The translations under genes were made by a program, and so were the position numbers. Source: Kingdonia uniflora (Eukaryota > Streptophyta > Magnoliopsida > Ranunculales > Circaeasteraceae). From it: a stretch of 64,000 nt of DNA. Positions 1 to 64,000 of this stretch are shown piece after piece (position 1 is the stretch's first letter; each line of letters starts with the position of its first letter). The notes below the pieces were generated by a model. It saw only the letters and a program-made list of their open reading frames with translations. It was not told the DNA's origin and did no database searches. The stretch is from NCBI GenBank assembly GCA_014058105.1, contig JACGCM010002205.1, positions 4,836,001-4,900,000 on the forward strand. Direction: 5' to 3'.

Positions 1-203
1 TTTGATAACATGCATGTGTTAAGCGCGCCTATAAGAGTATTCTTCTACATTCATCTACATTATCAATCAGACACAGTAAAAAAAGTTCGCAGAAAATAGT
101 ATTTCCATTCCAATATCCGATTGCAAAAATAGATCACATTGCTATTACCACCCCCAAGCGAAACCCCAAAAAAATATATACAAACATACAAATATTTAAC
201 ACG

Positions 204-584
204 TCAACCAGTAGCCCTACTTTCAAAAGGTCCAGCTCCGTTTGCCGTGTTCTGCTTCTCTTCCTCCTCTTCTGCACAAATAAGACATTCGGCCAGCGCT
301 GACAGAAAGAGATAGTATTTCTCTGTAGTAGTAAAATCATACTTCAGACGGTCCGAAAGATAGGCGTATGGCTCCCCATTGATGAATTCTCCAACCTCTA
401 CCTCCACCAGTTCAGGCATATCCCAGTCCAGATCATGATGCCCGAAGAATTTTATATGAAGCTCACCAGTCTTCTGCCCTACACGACGGTCCCGGGCGAA
501 CCCCATTCTCTTTTGATATCGTGTGTTGGGTGTGGTATCCATGAAAAGAAGCAAGTTACTCCATATCCCTACACAATAACCCAT
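204..584 (-). CDS. Unassigned 126-codon ORF, possibly a gene fragment
   Basis: An open frame of 126 codons runs on the minus strand and ends in an acidic Glu-rich tail followed by a short neutral stretch. The middle part (about residues 38-100) mixes hydrophobic and acidic residues, has motifs such as FFGHHDLDWDMPELVEVEVG, and looks like real protein rather than a shadow frame. I do not recognise the family. It lies left of the MULE transposase remnant of element A and could be another gene of that element, a captured host fragment, or chance. The start used is the first Met; an upstream exon cannot be excluded. Confidence 0.3.
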   Translation of the reverse strand: MGYCVGIWSNLLLFMDTTPNTRYQKRMGFARDRRVGQKTGELHIKFFGHHDLDWDMPELVEVEVGEFINGEPYAYLSDRLKYDFTTTEKYYLFLSALAECLICAEEEEEKQNTANGAGPFESRATG

Positions 585-599
585 ACTTATAGCCTTTAC

Positions 600-1500
600 T
601 TCATTTATTACCCTATAACCACCTATACCTCTTAATTACCCTCTTTTTATTACTTACCCGAAAACCAACAATTAAACCGCTCAGATTCCAAGACCGAATA
701 TTTTTCTCAGCGAACGCCTCTCTACTTGGCTTCGAGACCCTCGCTGAGAGGGGGCGAATGTAGTAGCCTACTCGCAGCCTTTAACCTTCTCAGAACACTC
801 AAAGACTACTTTACAGCGTACTCGAATATATCAAAGCCTACTCAATCCCTAAAGAAACTTTCCAAAGATCCCCTAAATACGAAGCTTCGACACCAGACCA
901 AGCCTCGAAGACGGCATAAACACACCATAACAGATACCCTTCGACCATATCTGTATATGGTCAAAATACGACAGGACAGGCAGCCAGCTCACCAGACAAG
1001 CCAGCATAACCATTGGCCTTTACAGCTACAGTGACAGGCCGACCACTGTGCCACAGTGCCGAAGTACAGAGACACATCTGACAGCTATCTCAGTGATAGT
1101 GCAGACATGACCGGCGCCCCATACTCCGTCGAGATTTCCTGAAAGTAATCATGTAAACCTGACCCACTCTTGGTGACTCAGCTTCCTATGATTCTATAAA
1201 TAGAGGAGATGAGAAACCAAGGGGGGGTTAGAAAAATTATCTCCAGCCCCTTGCATATTACCTTTGACCTCTCTGTATAGTCCAGTCTTCGAACCCTCGA
1301 ATTACTCATCAGTAATATAATCTTCTTAAAAATCCTCATCAGAGGTCGTAGAGTGTCACATTCGGGCCTCTACGCAAATATTTGTCTCTAATTTGTCCTT
1401 ACTATGGGCCATTTACTTGTATCCCTTTGATAGAAGATCCACCCCGCGTTGTAAGAGCCAACTCTACCCTCTAAAAGAAGTTAGGCCCCTACAACAACCA
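600..1500. repeat. LTR-like, gene-free segment
   Basis: No convincing coding sequence is visible. The stretch 1,130-1,500 has features of an LTR: a TATA-like box (ctataaataga near 1,194), a downstream C/T-rich part, and an end reading gcccctacaaca. I could not find a matching second LTR, a clear TG start, a primer-binding site or target-site duplication. A solo or truncated Ty3/gypsy-type LTR is a guess. The transposase remnant of element A starts directly to its right without its FAR1 DNA-binding exon, so an insertion or rearrangement here may have removed that exon. Confidence 0.3.
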
Positions 1501-1530
1501 CAAGAGGGACGTCAACAAGAAAGTACTTAA

Positions 1531-3890
1531 GAGGGGGATGCACAAGGTGTGCTTGATTACTTCAAGATGAAGCAACTAGAGAACCCAATATTTTATTATG
1601 ATATCCAGCTGAATGACGAAGATAGGGCATTGAATTTCTATTGGATAGATGTTCGCTCGCGATTGGCTTATTAGCAATTTGGGGAGGTTGTGACGTTTGA
1701 CACAATGTACCATATAAACCTCTATAACATGCAGTTTGGTTGTGCTCTTCTTCATAATGAAACAGAACACACTTTTGTGTGGTTGTTAGATACTTGGCTA
1801 AACCCAGTGGGAAATAGGCACCCCAAGGCAATCGTAACCGACTAGAATCTGATAATGGGTGCATAGATCCCAAAGGCTTATTTTGTACTTAACAAAACAG
1901 AAGTTAATATTTGTTATTACAATGTACTAGAAAGAATCAGCTTCACAAGTGGTTATTTCGGAATACACCTATTTTCGAAAGTCTTATTAACGGAAAACAA
2001 ATTTGGTCTCAGAATCATACATTCTGTTATAAGTCTATTACGGAATTTAAATTTTATGTCACCATTTTAGCCTACTCCCACTGGCACTACTTAATATGTT
2101 TAGTATAATTCTTTGATCTTACCAGGTCTTTCCAGATGTGAGGCATCGACTGTGTATATGGCACATAGAGCACAAGTTCGCAGAGAAGATCAACCATGTC
2201 TATGAGGAAGCTTCAAGTTCAAGAAAGACCTCAATTGCATAATCCATGACACATACACCCCCGACAATTTCAAAACTAAGTTGCAAGTACTGATGTTGAA
2301 ACACAATCTTCAAAACAACCTTTGGTCATAAGGAATTTATGACATTAGGGCACGTTGGGTCCCCTCGTAGAACAATGATTTGTTTTGGGTGAGAACAACA
2401 ACTACCAGACGTAGTAAAAGTACCAATTACTTCTTCAGCAAGTAGTTGACAATGAAGACCACTCTTTTCAGTTTGTCAAAAGGTATGAGAGGGCACTAGA
2501 GGATATGTTGAAGAAGGAATGGAGTGAAGATTTTGTATCAAAGCACAAATATCGCCAGGTCACCCCAAACAACATGTTTCTCTTGGATGCTGTGAGGTCG
2601 TACACGCGTAACATGGTCAAGGTAGAGTTTGAGCAAGTCATTTGTTTCATCAGCAAAGTACAAAGCCTAGAGGACACTATTTATGTAATTCTAGTAAGCT
2701 CCGGATACCCACCAAAGGAGGCTTTCACGGTTAGTTTCAGCACTTAAACTAAAATTGGCTCTTGCGGTTGCAAGTTGATGGAGTTCCTTGATGTTCCATG
2801 CAGTCACTTAATGAAGGTATTCGACTACTTCAATGTCAAAATAATCCCCGTAAATTTCATTCTCCCTCGTTAGAAGATAGGGGCAAACAAATGTCCAATA
2901 ACAGAGGGTAGTTCTTTTTTGAAAACCTCAAAAGTGCCTTTGCGGCACTGTTACCTTTCCTTGAAAGCTTCTAAGTTGTTTAGGGATACAGCAAAGGATG
3001 AGAAGGCATTCATGTTTGCCTTTAAGAAACTCCAAGAAATTGATGCCTACTTGAAGGAAAATTGCCCCCAAACACAAATGCCTATAGATGCGACGGATGG
3101 CGCATTGGTCGAAATGGCAAGAAATGCAATATTGGATCCTCATATGTCAAAAACGAAGGGTCGCAGAAAAGATGATCATAAGCGGAAGACCGCGAGGCTA
3201 ATGGGGGGACTAGAAAGGTAACAACATGAACACAAAAGACTCTGCAAAGGCTGTTATACCCTACAGTACCACGACAAACGTACCTGCCCTGCAGTCTAGA
3301 GTGAAGAAGACGACGGTAAGCCACTGGCATATTTCCTAAAATACTTGTAACGAAAAAGGGAAAATCCTGAACAACCATTGCCAACATTTTAAATTCCGTT
3401 AGTGGTGAGTATTGGAATAAAATATATTCAATAGTAACACTTTGTGATGTTAAAATATTTTTCCAGATTTCACATCTTCCCTTTTCCCTAGCACGAGACA
3501 ATAATGTTAATGTTGAAGAGGAGTTTTCCAAAGAAAGACAGCGACGATTCCGATCTTGCAGAATCAGCTCCGCCAACCCCCCACCCCCCTCCCCCATTAC
3601 CAGTAGAAGATCCCGAACCAGTACGGTCTCTAGATCTGGTGTGTTATAATAATCAAAGCAAACAAGGTAAAGTTGACTAAGAAGAAGTGAAGAAGATGCC
3701 CCCAACAAAATTGGTGTTTGCGTCAATTGGGCAACCTCCATAAAAATAGTCCCGGCTATGAAGGGGATGTGACACATATCAAATGCATGACAAGCGCACG
3801 TGCCCCGTATTGAAAGGGAAAGAAATGCAAACTGGTGCCGGTAGAAGATGAGGAAAATGAGAAAGATGACGCTGAAGGCGAGGAAGATGA
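1531..3890 (+). pseudogene. FAR1/FHY3-type MULE transposase, broken
   Basis: Translation across frames follows the FAR1/FHY3 transposase plan. At 1,540-1,860 comes the MULE core start (GDAQGVLDYFKMKQLENPIF, VVTFDTMYHINLYNM, then CALLHNETEHTFVWLLDTWL and PKAIVTD, the usual catalytic-Asp region). Next is DVRHRLCIWHIEHKF at about 2,134, then a helical part (2,505-2,747). A SWIM-type zinc finger follows at about 2,763-2,835 (CGCKLMEFLDVPCSHLMKVF). The tail contains HDKRTCP-type zinc-knuckle ends near 3,265 and 3,784. Family members usually read a few more residues between NMQF and GCALL, so a small deletion is likely. In-frame stops occur after RSRLAY and IVTD, plus frameshifts, so no transposase can be made. 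The N-terminal FAR1 DNA-binding exon is missing. Confidence 0.85.
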
Positions 3891-4440
3891 GAGCTGATGG
3901 TATTTTTTAAAAACAACTTTGGGGGTTAGGAGCGATGATGTATCATTTTGTTTGATGTCTTATGGGTCTCTTGTTGCTTAACCTTTAATTCAGTTATAGT
4001 CATTCACATCTTGTTGCCCTTCCCATGTACTAATTGAATTGGGGTTTTGAATTCCTACAGATTGGCTCCCTTCTAGTACATGTAATAATAAATAAATATA
4101 CGATCCTGTAAATTACGACATCATGAATTATACTAGTAACGCAATATAAAATTTCAAAGTTGCAATAACAAAATCACATATTTACCGTTAGATGTACTTG
4201 CAGAAACTGGGATTTCCGATGGTTGGTGGAGCAAACATGTATAAAATTGAAAAGAAAAAAAAAACACAAAAAAATAATAACGCATTTTGGTTTTGTGGAT
4301 ATATCTATTCTATCCACAAGTTCAAATTTATAACATATCATTTGTTTTTAGGAATGACTTCCACTAGGAGAGGGACCAAAAATAATATACCAAAATTTAC
4401 GTATCTACTATAAGAGTGATAAAAAAAATCTACTATACCA
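3891..4440. other. Spacer between convergent genes of element A
   Basis: AT-rich intergenic DNA between the 3' ends of the two convergent genes. It holds an A-rich run near 4,247-4,277 and no coding potential that I trust. No terminator or polyadenylation signal can be assigned with confidence. Confidence 0.5.
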
Positions 4441-4482
4441 TGGATCTAAAAATTTTAGCCATGACTACGCGAGGGCCACAGA

Positions 4483-5424
4483 GCACTACATAAGCAAGTC
4501 ATGCATTTGGTAACACGTATCCATCCCAAATTCTACCACAAGCTTCTCAAAAGTAGTCATTTTCTCTTTCCAATTCGGTGGCCATGAACAAGTAATAAAC
4601 TCATTACTCAACCCGAATTTCTTCCATAATTCTAAAATCAGGGGAATGGAGGCGCCGTTCTTTGGGAACAAACGAACAAACTGCTCCTTATCATCCCCGG
4701 TTCCCGTCACACCAAATCACAAGTGTGATTCGGTGCTCTCCAAAATGTTGTTCTATCGTTGTTGCTTTACTTGCTCAGGACCACCAAGAGAGAGGGGTAA
4801 GAAAGTCATACCCATGGTAGGTGATAGGAAGACAACCACCCGTTCATGGTGGGTAGTTACCAAGTAACCCAGATGGAGCCACTCTCTACTTAGACCCTTG
4901 TTGGAGAGATCTGACAAACAGTTGTGATACTTATGTATCCCGCGATTAAGTCGAGCACCCTGTCGGTCAGTAACTTGGCTAAACAATCTTTACCATAAAG
5001 GAATTTATTTGTGCCCTAAGAGTAGTGTATGCAGCTCCTTCTTCACACCTGTATACCTCGCTTGGTTGGCATAAATTTGAGCAGCTACCATGTGGAATGC
5101 ACTATTACCATCATCATGTTGCACAATTTTGAAGGGCCCTTCCAATTCTAGGTGTTGCTGAAATGGTTTGAATAGGTTACTTTTTAGGATCATCGTGTTT
5201 GATACTTTCAGTAATGGCTTCATAGCCTTGTTCGCCAACATTGACCTAATTTCAAAATACACTACCATGAATTCTTTGAAAAACTTTCCCGGTGGGCCAT
5301 CTGGTATGCACAATATCAGTTCTATTAGAAGTATGCCCTTGTCTTCGGTCGATGGTGCCATTACGTTCTTGTGTTTATACATGTTCAAAATCTTCACGAT
5401 CTCCTTCTGCAAGAACTCCTGCAT
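4483..5424 (-). pseudogene. OTU-like cysteine protease domain (element A copy), catalytic residues replaced
   Basis: The domain starts near 5,424. It shows the OTU active-site block as DDGNSAFHMVAAQIYAN, where Ser stands in place of the usual catalytic Cys of DGNC. A helix KKELHTLLLGH follows. Next, the typical block before the last strands reads LHLGYLVTTHHERVVVFLSP then MTFLPL (4,875-4,780). The C-terminal block that normally carries the catalytic His as NHFV reads KEQFVRLFP. Both catalytic positions therefore appear lost. A frame change near 5,000 and another near 4,740 split it into three reading frames. Confidence 0.65.
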
Positions 5425-5639
5425 GAAGAATGGGATAAAAAAATCAAATGAGTGGGGTCTGGTAAAGAATTGATGTGGGAACCTGTGTAACGGAATAAAG
5501 ACTTATCGACAAAGACAATTTCAGAATAATTGATATCCCAAACCAGAACTGCAACGATGTGTCATATTTCATTACAGCCTCCCTAATGGAAAGTTGTAAA
5601 TTCGACACTGACTGGTATAGAACATTTGAGACAACACAA

Positions 5640-7260
5640 GTATAGACTCACGTATTTATCCAGTAGGGACTCTACTTCTTTTAGCCTCTTCTTGTACAAC
5701 AACTTTCGATCACGCTATTATAAGAAACACAAGTATAAAAATTGAATGAATGCAATATAAGCAAACTAAAAACCTAAAACTTTGTAAGTGGAAAGAATGA
5801 TCTGACATTTAGATTTCTTGAATCTGATAAGGTCTTTATTACGTTTTGAAGACTCACAATCTAGTAAGCATTAAAACATTGAAAACATATAAATAAATGT
5901 AAAATCTACCAATGAGCTGCCATACCTATTAAATGAACTATATATAAAGGGGATTTACCTGTGAATCTTTGTCTTTTAACTGACTTTGCAATTTTACTAA
6001 CTCCAATTTAGCAACGGCTACATTTTGTGCCCAATACCAGTTTTGAGTATGCTACACAATTATTTTAAAAAAAAAAGTTTTGTTAATATACATTCCAGAA
6101 ATTCTCTAGACTAAAATTTTTGGTACACCCACTTAAAGTTGCATAAATAGAATTTATTTCCCACTTACAAGAGTCCAAATTTTTGGTGCACCCACTTAAA
6201 GTTGCACAAAGAGAATTTATTTCCCACTTACAAGAGTCCCCAAAACATCTATTGCATCTCCGACAATAGGGTCCACTGCTTTTGTTGACTCTGCCAACTC
6301 CTCCCTCTCAATTATAACTTGTTTTAGTTACCCAATCTCTGCTTTCAATTCATCGCTCTCATAAATAAGTACTACAAGTTCATCGCTTACCACTGCTTCG
6401 ATATGGGCCCCTCCTTCACTTCTCTTCTCACAGCACCGTGCTCCCACTGAAGGGTAGTTTACTTTTCCATGGCATTATTTAATTTCCTCTCCAATTCCGT
6501 CTTGGACCGCATGGTAGCATCAAGCATAAATAATTGGGTCTACAAAGCAACAAACTCCCTCTCCTACAGTGCAAGAGAAAGATAATGTTAGCTGTCAGAT
6601 TATACAAATTTGAAATAGTAATTCAGTAATGAAAAACATAAATGTCAGCACTAAGGTTTCGAAAGTTCAAATTTCTGTTAGTAAGTAACAAAAACATGAT
6701 AGTTCCATTACTCTGCTTTCGGAAATTCATGTATTCGTTATCCACTTATGTTGAACAGTTAAAAAAAAGTAATAGAAAAAATAACATAAAAAGAACCCAC
6801 CTTCTCCTTCAAATTGTATGTCGCGACGTCTCCCTTTTCCAATTCCTTCCTAGACTGAAGTGCAGAATCGAAGACATCCACCCTCATCCTCAGAGCATCA
6901 CATTCCTCTCCTACATGCAAAAATGGAGGTTATTTTAGCTTACAAAACATAAAGTAACACACTACAGTAATGGAAATAAATTCATCCAAAATACACTAAC
7001 GTAATCCCTGAGTTTCTGTTATCATGATTTTGAAAGAAGATGCTTTCGTAACGGTATTACCCTAAAAAAAGAATTGGGGAAAAAAGGCTTAAAGAAATTA
7101 GAATAATCAGAAGAAAAATATATGTAACCTTTTCCTTTAATTTAGCCGCCGCGTCTCTAAGCTCTATAATTTCATTCTCTTTTTTAAGTTTATATTATTA
7201 GAAGTCGTCTTTCAGCCTCTACAAATCTTCACCCTCACTCGACTGACCAACATCACATCC
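5640..7260 (-). other. Coiled-coil exons of element A PMD/OTU gene
   Basis: A run of short minus-strand exon-like segments rich in Leu, Lys, Glu and Asn, separated by AT-rich introns with GTAAGT-like donors (for example at about 6,171 and 6,233). The longest readable piece (about 7,190-7,130) gives LKKENEIIELRDAAAKLKEK, a clear heptad-like pattern. By position these link the PMD to the OTU-like domain. Exact exon ends were not determined. Confidence 0.5.
6119..6240. repeat. 62-bp tandem duplication carrying a splice donor
   Basis: Two copies of a 62-bp unit (tggtacaccc at 6,121 and tggtgcaccc at 6,183) with a handful of mismatches. Each copy contains cttacaagagtcc, which on the minus strand reads as a GTAAGT donor after an exon ending GGACTCTT. 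The duplication therefore doubles the 5' splice site of a coiled-coil exon of the PMD/OTU gene. Confidence 0.85.
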
Positions 7261-8793
7261 TTGCATCTCTCCATCTACCTATTCTTGACTAGGTGGGCAT
7301 ATCCAAGGAATGGATATCGACTCGTACCAGGTAGGGTAAGCTTCAGTCACAATTGGACCGTCTCTCTTTTTGTGTAAACCTTTTTCATTTTTTTTCAACA
7401 TATTTTTCACCCATTTCCCGTTCGAGAATTTGTCAGTCCATTCATAGGTTACCTTATAATGTGTATTCTCGATTTCTCCTCAAAGTACTACGGGTGTGAA
7501 AGGTGAGTTCTTCGGAACACCTTGGATCCTCCCTAGATGACGAGTGCAATGGCCTAGCAAGTATGGGACAACGTAGTCAGGGCATTGCAACAATCCAGTA
7601 AACCAAGATATTGAAGCGACATCAGCACCCTTTTCTCTATTATCATCATAGGGATTAAAAACAACCTGTATATTGGATAATATAATAAGATAGTTGTGGA
7701 AATATACAAGTAATATTAAATAGATTTAAGATTCCATTACTTACATCATCGACTAAGTAGTCATCGAGGGCTTGACGAATCTCTTGAAGCATTTCAGTGT
7801 GAAACCTAACATTTTCTTTGGTCTCCACTTGGTACAGTACTCTTGGCTATCATGTGGGCCAGGTTCTGGAACATAAGGAAATTTGGGGAAATGGGCATAA
7901 ATCCACGATTGTTCATCAGGACAAGAAAATAAAAATTAGTCTCAATATGATATGTTTGGAAAGCTTATAAAATAACAAAAAGTGGTTCAGATTTGGGATA
8001 CCTCCAAAAAAGTAGTAAACGCAACGAATTGTTTCCCTTCATACGAACATATCGAGCTAATCTCGCGATACAAGTATGCAAGAGTAGAAGTTCCCCAGGC
8101 ATATCTCCCCGCTTTCTCCAAAGATTCGAACAACTCTAGGTATTTTAGAGATATGTAGGCCCCAGTCTTCTTCGGAAAAAGCAAACTTCCAACCAGATAG
8201 AGAAGATAAGCCTTTAATGTACCAGGCAGTGACTTCTCTGGGTTAACGATTATTTTCTTCCCCTTTCCCTTTTTAGTAGAGGAATCCTCTTCCTCGACAA
8301 CCTTACCCTTCCCTTTTTTGTCCTTTTTTACCACCTTCTCAACTTTCTTCCTAAAGAACTCTTGGAGCCATGAAATTTTGATTGTCGCAACTTACACAGT
8401 AGACATAGAAACAATGAACTATTTTTTAGTTAAACCAATCAGATCACAGAAGACCTTCATGGCAGAATCTGGCTTGCCTATCCCCTGTAGACACTTGCCC
8501 TTCACTGCCAGCCCAACAAGCTTCACCACATCCTCTAATGAGATAGTCATCTCCCATTTACTAAAATGAAAGCTGCAGGTCTCGCGGTGCCAGTGCTCAA
8601 TAAAGGCGGTGATTAACGATCTATTGTAGTGATCATATACAATCTCACCCAGACGCCACAAACCTGCAGCCATCACCTGGTATCTGACATCTTCGTTCTC
8701 TAGGTGCAAATTCCACTTGATTGGGTGGTGGTGACATTTCAGTAAACCCAACTCAGGCTGACAAATTTTAAGACAGTACAAAATGTAAACCAC
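7260..8793 (-). pseudogene. Plant mobile domain (PMD) of element A
   Basis: Segment 8,793-8,419 reads LWRLGEIVYDHYNRSLITAF, then WHRETCSFHFSKWEMTISLE and DVVKLVGLAVKGKCLQG. This is the PMD hallmark (a Glu-Thr plus FHF..WEMT..LEDV..L.GL pattern). Segment 8,334-7,987 has a basic linker, then LKAYLLYLVGSLLFPKKTG and YAWGTSTLAYLYREI, matching the second PMD block. Segments at 7,930-7,745 (YAHFPKFPYVPEPG) and 7,670-7,400 (VVFNPYDDN, then PYLLGHCTRHLGRIQGVPKN) are the C-terminal blocks seen in MULE-borne PMD proteins. The order is preserved, but stops are present and exon joins are uncertain. Confidence 0.8.
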
Positions 8794-9142
8794 CTTAATA
8801 ACAAAATAGAATATTCCAAAATAACAGTAACGACAAGCATGAATTCGACACAGTCATAACAGAATGATTTATATTCCGTTACACAAGTAACGTAATACGA
8901 AATTCCGAAACTACATATTCGAAAAATACAAAATTCGCAAGTCAGACACAGTTGCTTATACATATGGGAAAAAACCCTACAAAATGTAATTCAACAAAGC
9001 CGATACTTACCAGCCCGTCGATAATATGTTTACCACGATGTTCCTTCTAATGGATGAGCACACTCCAGTCTAGAGGGTAAACACCACTCTTCGCCGCCGC
9101 GTGAGGGTTCGGAAGAGGGCCTCCAACCTCTGTAGGGGAATC

Positions 9143-9616
9143 TCATACTTGTTCATCTCTAACATTGGTGTTACTACCACCTGCCTCGCCAATATTTTTT
9201 AGAGGTGGAACGGCCTCGTCACGAGCTGGGGCCACGTCCCTGCCAGGAATATTGGGCATGGGTATTGGATTCGTTGGATCACTCTCGGCCGTAGTGGTAA
9301 CCTCGTTTGCATCCAGCAGGTCCTCATCCTGTGTATCATTCATGCTCACAACTTTATCATCATCTCCTACTTCATCTTCTTCCTCTTCTTTACTCTTCAA
9401 CTCTTCGTCTTGATCACCGTCCTCTTCCGCATAATATTCTCCATCCCCCTCTTCTTCGAACACATCATCACCATCTCCCTTCTTCTCCACATCCCCTTTC
9501 CCACCAACTTCCTTGCAAACATCACTTTCTATTTTCCCCTCTCCTTCAGAAGATGATCCCTCTACCTCTGTAGAATTATCTTCTTCTCTACTAAACTCGT
9601 TATCCTCTGAAGTCAC
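9143..9616 (-). other. Acidic linker exon preceding the PMD (element A)
   Basis: An open stretch of 157 codons, about half Asp/Glu, with Gly and Ser (for example EEEGDGEYYAEEDGDQDEEL), ending in a Pro-rich part just upstream of the PMD block. Low-complexity acidic stretches can be open by chance, but it lies in the right place and strand for the N-terminal half of the PMD gene. The plus-strand ORFs opposite are Ser/His/Leu shadows. Confidence 0.5.
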
Positions 9617-10860
9617 TTTATCTCTGATTGCTCATTAAGCTTATCAAGGAGATCGTCAACCCTTTTGGCCTCAACATATGAGGCCCCCAAATCAGCAGCA
9701 TCCTCATCATCGCTAACGCTTTTCTAGATAAATCTTCTTCTTTTAGTCTTCTCAATAGGTTTTGTGGTTGGTGTTTTAACTACATCCTCTGCCAGTCCGC
9801 CTCTCCTCTACTTCTCTTCTACTCGAGGCTGTAGGCGGTGGCCTTCTTATCATTCTTTCTTCAGTCTTTTTCTGCAGAGTTTTTTTTTCTATAATTTTTA
9901 TCAATGTAGGCCACTTCGTTCTACTTTTCTCTGCTCTGTCCTCATTTTCAGAAGAAGAAGCAAATACTCTTTCAAATACCTCGTCTGCACTATTTACCTA
10001 CAACATTAAGATAATATATAATTATGGAATCTAATTTGGGAGATATTAAAAACCAATGCATACCAAGATTAATAAACTGGGCATAGAACATATTAGTTGG
10101 TACTATAATTCCTTAAATGCTACAATTTCTTTCTGTAAATATATTTTGTAAAACTACAACATCCAGCAGTAACAAAATAGTCAAAATTCCGAAACATACA
10201 TACTAACTTATCAATTTCATAAAGTTTAACAAACCTGTACATAACTAAAAAAGATTTGCTACCAAAAAAATATGATTTTCGTTACAATTGAACTTGTGGT
10301 TACAAATTTCAAACCAAAAAACCAAAAAAATACCCACCCAAAACACAATAATCTGCAACAATTACTTCAGAATCGTGTAAGTGTATGGATTCTTTGAATG
10401 GGTTTTTCCAACACAAATAAAACAACCACCAAAATCGTTTCAATGTCAAGCAAGAGTGGACTCGTGGAAACCCTAAAAACTCTATTCCTAAGTAAAATCA
10501 TATAAACCTAAATAAAACTAGAAATTGAGAGAGGAGAAGGTCGTACCTCCGGATAGGACGACAAAACCAAGAGTAACTTCAAAAAATTTAGAAAATTATT
10601 CATGATTTTAGCCACTACGTCTGATTCTTGTAGGAGGGGAGAGAAAAAAGCAAGAGTGAAATCAAAGAAACCCTTTAAACTCTAGTTCTTGATAAAGATT
10701 TAAGCTACCAAAATCGATCTCAAAACTGTGCCTAGTTCTTGAGGGAGAAGGAGAGAGAGTGTGTAAAAGTAAAAATAAGGAGAGAGAGAGAGAGGTGAAA
10801 AATAAAATAAAACTTAGTAGGTGAAAACCAGTTGACCAGGTTCCCCAGCTACCCCTCTTT

Positions 10861-10902
10861 TGATCTCAAGTACTCATCTTTTGATCTCAAGTACTCATAT
10901 CT
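10861..10902. repeat. 21-bp direct duplication
   Basis: The 21-bp unit tgatctcaagtactcatctt plus one base occurs twice in tandem, starting at 10,861 and 10,882. It lies at the junction between element A and the inverted-repeat element to its right. Confidence 0.7.
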
Positions 10903-10908
10903 AGATCT

Positions 10909-11419
10909 TAAAGAGCATGTGGAGCACCCTCGCTAACTTAGCGAGCCACCTAGGCATAAATTCAGGGAAAATTTGACATGTAGTTAGAGCTATTTTTTTC
11001 TTCTTTTTCAAGGTGAGAATTGTGAGATATATGTCAGTTTTTATTTTATTTTTTTTTTTTTTTAATATATATATTTTATTTTATTTTTATTTAATATAAA
11101 AAAATATAAAAAAATTGGCGCACAAAATTTTTAAATATTTTTTTAATAATAAAATATTAAAAAATAATAAAAAAATATACACAACGCCAATTCAATTGGC
11201 GCAGTAAAGTTAAAAAAATAAAAATAAAGTTAACAAACTATTTTTTTAATAATAATTTTTTTTTTTATAATTTCTCTGACTAAACTGGGCTCGCCACAGA
11301 TAGCCACTGACTTTCTCGAAGTTTGTATAATTTGAGCGATAGCTAGCCTGAAAAACTGATTTTTGCAAGATTTGGATCGCTAATATAGCGATACCTATCC
11401 TGCTGCCCATGCTTTAATA
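10909..11419. mobile_element. Small inverted-repeat (MITE-like) element with AT-rich core
   Basis: The left end reads taaagagcatgtggagca and then tcgctaacttagcga. The right end, reverse-complemented, reads attaaagcatgggcagca and then tcgctatattagcga. The ends are therefore imperfect terminal inverted repeats. The core (11,030-11,280) is extremely AT-rich and contains an internal palindrome (cgccaattcaattggcg near 11,185). No ORF is visible. The superfamily and target-site duplication are unresolved; a hAT-like MITE is possible by analogy to the element at 39,281. Confidence 0.45.
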
Positions 11420-11890
11420 GAGTGCTTTATTGGGTGTCATAACTTTACGGATACTCTCCCAACATATATATATATATATATAATATATTTTATATTTTAT
11501 ATTTTATATTACATTACACAATGGTGTTTTTCAAATAGAGAAGTTTGTCATTGTCTCAAAGATAAAGAGGGGCTGAGATTTGTGGGAAAGAGAGAGATGG
11601 ATGGCCTAGATTCATTATACTTACATTCTTAGGGGTACTTTCGACAAAATACGCTAAAGGGGTACTGTAGTCAATAAAAGTTTGCTACTCCTTTTTCTCG
11701 ATCGCGATTTTCTCTTTTTCTTCCTCTCTCTCTCTTCATCAGTAGCATGTAGAGGCGAATACGATGTCAAGAAACGAATGGGAGTTTGGAATGTTTTACA
11801 TAAAAGAAAAGAGAGGACTCCATTTTTTTCTATCTCTGTTGGTGCACTCATCATCAAAGTTGTTGAGAGAGAGAAAGAGTTTGGATTTCG

Positions 11891-12015
11891 ATGGAGGTAA
11901 GAAATATCATTGATGCAGAAAACGTGTCGATCACTCCATCATCACTGACTCATCTTCCATCGAAGCACCTAAAACCTTCCTCAATTCCCAACGGCACTAA
12001 CTCCGTCACTCAAAG
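11891..12015 (+). pseudogene. Exon-like ORF inside the Helitron, family unknown
   Basis: An ATG follows a CT-rich, 5'UTR-like stretch and opens a frame of 41 codons that starts MEVRNIIDAENVSITPSSLT and runs into a plausible GT donor at 12,016. I do not recognise the protein. The leader, ATG and donor suggest a captured first exon. It could instead be the first exon of the PPR gene whose fragment lies downstream, although PPR genes usually lack introns. Confidence 0.3.
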
Positions 12016-12734
12016 GTTTATTTATCTTTCTTATTGATTGATTTCTAATGCTTTAGTTTGTTCTCTCCATTACAAGCTCCATAAAGAACTCATGTCTCTC
12101 ATGGGAACCTCAATCTTCAATTTACGACGATAATAGATAGATTGAGTGACTGAAATCTATGGTTGTTTTTAGTTTTATTTAAGAATTGGTTGGTTACAGT
12201 AATTGTTAGAGGCTAAATAATGGTTCTCATGGTAACCCCTTTGTCCCTGTTAAGATTTGTATTAAGACTATTAAAAATATGTGTCCTCTGTTTTGTTCGA
12301 TGCCGAGATTGACTTAGGATGTCCAATATCTGGGTTTATAGGTATATTTGTGGATTGGGTGGGATAGTTGGAGGGTGCAGCTTCTCTGCTCAAGGACTAT
12401 AGTGTGCCGTCTTTGGGTTTTGTAGGTGTTAGATAGGAAGAAGAGACTGTTTTTCGCTAGGATTTTACCTTCAAGCTGTTATGTAGAGCTTAGGATGCTC
12501 ATATTGCTTGGAAACTACACCGTACTGTGAGCAGTGAGTGAGATGGCATAGATGGAGCCTGGAGGGCCATGCTCTAACAGTGAAACTATGTTGGGACGAT
12601 CTTGGAGTCTCCAATAGGGTGATTAAGTTATAAATATTTATTGCGATATCAATGCAAAGTGCATCATCTTTAGTGGTTATACTTATAATTCGCTATCTGA
12701 ATCATTTCCCTTTATGGGAAAGCAAGTATGGTTA

Positions 12735-13200
12735 ACCATGTTTTTTAGACGCTTGAACAATTACCTGAATTAAAATGTGATCGCACGATAAATTCTGTAA
12801 ATGCGTTACATAGTGCTTATGTAGATTCTAAGAAGTATAACGGAAGTTGAGCCACGATTTTGTGAACTAATGAAGGAGTTTGAGCTTACCCCGGATAAGT
12901 ATTCGTATATTATTGTCATTAGGGCAATTTGTCAAAGGGGTAATTTTAATGAGGTGATTGGGATGCTAGTAATGAGGTGATTGGGATGTTAGATGAAATG
13001 GAGAAGAATGAGGCGATAAGTATTCGTACACATCTATATTACTTATGGAATTATTTTGAATGGTTGTATAATAAGTGTGAGTTGTTTTTGGAGGGTGAGG
13101 AGATTTGGTCAAGGATGGAAAAGGGTGATGTTGTTCCTGATATACAATATTATACGACAGATATAGTACATCAAAGCATTTGGGTACGAGTAGTGATTTA
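12735..13200 (+). pseudogene. Pentatricopeptide-repeat (PPR) gene fragment, broken
   Basis: At 12,735-12,850 the frame reads TLEQLPELKCDRTINSVNAL then HSAYVDSKKY, and at 12,870-12,960 MKEFELTPDKYSYIIVIRAI then CQRGNFNEVIGML. The next piece, after 12,977, gives LDEMEKNEAI and EIWSRMEKGDVVPDIQYYTT. These match the helix pairs of P-class PPR proteins, which bind organellar RNA. A 22-bp tandem duplication (taatgaggtgattgggatg... at about 12,948 and 12,970) shifts the frame, and stops occur near 12,743 and 12,849. Only about three or four repeats remain of a protein that normally has ten or more. Confidence 0.7.
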
Positions 13201-13468
13201 GGTGGTGTTGCTTTTAAGTTACCAACTGCTGAATTTTTTTTGTTGAAATTTTTTTTAGTACTTAAAAGAAGCAAAACAAACACCACCTTAGTTCATCGAG
13301 GGAGATGGATAGGTTTAAGTGTAATTTGATTCGGCCATGAACATTGATCTTATAGGCAACGGAAGGCGCGTCGATATAGTTACTGGTAGCGTCGAAGGCG
13401 CGTCGGCATTGTTACCGTGGCGAGCCACGGGTAGTGCTAGTATATATATATAGGGAAAGGATTTAGAG

Positions 13469-13632
13469 ACACTCAAGTCTCAAACACTCAAGTCTCACTC
13501 AATCACAACAACTCATCTAATAGAGATGAGTGGTTTTCAAAATTTGATGATTTCCTATAAGGGAAATGAGGTAGAAAAATACTAGGTCCTACCTGCCCCA
13601 CTCTCTCTAGCTGGCAGACATTTTCCTCTCTC
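13469..13632 (+). repeat. Left terminal inverted repeat of element B
   Basis: About 160 bp pair with 27,250-27,411 in reverse complement. Shared blocks include CACTCAAGTCTCAAACACTC, ACTCATCTAATAGAGATGAG (itself containing an inverted repeat around TAGA), ATTTCCTATAA and GCCCCACTCTCTCTAGCTGG. A (GTCTCT) microsatellite follows near 13,729-13,752. Confidence 0.9.
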
Positions 13633-14054
13633 ACTCTCCAAAATTTTAAATTCGATCAAAAATTTAAAATTGGAGCAACCCATCACTCAAGTCTCTCTCT
13701 TTCTTTTATATTACTTTTTTTTCTCTCTCTGTCTCTGTCTCTGTCTCTGTCTCATATTACACACTCTTGCTTGTTATTTTTGCCATTAGAGGTGAAATTT
13801 CAGTCTCAAAAGGGAAGCAATTCTGCCATAAGAGGTAAAATTGATTTCTCCAAAGAACTCTGACACCCTTGCTGACAGTACACTTCCCCGACAAGTACTT
13901 TATGACACTTACTCGACAATAGTACACTTTAATGTTATGAAATTTGTTAGAATAATGTAATCTCCTGTGCAATTTCTCTTTGATTGATTACCTGCAGGTG
14001 GGTCCCATGAGAATTTGATAATTTAGTAGCATAACACTGAACTGAGACTAAATA

Positions 14055-14276
14055 ATTGTCGGATTCGACAATATCAGTAGTGCGATCCTCACATACACTA
14101 TTATATTTGTCGAATTTGACAATATTATATATGACTGTTGGAGACACACTAGCTGAATTGTCGAACTCGACAATATTACATGTGAATGTTTAAGGCATAG
14201 TAACTAAATTATCAAACTCGACAATATTACATATGAATGTTTGAGGCACGATAACTAAATTGTCGAACTAAACAAT
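14055..14276. repeat. Palindrome cluster 1 (five units, 51-bp period)
   Basis: Five copies of an 18-bp palindrome close to ATTGTCGAATTCGACAAT begin at 14,055, 14,106, 14,157, 14,208 and 14,259: exactly 51 bp apart. The intervening sequence is partly conserved between units 3-5 (for example tgaatgttt, aggca, taactaaa), so the array grew by tandem duplication. It lies between the left TIR and the 100-codon ORF. Two half-like sites (ccgacaa, ctcgacaat) lie further left at about 13,888 and 13,913. Confidence 0.9.
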
Positions 14277-14299
14277 ATTACTGTGCAGAGTGAACGGAG

Positions 14300-14602
14300 A
14301 TGGTGAAGACGAGGTCTCAGAGTCGTCGGGAGGCTGCTTCTCGACGTATTAAGCAATTGTATGGCGAACTGGTATTGCGTTATTTTGGTTCGAATAATTT
14401 GAACGGTCCACCATTACCGCTGCATGAGGCGAGCTACGAAGGAATGTGCGAGGCTGAGGCAATATTGTGGAGGGAGGATATCCATTTGCATTGTCAGTTA
14501 CAGTCGGTCATCATGCATCTAATGGCGCGGACCGCAGCTCTTGTTGCCCGGGCCAGGGAACTGGTTAAGAAGGAAGGCTCTAGTTCTGTCGGTGTAGTTT
14601 AG
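14300..14602 (+). CDS. Intact 100-codon ORF of element B, basic N-terminus, unknown family
   Basis: The ORF starts ATGGTGAAGACG at 14,300 and is uninterrupted to TAG. Residues 1-25 are strongly basic (MVKTRSQSRREAASRRIKQL); the remainder looks largely helical, with Leu/Met/Ala-rich segments (CQLQSVIMHLMARTAALVAR). I do not recognise a family. It lies only 24 bp after the last palindrome of the left cluster and upstream of the FAR1 remnant on the same strand, so it could be a separate small element protein or an upstream exon. The surrounding genes of the element are broken while this one is open, which is notable but could be chance for 100 codons. Confidence 0.45.
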   Translation: MVKTRSQSRREAASRRIKQLYGELVLRYFGSNNLNGPPLPLHEASYEGMCEAEAILWREDIHLHCQLQSVIMHLMARTAALVARARELVKKEGSSSVGVV

Positions 14603-14890
14603 GATTTGTTGTTTAGGTATTCTGGTTGTAATGTTGTTAGAAGGTACATGTAATGAAGTAGTTGTAGTATTCACCAAGTGACGAATAAATTTTGAATGGT
14701 ACAACGAGTTTTTGTGTGTGATTGTTTACATTTTGTATTCTGTCTTTTGTAGTATGTGATGTAATGAAGAATTATGAAATTAACATGCGTTGGACTTGAA
14801 TTGTGTTTGGTTTGTGATATTTTATTCAATTACTTTACTTACAACTCACAATCGTTTCTTTTATGTGTGAACTTCTCAGTCAGATCGACA

Positions 14891-15493
14891 ATGGAAGACT
14901 CCGTCGATAAAAATTGGTCAAAAGTTATTGGTGAGGAGTCCTTAGAAAGGTGTGAAAATGAACGTATTGTAGACCCATTTTTTGCGGAAGCCCCATACGA
15001 GGGTCAACATTTTGATACTATAGAGGATGCACATCTGTGGTATGAATGATATGGAAGAGGGTAGGGTTTCTCTATCAGGATACACAATTCTACTAAGCGT
15101 CCGAGATCAGATGATATAGACAGATCCCACTTTTATTCTATGAGTAATGGCTTTTCAAAGAAAAACCTTGGGAATCCAGAGAGTAGTGACGTAATTAGTA
15201 ACAAAAGATCATCTGATAAGTGTGGGTGTAAAGCAACAATGAACATAAATTGGAATACCAAAATAGGCAAATATGTAGTCATAAGATTCACAGATATCCA
15301 TAACCATAAACTCGTATCTCTACGGAATCAGCATCGGATGAAGGTTAACAGATTCATTCCTGAAGCAGCAAAAAACCTTACAGCGGTATTTGAGCTCCAC
15401 AATATTCCGGCCAACAAGGTCCTGGCATTATTCCCAGATAGAACCTTTAGCATACGGGATTGTTACAACCACAATGCCAAAATAAATAACGAC
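14891..15493 (+). pseudogene. FAR1-type DNA-binding domain, remnant of MULE transposase (element B)
   Basis: From ATG at 14,891 one reading frame runs to 15,493, broken only by TGA at about 15,047 and TAG at about 15,062. It reads FDTIEDAHLWYE, then GFSIRIHNSTKR, then CGCKATMNINWNTKIGKYVV and DIHNHKLVS. This is the order and spacing of the FAR1/FHY3 zinc-binding DNA-binding domain (the Cys and His-x-His parts are visible). It continues with a helical segment (about 15,345-15,470), then stops. The MULE catalytic domain and SWIM finger expected downstream are absent: by 15,780 the sequence is non-coding. It aligns by context with the transposase of element A, which has lost the opposite half. 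Confidence 0.8.
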
Positions 15494-15496
15494 TAG

Positions 15497-16023
15497 TCAG
15501 AGGAGATGCACAAACCGCGCTGGAGTACTCGGCAACCATGGCAAACGGACATGCCCACTTCTCAAAATGATGATAGCAGAATTAAGCAAGTATATATTCG
15601 ACACTATGCATAAACGGCATATTCTCCGTGATTTCTTTATAATGTGTTCCATTATATATTTATGCCATATTTTCAATAATGAGTTCCATGTAGGAGACAA
15701 CAATAATGAGGAATCTGTTCAGCCGTTGCACTCAAATTCTGACAACCACAACATCTAGGAAAACAGAAGGTGTTCATATGCATTGACTAATAAATATGTA
15801 TTTGATTATTATTGAGAGATTAGTGTGTTGATTCAATATTATATTTGCTTTGTAATTGGAATTTAGGACAATAGCAATGTCGTATTTCACGGATAAAATA
15901 GCAATGAATTATTTACAGTTTGGGGATTATGTTGCTTTATGCACTCTCTATAAATTTGTATATTGTCGAAAATACTATATTAAATTGTCGGGTTATGTAA
16001 TAGATCTTCTATAATTTAACTAA
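15497..16023. other. Non-coding stretch where the transposase core should be
   Basis: After the FAR1 remnant only scraps of possible coding sequence remain (to about 15,757), then AT-rich DNA. No MULE catalytic domain is recognisable on either strand, which implies a deletion within element B. Confidence 0.5.
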
Positions 16024-16198
16024 ATTGTCGATTTCGACAATATTATATACCCTTAACTCTAATTATACTTTATAATATTGTCGGGTTCGACAATATTACA
16101 AATGGATAATTCGAAATACATTACCAAAATTGTCGAAATAGACAATATTATACATTGCAAATAACCATATGCACTAAAGTATTGTCGAAATTGACAAT
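16024..16198. repeat. Palindrome cluster 2 (four units)
   Basis: Copies of the ATTGTCGA..TCGACAAT palindrome begin at 16,024, 16,077, 16,129 and 16,181, with spacing of 53, 52 and 52 bp; a half copy (tattgtcg) occurs at about 15,961. The cluster lies in the spacer between the convergent FAR1 remnant and OTU-like gene. Confidence 0.9.
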
Positions 16199-16473
16199 AT
16201 TTCATTTTTTAGATCCATGTGCACTGTTAAAATATTATTCAGAGACAATATGTATATTTTGAAGAGGGGAGAGTCAGAAATGAGATTCAGATGACATAAC
16301 AGAAATGTATATACTACAAAAATAAATCAACAATGGAGTGTTATACTAAAAATTATATACTGTGATAAATATTGAACTAAATGAACTGTCATATACAAAA
16401 AGGGAAAAAATTATATATTGTGATAAAGATTGAGTTAACATAACTGTGATATACAAAGATTTGGTCGACAACC
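16199..16473. other. Spacer downstream of the OTU-like ORF
   Basis: AT-rich DNA between palindrome cluster 2 and the stop of the OTU-like ORF, with a loosely repeated motif (gtgataaa.attga near 16,362 and 16,418). No gene is visible. Confidence 0.4.
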
Positions 16474-17388
16474 CTATTTGATTGTCGACAAACCAACAAC
16501 AACCATGTCATTAACTTTATACCCCTGATACTTGTGCTCTCTAAGTAATGCCTTGAAGTTCCTTACCCTCACATCAAAATACCTAGTCAGTTGTTCTCTC
16601 ATAAAACCCAAAGGAATTTCCAGATTTACATGACTGTAGAAAATAGTATAAATTTGAGGTATTGGTGCATCGAACCTTGGAAACAAGCGAACGAAATGGT
16701 TGTCCGCCCCCAAACAAGACCACCAATACTTACTAGTATCCATAACTAGGTTTTGGAACCTCTCCTTATTTGAAGTAGTATTTCTTTTACGTGCCCAAAA
16801 GAGGGGTAATAATGTATATGCTTCAGTATGGCTAATGAAGACTACAACCTTCTCATAGTAAGTGGATAGTAAATGTACCATATGCCTATACTCCACATGT
16901 TGATGACCATAAGAACATGCATGCAACAAAATTTGATACGCGTTCCCACCGTCTGGAATAAATTGTATACCCAATGTTTGGCTGAAGATACTCTTCCAGA
17001 ATGCGGGGTCCTTGCAGAGAAAGGTCTTCAATGATTTCATTACATCTGGCAATCTATGTTGGCTCTGGTACTGAATCACGACGGTAACCCTAAAACAAGA
17101 ATTGCTATCACTGATTTCGACACCACAAACATCAACAAGATACTTCGTCCATGGTTGAAATAAAAGTTCTTGCATCTTTTTTTTCTTAGCCATTTTCTCC
17201 CTCCTAGCAATGACAACATTTTCAAGGGTTACAGCCGTGGAAACCAAGTTTTCTTGATAATCTCCCTTGGGTCCTTGTTGTGTTATTGTAAAGAATCTTT
17301 CGTTCTGCTCAAAAATTTCTTCAAAAATTGGGTCCCCCATGTCTCTCATCCCTTCACTTGCGAGTGCCTTCTTCAATGTTTGACGCAA
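16474..17388 (-). CDS. OTU-like domain ORF of element B (304 codons), catalytic Cys replaced
   Basis: This is the longest open frame in the window. Residues 1-100 are charged and helical, including the basic run MAKKKKMQELL. The OTU-like domain follows. The active-site block reads FIPDGGNAYQILLHACSYGH, with Ala where DGNC has the catalytic Cys. The block YRHMVHLLSTYYEKVVVFIS is followed by AYTLLPLFW, the usual pre-terminal strands. ADNHFVRLFPRFDAPIP keeps the NHFV histidine typical of MULE-borne OTU domains. About 60 residues follow. The loss of Cys with retention of His argues for a non-catalytic, perhaps ubiquitin-binding role if expressed, or simple decay. Being last exon(s) of the PMD gene is inferred from element A. 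Confidence 0.6.
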   Translation of the reverse strand: MRQTLKKALASEGMRDMGDPIFEEIFEQNERFFTITQQGPKGDYQENLVSTAVTLENVVIARREKMAKKKKMQELLFQPWTKYLVDVCGVEISDSNSCFRVTVVIQYQSQHRLPDVMKSLKTFLCKDPAFWKSIFSQTLGIQFIPDGGNAYQILLHACSYGHQHVEYRHMVHLLSTYYEKVVVFISHTEAYTLLPLFWARKRNTTSNKERFQNLVMDTSKYWWSCLGADNHFVRLFPRFDAPIPQIYTIFYSHVNLEIPLGFMREQLTRYFDVRVRNFKALLREHKYQGYKVNDMVVVGLSTIK

Positions 17389-17439
17389 ACCTCCTACAAT
17401 AAGTCCTCATATTAGAACAGACAGTAATATTAGAACAAT

Positions 17440-17910
17440 ATTATCGATTTCGACAATATTATATATCCATAATTCCAATTACAGTGTCATAATTGTCGAA
17501 CTTGACAATAATATATTGTACAAGTGTACATATATATTACCAATATTGTCAATTTCGACAATATGCAGTTGGTAATCGTCGAATTCGACAATAATGACTT
17601 CAAACCATGCATTAAATAGAACAATCTCAAATAGGTACAAGAGTTAGGAATATGTCATACCCATTCACTGTTATCAATTTCCAAAGTCTTCTTCCTCTCT
17701 TCAGAATTAACTAGTTTGTTATGCAGAAACAAAAATCCAACATTAGGATAATGATATTTGGTACAAGTACATGTACATGTACATTATCTATATTGTCGAG
17801 TTCGACAATATTTTGCATGTACAACTCCAAATACAATTCTTAATTGTCGAATTCGACAATATTCGATTTTAGTAACATGATTTTGAAGCCATATTGTCGA
17901 ATTCGATAAT
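17440..17910. repeat. Palindrome cluster 3 (seven units, two sub-arrays)
   Basis: Palindromes begin at 17,440, 17,492, 17,545 and 17,575, and then at 17,792, 17,843 and 17,893. Spacing is 52, 53, 30 and then 51, 50 bp. The copy at 17,843 is the perfect form ATTGTCGAATTCGACAAT. They lie in introns just upstream of the OTU-like ORF, and the two sub-arrays accompany two duplicated coiled-coil exons. Confidence 0.9.
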
Positions 17911-18045
17911 TATCACTTGGTTAATGCATTACACAGAGTAATCTCAAATGGGTACAAGAGTTAGGAATATGACATACCCATTCACTGTTATTTGCTTCTA
18001 AAGACTTCATCCTCTCTTCAGCATTAACCAACTTCTGTTGCTGAA
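17655..18045 (-). other. Duplicated coiled-coil exon pair (element B)
   Basis: Two minus-strand exon-like segments are near copies. At 18,045-17,977 one reads KLVNAEERMKSLEANNSEW followed by a GTATGTC donor; at 17,722-17,660 the other reads KLVNSEERKKTLEIDNSEW followed by GTATGAC. The flanking intron sequence (gggtacaagagttaggaatatg) is duplicated too, giving a period of about 309 bp. This is a tandem exon duplication that lengthens the coiled coil by one exon in phase. Confidence 0.75.
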
Positions 18046-19890
18046 AAAATATCCAACATTAGAATAAACAGTAAAATCAACATTCTATATAATTAAGAAG
18101 GATGAGGGGGGGAGTTTACGAGATGGTTAGTTTCCTCCGTATATCTCGCTGCTTCTTTCTTATACTTGGATGTCCAGTTTATTATCTGTTCAAAATACAT
18201 AAAGGAGATGATCTATATAACTCCAGTTCATTTAAATGTGTTTTTGGGTACTACATTTGATTTTGAGCAAGGGTTAACCGATATTGAACATAGATTCCAA
18301 AATGAATACTACATCTGATTTTAGATAATCAAACACAAACTCCAATCCACTAACTAAGAAATTTGTACACAAAATTAAACTTAAATTCAATATTATCAAA
18401 CACAAACTCTAATTCACTAACTAAAAAATTCGTACCCAAAATTAAACTTAAATTCACTATTATCAACAGACAAACTCCAATTTACTAACTACAATTAATT
18501 TCATTCATTTCAAATGACTTACAAAATCTTCTTTCATAATCAACTTCTTCTTATCATCCTCATGTGCAGCCAATAAGTCTTCATACTTCTTTGCAAGGGT
18601 TATGTCTGGCACAGGCTGATGTGATTGTAGCACAGCAAGCTGTTTAAAACATGAGCACAAGAACAATGTTACCAGACTTACAAATAAGGGATAACTAATT
18701 TAACCACAAACTAATAGTAAATTTTGGTAAACTCACAGGTGTAGCTGGAAGAAGTTACAAGTCTATCTGATCCATCAAAAATGCATTGACCATTTTTAAT
18801 GACTCGATCTATTTACACTATACACATTGGGGACAAAATAATCACGTTAGATGCAAGAATGATTAATGGAAGACTATAAGTAATTAGGGGTTAGAGACAC
18901 TCAACACTATTACCTTTTTATTAAACTCATTACCTTTTTATTCAACTCAACAGATAAGCTTAATTACAGTCTTCAAGGCCAGATTTTTACCTTAGCTTGC
19001 CTCCAAACTTGTATTTTTTCTTCCAATTTTTTGTACTTTAATATCTACAAACATAAATTTGACAACAAAAATTAGGATTTTGACAAAAATAAACAATAGA
19101 TGCGATAATGACATATGCCTAAGACCTTACCTTCGCATCTAACTACCTTGGCAGATCTGCAAACTCTAGTGCACATTACTAGTTAACTGCACGCTTTAGT
19201 TCAATCTCCTCCTTCATTTGTTAAATGGTTTCTTTCAGCAAATCACATTCACTTGTCTAAGGTTAAATTGACAAGAAACATTTAGATTACTTTCTATGTT
19301 TTTATCGATCTCGACAATAATACATATAGATGATTTCAGAAATCACTGAAAAAATTATCGAATTCGATAATTTACATGTTTCCACCTTCACATACACTGT
19401 AATAATTATCGAACTCGACAATTACTTATACTAATAACTATACATAAAAACTAATATTATGCACAACTAAAGATAGGTATAACTGATCTTCTCTTTGAGA
19501 CACTCTCTTAGGTTTATATTGGCTTCAGACTCATTTTCTTTATCTTCCTTGAGCTTCTGAAGCTGATCATTTACTACTTTGATTTACTGGCCATTTAGGT
19601 TTATATTTGGAAACTGACTAACATACTCATGATGCTACAGAAGTGGTAATTCAAGTGAACAAAATATTAGGGACTAAAAAGTTTGAAGTGAATATAATAT
19701 AAGGGAAGTGAGATAATAATAGTCTTAACATGTACTAACCGATGCATCATATTATTCAGCAATATCTTCAGATTAGTGTTCAGGGGTGTCACCATGCTCA
19801 TTGATACTGGCAGGTTTCCTTTGATGAATTCTAACATCATCATCTGTAGCCAGGTCAACAGTAATGGGACAGATCGTAGTCTACGAGACA
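18046..19890 (-). other. Further coiled-coil exons and introns (element B)
   Basis: Short Lys/Glu/Gln-rich exon-like segments continue. They lie near 18,190-18,120 (WTSKYKKEAARYTEETNHL), 18,640-18,530 (LAKKYEDLLAAHEDDKKKL), about 19,045-18,990 (KYKKLEEKIQVWRQAK) and 19,570-19,500 (KLKEDKENESEANINLRECL). They are separated by AT-rich introns with direct repeats (aaactccaattcactaacta variants at 18,330-18,490). Exon ends were not all determined. Confidence 0.5.
19301..19422. repeat. Palindrome cluster 4 (three units)
   Basis: Palindromes start at about 19,302, 19,354 (ATTATCGAATTCGATAAT, perfect inverted form with TA in place of GC) and 19,405, at 51-52 bp spacing, in an intron of the coiled-coil part. 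Confidence 0.85.
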
Positions 19891-20321
19891 GAGGCAAACC
19901 ACTCTAAGTATGCCTCTGTACATACTAGAGGTCCCTCTCGTACCCTCCGCCCCCTGTCAACCTTCTTTAAAACGAATACCTTCTACTTTTCGCTAGAGAA
20001 GCAATCAACCCACTCATATTTAGGGCTAAATTTCCTCCGCTCTTTTACATTCCATAGGTTGGAAACCTCTGTCAACAGTCATTTTGTGGGGATGCCTTGT
20101 TCCCGATTGAACTGCCGCATAACCCTATTTGAGTAGTAGGGCTGAACATGATCTGGACTTGCTAATACACTATATAAAAGGTGACCTCCTTGAATGCATG
20201 TGCGGAATCCCTTTTATCTTTGTATGGGTCCCATACAACCTACATGAAAAATAAATCAAATGTATTATGCACCATTAAGTTGACTAATTTTTTCCAGTAG
20301 GCTTGAGAAGGATTTAGCAAC

Positions 20322-20566
20322 ATTGTCGAATTCAACAATATTACAGTGGACTGGAAGTTATTGAGAACCTGTATTATCAATTTTGACAATTTATCATGTT
20401 CATTTCGATAATGTTGTTTATTCACAACTAAAAGAAATTGAATAATTGTTGAATTCGACAATATTATCTAGTACAATAGTAGATGTACGTAGTTAATATT
20501 GTCGAATTTGATAATTATTCAATTTACTTTAGTTGTGAATATACAACATTGTCAAAATCGACAATT
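20322..20566. repeat. Palindrome cluster 5 (five units)
   Basis: Copies start at 20,322, 20,373, 20,445, 20,498 and 20,548, with a half-site at about 20,403. Spacing is 51, 72, 53 and 50 bp. They lie in the intron between the PMD C-terminal blocks. Confidence 0.85.
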
Positions 20567-20639
20567 TTGAAGCAGTGTAATCTGCTAACTCCATGTACAA
20601 TATGATACAGTGTAGCAGGGTAATGAACTTACATCCTCC

Positions 20640-21410
20640 AGTTTGTAGTTGTCCAATGCCCCCATAAACTTGAGTAAAGCTATACCACTGTATCTATCCG
20701 TAACAGATACGTCCCATTTCTAGCAAGTACAGTGCTCGTATGTGTCAGAGTCCATCTTCTTGAGGATCCTAACAAGCTTTGGGAAATGTACAAATATCAA
20801 CGACTACATGTATATAGATAAACAAAATAAAATTAGTAGAGGTTGAAGCCATATGTAAAAAGCAGATACATAAATGAGTTTGGAATCACGTCGAGTAGTG
20901 TGGTACAGCATACAAATTGCCTCCCATCATCTCGAGATGCTGCACCCAGATTGTAATACATATGGGCTAGAACTGCTGATCCCCATGACCACTTCTTTGT
21001 CACCTTATCCTTGACAAACAAGTAAAGGTAGCGTGCGCTGACATCTATTCCCTTTTTTGTGGGGAATAGAAAGGACCCAAGGACATACAGCATATAAGCA
21101 CGAGCAACATACCTCGTTGTTAACCCCTTCTTCTTCTTGGCAGCTGCAGCGGTACCGTCACTGAGAACCTTCTCCAACTTGTATACATAATGTTTTTTTT
21201 AGTTTCCTCAGTGACAATGAATTCCCAGTACCCCCAGCTTTCAAAGACTTGAATGTATTTAAATCCTGTAGGAGGTTGTTCTCGAAAATCTCCAGAATTA
21301 CAGGAAATCCCTAGGTACCACCAATGACCGTGACATCACCATCTGGAGGCAACCCAACTAACTGCTCCACATCATCCAGAGTTGGAGTCATCTCGCCCCA
21401 TTTGAAGTAC
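20640..21410 (-). pseudogene. Plant mobile domain, blocks 2-3 (element B)
   Basis: Directly left of the inserted element the frame reads YFKWGEMTPTLDDVEQLVGL then PPDGDVTVIGG (21,409-21,320), the second half of the PMD hallmark. The segment 21,177-20,833 continues with ARAYMLYVLGSFLFPTKKG and WSWGSAVLAHMYYNLG, paralleling LKAYLLYLVGSLLFPKKTG of element A. At 20,820-20,640 the block FVHFPKL leads to a TAG stop and a GTAAGT donor. A further block at 20,240-19,890 (VVWDPYKDKRDSA) is frame-disrupted. Confidence 0.8.
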
Positions 21411-21676
21411 TACAACAAATAAGGGTTTTCACGTCACTAAAAAAGTGACGTGAAAGAGAAATAACGTCACTTTTGCAAGCGACGTTGACCAATGCGACTT
21501 GGAAAGTCTGCGGCTTCAACGTCACTTTTACGATGACATAAATACCTATCATAAACGATATTGTTTTCTAACCCATTACACGTGATTGTTGACAAAGACG
21601 TCATCTTTGGAAGTGACTTTAAAACAAATTCAAATCAACAACATCAGTTCCAAAAGTGATGTTGTTGTGTAATATA

Positions 21677-22377
21677 ATTAAAAAAATCCCTCCCATCCCC
21701 ACCCTGCTTTTCATTTTCCTTCACCTCTACTAGCACTAGCAACAAATAGTGCACACATGGTTAAGCTCCTACCTATTGCAAAAGTATAAAAAATACTTGA
21801 AAAAAATAATGCAAACTTGTCATTAGTTTCCTATATAATATTATCATTGTTCTTATGAAGTACAAGTATCAACTTCACTATGTAAACACATCATTCATAA
21901 TAAGACTCATAATCTACAACTGTTCTTGCAACCTAAGATAGTGAAAAAACTTCAAGCAACTAGTGTGGCAGCGAAGCTCAATCCATGCGTACAAAGCCTT
22001 TTTACACTTGCCTTCATCTCTATAGACCCGAAAAATGGCAAAGCTTAGCTCCCAGAGAATGTAAATCTGCAAGAGAAAACTATAATAAGATATCGCATTC
22101 ATAAGTAATTTTCTAAGAAAAATTACACAAGTACAAGTATATTGCAAAGCGAATTTCATCCAATATATACTGAAGCATTATCCTAATAACATTAATATCA
22201 GTATCTACATATATAATAATTACCTTTGATACAAGCAGCTAATAAACAATCACAAATGGGTTTAATCAAAGAAGTGTTACCAGCTTTCATCATTTGGGAA
22301 TTATGAAAATCAAGGTGTAAACAAATGTATGAAGAAGATCTAATGTCCGCAACAACTATAATTAACAAGGTCTGCAA
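21677..22377. other. Unassigned interior of the CACTA-like element
   Basis: AT-rich DNA between the left subterminal repeats and the RNase H fragment. The minus strand holds an 81-codon ORF with hydrophobic stretches (21,914-22,159) that I cannot assign. Probably captured or degenerate sequence. Confidence 0.3.
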
Positions 22378-23085
22378 GTGGCTACAAGAATGTACATGAT
22401 CAAAGCAAAAGTGTCAACACAATCTAATTTTGGTGAACAACTCTCAGTACAAGTGCTACAGATCACAAGGATGGCAGTTAAAGCAAGAATAGACAGGATA
22501 ATTAGATGGAATGCACCATCTCCAGGATGGTTCAAATTAAACTGTGATGGTTCAACCTTAAGCTCAGGCTTATGTGGAGCTGCAGGAATCATAAGAAATT
22601 CTCAAGGGATGGTGGGGTACAGTATAGCATTGGGCAATGGTACTAGCACAGCAGCTGAACCATATGGGCTCCTGCATGGACTCATACTTTGTAAACAACA
22701 CCAATGGTCACCACTAAAATTTGAAATGAACTCTAAAGTCATTATAAACTGGTACAAACAACACAAACTCGGACCTAGCAAGTATGGAGTTGTATGGCAA
22801 CAAATTCTATATTTATGGCAAGAACTGCAAATCAACATTGGTCACACATATAGAGAAGGGAATAGCTCTGCTGATGGTTTTTCCACACTGGGTAGTGCAC
22901 AACAAACACAATTACTCTGAACCATTATATCACTGCAAAGGCAGATTAGAGCCTCTAACTTTCTAGAAAAGTTAGAGATTACAGTTGTTAGACACTAATG
23001 TATTTATTCATTGGGCCAACCCGATTTCCTCCCTTGTATCTTTAGATTGCATGAATAAATAAAACCCCTAGTTGCATAAAAAAAT
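22378..23085 (+). pseudogene. LINE RNase H (RVT_3-type) fragment with 3' tail
   Basis: A 180-codon open frame shows the plant L1-type RNase H: FKLNCDGSTL (first catalytic Asp), GLCGAAGIIRNSQGM, AAEPYGLLHGL (catalytic Glu), KFEMNSKVIINW (the usual Asp of D-S-K is Asn) and YREGNSSADGFS (last Asp). About 165 bp after the stop an A-run (aaaaaaa near 23,080) suggests the 3' end of the retroelement. It is truncated on the left before any reverse transcriptase. The Asp-to-Asn change would probably inactivate the nuclease. It lies on the opposite strand to the captured exons, so it is either a separate LINE insertion or part of the cargo. Confidence 0.75.
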
Positions 23086-23563
23086 AGCAATGTATTGGAT
23101 CTATCGATATTAACCTACTTCAATATCAGCTTACTTCAATATTAGTTGTTTCACTTTTGTATTTTCATTTACATCCATGTATAAACTTTTGTGAATCTTG
23201 TGTTAGTTTCATTATTTTTGCTCTATTAATGAGATGCTCTAAGCATGATATACTAGATTTCAAAACTATAATCTTTTTTGAATTTAGAGACTTGAGTTTT
23301 GACACATTGTGGGAACATAAAATCCGACATGACTGCCACCAAACTCAAGTTTCGAGTCATTGTAGGAGATGGTTTAATATCTTGGAACTCAAGTACGAGA
23401 CCGAAGGAAAAAAAACCACCAATTCCAGGCACTAGCACTGCTAGAGCGATGTTGCCAATATAAAACCAAGAGACCAAGAGAAACTAAATGATGTTACCAA
23501 TAGAATAACCAGAGAAGATTTGACATAAGAGCAAGGCAAAAGGCTGGAAGTAATAGGTTTTAC

Positions 23564-23731
23564 CTCAAAACTAAGAAGAGAAGTAGTAGGAGTGTAATGA
23601 TCCACCGCATGTTTATCCTTGTCAACGAGAAATTTGGCGAAGTTCCACTTGTTGTTGTCCCCAAATAAACTACATTTACTTGACTTCAAGAACTTGTGCA
23701 GTAAAGCCAAATTATCTCCATTAACGTCAAC
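23564..23731 (-). pseudogene. Captured glutathione peroxidase exon
   Basis: A minus-strand exon of exactly 56 codons is bounded by a TTTAG acceptor and a GTAAAA donor and has no stop. It reads [19 protein letters not shown], then [18 protein letters not shown] and [11 protein letters not shown]. This matches the penultimate exon of plant phospholipid-hydroperoxide-type glutathione peroxidases, including the conserved W-N-F-x-K-F-L-V-D core with the catalytic-region Trp. The selenocysteine-equivalent Cys lies in an earlier exon that is not present. Substitutions at usually conserved positions (SSKC for SSKG, LLSFE for PLSIE) suggest decay. Neighbouring DNA (23,441-23,560) may be the captured intron. 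Confidence 0.8.
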
Positions 23732-24448
23732 CTAAAGTCCAAGATTACCATGAAAGAAGACTAAACCAAAAATGCAAAGTAGAGAGTATCTCTAGCGCAT
23801 AATTTTTAGATTAAGATTTATTTTTCTTTGCTTAATTATCACAAGAAACTTATTGAAGAAGACTCTTAAGGTTAATAAAATCCCTAGGTTGTAATATTTT
23901 CCCATTTTCAGTATACAGCCATAGATCTCTGCCTAACCTCAGCTTTACTCCCCAAAAATGGCAATGCTCATTCTATGTTTGGTTATGGTGGGGTTGGGGA
24001 GTAAATATATTATAGCACTTGGTGAGTAGGAGTCTCAAGCAGTAAGTGGAACGCCTAAGGCAGGCGCTACCACTTATAAATGGAACATATAGGCAAGTGC
24101 CAAAAGCTAGAATTACGCTAGGTGTACAGACTCTTAGATAAACTTAACACTTTTGCTGGCCTTTTTCAAAGTGTTACAGGATTGGATAGCTCTATTACTC
24201 AAGATGCTCAATGTAATGCCCATTAGAAGGAATTTGTTCAACAAGATTTACTTTATCAAATGGAGTACTCGGCTTTGAAACGGGTACAAGCAAACTCTAA
24301 AATCTGCCCGTTAGTATTTCAGGGAAACTGATTGTAAGGGAAAGCCAGTATTTCTTGACCTGAACACCACAGCAAACAAAATCAACATATTTCATTAATA
24401 ATCGCATAGCTAATAGAAAATATCAAATCAAGAAAAATAAAGAATTAC

Positions 24449-24812
24449 CATTATCGATGTTTTCTGTTGATGACAACCCATTTACCCGGTAGAAACTATC
24501 CTCATCGGCTTTTGAATCAACTTCTCCTTCAAATGATTCAGGGTCATGTTCCTTTTCGGGCAATAAGTTGTTCTCACCAATCTTGCAACTCTCCCACATC
24601 TCAGCCTCCCCCTAAATTGATTGGCATACATCTTTGGGATTTTCATTTCCACTCTCCGAAGGGAGTTCTGTGTTTCTTGATATCTCATCAACTTGTTGAG
24701 ATGGAAGAATTTCCACTTTGGGTTTCTCCTCTTCTCCTCCATCCCCATTCTCCGCTAAAAATTCTACCACCTTTGGAAGCAAATCATAATCTTTTTCAAC
24801 AATCAATAACTC
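24449..24812 (-). pseudogene. Captured WEB-family-like exon (second piece)
   Basis: The minus-strand reading gives IVEKDYDLLPKVVEFLAENG, then KVEILPSQQVDEISRNTELP and a Glu/Ser-rich tail (MWESCKIGENN, ESFEGEVDSKAD, VNGLSSTENIDN) ending at a GTAATT donor at 24,448. From memory the D-Y-D-L-L-P-K-V-V-E-F segment and acidic tail resemble plant WEB-family (chloroplast-movement type coiled-coil) proteins. The piece is interrupted by a stop near 24,612. It follows, on the same strand and in the right order, the piece at 24,869-25,115. Identification is moderate and based on recall only. Confidence 0.55.
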
Positions 24813-24868
24813 TTATCAAAATTAACAAAATTATAGACCACAAATCACAAATGTTTTATTAAACTTAC

Positions 24869-25115
24869 ATCGGGTGTAGTCGTACTCGTGACCCGGGAGG
24901 ATTTTCGATCAACGGCAAGCTTAAACTCCACCGATCTCGGCGACCGATCAATTGAAAGACGTGAATTTGGCTATGGCGAAGGCGAACTAGGATCTGATTT
25001 AGTTACTCCCCTACTAAATTTACTAACCCTTGAGGTTGGGGTTGCTGGGGCTTTGTTCACACCATTGTTTGATGATTCAGATAAACCAAATCTGCTTAAG
25101 ATCCAAAAATCATAA
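24869..25115 (-). pseudogene. Captured WEB-family-like first exon
   Basis: Reading from about 25,115: RFGLSESSNNGVNKAPATPT, then SRVSKFSRGVTKSDPSSPSP, a stop, then SRLSIDRSPRSVEFKLAVDR and a GTAAGT donor at 24,868. The pattern S-R-L-S-x-D-R-S-P-R-S after P-A-T-P-x-x-R-V-S-K is what I remember at the N-terminus of WEB-family proteins. Upstream, 25,130-25,400 looks like a 5' UTR with a TATA-like box (tatataaaac on minus near 25,407), so promoter and leader may also have been captured. The internal stop shows that no full product is made. Confidence 0.55.
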
Positions 25116-25672
25116 TTACATCAACAAATTGCTATAAATAAACAATGCCACTAAAACCCAATCACACAAATCAACAAAAAATAGATTAAAACTCCAAAAA
25201 GGTAACAACTTTAATGAACCCTATCTTCCCCAATCTAATCTAAATCCAAACCCAGATCAAATTAATATCTTTACATTAGAAACTAATCGTCGGTGATTTC
25301 TCAAGCAATTTGGTACTGTGAGAGCCAACTTAGAGAAATTGAAACCCTATAATTTCAAGTAGAGACTAGAGAGTTAATCTCTGTAGAAAGAAAGAAGCGA
25401 GTTTTATATATAACTAAACTTTTTTAACTCGTATTTTACAAAGACCCAAATTAAGTCACTGGAGGAAAAAGTGGCATAAATATGAGGGGTTCACTAGTAA
25501 AGTCAGTTTTAGAACGATGTTAAATATCTTTAATGTCGTTGGCTGAAAAAATGACGTTATAAGCGGAACAGGTAGGCCAACTTACGGGAATAAAATGTAA
25601 AATAAGATCTATAATGTCATTTTTCAAAAAATTGACGTTATTTAGGTGACGTAAAAGACCATATTTGTTGTA

Positions 25673-26200
25673 ACTATTAGTTTCCGGCTGTAATTGCTCG
25701 ATAAAGGCAGAAATGAGGGCAGAGTTATAATAATTATAGGATATGGCCCCAATCCTATGCAAACCCTTCAACTTTACAAAATCTTGGACCACTTGTGGTT
25801 CCTTTGTAAGGTTCCGCATAGACTGGTGATGGTGAACACGAATGGGAAGCTTCTCCTGAACAATAATAGTGATTACGTCAACAAAATATAACTATCAATA
25901 ATAGGAATAACATAACATAATTAAACAAGGGATTCCATTAAACAATATATTTGCCCTAGCGCGATCGACCTCGCTCTATGGAACCTGAAGCTCCTCAGTA
26001 GGCTTTTATCACTAGGGCCTACATTATCGTTGCTTGTAGCCCCCTCGCCTTTAGAATACCACCCAACAATAGGAATATTCACAACAAAATTAGGGAAAAC
26101 ATTTGGTTGAGCTCCCAAAGCAGCTTTAGTAAACTCAGTCTCAAATTCTAAACCTTGGGGAATATTCACACCTTGGGCAGACTCAGTTGGAGGTAGTGCT
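25673..26200 (-). pseudogene. PMD block 1 and N-terminal exon (element B)
   Basis: At 25,819-25,673 the reading LHRIGAISYNYYNSALISAF then IEQLQPETNS matches the PMD start (compare LWRLGEIVYDHYNRSLITAF of element A) and stops abruptly at the inserted element. Upstream, 26,169-25,921 is an open exon containing IPIVGWYSKGEGATSNDN and a basic FRFHRARSI stretch. Its function is unknown; it corresponds by position to the charged N-terminal part of the element A protein. Confidence 0.75.
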
Positions 26201-26395
26201 TCACTATCACCCTCATTGGCACTGTCAACAGTGTTTAGAGGAACGACTGTGCTTGGGTTAATAGTATTTCTCTTTCTCTCATTCTCTGACCAACTCTCTT
26301 TTTATTCTATTGGAAGTGGTTGGAGACACTTTCTCATTCATTGTGTACCTGTATATAATTTATTACTCAAATGATCAGTATAATTGCACTTGGTA

Positions 26396-26815
26396 ATTAT
26401 CGAATTCGACAATATTATGTAAACATAAGTCTAATTGTAATTGGTAAATTGTCAAATTCGACAATACTCCATTTCAATAACTACAAGTTAAATATAACTA
26501 TTATCGAATTTGACAATTTAGACTTATAAACAAGTATAATAAAAAAGTAAAATGAACCAGGGGAATTCTATAATTGTCGAATTCGACAATATTATAAAAC
26601 CATAACAATAATTATACTGCTAAATTATCGAATTCGACAATCCTAAATGTTAATTACTCAATTTTACTTTAATATTCTCAATTTTGACAATTCTTCAATG
26701 TACTTTGAGTTATTTAGGTCAAATATTTACGAATTCGACAATCCTAGATGTTAATAACTCAAATTTAAAGTATAATTTTAGCAATTTAAGTTAAATATTG
26801 ACGAATTCGACAATA
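26396..26815. repeat. Palindrome cluster 6 (eight units)
   Basis: Units begin at 26,396, 26,448, 26,500, 26,573, 26,624, 26,674, 26,725 and 26,797. Spacing is 52, 52, 73, 51, 50, 51 and 72 bp; the 72-73-bp steps look like a 51-bp step plus a 21-bp insertion. The copy at 26,573 is perfect. The cluster sits between the PMD gene start and the right TIR, mirroring cluster 1 at the other end. Confidence 0.9.
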
Positions 26816-27249
26816 TTAAACAGTTTCAATACCAAATTGCATTACACAAAGGGGTAGACGAAGAATAGATAACAATTTCTAATGATAATGTGATGATTTA
26901 CCTTGAAGTAGATAACAACCTCCACTATCAATTCCCAAGCTCTACTACTCCAAAATGAATAGACAATGTCTTTGAAGGGTTGAATTCAATTCTTTCTCTG
27001 AACTGACAAATGGAAGAACAAAGATCCTCATAAAGAAAAGGACAGTCTTTAATGGCAAGATAGTGAGAGAGAGAGAGAGTGAGGGAAAGAGATACTCAAA
27101 CTGTTCGTGAGAGTAAAAGAGACAGAGTGACAAAGTGAGTGAGTGGAACTGTTCACGAGAGTGATAAAGATGTTTAGAGGGAAATTTGGTTTATTTAGAG
27201 AGAGTGGGAGAGACAATATTAAATGTGAGTGACGGATGGTTTGAAAAGA

Positions 27250-27411
27250 GAGAGGGAAATGTCTTCCAGCTAGAGAGAGTGGGGCAAGTAGGACTCAATA
27301 TTTTTCCACCCCATTTCTTTTATAGGAAATCACCAAATTTTGAGAACCACTCATCTCTATTAGATGAGTGGTTGTGGTTGAGTGAAACTTGAGTGTTTGA
27401 GACTTGAGTGT
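27250..27411 (-). repeat. Right terminal inverted repeat of element B
   Basis: Reverse complement of the left terminal repeat with small substitutions and indels. It is followed directly by gtatatatacc. Internal to it is a GA-rich stretch (27,060-27,240) with GAGAGA repeats, mirrored by the CT-rich stretch inside the left repeat. Confidence 0.9.
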
Positions 27412-27710
27412 GTATATATACCAAGAAAAATGGATCGATACAAACAAGAACAAGAACAATAATAGAAGAACAATCTAACCTATAGTATGACCTTTCGGTC
27501 CCTCTAAGGCACTTAGATACCCTTAGGGGTATGTGTGCAGATTGTGAATACTTAACAAGAACAAGATAAACTAACTTTTATTTATTATGAAATATTTACA
27601 GAGGAATGGCTGACACAAATGATAGAAGAGACATTTACAGAGGAGTTCTAGGGGAGAGAAGATAAACTTGAAAGAAAAAAAAACTTGCTTACAAATGGGC
27701 ACTTAAACCC

Positions 27711-27718
27711 CTTTTATA
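27711..27718 (-). promoter_or_regulatory. TATA-like box of the endogenous pararetrovirus
   Basis: The minus strand reads TATAAAAGGGG in the region between the C-terminal coding part and the left end of the pararetrovirus, where caulimovirids keep their transcript promoter. Activity is unknown. Confidence 0.45.
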
Positions 27719-28199
27719 CTAGTGGCGGATTCCAAAGCGTTGGAGTCCAGATTTAGTGTCATCCACATGTAGTCTCGAGTGTGGTTAGAGTTGTCTAGTG
27801 GAAGACCAAATTCTATCTTTCTTTGATCTTATCTTCTACTTTGTTTCAAATATCTTATGCTTTAATCATTTACTTTAAATAAAGTAAAGATTATCTTATA
27901 CTTTTGTCTTCATGCGTTGGCACTTTTGGCTTCGTGCGTCGACAGACAAAATCATTTCTGTTTTTGATTTTAAAACAAAATTATTTTTCTTTTGATTTAA
28001 AAGATGTTTTTGCTTTTATCTTTATGCGTCGACACTTGTCCACCAAATACTAAGTTTCTTTAGCTTTCCCTTTCGTTGTTGCCTTGATCTTCTGTTCTTA
28101 GACATCAATCATGGCATCCCAATAATCTTCTATAATGGCGTCTGAAGATTTTAAAGATGCCATATCGTCATCCTCATAAGGGTCTTGACCCTCTCCTGC

Positions 28200-28900
28200 T
28201 AGGCAGTATTGTTGGCCCTGGCATCAACTACCTTCTTGAGTGTTAGATGCATGTGGTGAGGCCTGCGTGGTGGCTTCCACAAATTATTATTTCAAAGTCT
28301 GCATGCCTTTGACTTGTTATTCTTCGGATGATAAATTGGGATATCGGTCCTTAATGGATTTCATTAATAGTTGGAAAACATTTGTGAAAGAGACTAAATT
28401 TTCTATACTTTATGTTTCTCTGCTTTAGAAGATAAAACATATTCTTTGGTCATTTTGTTGATTAATTCAACAACTCTTTCAGTTTCTTACCCATCCCACC
28501 ATCTATAGAAGATGGCTCTTTGTAGAATGGGTAGTTTTAGGTCATCAAAGCAAAGTTCAAGATCCCATTTCCAAATCCATGTGATATGAAATTCTATTAA
28601 ATATTATAGGGTATTTCTTCCGATAGGTGGATTTTGTACAGTTTTTCCCTTAAGCTTCGGGTGAAATTCGTACCATATGGTAAATGGTTTTTGAATGGAT
28701 TTTGGTAAAATATCAAAGTCGAGTTTAAATTTTTTCCACCAATGAAGGAACCAAGTGGGGAAACCTGATCCCTTGATGATGTCCAGATTAATGTAGAAAA
28801 GCCAAGTATGTTTTTTGATTGGATTTTGATAATAAAATGTATAGTGCCAGGCTTGAATATAATCTCAATAATTATATTATTGGCAATTTAGTTTAAGAGA
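28200..28900 (-). pseudogene. Pararetroviral region downstream of RNase H
   Basis: Translated pieces on minus (for example FPTWFLHWWKKFKLDFDILP near 28,760-28,700, and Trp-rich blocks after it) look like conserved protein with several frameshifts. By position it lies after RNase H and before the promoter. I recall similar Trp-rich pieces in petuvirus-like polyproteins but cannot name a function; a transactivator-like protein is the alternative. Confidence 0.45.
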
Positions 28901-29289
28901 TCAAGATTTGTTAGGATCAAATCCCTATTCAGATATGTATAACCCGTGTAATATAATATTTGAAGTGTGTTATAGGGCTTTTTTGAGATATATCGATAAA
29001 GACTGTCTTGAACCATATAATTTCTGACTAGCAAAATATCGCTCTTTGAGACCCTAAGCATCTTGATTGAGCTTAAGATCATCAAAAGAAAGGGTTAAGA
29101 TACTTTCCTTAACCAATATTTTCTGTTGATAGATGATTTTTCAGTTTAAGGGCATCTTTAGCAGTTTTCTTTGGTTCCTACTTGGGGATATCCTTAGAAG
29201 TTTTCTTCAAGTCCTTTTTTCTTCAGTTTTGACTCTAGCCTTGATCAGGAGGTTGGATGTTCAGTTTTATCCTGTAAAAATTCTCTGGT

Positions 29290-30560
29290 TAGAAAATCAG
29301 GAAAAAAGTTCTAATTACCTTTAATATACTCGATGAAGAAATCAAAGGCAGATAATTCAGATTGCCATCTAGCAAATATCTGTTTAGACACAAGATTTTT
29401 TACATCTTTCTGTAAGATGTCTTTAGTAGAACTGCAATCAATACGCAGTAAAAAGGGTTGGTTTAACAAATCATCCTAAAATTTTGAAATGCATTTGACA
29501 ATAGAAAGCATTTCTTTTTTAATTGTATAATAATTCTTCTGAGCAGTTTTCCACTTTCCTGATGTGAAACGAAGTAATTCTTTTTCTTATGAAGAAGGAC
29601 TGCTTTGTTTTAATATACCTCCAAAACCTAAGTCAGATGAATTTGTTTCAACAATATTTCGCATTAAAGATTGACAAGACCTAAATATGGGTGATGTTTA
29701 ACTCTTAATTTGATTCTTTGAACAACTTTGGTGTATTTAGAGGTCCAGGGGGTAGAATTCTTTGTAAGTCTAGTATATAAAATAGCACTATCCTGGGCCA
29801 TGTTTTGATAGTAGTCTGTAATGTAATTGAGACTACCAAGGAATCTTTGTAATTGAGTTTTCTCTTTATTTTCATTTGGAAATTTTGAGGCAAACTCAAT
29901 ACTCATGTTAATAGGAACAATTTGTCCTTTAGTAATGTTATGTTCTAAAAATCTAACTATTAATTGGAATAGTTTTATTTTAGGAGCAGAAACAACCAGA
30001 CCATTTCTACAAATAACATCCTTAAGGATCTTTAGATGTCTAAAGTGTTGATCAATAGAATTAGAAAATAAAAGGATGTTATCAATATAGACAATATAGA
30101 AGTCTGAATAAGGAACGAAAATATCATTCATAATATTCTAAAATTTAGATAGAGCATTTTTTAATCTATAAGGCATGATATTCCATTTATAGTGACCAAA
30201 TGGAAGTGTAAATGCAATTTTATATTTATCTTTCTCGGTAATTTGAATTTGCCAATATAATGATTTTAAGTCAAATTTAGAGAAGATAATCGCATTATAA
30301 AGACGATTTAAAAGGTCTTTTTTATTTGGAATTAGATAACGAATTCATTTAAGGGAGTCGAGAGGTTTATAATTGACAACAAGCCTAGGAACACCTCGTT
30401 CCTCTTCAGTATTCTTGTTAACATTGAAGGTTGTACAACTCTAAAGAGAGTAGCTCTTTCAGATAAAGCTTTCCTAAATCTCCTTTTTACAGAGTTTAAG
30501 ATATTAAAATTTCATCTGGCTAAGCCCAGCCTTAGTAAGAATTTGGGTTTTCTCATCAAA
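29290..30560 (-). pseudogene. Pararetroviral reverse transcriptase and RNase H
   Basis: The best piece, 30,131-29,664, has the catalytic core as YIDNILLFS. The family has Y-I-D-D, so the second Asp is Asn. It is followed by SIDQHFRHLKIL and QLQRFLGSLNYITDYY, typical of caulimovirids. Upstream, YKWNIMPYRLKNALS (about 30,190) is the preceding motif, and palm/finger blocks extend to about 30,560 in broken frames. Downstream, 29,640-29,300 gives RNase H motifs (KELLRFTSGKWKTAQKNYYT and IDCSSTKDILQ). Several frameshifts and the mutated active site make it inactive. Confidence 0.85.
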
Positions 30561-30769
30561 ATCCAGTTTATAGGGTAAGGAAATAACATGTTGCTTTCGT
30601 TCCTAAAAAGTGTTAAGAATATCGCTATAGACCTCAGTAATGAATTGTTTTTCAATTTCATTAATTCTGATCTTCATCTCAGAGGATAGAAGTTTGTGAG
30701 AAATGTCCATGATTTGGAATTCTTCTTTGAGAAAATTCAGATGGTTTTCCTTAAAGCCAAGCATGGTTT

Positions 30770-31135
30770 TTAGTTCATTAATGATCCTAGTTTCAGGATC
30801 TCTAATGAATTTAAAATAATTTCTTGACCTTGAAATTTTAAAAATATCCTTTTTTGATTAATCTTATGTAGGGGCATAAGAAGATTTAGAAATTGGGTAC
30901 CAAGTATGACTTGCTGTTGTAGATTTCGGACTAAAAGAAAGGTAGATGGAATACATGTACCTTTATTGCAAGTAAAAATGTCAGAAAGTTTGTACTGGAT
31001 ATTAATCCTGTTACCACTAGCTAAGGTAAGAGATTGAACTATTTTAAAAGAATACTTGGTAGGAACCAAGACTTCTTGAATACAGTTCAAGTCGGCTCCA
31101 CTATCTACTAGGGTTATGACATTTTTAGTGGTATA
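30770..31135 (-). pseudogene. Pararetroviral aspartic protease
   Basis: The block VITLVDSGADLNCIQE (about 31,126-31,079) holds the retropepsin active site D-S-G-A. It is followed by a beta-rich stretch and LQQQVILGTQFLNLL, equivalent to the family's I-L-G-x-x-F-L strand. The domain is open for 106 codons after the active site, better preserved than its neighbours. Confidence 0.75.
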
Positions 31136-31330
31136 TTCAATTTTTATTATAAGGGTAACTTTGATATACCATTTCTGAGAAGTAATTTTTTGGAGAAGAT
31201 TAAGATAGGGGTTATTTTTCTTCGCAAGGGTTTCATCATTAGATTCACTAGTTTAAATCTTGTGCTTATCCTTTTGATAGAACTGCAGATGATTAATTTT
31301 ATCATCCTGTGCCTGAATAGAGATTTTTAA

Positions 31331-31570
31331 TTATTTAATTTCAGATTTCAATGTATTAATTTCCTTACGAAGGTTCGGGATAGTGATAGGTTTATCACTT
31401 TCCATGCATTTTAGGACATTTTGGAAATTATAGTACCTGTTTGGTACTTCCAGCGGTTCTGGTTCTATTTTAGGCTTCGAGCTATCTTGAATCATCTGTT
31501 GGAGATAAATACTTCCAAATTTAGCTCGCTTATGGGTCAAATTTTTTATCCACAATAGATAAAATCTCAC
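31331..31570 (-). pseudogene. Pararetroviral coiled-coil-like segment
   Basis: An open stretch of 79 codons between the CCHC knuckle and the protease. It ends in a charged Lys/Glu/Leu-rich helix (PNLRKEINTLKSEIK). By position it is a linker of the polyprotein; no enzymatic motif is visible. Confidence 0.4.
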
Positions 31571-31807
31571 TTTGATTATTAACCAGAGTATTAATATTTA
31601 AGCCATTCATTTCAATAATGGTTTTCCAGTAATCCTGAGGATTGGATTCTGAACACGTGTTGCAAGGAGTTCATTCTTTAGAGGAAGAGGAGTCACTTTG
31701 GTTGATTTCATTGACTTCCTCGTTGTTATCAGAAGAACTTTCTTCAGAGTGGTGTTAAGTAATAGTTTACTTAACTAAAGTTTTAGTCCCTCATCCAGTT
31801 GAAGTTC

Positions 31808-32065
31808 TTACAACTTCCTTTTAGTGGAACACTTGTTTGCCCAGTGCCCAATTTTATCACACTTGTAACAAGTGCGGGTTTTATATTTGTTTGAAGAGCT
31901 GGCATGAGATTTATCTCTAATATATATTTTTCTCTTTCTATGTTTTTGGTAATAAGAATCATCTAGATCTTTATATCTCTTCTTACTTCTTTTTATGAAG
32001 TGAAAAGAATGTTTTGCACTCTTCCTGTGTTTCTTAGGATAAGTGACAAGAAGGTCATAAACCAA
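31808..32065 (-). pseudogene. Pararetroviral coat-protein C-terminus with CCHC zinc knuckle
   Basis: A basic Lys/Arg/His-rich stretch is followed by the knuckle CYKCDKIGHWANKC (C-x2-C-x4-H-x4-C), the RNA-binding signature of caulimovirid coat proteins, then a short basic tail. The rest of the coat protein (about 33,000-32,100) is frameshifted. The order basic arm plus knuckle upstream of the protease is diagnostic. Confidence 0.8.
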
Positions 32066-33299
32066 CTGGTGACAAAACTCACCAATTTTCTTTTTTCCTG
32101 TTAAATTCTATTTTTTAAGGTGGTACTGTAATTTCATATCATTACAGATACTAAGACCAACCTGAGTACAAATAGTGATGAGATGACCATAAGTATGATC
32201 TTAGTAGAGTATAAAATTGTCATCATGCTGGTCTTTCAACTTTTGACAAACTTTTATGCAAATAAAGGTGGAAGACCATCAATAAATTTGGCTTTCCAAT
32301 GTTTCACATTGGCATCACTCATCTGCATCACCTTATAGATATAAATATCCTTATACCATCTAAAATGGGTTAGAGAAGGACATCTAAGATTCTGTAAAAG
32401 TTATCTATTTCTTTCATGCCTATGGGGTAAGAGTCCCACAAAGTATATAATTATGGTTTAAACAAGAGAGTAAACAACATCCTTATTAGGAATATTACTA
32501 GTTCCTTCAATTTTAACTGCCGTAAGGATATTTTATTTTTGATAAGAAGTGATAACATTATCCCACCAGCCTTTAAGACTTCTTGTGAAATCGTTGACAA
32601 TAAATTTTGCCACGTTGTCATCATCATTAGCAACAACCTTACATATAAAGGCATACATCAACATTTTATGAATAACATCATAAATTTGATATTTAGATAA
32701 TCCATCTATATTCCATTCATAGATGGTTCATCCATTATAAGAATTTTGATTCTGGAAAGAATCTTCTTTAAATAAAAGATCCTAAGGTGTAGGTCTTTTA
32801 TAATAAGTTTTTAATTATGATGGTTCTTATTCTATCTTATAAAGGCTTGCCTCAATGGCTTGGATTTGTTTCTCTGATTCGCTATCAGAGGACTCAAAGG
32901 TGTGTTATGATGTGAAGTTCTTATCCAGAGTGTTGACACTAAGCTTTTTAAGTCGGTCAACCAGGAGGTCAACAAATTTAGAATCCTGAGAATCTAAAAG
33001 CTTAAAGTCATGGACAAGAAGAGTAGGTTTAATATTAGCTTTGTACATGCTAGAGGATGTACTAGCTATATTATTAGAAGAATTTTAACTATTTTTCTTT
33101 GGACTTGGTCTTCTATACGATTTAGCTGATTACCAATCGTTTGAAGACTCAGATTTGTCCAATTATTTTGTTTGATAACTAGATTAACATTAGTTATCTG
33201 GTTGTTAGGATGAATAAAGGCGTTAGCTTCCAAAGCCTTGAAGCCATTACTCTCTTTACTTAAATAGAGATATTCAGGGGGAGGGTGAACATATTGGAC

Positions 33300-33923
33300 T
33301 TATGTACCATATGTTTTTATCATTTTTTTAGTAAAATCTTCTATATTACTGATAAGGTACTGTTGGTGAGGGTACCATCCTTTGAACCATTCACAAAATA
33401 ATATTACCTTTTGGCTTTTCTCAATCTCAAGGTAGTATAATTCATTTATTAAAGCCAATTCTTCCCTACTAAACGTTTGGAAATACCATGTCCTAAACTC
33501 TTCATGACTGGAAGACATGAATTTTCTACTAATAAGCTGGCGAATAAATGAATTAGGGCTTAGGTCCATAAATACTTCAACATAGAAGCTCGCCTTGGAT
33601 GTATGAGAAGTAGGTCTTTTTCTTTCTACTTTTGACCTGGTGCTGGTAGAGGGATCAGTATAGACTCCGTGCAGAATCTGTTGATCAGACATTTGAATTC
33701 TTTTAATGATAGGTTCAGATGTGGAGTTCCTAGGCACATAGGGCCTAGAAGAAGGGCAAGAAACACGGTAAGGAATATTTCCTTCTCTTGCCATCCCTCT
33801 ACAAGACATACTCCTATTAAGGGGGAGTTTGATTGTATTATAAGCAAATATTACTTTAACATCTCTGTCAGGAGTTTGGGTGATTTGACTAACCTGGTTG
33901 TTAAACCTATACCGTGAAACCAC
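33300..33923 (-). pseudogene. Pararetroviral middle region between movement and coat proteins
   Basis: An open frame of 207 codons continues directly from the movement-protein region in a neighbouring frame. It contains a Ser/Pro/Arg-rich linker and an aromatic block (FRTWYFQTFSREELALINEL). Similar Trp/Phe-rich blocks occur in petuvirus-like polyproteins, as I recall; the function is unknown. Confidence 0.5.
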
Positions 33924-33929
33924 TGCCTT

Positions 33930-34735
33930 AGATAATATCTAATCTAATGGGATACTAAGCTCATCCCAATTAATAAGCCTTTTGACAGCAATATTAGTTG
34001 CCAAATAGTTACTGTATATAGCTACAGTTTTACCTGGTTCACTTTTAAGGATAGCTCGAGGGCATAAAGTATTCATAACCTTATAGTGAATCCAGTAAAT
34101 AATTGTTATAACTTCTGCTCCAGGGATAAAATTATATCCCTGTATCTGAATCCTTAGACACACAACATCAAACATAGACTTATCTGTAAAGGACAAGTAT
34201 AAATTAGGGTAAACATCAAAATAAACTGATCCATGACATAGACTAGTTTAAACTATTCCCAATAGAGATGATTTAAACTCTCTACTTCTCTCATCTCTTA
34301 GGTAAGCAAAAATAAAATAATTAATTCCTAAGAGAATTAATGGTTTGAATACAACTCGGATACATCCAATATGTAGATAATTGTATTTTTTAAAATATAT
34401 TTTCGTATCTGCGAGGTTAAGTAATTTCAAGGTATGACATTCACTGTCAAGAGCTATTAATTGTTCTATAATTTTGATATTATCTTGACTTATAAAGTCA
34501 AACATACCCTTTTTATAAATAAATTTGGACTTGATAAATGGTATGGTCCATTGATTCAGTTGCTGAGTTTGTTCAAACCTAACTAATTTTGAGTTTTTTT
34601 ACAGATGATTGGTCTTCATGAGACCTATTAATTTCTTCCATATGTGAAAGATGGATCCCATAGATATATAAGTCATATAAGGATGTCGGTATGGTTATTG
34701 TTGATCTTCTTCCTTGATATATATGCTTAAGCAGT
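33930..34735 (-). pseudogene. Pararetroviral movement protein (30K family), broken
   Basis: The piece 34,505-34,248 reads YLHIGCIRVVFKPLILLGIN then YLRDERSREFKSSLLGIV. It matches the conserved H-I-G..K-P-L and L-R-D-x-R..F..S-L-L-G blocks of caulimovirid movement proteins, which tubulate plasmodesmata. A stop and frame change separate it from 34,196-33,939, which carries the C-terminal core. The N-terminal part (to about 34,735) is further disrupted. Confidence 0.75.
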
Positions 34736-34740
34736 ATAAT

Positions 34741-35899
34741 CTTGTTTAAAGTGTCAGGTACATGTCTGTCAATAATTTACTGGCATAAAATGTCCACTTT
34801 CACGACAACCACGTCATACGCGACTTGGGTGATGTCCCATACCTTCGTCTCCAAATCATACTATATTGTGAAACATGTTTGTCGAAAAAGAAGATGAATA
34901 GTATGCATACTTAGTTCTTACATAAGATTTATCATACCTATGTGACCTAAAATTGTAGCCACACATGGCTCTGACTTATACGTGTCCGTTTGTTGTATTT
35001 CATTATTAATCTAATAATAATCTAAACCCTTTTTATGCTTGGGGGAAAATGGTGTACCTCTATCTTATGAAACTAATTTCAATGTCTAGCTCAAGGTATA
35101 GGAAATTTATTTAGACTGGTACTTTTTACGTGAAAGATATTTTCTTTTCTTAAAAATATACTTGTACAAATATTAGCTTTCTTATAGCAACTATTTTTTT
35201 CATTTTCTTGTTATGTGCTTATGCAAACTATAGTAGCTTTTTACAATAGTATGCTACTCTCTTACTTACTTTGTCGTTTCTTAAATATAATATTCATAAG
35301 CTAGCAAAAAAGAAAAGCCAAAATTCTTAGGTGTGAACATTAAGTAAATAAAGCATCATAACAGGGCATGGCGTTATCATATATTATTTATGAGCTTATA
35401 GGTTTTGTAAGTAATCCAACAAGTAATTTCATTTTTTGCCTTTAAGATCATGAAGTTGATCCATAAATGTTGAATATATTTTCTTTTCAAGGCATCTCCG
35501 GCATCCCCTCCCCTTATCTACCCGTTAAGTCTTAAAGATTTGGTTACATTTCTCTTTCTTTTTCTCGTTTGTTTGCTTTTTGATCCGGGTCTTATTTTCT
35601 TGTAATATTTAACTATTTGGTCTACCAGACCATGGAGTCCTATTAATTTTTGCTATATCATGCATGTTTATTTGTGTTTCTTTATCTGTTTTTCTGGAGG
35701 AAATTCTAAAGGGATGACATTAACATGAAAATAGGTTCCAAACTGCCATTTTATAAAAATAAACATAGACAACTCTAGTACCCTAACAGTTGGAAAATTG
35801 CAAGTCCTCCATCAGGAAGATTAGGGGTTTAACGGCTTATTGCATACGCTAAATGCCACGGCACATCCTGTGAAAATTACTTAGTACAGATAATTTCAA
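34741..35899. other. Gene-free AT-rich stretch
   Basis: No recognisable coding sequence or repeat structure beyond poly-T tracts and short simple repeats. It separates the pararetrovirus from a gypsy-like fragment. Confidence 0.4.
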
Positions 35900-36600
35900 T
35901 TATAGTTTTTTTTCTTTTTATTTTAGTCGAGGATGAGCAAAATAATAAGTTTGGAGTGTGATAAGTCCAAAACCTTACCATTCTAGACACAAAAAACTAG
36001 TCATTTTAGCTGTATCAAACTGCTAATATGTGTAAATAAGACTTATGTTCTCTATTTTCAAGATTTTAGGCCTTCATATGAGAACTTGGTACAAAATGAG
36101 CATAAAAACCCTTAAAAGGCATTTTACATGCATGTATTAGTTCCATATGTAATTTGAGGAGGCAAAGCTTTGCTAAAGCACAATAAATTTTACCTGAAGC
36201 TATACAAGGAGTCAAAAACCAGTTCCAGCAGTTCAGATATTTCATATTCTCTAAGGAATGATCACATAGATTTTACACGTTCTAGAATAAAAAGGCCATA
36301 TGTCACATTTGAAGTGTCCAAGGCCATAGGAAAAGACCAGCTAAAATTGGGACCCAATGGCCATCACCGACCCATGATGTCGGTCTAGTGAGCTTATCAA
36401 ACCCATATTCGCTAGTCCACTAGGTGGCATGGCCCCCAGGTTTTGACAAAATATCTTTTATGCCTGTGTGACGTGAAATGTAAGGTAAATATAAAGACAA
36501 TGTTATGTTTAGTCCCACATTGCTTATGCAATATAGGTATCAGACTCTTATTACTATAAAACTACCTCCCCTTCATTTTAATTGAATAATCTCTAAAATG
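35900..36600 (+). repeat. Possible Ty3/gypsy 3' untranslated/LTR fragment
   Basis: The stretch near 35,930-35,975 (gaggatgagcaaaataataa then agtttggagtgtgataagtc) resembles the 'G-D-E-Q...SLE/GV' segment and following UTR that commonly precede the 3' LTR of plant gypsy elements. A 72-codon ORF (36,170-36,388) has no recognisable domain. No LTR pair was found. Low confidence. Confidence 0.3.
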
Positions 36601-39272
36601 AAAAAATCGATAAAGAACTCTTATATTATGAGTTTTACTTTAGTAGTAGTAGTAGTAGTAGAATGGCTTAGGTTATGATCTCAGAGATGATGGATAATTA
36701 GCTCCCTAGCCATGACTAGGGAGAAGCTAGCCTACCTGATTAGCACTAGCTTGTCTAGTTGTTGGGTAGCCTTCAGATTTCCCTCTTATAGGTTTGATGA
36801 ATTAAGGGGCCAGTAGGGTTAGTTCTTTAGAAGATACTAACCCTTATTCATATCTTCCTTCTTAATACCAAAGATGTAGAGGTGTGTTGTTCTCAAATTG
36901 AGTATACCTAGAGGCCTTGTCGGATCTCCGCCTAGACATCTATGAGGGGAATATGAGAGATGGTACTCTAGAAATGGTCACTCGGTTCCTAGATACCTTC
37001 CAAGACCAAGGGGCAGAGGTGTAAATCTCTCAAAGAGAGTACACAATGGAATCCATATAGGTTAGGCAGAAGGATTCTAGCTTCAATTGGTAAGACCTTT
37101 GTCTATACCCATAATAGCTAAGCAAAATGTCCTAAGTCCTAATCAACTTAGGAGGGTGTCGAGTTCTTGTATCTTTAAGAATGACTACTAAGGGATATGA
37201 CACATGCCTTGAAAGGAGGGTCCCAAATCAAGACAATCGTGAGTTACCTAGAGAAAGGTACTCATAAAGAGACATGCAAGGGAACCGAACAGGTAGAATA
37301 AAAACAAAATACTAGATCAAGTAGGAGAAGCAATTCCCGAAGTCATAACAACTACTCTACTATACTACAACCCATATCAATCTTTTAAAAACATCTCCAA
37401 CAAATATATAAACCCTCCTTCTCAGCCGAAGAACCAATACCGATCCTGGTGTGTTTGGCCCCGGTAACCAAGATATTGATGCCATAAATTCCAGCTCATC
37501 AAAGTGGTTGAAGTTTGTGGAAATTAAACACTTCTTAGCGGTGATCACTCACAATGATGTTGGGATGTACAGTGAAAATATATAGTTTAGATCTGTTTAC
37601 GGCTCATCACCCTGATGCAAAAGCTGTAGGGCTTCCTAGGACTTACCTGGACCTCAATGAAGAAGATTACGGTATATCCTCTTCAGGGTACATGTTACGA
37701 TTGTGATCTTCTCATTCTTTGCAATATGGATTTTGACAAACAGATATGCGTTCAGGTTATCACCTCTGATTTTCTCGGGTATAAACTCACTTTAGGTGAG
37801 GTCAGTGACAAGGTTTGGGACAAGAGAAAATGGATAAAGTTCATATGTAGATCCATCGCTAGCAGTCGAGTTAAGCTATTTGCAAAAACCATGCCCGTAT
37901 ACGGATTACATGGTTTGCAAATCCAAGGTTCTCAACTATTTTATATGCACATGTATTGGATGTGGTCGTTGGGGACTTTGGTATCACTTCAAGTTCATTG
38001 ATACGCTCATTATAAATGAGACTGACATCTCTGCTGTCCATAATAACATTTTCTATAGTTGGTTTGGGGGCAACCACATATGTTCTTAGTTGCTAATTTC
38101 AGTTGCTATGTGTACATAATGTTGTTACACAAATTAATTAAACCCGGTATATTTTCGTTTATACATAATCCAAATTGTAAGTCTATATTTTTGTCGTTTA
38201 TTTTTCTTTTATCGAACTATGAGCCTGATTATGCGTTGATGGTTTTTCGAACATACTTATTGGTTTTTGGCTTATATTATATATTATTACTATTTATCTT
38301 TGCATTATAGATCCATCAACATATTGATTATTTATTGAGAAATCTATATAAGCGAGTGTCTGTCTGGTTGAGAGTAATACAACTAATTCCATATTTAGAT
38401 ATAAATGTTATTTATCTAAATTGACATTAGATGCTTGACCTAATCTCACATGCTAGCAAATCACTACTATAGATATGACCACTATGAAACGATTTTTTTT
38501 TCTTCTTCATTAGGTTCACGTAGTACATCAGATTGAAAAAGTCTTACTCAACGTTGGCATCTAGGCTAGGTCGACTCTGACTATCATTTTCACGAACGGG
38601 CGTTATCCTTGTTTTCAATTCGTGAAGGGCCCCTAATGTAACTACTATCTCTAGTACATCCAATATAGTGCAAGGTTATTGAACAACCACAATATTACTT
38701 CCTTTGGGTACAATCTATTATCAATCGATAATGCACACTATTTTAGTAAGTTTGACCGCTACTTACTTAGTTTTAAGGAAATCCACTCAAACGATTATCA
38801 CCTAGAAACAATGACTATCAATTCTAACGAATTATTATACATTATGGCAAAAACAACAATGCAAATACTTTTGAACACGTGTATAAATCTTAACTATTAA
38901 TCTTTACAATTATATGAGGGTAATTTAATGGACCTCAAGGGTAAAAATAGTAGTGCAAATATCTTTAAACACATGCACAAAATCTTAAAAATAGATCTTT
39001 ACAACTGCACATTATTATTATTTGTTAGACAAACAGATTTTATATAGGAATCCGTCACCCTAAGTTTCTAACTCCATGAGGTTTAGAACCCATTACTCTT
39101 CTCTTGGTGGAGGATTACAAGTTTCTAACTTCACATATATTTGTAAGCAGCTCGATTAGCCATGTCAGCGGCACCCTTGGCTAAGGCGAACTTCCTAAGT
39201 AAAATACTTTTCCAAAGAGTAGTGAAGTAATATTAATTTTCCCCAAAATTTGGTTTTAGTAAAACATTTTTA
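36601..39272. other. Unassigned repeat-like region with decayed ORFs
   Basis: Includes an (AGT) microsatellite (36,641-36,660) and a region (36,660-37,330) full of short repeats such as cctag and gagag. An ORF of 114 codons lies at 37,657-38,001 (+) whose middle (EVSDKVWDKRKWIKFICRSI) looks protein-like but is unassigned. The rest (38,100-39,272) is AT-rich without structure that I can name. It lies upstream of the MITE and the BEACH gene promoter. Confidence 0.35.
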
Positions 39273-39280
39273 TTTTCCTC

Positions 39281-40224
39281 TAAGCATCTCCAGTAGTTGG
39301 GTGTGAGTTGGGTTGTCTGGCCCTCCTTGTCAGACTAAAAAAACCCAACCTACACTCAAGTCTTCAAACAGTTGGGTTTGGGCTATGCTGACGTGTTATT
39401 TTCTTAATAAAATGGCAGACTTCTAAAGTCTGCCCCAACTCCTCCATCCCCTAAGATCATATATGTTCTTCTCTATCTCTCTTCTTCAAACCCATTTTCT
39501 TTCTCTAGAAATACCCAAAGGTAGCTTTCTTCCTCTAGCTTGGAACAAAACTCTTTGAATCCCAATTGATTCCCTATAGTAAACCCTTTGAATCCCAACC
39601 AATTACCTTCCAAAATCAGAAATCAAACCTGATTAACTTTGTGAAGCCCTAATTGTAATAGAAGAGAAGAATAACATTAATTAGTAATGAGCATCAATCA
39701 AGATTACCACAACCACCAAAAAAGAGAACCAAGCTTGAGCTTTAATGGTTTAATGGGTATCTCTCAACCGAATTATCAAAGTGAAACATGATAAAACTTG
39801 AGCTTTAATGATTTTAAAACCTAAACTAATATTTTTTGATGAGATGAAGTTTATAAGGGGTTGTTGTGGGATTGAAGAGATGCTTTGGAAAACCCACGGA
39901 AAGATTGAAGATTGAAGAAGAGATTGTGAAAAGAAGAAAATAAGAAATCTTTTGGGTTTGTACTTACTTTATAGAGAGAGAAAGCTTTTGAGATAAAAGA
40001 ATGGATATTGGTCATTTTATTGCGGCGTATTAAAATAGTCCGTGCGGTAGGTGTTTTAAACTCTGCCAAACCTGTTTTTTTGAGTGTGAGCTTCCCACAC
40101 CGGGTTGAGATCGACGCAAGCAACCCACACTTATTTTTTTTCCTCTCCTCAAAGTGAAATAGTGGGGGCTGACGCCAAAACCCAACCTACACTCAATTTT
40201 ACTACTGCTGGAGATGCTCTTAAG
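39281..40224. mobile_element. hAT-like MITE, 944 bp, just upstream of the BEACH gene
   Basis: The left end reads TAAGCATCTCCAGTAGTTGG; the right end, reverse-complemented, reads CTTAAGAGCATCTCCAGCAG. Both continue into TGAGTGTAGGTTGGGTT-like sequence, giving terminal inverted repeats with an indel. Flanks are ttttcctc (39,273-39,280) and ctttcctc (40,225-40,232), 7 of 8 identical, fitting the 8-bp target duplication of hAT elements. There is no transposase. Its right end abuts the likely 5' UTR of the BEACH gene, so it occupies the proximal promoter. Confidence 0.7.
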
Positions 40225-40346
40225 CTTTCCTCTCCTCATCATCATCGTCTTTCGCTAATTTCATTCTCACAGTTTTACTCCATTAGAGCTCCACCCAACA
40301 AAACAATACTCTGAGTTTGTTCACAAAGAATCTTCGATCGGATCAG
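40225..40346 (+). other. Probable 5' UTR exon of the BEACH gene
   Basis: A CT-rich leader-like stretch ends in gatcag followed by a GTAATT donor at 40,347; the next exon starts at 40,713 (tgtag acceptor) six bases before the start codon. The transcription start is not determinable; it may lie within or next to the MITE. Confidence 0.5.
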
Positions 40347-40410
40347 GTAATTTTCCCAATCACCTTTCGGATTACGTCCTTAATACTCAACAAGAACTCC
40401 TAGATCCACC

Positions 40411-40432
40411 ATATATATATATATATATATAT
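40411..40432. repeat. (AT)n microsatellite in the first intron
   Basis: An uninterrupted run of about 11 AT units in the 5' UTR intron. Confidence 0.9.
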
Positions 40433-40718
40433 AATTTTAGTTATTGAATCCTTCAAAGACCTAATTTGATTACTCAAATGTCATGAATTCGAATTCGATT
40501 CTCCTGAACATGAATTCGAATTCCTCGACATATTTTAGTTTTGATTCTTAATCGACAGAGTCAACCAAGATGAGAAATAGTGAATTTGGTAGAGTTTAGA
40601 GCTTCTTTGAGTGATTTTTCTTACGCTAATGTCGTCCATATCACGGATTGCAGGATACTTGGGGCAAGTTATCATGATTCACAATAGTCTTTATGTTTCG
40701 TAAAACTTGTAGGGAAAG

Positions 40719-43700
40719 ATGAATATCGTTAAGGGGGTTGCGGACCTTCTTCGAAGAGCATCTACTGAACCATCAGCTGAATCTAGTGCTTGGGTACCAG
40801 CGGAGAGATTCTCTTCTCCCTCTCCGAGAATCTGCTTCAGGTACTTGGGTTATGCTTAGTGCTTTGTTTATTATGTTTATATATGTAAATGGTTGGAGAT
40901 AATTGTCTTACACGCTTTATTACCAATGTAATGTCTTTTAAGATGTATGTGCGCAATTTCAAAGTTGAATCGAGTAATGGGTTTGCTCAGTTGGTATTAT
41001 AAATGGGTAAGAGTAGATTCAGCCCTGGGAGTTAAAATAGGTTAGGATTATTTAAAAGGTACAGGGTTTTAGAATGGTTTTATAGACGTTGAATAGGAGG
41101 TGAGGGTCGGGTTTTTATTGGAAGAGGTCACATTGTAAGGATTTAGTAGGACATGTGGTGTGCTGATTCACCTCCTTATGGAGGACATCTGAGAGTTGTA
41201 TGATATTGCTATCTGTTAGTCATGACAAATTCAAGATTTCATTACATGACACAATAAAAGGATAGACTGGACTTAAAATCTTAGGTGGCTTCGTGGCACT
41301 GTATGAATGTATGAATGAGGAGATGATTTTCACTGCTGATCTTATTGAAAGATTGAGGAACATACTACCATCTTTCTGCGTCCTAAATGTTAATAGAGGC
41401 AACATAAACTAACAACAAAAAATCATTATATTCTTCATTTGGATGGCTACTCTGGGCTAAAATCTTAGTCTTGGTGAGAAAAGCGGGATCAAACAACTCG
41501 GGTATGCGCTGTTGACTGGTTTCCTTGCCTTGGGGTTAGGGGCCAACTTGGCAAAGAGAAAATTGCTAGGATTGGAAATGTGTGTGAATTAGGGTTCCTA
41601 GCTAGAATATCTTAGGGACACGACATTGATACCTTACCTATGACCTATCTCAGACAATCCAGGGCACTGTTGAGATGTGTGACCACGTCAAAAAATCATT
41701 ATTTTCTTCATAGAGTCTTACGATGGCCTTCTTTATTATGGATTGTACTATGGATTGTCTGACTTGAAGCTTCAGTTGAAGTGTACTCATCTATCTGCAG
41801 TGTTTGCAGTCTTACGTGATAGAGTTCTAGAGTTTTATAATTGAGATTAATTGGAACTTTCATTCCTCCAAAGATCTGTTTGAGAAGTATAGAGTATCGT
41901 CACTAATTGCAAAGCTATCCTCAATCTCTATTAGGGGAAGGGAGGATGGGTGGAAGAAGTGGAGGCACGGGAGCATTTTCTAAACCTATTTGGTTTTGCT
42001 TGGATACTTGAACAAGGCTTCATTATTTCTGTAAAGACATGGCAGTATAAAGATTAAAAACATTGGAAAAGAAAACTTATGCTACTGGATTGCTTCTTCG
42101 GAAGGAAAGCAATTTGATAGAAGAGGAGTCGTTATAGTCCCAAGAAGTTCTTTTTGTCTCAGACAAACTGACAAACTCATGGTTGGATTCGATCAAATAG
42201 ATGCTTGTACATAACAATAGAAAGTTTGAGCAACTTACGCTTTACACCTTGCAAAATTGTCAGATCTTAACTGTAGAGGGAAAATATAGAATCATATCCT
42301 AAATTGTGATTTAAATAGATTTTGTAAGCATATGAAAAGCTATATTAGAAATAGCAAGGAGTTATCATCTGTGGTTTTGATTTATAGCATTTCTCTGTTT
42401 AACTTCAGAAAAATATCCAAAGAACTCATTGTTCATCATTTTAAACAAAACTAGAAGCCTAGATCAACCATCTACAACCAAATAATTGGGAAAACATCAC
42501 CCAAAATTGATGCTAACAATAGTCGCATTGAAGGAAAGCTTTACCTTCTCCGTTTCTAAATCTACAACAACCATATTTAAATAAAAATGGGGTTAGTACT
42601 AAGAAGACCCAAATTGTAGATTTGGAAAAGAATAAACTTTACGTTTTTGAAATGTGGAGGCGGTTGGCCAAATGTCGGCTGAAAATTGGATTGTAGGATT
42701 CAATCTGTATCGTAAGCTTGATGCAAGTCGGCGGGAGTTAAATTATGAATGATCAAATTCGGTTAAAAAGGGGATTTTACTCTGAGATTCGAATCGTTGT
42801 AGGTGGGATTCGATCGTAATAAATTGTAAGATTTCGACTGTGCTCCCCTTGTATAAGAGGGAAATTGTGGCCAATCTTTTCACTATAATGCTCCAACGAG
42901 CACTGAGGATTCATTCTCGGAAGAACAGGTATAAATCATGATCCAGATATCTGCGAAGCCATACTAGGGTTCCTTCTCGGAGTTGAGGCCAGGGGGCTAT
43001 TTATTGACTGCCTACTCCTATCACTAGGTTCGGGTTCCTTAAGGTGATTTTTAGACCGGTTGTTGTGAATCATTACTTAGCAGTGCTCCTGGATCAATAG
43101 CCCGCTAGTTCAAATACATTATTATCTTTTTCTTTGCATAGCGGTAGATTTTGTTATCAGAAAAGGGCGTAATTTTCTCGCAAATTCGCATATCAACGTG
43201 GACCAAAAAGTCTTTTGTTGTACTGAGAAAGGTACCCCAAAAAATATCTTCACCTGGATTCTTCACAGCACACCTAATATTCCATTGGAAAGGATACGTA
43301 AGTAGTGCCCCTGAAAAGCGTGTTTAATAGCTTAATTGTCTTAAAAAATTTCTTCCTGGGTTTTAATAGAAATATAGTTACACGGATTTCATGAGCCTAA
43401 AGAAGTGGAACAGGGTGTTGTGGAACTGGTTAGTTTGGGAAACCGCATATTGACATGCAAGGGATTAGCTGTGGTCCCTAAAGCGGGGGGGTGCGCTATT
43501 ATTGACTTTCTAGTTGTAATCCTAATAGAGTACTCTAACTCTACTTGCCAATCCTAAATGATTTTAGGACATATAATTTGTTATCAAACAAATGAATCAA
43601 ATTTATATCCAAATAGGAATAAAATCCAATGAATAATAATAACTAATTTAGATTCCCCATTGACCTTAGTCTTATCCGAGAGAGGGAGAGACCCAAATGA

Positions 43701-46700
43701 GGGTGTTTAAAGTTGTTTTATATAAATTTTACCTCAAAAAATAAAGTAGGACATGAAGATACTTGGTATTGAAATTTATTAAGTTCTGTGCATCATATGA
43801 TTCACCCTTATTATATGATAATAGTCTGTTTTTGTTTAACATTTGCGCTATGTTAATGTGTATATGTCTGTGATGACATGATATTGTATTTCCACCATAT
43901 TTAGGTCCCAGCTCTTTTATGTTGATTGCTGGTTTTTATGGAAAATTTCATGATAGCATTTATGCCTAATAGTGTTTGAACGTTTCTATCTGTTTTTTCT
44001 TCAGTGAAGTTGGTAATGAGGAAATTCTGAGTATACTCTGGAAGAAACACGAGAATGCCGTTGATAAGGTACTCATAGTAGTTACTTTTAACAGGACTTG
44101 TTTTGGGCCTTCACATTCTTTCTAATAATTAGTACACAAAATTACTAGATACATTAAAGTTCACAAAGAGGCCCTACTGTGAGAAGCACCTAAAGAATCT
44201 GTGAGTTAAGAATTTGTGAGTGGTGACACCAACTGCATGTAGTTAGTAGTTACTAAGAAGTCAATATTTTTGCGTACAACCTTTTCTTTTTCTTGGTTGC
44301 ATCTTGCATAGAACTTGTTTCTATCATTAAATTGTCAGATTTTCGCCAGCCCCAAGGCATTGCACATGCACAAGTTCGTTTCATGTAGAAAAATTGCTTT
44401 GAGATTAAGGTTAAGCTGCACACATATAATGGTACTGTGAAGAAACTATTTTTGTTTCTTAAGAATATGAATAATACTTTATTGATCAAGAGAAGAAACT
44501 TTATGAGATGGAAATATTACAGCCCAAAGGCCAAGCAAAAGAAAAAAAACAAGATGCTCGACTTTACACGGAGTCCGTGGTAAGTAGGTATTTCCACCGG
44601 GTTACAAGATCTTCAAATGTGACCCCCTTTATGACGCTGATGGCCAATACAAGATAGATAAATCACTAAAAATAGATAATAAACCACTAAAAATGACAAC
44701 GTACTCTTAATAAAGGTAAGACAACCTCCCTTAGATACCATTTTTCTTTTCCATAAAACCAACTTCTTATTAAAACGCTCGATAACCGGATCTCAAATCT
44801 CAACACACCATGAAGACGCCCCAAGGGGCATGCCGAGATTGGTGGTGGGTAAAGTTTTTGTTTCACAACCTAAAGAAGCGATTAGATTGCCAATGTCGTG
44901 ACCCCTATAGCTTTACTTTTTGTCAAGTTTACTTGTTGAAAGCTTAATAAAGATGTTTAACCTTCATCTGATCATGCCCCATAAAGAAGATAGTATCGTC
45001 TACAAATTGAAGGAGGGTAATCTTTAGGCTCCTCGCATTTTCCCTAAATCCATGCAACAAGCCCAAGTCTCTTGCCCTACAAGTCAATCTGCTTAAAGCC
45101 TCCTCCGCCATAATAAACAAGAAAAGAGATAACGGATCACCCTGTCGAATCCCCCTTGAGCTTGGAAAAAACCATGTCGAGACTCCATTAACCACGATCG
45201 AGAACTTTAGTGTTGACATACAAATTCTAATCCAGTTTTTAAACCTTTCACCAAAACTCATCTTCATTAGAACATACATTATAAAGTTCCAACTGGCATG
45301 ATCACATGCCTTCTCAAAGTCAATTATGCAAGCCACTCTTGGAACTCTCTCCCTCAACCTAGAGTCTATTAAGCTCCCTCCCTTCTTTAGCCCTCAAAAG
45401 TAAATTTGCAAGCCAACCAATTGCCTTTGGCGAGAGAAATAACTTAGCCGAGAGAAGATCGAGAAACTGGAATAGAAAAAAATCTTGAAAATCTCAAAAA
45501 TTTGGCAAAGATACGCCTTTTGCCTCCATTACCAAACTCTTTTTTTTCTAAGCTCTCAACGTTTCTGCTAAGAAACTATATTACGAAGAGAAGATTAAAT
45601 GTGAGACTTAATGTTAAAGGGCAATTCTAAAGGAAAGGAGGGAGATTCTGTTAGGCTATTTATCTTGAAGATTTCCGGAGGCTTGGATTAAGGCAATGAG
45701 AACACAAGTTTTGACAACTAAAATGACAATGTTTTTTTAATTGCGGGAGCACATAAAAAGCAAATGTTATGGAACATAAATTTGAACATTGAGAATGTTT
45801 GTTTTTTTAGGAATGATTTTATTTCGCGAATGCCATTGAGAATGTTTTCCTTCATGAGTAGATTTTCCTCATAAAGTTTGATTATATATAATACTTCGAA
45901 CTCCGTAAAGCTGCCTCTCAACTTAATGGTGGAAACTGATTCTGCAATTAGCTTGAATTTGAGTTGGAAACATTCGGGGTTGAAAATTTTGGAATACGAT
46001 CAAAAATTTGTGAGATGAGATGATATAGTCATAATGGGGAACATTGTCAACGGTCATATATGTATTCCATAACCTCTAACTTATTTTCTTCAACGATTGA
46101 AAAGTTTTTCTCGAATTAAACCAAGTTGGTGGAAGTTTTCCGTTGGACTTGTTATTTCTTGGTCGTACCATTATTTTAGGCAAAAAAATCAATCATTAGT
46201 AATTCTCCACAAATTGTTAGTAATCACACAAAATCCAGATAGGAGATTCAAAGAGAATTTTCAATTTTTGGAGAGATTCTTTCTGTTCTTGATCCGTCCA
46301 ATGAGGAATAATTTTTCCTTTCTTCCTTTCGGATCTCACACATCTGGATTTGATTCTCGATGAATGTATATATGTTTCGAGATTTATGACGTGATTATTT
46401 GTAGACCAGTATATGAAGAGTAAATTTAAGTTTTTTACTCTATGGACTGTAGATTTATCCCGGCTGAATGTAAGCTACTATGATGTGTATGTGTATATAT
46501 AAAATTTACAGTCAACTTAGGAATCTAAAGAACCAGGAAAATCTGCAAGCCCGTGTGCGGATCAGATTATATTGTGTTTGGGTTAGGTGTATGTTGATCG
46601 GATCCGAAATAAAGTAAAATCTAGATCCGGTTCAATAAAAAAAAGTTATTCGAAGTTCGATTCATTATTAGTTTTAATTAGATCTAGCAAATATATTTTA

Positions 46701-49700
46701 TCCTAACTAGTTTCTTGTGTCATGTTTATATTTTGTTAAATATGTAGGTGGAGAAGAGAAAGTTATTTTATGTTTTCTTGAAGCAATTCCTTCTTGTTTA
46801 CAATACTTGGAATCCTGTACATTCCGGACAATTGTCGGAGCCGGCCACCAATTATCCTCCAGGTTCTGTTGATATTGTAAAAGGCTGTTCTGTTGGTCAT
46901 CCGCCTGAAATTATTCTTGTTCTAACTCAAGAACTTGCAGAGATAACTGCTCTTGTAACTGAATGTAAGTAAAGTCCGTATGTTGCTTACCATACTAATT
47001 TCTTTGGTTCTTGCTTCCATTATTTTTCTTTCTATCTTTTCGTAGTAAATAACATTATTGATACATTTAGGGTATGATCTTCTATTTTCTATAGCAACTT
47101 AACATGATTGTATAAACTTAATTAATATTCAAAGTTTTTTGTTGGTACATTCGTTATAATTATATGTCGAAGAATTTGTCTATTTTTATATGTGATTTGG
47201 ACATTATTGTTTGTTTGCTTGTTATGCCCCCCGTTTTCTTAAATTTTTAGAGAAATTAAAAAATAATTTTAGTAAAAAATGCTTAATAATCGGAAATTCT
47301 ATGAAGTTATTGAAAAACAGGGGTAAATATCCATTTTTCGATTGTATTAGTTACTCCCCCTTCAAAACCTTTATTTATCGATAATAACTTCATTGTGAAC
47401 TTAACTTATTCAACTAATTGTTGTAGGAATTAGTTGCACAACTTCAGTTAATTTTTTTCTCTTACTGTTTCTTCTGTAATTCAGTAAACACAGTAAACAC
47501 AGATTCCGCTGAATCAACATCATACCAATCACGGACTTCTCTTTGTTTGAACATAATCTCTGAAGGGTTGCCTGTCTTGGATGGGTTGACAATTGTAACT
47601 CGTTCAATGCACAATTGCAGAGTTTTTGGTTACTATGGAGGGATACAAAAGCTTACAGCTCTAATGAAAGGTATTTATCATTTCTTTTCATTGATTTTTT
47701 TCTTTGCTCATCTCATTTCGATCTTTGCAAGAAAAAGTGGACCATCTAATAAATCGTAGCATAGTTTAAGGGGTTGCACAAATTGTTAACATTTAATGTA
47801 GACTACCGACGCATGGATAAATAACTCGTTACTAATGATGGTATCTATAACTTCCAAGTTTATGTGGTGGCAGCTTTAATCATGTTTTTGTGGCCATTTC
47901 TCATCTGAAATTGAAACCCAAGTTCACATAAGTAAATTGTTTTCCAATTATAAAAAAATCACTTAAGAATGTATATATTTCAGAGAACATCATTAAATCC
48001 ATCTTTGGTAGTTGTCCAGTCGCGGATGGTGTGGAATCATTTTCTTAATCTCTTAGTATTTCTTGGGATTTTGGTCAAAATTTTATTTCTTCCTTAAAAT
48101 CGTGGTGGGCAAGCTGTTTATAAGGAATACGGGAAGAGTTCTTTGTGACCTTACTCCGTTTGCTATTGGATGGGTTTTATGGAAGGCGTGGAATGATAAA
48201 CACTTTGATGGAAATATTAAGTCCGTGGAAGCAATCATTCTCGATGTATACACGACTCGATTGTATTGGTCTTCTTCTTCCATTGTCATGAAAGATTTCG
48301 GTTTGAAGATCATGCGACATCATGGAACATTTAGTTATTACAGGTCCGACGCGATGCTCAGTGATTTGCATTATTTTTTCTTTTCTTTTGTCTTTGAGTT
48401 GTAATCTTTCCACCTCGGAAAGTTTCGTTGAGATCATCAATAAAGTATTTTACTTTCTAAAAAAACAAGTTTTGAGGGAGAGAAGATAGATTCAAGGGTT
48501 CAATGGAGGGTTTGGAAGATATAGGAGAGAGGCGTATGGTAGTAAGGTTTGAGAAAAAGAAAAGGGAGCAAGGAGTTTGGTGTAAAGTGATTTTTTTGAA
48601 TGTTAGTTGATTTTGGAGACCAATCTTTCCCTCAAATAATTGCAATTTTGACTATAATAAATGCCACAAAATCTTCATTTGCAGATATGCATATGGTCTA
48701 CCCATCTTTTTTCTAGCAACATTTTAGATACCCCAAACATCATCTTTCCCTTGTTTTTCCTTGTTCAAATGTACATCTTTCTGGGTTTTATAAAAGATAT
48801 ATGGGCAGATACGTCTTGTACCATGTTAAAATTCGAGGAAAAATAAAATTAGGCAGGACACTGAGGGGAAATACTCACATCATAATAAAAAAAACAAATA
48901 CTACTAAGAAAATTGTAAAAAATTCACCAAATAGGACGTAAATACATTAGGTGAATTAAAACCTTTTTTTTCCCCCAAAAAATAAATATTTATAAGGAAA
49001 TAAGGTTTTGCTAAGTGGATACCTGAGTACCAGGTGGCTGGCCAGGACACTTAACCTCAAGATAGTTGAATGTAACTCTAATGCAATGTCAAATAAAGGA
49101 GCATAGGGTGGTGCAACAGCCCTTCGGTCGGAGCGGCTGGTGGAGTCATTGTTACGTAGGATTAGAAGATTCTGGAGTCTGATAAGGTTTTTGTGGGCAG
49201 CTTCCCTGGTCTCAGTTTACGACAATGGCTTTATGTGTGATATTAAGTTTGTCAAAGTCAGAACTTTCTAAATGGTCTGACATTCTATAAGCTCTCCTCA
49301 GCATGGAGACTATCCTCACCAAGATCAGCCTTTTCAGAAACTTCTTGATCCACATGGTTGACCATTGATATAGACACATGTCAAATTCATTAAGTCACTG
49401 ATCCTGATCCTGATCCCTCCATGTATATGTAGATGAGTCATATCAAATATGTTTGTACCAAAAGTGAGCCGGGTTTGAGTAGTCCCCATTGCTTGTATTG
49501 CAACTAAAGAGAGCTGCAAGCCAAAGCCTTCCTCTAAACATAAAAGAAGGGCGAACAAGCAAGAGGGTCTGTGCGATAGCAAAGACTGCTACTTTGTTTT
49601 GATAAGATTCATTTAATTAAATGTGTCTCCTTGTAAATGGCTACTACGTCTTAGTATCTTACTTTCTACTGAATAGGGATTTTATTGATTAACGATATGG

Positions 49701-52700
49701 AGTTTTTTTTTATTGCAGCTGCAGTTGTCCAACTCAAAGCGTTCAATGGTGCAGTTGTTTCCGATGATAACAATTTATCAGACCTTAATGTAGAGAAGAC
49801 TAAATTATTGCAAAAGATACTTGTATACGTGGTTTCAGTAATTTGTAGTTTCGTCGATCTGAACCCAAATGTGTATGAGAGAGCTCAGGTGTACACTAAT
49901 ACAGTGGAGTTTTCTCTTCCAAGTGGCGACGCGTACACAACAAATCCATCAAGTAGTGGAAAAGATCATGTTTCTGCAACAGGGCTTCATTGGCATCAGA
50001 AGGCAGTTGTATCAGTGACGGAAGCCGGTGGCCTTACTTGGTTAGTAGGTAAGGTATGCCGTTAACCAGTTTTGTGTAGTATATTGGTTGATTAAAAAGA
50101 GATAGGTACATGCATAGGTTATCGTCACACGCAAAATGTTTACACTTCTATCTCTAGTTCTTTATTATTTTGATAAGTAACTACTAAGAAAAAGCAGAAA
50201 ATATTCTAAGAGCCTAAAAAGGGCATAGGAGCAGAGGCATTATATGAAGTTGCATGACATTCCTGCGAGGTTGGCACCCCATGCAATTTCAATCAGTTGC
50301 AGCTCCTATACAAAAATTACAAGAATTGAATTTAGCTACAAGATTTGAAATAGTCCCCATAAAAGGGGTGGGTGGTACATTATAAGGGAGTGAGTAATAT
50401 ATAGACGGAACGATGAAGAGCTGATGAGTGATACCAATGAAATAGGAAATGCTAGTAAGAAAAAGCAGAAAATATTCTAAAAGCCTAAAAAAGGTATAGG
50501 AGCTGAGGCATCATATGAAGTTGCATGACATTTCTGCCAGGTTGGCACCCCATGCAATTCTAATCATTTGCAGCTCCTATACAAAAATTACAAGAATTGA
50601 ATTTAGCTACAAGATTTGTAATATTCCCCATAAGGGGACTCAATCCTATCCATAAAAGTGAGCCTGCCAATGTGAATTTCCACAGCTCAATTAGGAAGTC
50701 TGCAAATGAATATGTAACTGCCAAGGAATGGCATTGTTTTTAAAGGCTTCGATAGCAGCTTCAGAATCAGAGGTCACTCAAACATTTGGAACCTGCATCT
50801 CTCTTGCTTGCTTTAGCCCATCAATTATAGCTACACATTCTGCAAAGTATGCAGTAGTATAAGGCAGGTTTATCACAACCACAGCGGACACTTGACCTTC
50901 ATGACACCTTAAGACAGCACCACTTTTCCCAATGCCTGGGTTTCCATTAGATGCTCAATCACAGCATATTTTTACTTCACCAGCTCTTAGAGGGATCCAA
51001 ATACAAGATTTAAAAGTTGGGGCATTATGCAGCCTGCAGACAGCACCAATACTTTTGATAATCTGTAGATCTGATGGGAAGTTGAACATCACTACAGTAC
51101 TCAGATCAGAGTACTCTTAAACATCCATCAAAATCTGTCTTTTCAGACAAGTTATAGAGGCCTGTAAGTTTTTAAACAAAACAGCATTTCTAGTTAGCCA
51201 TACATGATAGTGTGAGATCAAAATAAAAGATTTCCACAAGTCTTTCACCAAGGGGCTAACGTTTTTGGCCAAGTGCACCAAATCCTTTAAGTTGTCAGCA
51301 TTTCCACCATTAAAGCAGAAGAGATTAAAGCCCCACTCCCTAATTTCTGTCATCCATTCGCAGTCCCAGAATAAATGATTAGTAGATTTTGCATCTTTAT
51401 AACAAAAGTAGGCAGTGATTTCCCTTCTTTCTTGCAGCACACTCTCAGTAGGAATTGTTGGAGTATATAGTGTCTACATAGAATCATCCTTTAGTCCCAC
51501 ATTGGTTAGTAATAGAAGTAGTTTAGTGACCCTGCTATATAAAGAAACCCCTGCTATATAAAGAAAGAGCTATATAAAGAAAGAGCAGTAAAGCTTGTAA
51601 TAATTAGAATCTTGGAATATCAATATTTTCCTCCCCTTTTTCTTATTTCTACAAGAATTGCATTGTGACCACCCAAAATTGGAATTCTTGGGCTTTACCG
51701 GAGATTTCCAGACAAATCTGTACCACCGTACCTTAGGCCTTTTTGATCTGAATTCATGAAAAACAGACTTAGCTGAAAAGATTCCCTTTGAGTGAGGGCA
51801 TCTAAGCACGTCTATCTTGTCGTGTAGAATCTGTAGTGATAGTAGAGAAATCAATCCCCATGTGAGTAAACATGTTGTGAAGGTAGCTCAGGATGCTGAA
51901 TGAACCCATTCATCAAACTTGAGTTCACAGTGGTAATATTAAAGCTGTCAACCCCTAGAACTTGATTTCTAAGAGCTGTATGAGAGATCCAATGGTCATT
52001 GCAGGTTTTGAGACGGTGGTAATATTTTTTTTTGAAAATGTAAATTTTTTTTTTTTTTTTTGGAATGTAAAAATAATTTATTGAAGAACGAAGCGAAACT
52101 TTATGCGGTGAAAAAATTACAACCCGAAGGCAAAACAAAAGAAAAAGAAGAAGTGATACCCCTAAACATCACTATGGATTCGTAAAATTTAAATTTTTCC
52201 ACCGTGTCACAAGATCTTCAAACCAAACCCCTGTCATGAAAATAGAAGAAGAAGACGAATACAAGATAGTCGTGTTAACGTCAAGGATACGTTAAGGATG
52301 ATAGCTTCCATGTTCTTCCTCTTTTCATTGAAGTGCCTATCATTTATCTCCTTCCATAAAACCCATCCAATAACATACGGGGTAAGGTCCCAAAGAACTT
52401 TTCGAATCTTCCTCCTAAATGGCGTGCACCACCACGATTTTAAGGAAGACACAACCCCTTTCAAAATCCCAAGAAATACCGAAAAGATTAGGAAAATGAT
52501 TCCACACCATCGCGGTTGGACACTGTAAGATTACGTGATTAATATCCTCATCTGCAGTATCATAAAGAAGATACAATGGATCCACATTCATACCTCTTCG
52601 TCTTAATTGATCTTTAGTCGTTGCTCTCCCCCCCCCCCCCAATAAAAGAAAACAACTTTGGACGGGATATCTTTCTTCCAAACCAAACGTCTCGGAAAAT

Positions 52701-55700
52701 CCGCGGCTTGATACTCACATCCTGTGCTTTCTTGCTTCCACCAAGTGACTACACAAACTTCACCGTGAATATCCCGTTCTCAGGCCATTTCCATTTCCAT
52801 TTGTCTTCCACCAATCGAATCGTAGGCGAGGTAACTTTTAGAATCATAAACTCGAGATCCTTAGGCTCCCTATCAAAAATCTCTCTTCGAAAAATGAAAT
52901 TCCAACACACCGTCTCCCCTCTATTTCGTAAAACTCGATCACTCTCTTAAGCTTTAAATCACAAGTATTATATAGCAAAGAATATATTAGAGCCAATGGT
53001 CTTGAATCACCCCAGACATCGTGCCAAAAGCTAACCCTCTGCCCATTTCCAATATTAATGCCAATACCTTCTTTAAGCTTATCACACGTATTATAAATTG
53101 ACATGGTGGATTTGTTTAGGAGCCAGTCAGATTCCCCAATCCTAAACTTAGCTTTAATTACATCAGCCCATAAGTCATTCCTATCATTACAAAATCTCCA
53201 CAACCACTTCCCAAGCAAGCAGAGCCGTATTCATCGTAGTAAAGAATTTAAGCCCCAAACTGCCAACTTCTTTTTCCATACAAATTGCTTCCCATCTCAG
53301 TAAATGGAGTTTTCGAGTTCCTTCAGTGCCATTACAAAAAAAGTTTCTAACAATCCTTTCGAACTTAGATGTAATAGACGCTGGTAAATGGAATAAAGAA
53401 AGGTAGTAAATTGGTAAGCTTGACAAAGTACTCTTAACATGCATAAGTCGCCCCCCTTGATAACATCTTTCTTTTCCACAAAGCCAAGTTCTTACCAAAA
53501 CGTTCAATAATTGGATCCCAAATCTCAACACACCGAGAAGAATCCCCAAAAGGCATACCAAGGTAAGTCGAAGGAAGTTTTCCTGTGCCACAACCTAAAG
53601 AGAAAGCCAAATTCCCAATGTTAATGCGGTTTCCAACTCCCATAACTTTTCTCTTTGTCAAGTTTGAACGTAAACCAGAGGCCAGCTGGAAGCTCAATAG
53701 CACAAACCGAAGGTGTATGATCTCAGCTGAATTCTGCCCTACAAAGAAGATAGTATCATTTGCAAACTGAAGGTGAGTGATCTCTGTCTCCTCTTCATTA
53801 ACCCTAAACCCATGAATCAAACCCAGGTTTCTAACCCTACAAGCCAACCTACTTAAGGCCCCCCCCCTTCGCTATAATGAATAAAAAAGGGGACAAATGA
53901 TCACCCTGTCGAATTTCTCTAGAACTGGAGAAAAACCCTCCCGGAACTCCATCAACCAAAACTGAGAACTTTGTTGTTGATATGCAAACTTTTATCCACC
54001 TCCTCCACTTTTCTCCAAAGCCCATCCTTTTCAAAACATATAAAATAAAGTTCCAACTAACATGGTCGTAAGCCTTCTCAAAGTCAATTTTGCAAACCAC
54101 GCCCGACACTCCATCCCTCATCTTAGAATCGATGAACTCGTTGGCAATGAGAACGCCATCCAGGATTTGTCGATTGGAGACAAAAGCCCCTTGAAATCTC
54201 AAAATTACAGCGCCCATCATAACTTCCAATCTCCTTGTCAAAGCCTTAACTAAAATCTTGTAAACACCGCTAATAAGACTTATAGGCCTAAAGTTCTAAA
54301 GTTCCCAAGCTCCAGAGGACTTAAGGATAAGCTTAAGAAAAGTCCTATTGAGCCTCCAATCCAAGAAACAAGTTTGATGAAACTCCTTTATTGTAGCCAT
54401 AACGTCTTCACGAAGAATATACTAGCATTTGTTAAAGAATCGCATTAGATATCCATCCGGCCCCGGAGCCTCATGGCCACCACAACTCCTCATGGCCACC
54501 ACAATCTCTTCTTCTTCAAAAGGACTCAAGCCAATCTGCCTGTTCTGAGCCGATGCCGTCGAATTCCACACCGTCAAGTCTGGGTCTCCAATGATGAGGT
54601 TCCTTATACAAACACGAATAGTATTCGACAACATGTTTCCCTAATTATATTTTTATCCTTTACTAAATGATCATCAATCTGCAACTTAGACATACTATTG
54701 ATCTGATGTCTCCCATTGGCTACTAAGTGAAAAAACTTTGTGTTGTTGTTTCCTTCTTTCAGCCACTTCACTCTAGATCGTTGCTTCCATTTTATTTCCT
54801 CCCAAAGCAATATCTTTTGGATCTCCATCTTCTTATTTCCCCTTACCGTAATTTCAGTTTCAGTCAAAGTTCCGCCTTCTTCCCACTTGTCCATTCCTTT
54901 AACTTCTTCCATAGGAGTATGCATTTTCAGCTCTATTCTACAAAACTTAGTCTTACTCCACTCCTTCAACTTAGTCTTAATGCTGTCAACCCCCAAAAAT
55001 TGATTTCTAAGAGCTGTATGAGAGATCCAATAGTCATTCCTGATAGAGGTTTTGAGACCATTCCCCACTTGCCATAGCACCTTATCTTGCATTTGCTGAA
55101 AGACCTCTCTAATCCCAGCCGAAACTGAAGAATTTTTTGTGAGTGTTGATCATAATCCCTTTAGCTGTGAAGAATTTTTCTTTCATTAAAGAAGCCCATG
55201 CACTATTTTCTTAGATCATATCCCATCCCATCTTCAACAACATAGACTGGTTAATTTCTTGTAAGCTCTCACACCCAAACTACCTTCAGTTAATGGCTTC
55301 CATACTTTCTTCCACCCCACTGTTAGGAAAAAACCTACATTGTATGAATATGGTCAATCGTACATGTGTTTGGTCGACCATGCTAATGTAAATACCGCGG
55401 AAGACTAAGATATGTATCACTAATTTAATTTGATTTGGAAGGATTAAATCCAAGATTTGATGCGAAGTAGTGAATTTATGAAGTAACAGTTAGATCCATT
55501 CACCCCTCCAAAAACAAAACATTTAGAATATTGAGACTATTGGGTGGTATAGTAGATATGGTTAACTTAGAAAATAACATCTTTTTATGGCCATCCTAAT
55601 GTTAATTTTTCACATTTTCCTTTCTGATGTTCTTTATCTTACAAAATTCATTTTTATTTATTTATTTATTTCAGATCTCTTACGTGTTATTAGAAGATTG

Positions 55701-58700
55701 AGCATGAAAGAACAATGGATAGATATGTCACTTCAGTACTTGACTTTGTGCACTCTTAAATCCGCATTATCTGAAAATCCACGGGCTCAAAATCTTTTTA
55801 GAAGCACTGGAGGACTTGAAGTTCTATTAGATGGACTTGGTTTTCCATCAATCCATGCATTTGTATCACATAATATGTTTGGTACTAATATTGACAGGTA
55901 GTTACATGCTGCAGCATATATTTCTTATATATTTAACTGCCCTTTATTTGCTTATTTTATGAACTCGGTAAAAATTACTGCTAAAGAAAAGGTCTTTTGG
56001 ACTTCGGACTTTATGAAAAATGGCCAATTTTTGGGATAATCCCCGATTGTCACTCCAAGACTTTAAACGCTATTCGGGCCATTTTGATAGTTGATTGGTC
56101 ATTTACCCATATGGTCAACACTACTCTTTACTCTAAGTCAACAGTAAGTCACGCGTAAAAGTCGATATGCCACGTCGTTTAAGTTTGGATGCTACCTTAT
56201 TGACACACTTATCGAGATCTAATCAATCAATCCAGTGGTACGTATTTCGTCTTCCTCGACAATCCTAAAACCATTCTTCTCCAATTCAAAACGGCTGAAC
56301 TCTAATCCAAAAACCACCCATCTCAAACTCAAAAGTATTGATCCTACTCGAAAATCAACCTCCAACCCACCCAAATACCACGTACTCCCATCCTTAAACC
56401 ACGCCTACTTATTTCACATGATGGGTTCTCATCATCTGTACGATTCTGGTTTGTATCATCATATTGGTATCGATTATGGTGCTCTTGGTGTTGCATATGG
56501 GAAAGGTGATTTAGTACATATCATAACAAGGGTGGAAGAAGAGTAGATATGTGACGTAAATCAACTTCTGAGTATGATGCCCTCCATATCTTATTAGAAG
56601 GAGAAAAAAATGTCTTTGTCACAAAATGTTAGGCACAACCATCTTCTAAAATTATTTATTCCAAGATAATTACTTGTTTTGGTATCTAAGGATGAATATT
56701 TCATTGCCTATAATTTGATGGCTGCATGCAGGTTCCATCTTCGATTGATAGATGATCAAAGATAAATTATCTTGCTTGATACAACTGTATATGCACAAAG
56801 GGTATATATTTGGTGCGATACACCTGTATAAGTTTGCGACATAAAATTATAGACATGAGATTTGGTTTTGGGATGTGATTGAGTGTTATTTGGGTTGGTT
56901 GGTTTTGGAGTGGGGATTAGTAGCTCTGGGTTTGAGATTGGTGGTTTTAGGATCGGGGGTGGATGGTTTTTCAAAAGTGGTTTTGGATTGGAGAAGCATG
57001 GTTTTAGATATGTCGTTGAAGGCAAACTATGTTCTATTGGATTAGTTTATTACATCCTGAGTGGTAATTGCAAGTAAGTTTGTTAATGATGAGGCATCCC
57101 AACTAAAACGACGTGGCATGCTAACTTTTACAGATTGCTTGATAATGGCTAAGGCTAAAGGGTAATCTTAACCATTTGGCTGGTTTATACGGCTGAAATA
57201 GCCTACATCTAAATACGACAATCAAGGGGGTTAAGCGCAAACATTGGTGTTCTCATAGGGTCCGAAGTGTAAATATCCATGAAAAAACCTTGACGGGCAC
57301 CATCGGATTACTTTGTGTTATTTTTCTTTTCAGTGATTGCATTTTACTAATGTGTTTAAAAAATTTGCATGTATCACCAAAAAATATCTCAAGAGGCAGC
57401 AAATGGGAATGTATAAGAAAATGCAAATGCTATTAATATCAAGCTGTAATATGATTTTTTATTTGATTCATTTGATCTTTCGTAATGATAGTAGTTCTTG
57501 TGAATATCGTATTGGTAAATGTAAATTGAATATGAGAATCAAATTCCGAGATTCTTGGGAAGATTAATATATACAAAAAGATGAGCACTAGGTGATAATA
57601 ATGGCTAGAGAGAGTTTTAGAAAAAAAGTGGCAATTGCCAATGCCTAAAAGAATCTCATACTCGAATCTCATATATATAGGAATTTAAGAAGATTTGTTA
57701 TACAATGTGAAGATAGAGATCGGACATGATCCGCATTGACATAGTAGAGACACAACTATAGTTGTCAATAACCAACAACTATAGTTGCTCAATAATACAA
57801 CTATGATTGATGTATAGTAATAACTAACAATTATTGTTAAAGCTCTTCTTTAAGCAGGTGCGTGATATCTAGCATTGCCCAACTTGGACATAAAACGATC
57901 GACAACCATCTTGTTAACTCTTTGATAACATTGTATAATTGCTGGTAAGTGGGAGCAAATGGAGTGTAGATCTGTCAAGATATGATCCTCCCACAATTAA
58001 AATGTGTCGATTTATCTCAATATGCTATGATTATGTTACCTTGGGGTTGGACCAAATGCGGTATAAATCTATTAGGATATAATCCTCTCACAAATAAAGA
58101 CAATCAACCTTAATATGCTTAAAAAGGGAGATAAACTGAAATGCCTAAATGAAGTGTATTAAGTTATTGATACTAAAACATATCTTATGATAACTCCCAC
58201 TTAGAATCACCCAAGTGACGATTTTGCTCGGCACATGTGAATATTTATAGAAAAGAGAGAATAAAGAGAGAGAGAGAGTTATTCAATCTACTCGTGGTAA
58301 TATTTATTTATTTGGAAAGCAGGGAATTATAATTACTCATTCTTATATTAAATAAGGAAAATAGGAAATTTGCACCGTCGTGTTCTGTTGATTGTACATA
58401 TGTGGTCTAATGTTCTGTTGACTCAACATTTTAGATGACCAATGTATACCTTACTGTCAACCAAGGTAGTCTGCTGCGAAAATGCGAATCACATCACATT
58501 ACATCTCCATCACAAAATAATTGCTAAATCAATTAAACGGTACTAATATACGATTCAATTACTAAAAGTATAAGCTTTATAATAAGATTAACATAAGAGA
58601 TACGAGAAACGAGATACTCAATTATCTTATTGCAAGCAAAACCTAAAATATGAAATTCCTATATTCCAAAAAATCTTATTAAACCTACGATTTGTTAGTT

Positions 58701-60910
58701 TGCTACTTCATAGTTGGCATGTATAAATTTCCTAGTTATGGTTTGTTAGTATTTACTTGGCAGTAAGAATCAAATTTCCAAGTTATGTTTTTTAGTTGCT
58801 ACTTGGTGTATGGGGATATCTGAGTTACTCATTTGCTTTGTTAGATTACCTAAGTTTGTTAGTTAAGTTGACTGTTTTTAATGAATGTATTTCATATGTA
58901 GATTTATATGCACATATATTAGAATTATACACATTTCTTGCTTACTGTGTGGCAATATTCACAACGGTGTTGCAGTATGGGCTATACGTGCAGTAGCATT
59001 TTCATTTACTCGTGATCATATTGCACCACAACACGTATTAACTACCTTGCTCTCAACAATATCTATATCTTCTCTAGTCAAGAAACAAATAAGCTGTTTT
59101 CATGTGTTATTTATAGTGTGTTTTGGGCCAGCTTTCTTGATTATGTTTTTTCTTTCCCGTCATATTCTTATGTTGGTGTTCTGTTTTGTCATAATAATAT
59201 ATTTTACAGGCAAAGTTGTTCACACGTAAAGCCTGCCTACATTTTGACTGAAATTTTTGAAACTTTTAATTCTGCTTTATTTCAATTTACTGTACTTTTA
59301 TTTATTTTACTTCCTCACTTTCGTACTGATCATTGGCCTGAATTCCATGCATCACAGGAATGAAAATCCTTTTTGGGCTATTTTCCAGCTTCAGGTTCTT
59401 TCTCTGGAAGTCCTAAGGGAGTCTGTGTATCCTTTTGAATGAAAACTTTGTTATGTAATGAAATTAATTCATATTTGTTGCCTTTCATGAAGAAGTGTCC
59501 AACTTACCATTTTCATTTTCATCTTAAACCTGTCAAACTGTTATCGAAGATAACATGTATACAGGTTAAGTTAAATATAAATGAATGCTCCTTCTTTATT
59601 TAGACCATGAGACTTATTGCAATTGATTATGCTGCAACTGAGGCGGTTGGGCCCAGTCAAGAATCAGCCAAACCCTGCCCAACTCAACTATGGATGTGAC
59701 CCGATGAATTAATTTGAGCCTAAAAGTAGTCTGTCACTTTGGGTGCTGAAAAAACTCAAGTTTAGCTCGTTGATTGAGATATTCAGAATAGCTTAAAAGA
59801 GGTAAAGTAAACAACCACCACCCACAGTTTCTTTTGTAAAGTTTCAAACGTATAAGTATATTGCCAACTTTTCACCTTTGTTTTGTATGATTGATATGGT
59901 AAAACTTATATACAAAATTCAATTTGGCGTGGGTCGAGCCACGGGTTTCAATCCGTCCAATATCTCAACTTAAACTCAAACGGATTCCTACCAGGCTTTG
60001 TTTTTTGAGCCGAGTTTAAATTTCTGATAGTCAGCCCAAACCCAATCAATATCTGAGTTTGGTTTTATGCTCTCAAGAAGCACCCTAATATTTCATAGCG
60101 GATAAAGTTTGGACTTTCTTTTCATCGTAACCTTTTAAATCGCTAGATCAGGAAGATGTAGTTATCTCACCCATATATTTGCTATGACATTCTTGTGAAC
60201 TTGTGGTGTTGTAGTATATTTCATGTAGTGGCTGTTGGTTGTGCAACCTTAACAATACTCCAGATTTGAAAATTTGAGTCAGCCCAAACCCAATCAATAT
60301 CTGAGTTTGGTTTTATGCTCTCAAGAATCACCCTATTATTTCATAGCGGATAAAGTTTGGACTTTCTTTTTATCGTAACCTTTTAAATTGCCAGATCGGG
60401 AAGACGTAGTTATCTCACCCATATTTTTGCTATGATATTCTTGTGAACTTTTGGTGTTGTAGTATATTTCATGTAGTGGCTGTTGGTTGTGCAACCTTAA
60501 CAATACTCCAGATTTGGAAATTTGAGCAATTTACAGTTTCTTTGTGAAAGCGGAAGAGTGCATAAATTCGCTAATAGCATTTGTTGGCCTACTTTCATGC
60601 TTCAAGAGCTACAAGCGCAGAGAATGGATTCAACTAGGGCTGCTTTGTTGTTTGATAATGCAACTAACGGCTCTTTTCTTCAATGTTGGAATGATTATGC
60701 TGTTAAATTAAGCAGAGTACTTTGTTCCTTTCTTCTGGCTGTTGAAGATCTCGAGTTTCATAGTGGCCAGTCATCCAATGTTCAAAGTGCCGTACAAGTA
60801 TCTTCAGTTTATTGTGAACTTTCTATAAAATGGGTCATGAAGGTTCTTGTCACTGTCTTTCCATTCATCAAGGCTTGCTCTAATCCAAATGAGCTTCCAA
60901 GCCATCTAAG
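40719..60910 (+). CDS. BCHB: BEACH domain-containing protein (BCHB-like), 5' portion, eight coding exons
   Basis: Coding exons: 40,719-40,840, 44,005-44,068, 46,748-46,964, 47,485-47,670, 49,719-50,048, 55,675-55,897, 59,358-59,426 and 60,512-60,910. Each has GT/AG borders, the phases join without error and there is no stop in 536 codons. Recognised segments include [13 protein letters not shown] (start), [76 protein letters not shown] and [20 protein letters not shown]. They match, from memory, the armadillo-like N-terminal part of plant BEACH-domain proteins, best BCHB. These are giant proteins of over 2,000 residues in membrane traffic and mRNA-granule biology; the DUF4704, PH-BEACH and WD40 parts must lie beyond 64,000. 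The start is chosen because upstream is an acceptor and UTR. Introns are long and transposon-filled. Confidence 0.85.
40841..44004 (+). other. Intron 1 (coding) of the BEACH gene
   Basis: 3.2 kb without recognisable genes. It holds a few short ORFs without motifs and a G/C-rich stretch near 42,860-43,500 that may be an old repeat. Phase 2 donor at 40,841, acceptor ttcttcag at 44,004. Confidence 0.6.
44463..45420 (-). pseudogene. LINE fragment with reverse transcriptase core
   Basis: The minus strand 45,357-44,944 has [33 protein letters not shown] and [10 protein letters not shown], the RT motifs of plant L1-type LINEs, here with intact F-V-D-D. Downstream to 44,463 sequence similar to the 3' part of the LINE at 52,045-55,310 follows (aatactttattgatca and gaaactttatg motifs), with internal deletions. 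It lies antisense in intron 2 and is truncated at its 5' side. Confidence 0.8.
45421..46747. other. Rest of intron 2
   Basis: AT-rich intron sequence without recognisable coding content, ending in the tatgtag acceptor before exon 3. Confidence 0.5.
48005..48470 (+). mobile_element. 5'-truncated LINE 3' end, sense to the gene
   Basis: About 460 bp read [20 protein letters not shown] and end in an A-run (ctaaaaaaac at about 48,459). The sequence is a near copy of the LINE 3' end on minus at 52,045-52,500 (both contain cgatggtgtggaatcatttt-like and ttccttaaaatcgtggtgg). It is a typical dead-on-arrival LINE insertion in intron 4. Confidence 0.85.
48471..49718. other. Rest of intron 4
   Basis: No gene recognised. 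A poly-T/A tract lies near 48,966. The intron ends with tattgcag before exon 5. Confidence 0.5.
50184..50640 (-). repeat. 271-bp tandem duplication in a LINE 3' region
   Basis: The segment containing aaagcagaaaatattct through the cccataa motif occurs twice, starting at 50,191 and 50,462 (period 271 bp, roughly 90 percent alike by eye). It lies just downstream (minus sense) of an RNase H-bearing LINE remnant and probably represents its 3' UTR. Confidence 0.8.
50640..52040 (-). pseudogene. RNase H-bearing LINE remnant (zf-RVT and RNase H)
   Basis: Reading minus: near 52,000 [16 protein letters not shown], then 51,790-51,700 [20 protein letters not shown] (zf-RVT start). After the solo LTR insertion follow 51,440-51,117 [20 protein letters not shown] and [20 protein letters not shown]. 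Next, 51,100-50,700 give RNase H motifs ([47 protein letters not shown]) broken by stops. This is the 3' half of a plant L1-type LINE; reverse transcriptase is missing. Confidence 0.75.
51456..51653. mobile_element. Solo LTR (198 bp) inside the LINE remnant
   Basis: It starts TGTTGG and ends CTACA, with flanks ggaat and agaat (4 of 5 identical), fitting a 5-bp target duplication. It interrupts the zf-RVT reading frame, which otherwise joins HNAI to PTES. It contains tatataaag three times (51,536, 51,555 and 51,571). Small size and lack of internal sequence suggest a solo LTR of a short LTR element. Confidence 0.75.
52045..55310 (-). pseudogene. LINE (L1-type), 5'-truncated, RT mutated
   Basis: The 3' end is marked by a poly-T run (52,045-52,061, poly-A on minus). 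Reading minus: pre-RT helical part (55,092-54,604, [20 protein letters not shown]), RT (54,241-53,434) with [29 protein letters not shown] and [10 protein letters not shown]. The usual Y/F-A-D-D is F-A-N-D. Then a connection region (53,591-52,844) and a zf-RVT end (52,681-52,234, [17 protein letters not shown]). No endonuclease or RNase H is present. Several frameshifts occur. It sits antisense in intron 5 of the BEACH gene. Confidence 0.85.
55989..57291. mobile_element. Long inverted-repeat (foldback-like) element, 1.3 kb
   Basis: The two halves are imperfect inverted copies. aaggtctttt and cttcggactttatga at the left pair with the right end read in reverse (aaggtttttt and cttcggaccctatga); gccacgtcgttt-aagtt-ggatgc occurs in both arms (56,168 and 57,094 reversed). 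Both arms contain a Pro/Asn/Lys-rich ORF-like stretch ([10 protein letters not shown] versus [10 protein letters not shown]). There is no transposase. It is probably a MULE-type or foldback non-autonomous element in intron 6; no target duplication was seen. Confidence 0.6.
57292..59357. other. Rest of intron 6
   Basis: No recognised gene. Short repeats: caactatag inverted repeats (57,750-57,800) and an (AG)n run (58,260-58,280). It ends with the atcacag acceptor. Confidence 0.5.
60031..60526. repeat. 248-bp tandem duplication spanning the intron 7/exon 8 border
   Basis: Two adjacent copies (60,031-60,278 and 60,279-60,526) differ at only a few bases. Each includes the polypyrimidine region, the ctccag acceptor and the first exon bases (atttg.aaatttgag). 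The second copy's acceptor (60,509-60,511) leads into the full exon. The first copy's acceptor (60,261-60,263) leads into 15 bases of exon-like sequence and then back into intron. Confidence 0.9.
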
Positions 60911-62339
60911 GTCAGTGTTTGAGTTATAGACTAGATGTTCTACTAGTTTCATCATCATATATTAGTTCTTGTCAGCCAATATTCTACATTATATATACCG
61001 ATGCTTGTATCCTGGTATTAACCAGATAGGGCATAGCTAGTCTTACTCATTGTAAATTTAAAATTAGCTTTATGGTGAATTTTGTTTGAAATATTCCTGG
61101 GGAAATTGCTGTCTTTGAGAGCTATATCCTTCAACAAAAAAGAAAGTTCCAGGTGCTCCAACAGGGGTAATATATATTCACAAGAATGGTTCCGGCCATG
61201 CCAACAAACAGAACTACATAATAGTTCAAGGTTCCCCAATCGAGATGCACTCTTCCAAACCATACTACACGATACCTTGCTTGGAGGTAGCCCAATACCT
61301 GATGTTCCGAGAGTGTCCATACAATCACCTGATAGAAATAAGACCATTTCCCTATCTTAAATCTGGCATCTTTCCAAGCAGACTACCCAATCATATTGAG
61401 ACGAAGGTGCCAGATGATTTATCACGCCGATCATGATCAGACAAGTAACCACTTACCCTTAAAGAATAAAGACGCACGGAAGCTCAAACATAGCTCACTT
61501 ACCCTTCCTTTCAAGGAAAATGTGATATGCCACAGATCGTCTACATCCCTACGACGTCTCTGTGTAGATTATTATTTCTATTAATTTTAGTATCATTTAT
61601 ATTTAGGAACTTATTATTTTAATTGCATGGAATAATGAATTTCTTTTGATTAAGTTTCCACTTTTGTTGGGACTCTTTATTTTATAAAAGGAGGTCCTTA
61701 GTTTTAGGATTTATTTTCAGTTTATGTTTGAGAATTAATAAAATCCAGTTTTCTTAAGCGAAGTTGAGTTTTTTTATACATGATTTATGCTTCCATCAAA
61801 TTGTGTTTTTTTATACATGATTTATGCTTCCACCAAATTGTGTTTTTTATTAGAATGTCTGCCTTTATAGCGAGGATTGGGTGTCTGAATGATTCCATGC
61901 AGTTTCCGGGCTCAATATACTCACTTTTATATTAGTTACTCACCCTTTGTTATATCGTATTTGGGTTAGTGTTCTATTTCATCTCAAGCATATTCTATAT
62001 ACACCACATATTGTTATGGTGTATGGAGTTCTATTCCAAGAAATTGCTTGTTACACTCCCGCAATTCTCACCTACTTGTCGTGACTTTTATGAATGCTGG
62101 TTGGGCTGGATCTGACACATATTAGAGATCTATACTTGGATATTGTACATTTTTGGTGGTAACGTTGTCCATTCGTCGAGTAACCTCCTCTCTCTCCCTC
62201 CCCGCCCTCTAGGATATCTCTAGTTCTTTCCTTCAAAGGGAAGAAACAGATAGCTGAATCTTTCTTAAGTCATCCAAATCCTTCTGAAAGCTTTTAATGA
62301 TCTAGGCCAAAATAAAGAAGCTCAAGCAGACCCGCCTGC
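60911..62339. other. Intron 8, left part
   Basis: No gene recognised. Overlapping ORFs at 61,018-61,584 on both strands have no known motif and may belong to a decayed element. A 37-bp tandem repeat (atacatgatttatgcttcca...) occurs at 61,776 and 61,813. Confidence 0.4.
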
Positions 62340-64000
62340 TACAAACTCAAATAATATGCAATAAAACATCTAAAGTAACAGTCCTACTCCTAGAATTAGC
62401 GCAAACCAGCAGAATCTGTAGTAAGGATGAAAAGGAACTTCTATTTTCTTTAAGAGCCCAGGTCTTTATCAAAACACTCCTCATCTACTGCATTTTCAAA
62501 GCTTGCTCTATGGGCACATTCATTAGCACTAAAATTAGCCTCTCTCCATGAGTGTTCAATTTGCATCAAACTCTTTTTGTACTTCCATTTAGTATGAAGT
62601 TATTTAGGGATCACATCAGCTTTGAAAGCTCCAGCAGCAGCAGCAGCAGCCTTGGAGTCTGTCACTATCAGCAGTCTTCCCAACCCCTTTGAGTGAGCTC
62701 TCACTGCAGCAGCAAGCTTACACTCACATTCAACCCTGTCAGATGTAGTTATTCCGATGTTTTTCAAGTACACACCCTTTATGGGCCCCACATCCTCACT
62801 GAAAAGCCAAGCCATACTCTGCGGTCCTGGATTACTCCTGCTGAATCCGTTACAAATACAGTTTGCCTTTATTTCACCTTGTCTAAGAAGATTCCAATAA
62901 CAAGTTCTTACTTGAGTGGGTCTTCCAATTTTACAGCTCACTCCCTGTGCAGAAATCATTCTCAAATCTTAGGCTGTGTTCTTCACAGTCCCTCTAGATC
63001 TTTTAGTAGCATTTCTGATTTGAGTGTGGATATTTGTTTTTGCAGCAACATAAGTTCCTGTAGGCTCATCATGGGATATTTTATTCGTTGTGTACCAGAT
63101 GCAGGCTAGGATTGATAGAACAGTATTTATTCAGAGATCCTGCACATAAGAACTCATGTCGTTTGTAACTTTAAAAAACGATTAGGCATAGTTCAATGTA
63201 CAAGAGAGTTTAAAAATGTTCAAACCCCACCACCAAATATATTGAGTAAATGAGCAGTGCAAATATAGGTGACTCACAGTTTCACAATTTGCAGTGTATA
63301 AGTAACATCTTGAGGCCAAGTACACACCCTGCTTTTAGATTCTATCATCTGTAGAAAGAGCAATGCTAAAAATTCTCCATGTTAGATTATTATTTCTTGG
63401 AACTGAGTTTGACCTCCGTAGAATATTTTTCAACCAGCAGATATTATAATTGTCTTCTTTCTGATGTGCTCATGGGCTGCTTGGACTGTAAAGTTACCTT
63501 GCAATTGAGGTTTGCTGATACATTTATCTGAGCCTGTAACATTAGCAAAAATGTTAAAGGAATTTACTCCTACAGATTGGAAGAGTCTTACGGAAGGATT
63601 GTCTGTGATCCAGGTTCCACTGTTTTACAGTTTTCCAACATAAGTTTTCAGACTAACCATGGAATCTTCTCCCCGCACATGATCTGAGATAGGAGTATCT
63701 AGAACCCAATTGCCATTCCAAATGTTGATTTTGTCCCTTGTAGAAATAAACCATAAAGACTGATGTTTCATCTACAAGTATGCTTTTTTAACTCCCTTCC
63801 AGATAGAAGAATTCTTATAATAGCTAATAACCTCACCAGTTCCAGTGAAGTACTTTGCCAGCATGTATTCAGCCCAAGCTCCTTCTTTATGCACTATTTT
63901 CCAGGCCATCATCATCAGCATAGCCATGTTAATGTCTTTAACACCTTCAGAGTGAGGCTTACAACATTTGTCCCTAGCAGCAGTGTTGTTTTTCGTTTGG
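62340..64000 (-). pseudogene. RNase H-bearing LINE, 3' part, running off the window
   Basis: Minus-strand pieces: 63,975-63,780 (VKDINMAMLMMMAWKIVHKE, WAEYMLAKYF, SIWKGVKKAYL), 63,590-63,300 (zf-RVT-like, broken), 63,060-62,600 (NPGPQSMAWLFSEDVG, LLIVTDSKAAAAA, RNase H blocks) and 62,590-62,480 (HSWREANFSANECAHRA, the last RNase H block). The order is that of plant L1-type LINEs carrying RNase H. RT would lie beyond 64,000. Stops and frame changes are present. A CAG/GCA microsatellite (62,632-62,652) lies inside the RNase H part and gives an Ala run. Confidence 0.8.

Follow-up and report, generated by a model that had tools for sequence, protein, structure and literature searches.

The 64,000-nt (64-kb) stretch of Kingdonia uniflora DNA analyzed here, referred to as the window, contains a decayed copy of a MULE-like transposon, element B, which carries a plant mobile domain (PMD) gene on one strand and two short reading frames on the other (Table 1). 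Long terminal inverted repeats (TIRs) are present, as in MULEs. A candidate 9-bp target site duplication, GTATATATA, is found at 13440-13448 and 27412-27420 but is weak because its surroundings are TA-rich and it overlaps the right TIR arm at its outer edge. The nested insertion splits a PMD exon and contains an RVT_3 fragment.

Table 1. Features of element B and its palindrome clusters (positions within the window)
Feature	Position	Strand	Description
Element B, MULE-like DNA transposon	13449..27411		~13.96 kb including the 4.26-kb nested insertion; ends uncertain by ~10 bp
Left TIR	13461..13632	+	172 nt, 90% complementary to 27248-27419
Cluster 1	14055..14276		5 sites, exactly 51 bp apart; between left TIR and 100-aa ORF
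100-aa ORF, basic N-terminus	14300..14602	+	conservation: 65-76% identity with 3 Kingdonia proteins
FAR1-type transposase gene remnant	14902..15496	+	FAR1 domain; stops at 15047 and 15062
Cluster 2	16024..16198		4 sites (53, 52, 52 bp); spacer between two convergent gene ends
Last PMD gene exon	16477..17388	-	family-specific C-terminal region; tblastn, no Pfam match
Cluster 3	17440..17592		4 sites (52, 53, 30 bp); PMD gene intron
Cluster 4	17792..17910		3 sites (51, 50 bp); PMD gene intron
Cluster 5	19301..19422		3 sites (53, 51 bp); PMD gene intron
Cluster 6	20322..20565		5 sites (51, 72, 53, 50 bp); PMD gene intron
PMD gene exon region, most of the plant mobile domain	20597..21409	-	frameshifted; upstream cut by nested insertion; tblastn
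Nested insertion	21411..25672		ends TACAACAAATA / TATTTGTTGTA; inverted repeat I25, 32 nt, 81%
PMD gene, N-terminal domain part upstream of nested insertion	25673..25876	-	up to 77% identical to PMD proteins of Kingdonia (tblastn)
First coding PMD gene exon	25945..26350	-	ATG near 26341; tblastn
Cluster 7	26396..26814		8 sites (52, 52, 73, 51, 50, 51, 72 bp); flanked by right TIR and PMD gene start
Right TIR	27248..27419	-	pairs with left TIR

The PMD is recognized by a PF10536 match at 20836-21198 (E 2.4e-13; 50.4 bits versus a gathering score of 34.9), and a relative, P0006, reaches 92.6 bits. All 61 homologues found for the PMD gene are from Kingdonia uniflora. The C-terminal part had been labeled OTU in the original prediction; this label is not borne out, as no OTU family appeared at E values up to 1 when 18 proteins were compared with Pfam, nor among the PDB sequence matches, which number two (E 0.89 and 0.96). 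The AlphaFold model of the C-terminal region (pLDDT 52) is too poor for fold comparison. In a search of seven PMD-family proteins for the hydrophobic 3.5-residue periodicity of a coiled coil, the top window did not reach the maximum of 40 shuffles in six and equaled it in P0010. No coiled coil is claimed for the PMD protein because this periodicity is no better than that of shuffles. DUF1985 is absent from the eight element B frames scanned, including the element's own PMD exon, and from 18 C-terminal relatives, and it is unmatched in 24 of the 25 PMD sequences scanned. One diverged PMD gene, located in the window but outside element B, gives a sub-threshold match to DUF1985, the VANC domain, across the residues of its PMD (E 4e-4). 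In the second PMD copy of the window (4489-8853), no 9-mer array is over-represented, and its 10 inverted-repeat pairs (30-42 nt, 70-77% complementary) do not make convincing TIRs.

On the plus strand, the predicted FAR1 domain is present (PF03101 at 15065-15493, E 6.9e-13), and no Pfam family matches either adjacent frame (14768-15046 or 15486-15755). Neither a MULE catalytic domain nor a SWIM domain was detected in the neighboring frames scanned. Since FAR1 is the sole domain detected and stops break the frame, the FAR1 protein of this copy, originally put forward as a binder of the palindromes described below, is a weak candidate for that role. The 100-aa ORF has no Pfam match, and all three relatives found are from Kingdonia uniflora. 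Its predicted fold consists of two long helices (pLDDT 64.7), and its profile gave a single match among PDB sequences, which is not credible (E 0.28).

A scan of the full window for the 18-mer ATTGTCGAATTCGACAAT with up to four mismatches identified 32 sites (two with no mismatch, 12 with one, 13 with two, two with three and three with four). All of them lie within 14055-26814, and the other 50 kb contain none. First-order Markov control sequences (n = 20) yielded a mean of 0.45 such sites per 64 kb, and the five-mismatch level adds two matches, both outside the element, versus 3.65 expected. The nested insertion is also free of palindromes at up to four mismatches. The sites form seven clusters rather than the six originally counted, and 21 of the 25 intra-cluster spacings measure 50-53 bp, with three of 72-73 bp and one of 30 bp. 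When sites were placed at random within the same cluster hulls with the ends fixed, a mean of 1.26 spacings fell in the 50-53-bp range, and 21 were reached in none of 20,000 trials. The spacing fits five helical turns. The mean resultant length of the helical phase is 0.82-0.87 at every period between 10.0 and 11.0 bp; one spacing dominates, so the helical period cannot be fixed from these data. If the element ends are 13449 and 27411, the distance to the left end is 606 bp for the start of the first site, and that to the right end is 597 bp for the end of the last site. Thus, the anticipated number of about 30 copies, their restriction to a single transposon of the window and their near-constant spacing of about 51 bp all hold. 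The array had been thought to start at 13888, where half-sites do occur (CGACAA at 13889 and TCGACAA at 13913) but a full palindrome does not. A scan of the window for the originally stated motif, GTCGANNTCGAC, with one mismatch placed 24 of 26 matches inside the element and two outside, at 40104 and 54558, neither of which has the flanking ATT/AAT. As a control using non-plant collections, two exact copies of ATTGTCGANNTCGACAAT spaced 30-36 bp apart were sought in prokaryotic (GTDB) and viral contigs and occurred in neither.

The clusters occupy non-coding DNA next to both TIRs, in the spacer between genes and in PMD introns, as had been predicted. None of the 32 sites overlaps an assigned exon, although exons make up about half of the element without its nested insertion. 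The exon set is our own list of 4903 bp (96 of which, 25577-25672, fall inside the nested insertion) and comprises most tblastn stretches and the two plus-strand frames (14300-14602 and 14902-15496). It excludes 18725-18962, 19257-19334, 19452-19481 and 26351-26472, a one-protein match at 13832-13894 and the second PMD gene of the window (4489-8745). The overlap rises to three of 32 sites if doubtful aligned stretches are counted, namely a single P0043 alignment across site 19301 in cluster 5 and those of P0030 and P0009 over sites 26396 and 26448. In these stretches, the match is poor or is itself a translated palindrome. The Kingdonia gene models P0030 and P0009 translate through palindromes homologous to those of cluster 7. 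P0030 aligns over 41 residues across two palindromes without gaps, which places both at the identical 52-bp spacing, and P0009 retains one palindrome. Conservation of palindromes in other copies is thereby read back from amino acids in two of 61 gene models. A dedicated search for translated arrays returned P0030 alone, whose first 41 residues were in the query.

Pairwise identity averages 84% for the palindrome, compared with 36% for the spacers and 27% for random sequence. The array is therefore not a plain minisatellite, because the palindrome is conserved while the spacers are nearly unrelated; both sequence and spacing have been retained during spacer turnover. Positions 2, 11, 14, 16, 17 and 18 are invariant in all 32 sites. 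The outer half-site TTGTC/GACAA is well conserved and the center is lax, in agreement with the expected palindromy with a variable core. However, the site is nearly, not wholly, dyad-symmetric: position 4 of the half-site matches in 21 left halves versus 29 right halves of the 32 sites, and the right flank (A in 22, T in 22 and T in 26 of 32 sites) is more conserved than the left. Among the 64 half-sites, CpG changes affect the inner G 15 times and the outer C three times (p 0.0075), a pattern that is not predicted by 5-methylcytosine decay alone.

What is the biological function of these palindromes? They are putative targets at which a sequence-specific protein, itself encoded by the MULE family of element B, would bind the DNA. 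The near-dyad symmetry, the well-kept outer half-sites and the lax center suggest that a dimer reads each palindrome. Given that most sites are about five helical turns apart, dimers bound in the promoter-proximal, intergenic and intronic DNA would all face the same side of the helix. The likeliest role would be element-specific anti-silencing, in which the bound protein keeps the non-coding DNA of the element unmethylated and active, as VANC proteins do on VANDAL MULEs. The PMD gene product would be the likeliest binder, followed by the 100-aa basic protein. Overall, we infer from the array and by analogy a set of sites for an element-encoded, probably dimeric protein acting in element-specific anti-silencing, an assignment to which we give slightly less than an even chance. 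In its favor are the confinement, phasing and non-coding position of the sites, their conservation relative to the spacers, the pattern of CpG changes, the homologous palindromes in P0030 and P0009, the VANC-like arrangement, the published proposal for a MULE-captured PMD and the sub-threshold DUF1985 match of the diverged PMD gene. Counted against this assignment are the asymmetry of the site, the mismatch with DUF1985, the long TIRs, the form of the VANC motifs and the role of MAIN and MAIL1 discussed below, together with the small number of gene models (two of 61) from which conservation in other copies is known.

Other proteins could read the same sites. Binding of a transposase or accessory protein that serves transposition or controls the promoters, with no role in anti-silencing, would parallel the subterminal repeats that serve TNPA of En/Spm or the Ac transposase. 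Such a function would suit clusters 1 and 7, which, nearly mirroring each other, lie some 0.6 kb from the two ends between a TIR and a gene start, and the encoded FAR1 DNA-binding domain, but it would leave 15 of the 32 sites in the four intronic clusters of the PMD gene and four more in the central spacer, and synapsis sites are not expected so far from the ends. We consider it unlikely. A host dimeric transcription factor, with the palindromes as enhancers for the genes of the element, is quite unlikely: the palindromic form, the promoter-proximal clusters and the enhancer-like intronic placement are what it predicts, yet a host site would be likelier to occur elsewhere too, and the rest of the window, a small sample of 50 kb, has none at up to four mismatches.

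The palindromes could also have no protein reader. If 51-bp tandem units had multiplied through slippage during replication or through gene conversion and then decayed, the palindrome would be functionless. In cluster 1, TRF does report part of the array (14107-14281) as a period-51 tandem repeat and the spacers of two adjacent pairs are 69% and 84% alike, and spacers overall are slightly above random. In 19 of 21 adjacent pairs, however, spacer identity is 16-53% versus 72-94% for the palindrome; furthermore, steps of 72-73 and 30 bp also occur, and the clusters avoid assigned exons. This origin is already disfavored and, in our judgment, very unlikely. A DNA-structure or chromatin element, such as a cruciform or a nucleosome-phasing signal, would need a dyad and a near-constant period but no sequence-specific protein. 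It is the sequence itself that is conserved beyond symmetry, as the six invariant positions show, and 51 bp is not a nucleosome period; we regard this possibility as extremely improbable.

Anti-silencing by an element-encoded protein may be extended to a more specific proposal, which we offer as speculative and rather doubtful. In a PMD-MULE family of Kingdonia, an early-branching eudicot of the Ranunculales, a dimeric PMD protein would mediate anti-silencing by reading palindromes spaced five turns apart, and PMD and DUF1985 would be distant relatives. For the function of plant mobile domains borne by transposons, the arrays supply a definite DNA target that experiments can address. Should the PMD protein bind the arrays and lift silencing, element-specific anti-silencing would reach beyond VANC proteins of the DUF1985 type, and a palindromic array of such regularity would become a handy tool for aiming epigenome changes. 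If the PMD/DUF1985 kinship is true, VANC systems would form a single branch within a broader and older set of anti-silencing proteins of transposons, which would help to explain why plant genomes adopted PMD proteins for silencing.

Among known systems, En/Spm elements of the CACTA superfamily have short subterminal TNPA motifs that are read by an element protein. Element B likewise has a repeated motif near both ends; however, the TNPA motif is non-palindromic and lies near the ends, and element B is MULE-like. A study of the diversified VANC systems in eudicots (Sasaki 2022, EMBO J) reportedly found that motif sequence, density and helical periodicity determine specificity, which the five-turn spacing of element B would fit. 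The VANC proteins of that study are said to contain DUF1985, DUF287 or Ulp1, none of which is among the matches listed for the protein family of element B, where one listing covered 25 of 43 families.

MULEs that carry a PMD, as element B does, are described in grasses and Amborella as bearers of PMD-C genes (Ikeda 2017, PMC5418596). In the accessible text of that study, the PMD is fused to the transposase, whereas element B encodes it as a separate gene on the opposite strand, and a motif array like that of element B is not mentioned. One sentence there proposes the MULE-captured PMD as an anti-silencing factor. In contrast, the Arabidopsis PMD proteins MAIN and MAIL1 are described as functioning in silencing, not against it (PMC5418596, PMC7156037), and a motif, 'DOWN', has been linked to them (PMC7156037).

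The original prediction regarded the architecture of element B as one not known for MULEs, but VANC anti-silencing proteins target arrays of this kind on VANDAL MULEs (PMC5735166). For VANC21 on VANDAL21 and VANC6 on VANDAL6 of Arabidopsis, the experimentally demonstrated targets consist of a short, element-specific motif in many copies, arrayed and partly tandem-repeated in introns, intergenic and terminal non-coding regions (Hosaka 2017, PMC5735166). An element-specific motif array in non-coding regions is likewise present in element B within the window, and both encode an extra protein besides the transposase. The two differ in that the palindrome of element B is 18 bp long and recurs at a near-constant 51 bp between mostly unrelated spacers, while the VANC21 and VANC6 motifs are short and those of VANC21 are described as arrayed in one orientation, not as palindromes. 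VANDAL TIRs are described as degenerate (PMC10398659), unlike the long, 90% complementary TIRs of element B, and PMD stands where VANDAL elements have DUF1985 or DUF287. Arrayed MULE motifs are thus already known from VANDAL, and the near-dyad site, PMD in place of DUF1985 and the long TIRs set element B apart from VANDAL. By this comparison, the architecture of element B closely resembles the VANC target arrays of Arabidopsis VANDAL elements.

The palindromic sites in element B, a MULE-like DNA transposon, form a real and unusually regular array. When the 64-kb window was scanned for the 18-mer ATTGTCGAATTCGACAAT at up to four mismatches, 32 copies were found, all of them within 14055-26814 and none elsewhere in the window, against a chance level of 0.45 per window in 20 first-order Markov control sequences. 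These sites fall into seven clusters (5, 4, 4, 3, 3, 5 and 8 sites), in which 21 of the 25 intra-cluster spacings measure 50-53 bp, three 72-73 bp and one 30 bp. Random placement within the same cluster hulls gives a mean of 1.26 spacings in the 50-53 class, and 21 was reached in none of 20,000 trials.

Features of element B and of the second PMD gene
Feature	Position	Strand	Size or match	Remarks
TIRs (terminal inverted repeats)	13461-13632 and 27248-27419		172 nt, 90%	bound element B
100-aa ORF	14300-14602	+		
FAR1-domain remnant		+	PF03101, E 6.9e-13	frame broken by stops
PMD (plant mobile domain) gene	26350 down to 16477	-	PF10536, E 2.4e-13	many exons
Nested insertion	21411-25672		RVT_3 (reverse-transcriptase-like RNase H) fragment	TACAACAAATA inverted ends; splits PMD exon
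Two similar short exons	17631-17726 and 17930-18055			downstream of both reads GGGTATGNCATATTCCTAACTCTTGTACC; palindrome cluster in each next intron
Second, diverged PMD gene	7990-8391, within 4489-8853	-	PMD E 1.3e-16	outside element B

The 9-bp GTATATATA lies on both sides of element B, but in TA-rich surroundings, and overlaps the outer edge of the right TIR arm; targeting of TA microsatellites is known among MULEs (PMC4486113). Given the stops in the FAR1 frame and a PMD gene that has lost its frame and was later interrupted by the nested insertion, the window's copy of element B is decayed. The palindrome is absent from the nested insertion in the window scan. The two similar short exons are a duplicated exon-intron unit. 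Elsewhere in the window, on the minus strand, separate frames at 29664-33938 match RVT_1 (reverse transcriptase), RVP (retroviral-type protease) and DUF7588, which we take to resemble an endogenous pararetrovirus or retroelement, and RVT_1 fragments at 44947-45393 and 53852-54295 are presumably LINE-type.

Clusters 1 and 7 each separate a TIR from the start of a gene; cluster 2 occupies the central spacer, and clusters 3 to 6 are intronic. No site (0/32) overlaps the assigned exons, which cover 4903 bp (96 bp of them inside the nested insertion) against 9701 bp of element B without that insertion and were defined by tblastn of 61 proteins plus two plus-strand frames; three sites overlap if doubtful aligned stretches are included, and because the sites are clustered, the true sample size is seven.

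The array is not a plain tandem repeat. When the 32 sites are compared pairwise, identity averages 84% in the palindrome and 36% in the next 32 bp, against a baseline of 27% for random 32-mers of element B, indicating that the palindrome and the step to the next one were kept while most intervening DNA was replaced. Only the middle of cluster 1, a period-51 array with two pairs whose spacers are 69% and 84% alike, looks like a fresh tandem duplication.

Folded on its dyad, the half-site reads ATTGTCGAA, with 62, 64, 63, 50, 62, 61, 49, 62 and 47 matches per base among 64 half-sites. Bases seven and nine are similarly lax in both halves (26 + 23 and 24 + 23 matches of 32). Base four is lax chiefly on the left (21 matches versus 29 of 32 on the right), and of the two flanks the right one (ATT) is the better conserved; the symmetry is thus good, though incomplete. 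Within the half-site CpG, the inner G is altered 15 times and the outer C three times (binomial p 0.0075). Since decay of methylated CpG is expected to affect C and G equally, we read this imbalance as the trace of past selection on contacts with a nearly symmetric, probably dimeric, putative binding protein. CpG decay may contribute too, given that 28 of the 56 substitutions in the sites are C>T or G>A. Outside the palindromes, element B holds six exact TTGTCGA half-sites, where the frequency in the remainder of the window predicts 1.4. Extra half-sites TCGACAA and TTGTCGACAA are present at 16464-16492, where the PMD reading frame terminates.

For the last PMD exon, 61 relatives were found at E up to 1e-3, all from Kingdonia uniflora, the top-scoring one 87% identical, and the 100-aa ORF has three, all from Kingdonia (65-76% identity over the alignment). 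These matches place the window in Kingdonia or a near relative (Ranunculales); the searches had length and word-matching limits and may have overlooked relatives in other plants. Two of the 61 gene models, P0030 and P0009, both from Kingdonia, begin within translated palindromes. P0030 aligns at 78% identity over 41 residues with window 26472-26350, and as this gapless alignment spans both the 26448 and the 26396 site, the 52-bp step is preserved; P0009 retains one site. A search with the translated array matched P0030 alone, whose start formed part of the query. Inferred back from amino acids rather than from the DNA of those copies, these models show putative sites persisting in two further copies and no more.

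Can the PMD gene be placed among known regulators? MULE-captured PMD has been suggested to be anti-silencing (PMC5418596), yet the host PMD proteins MAIN and MAIL1 act in silencing (PMC5418596, PMC7156037). The second PMD gene is 27-49% identical to element B's PMD family, and its region showed no motif array. At the same residues as its PMD match, DUF1985, the VANC domain, scores below the cut-off (20.7 bits versus 35.1, E 4.2e-4), with E values of 1.8e-3 and 4.7e-3 once the lysine-rich part is removed. This gene alone, among 25 PMD sequences scanned, gave such a DUF1985 match, and in the paper collection searched none named both domains. The match is a hint, not proof, that PMD and DUF1985 may be distantly related.

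The closest comparison is with the VANC anti-silencing proteins of Arabidopsis VANDAL MULEs. As described in PMC5735166 and PMC10398659, VANC21 binds YAGTATTAY motifs, and VANC6 targets are marked by AGTTGTCC/AGTTGTAC motifs. Arrays of such motifs, often tandem, occupy introns and the non-coding DNA between genes and at the element ends, and target VANDAL elements lose methylation throughout under the action of VANC. Element B is alike in its motif-array pattern but differs in its long TIRs. A 2022 paper on VANC diversity reportedly describes a role for helical periodicity. Because the TIRs are long and DUF1985 was not found in the element B proteins scanned, membership in the VANC system is not established. 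Element B's duplicated exon-intron unit recalls the tandem repeats of VANC genes (PMC5735166). The best reading would be an element-specific control system that resembles VANC but has a new type of site and a different candidate protein.
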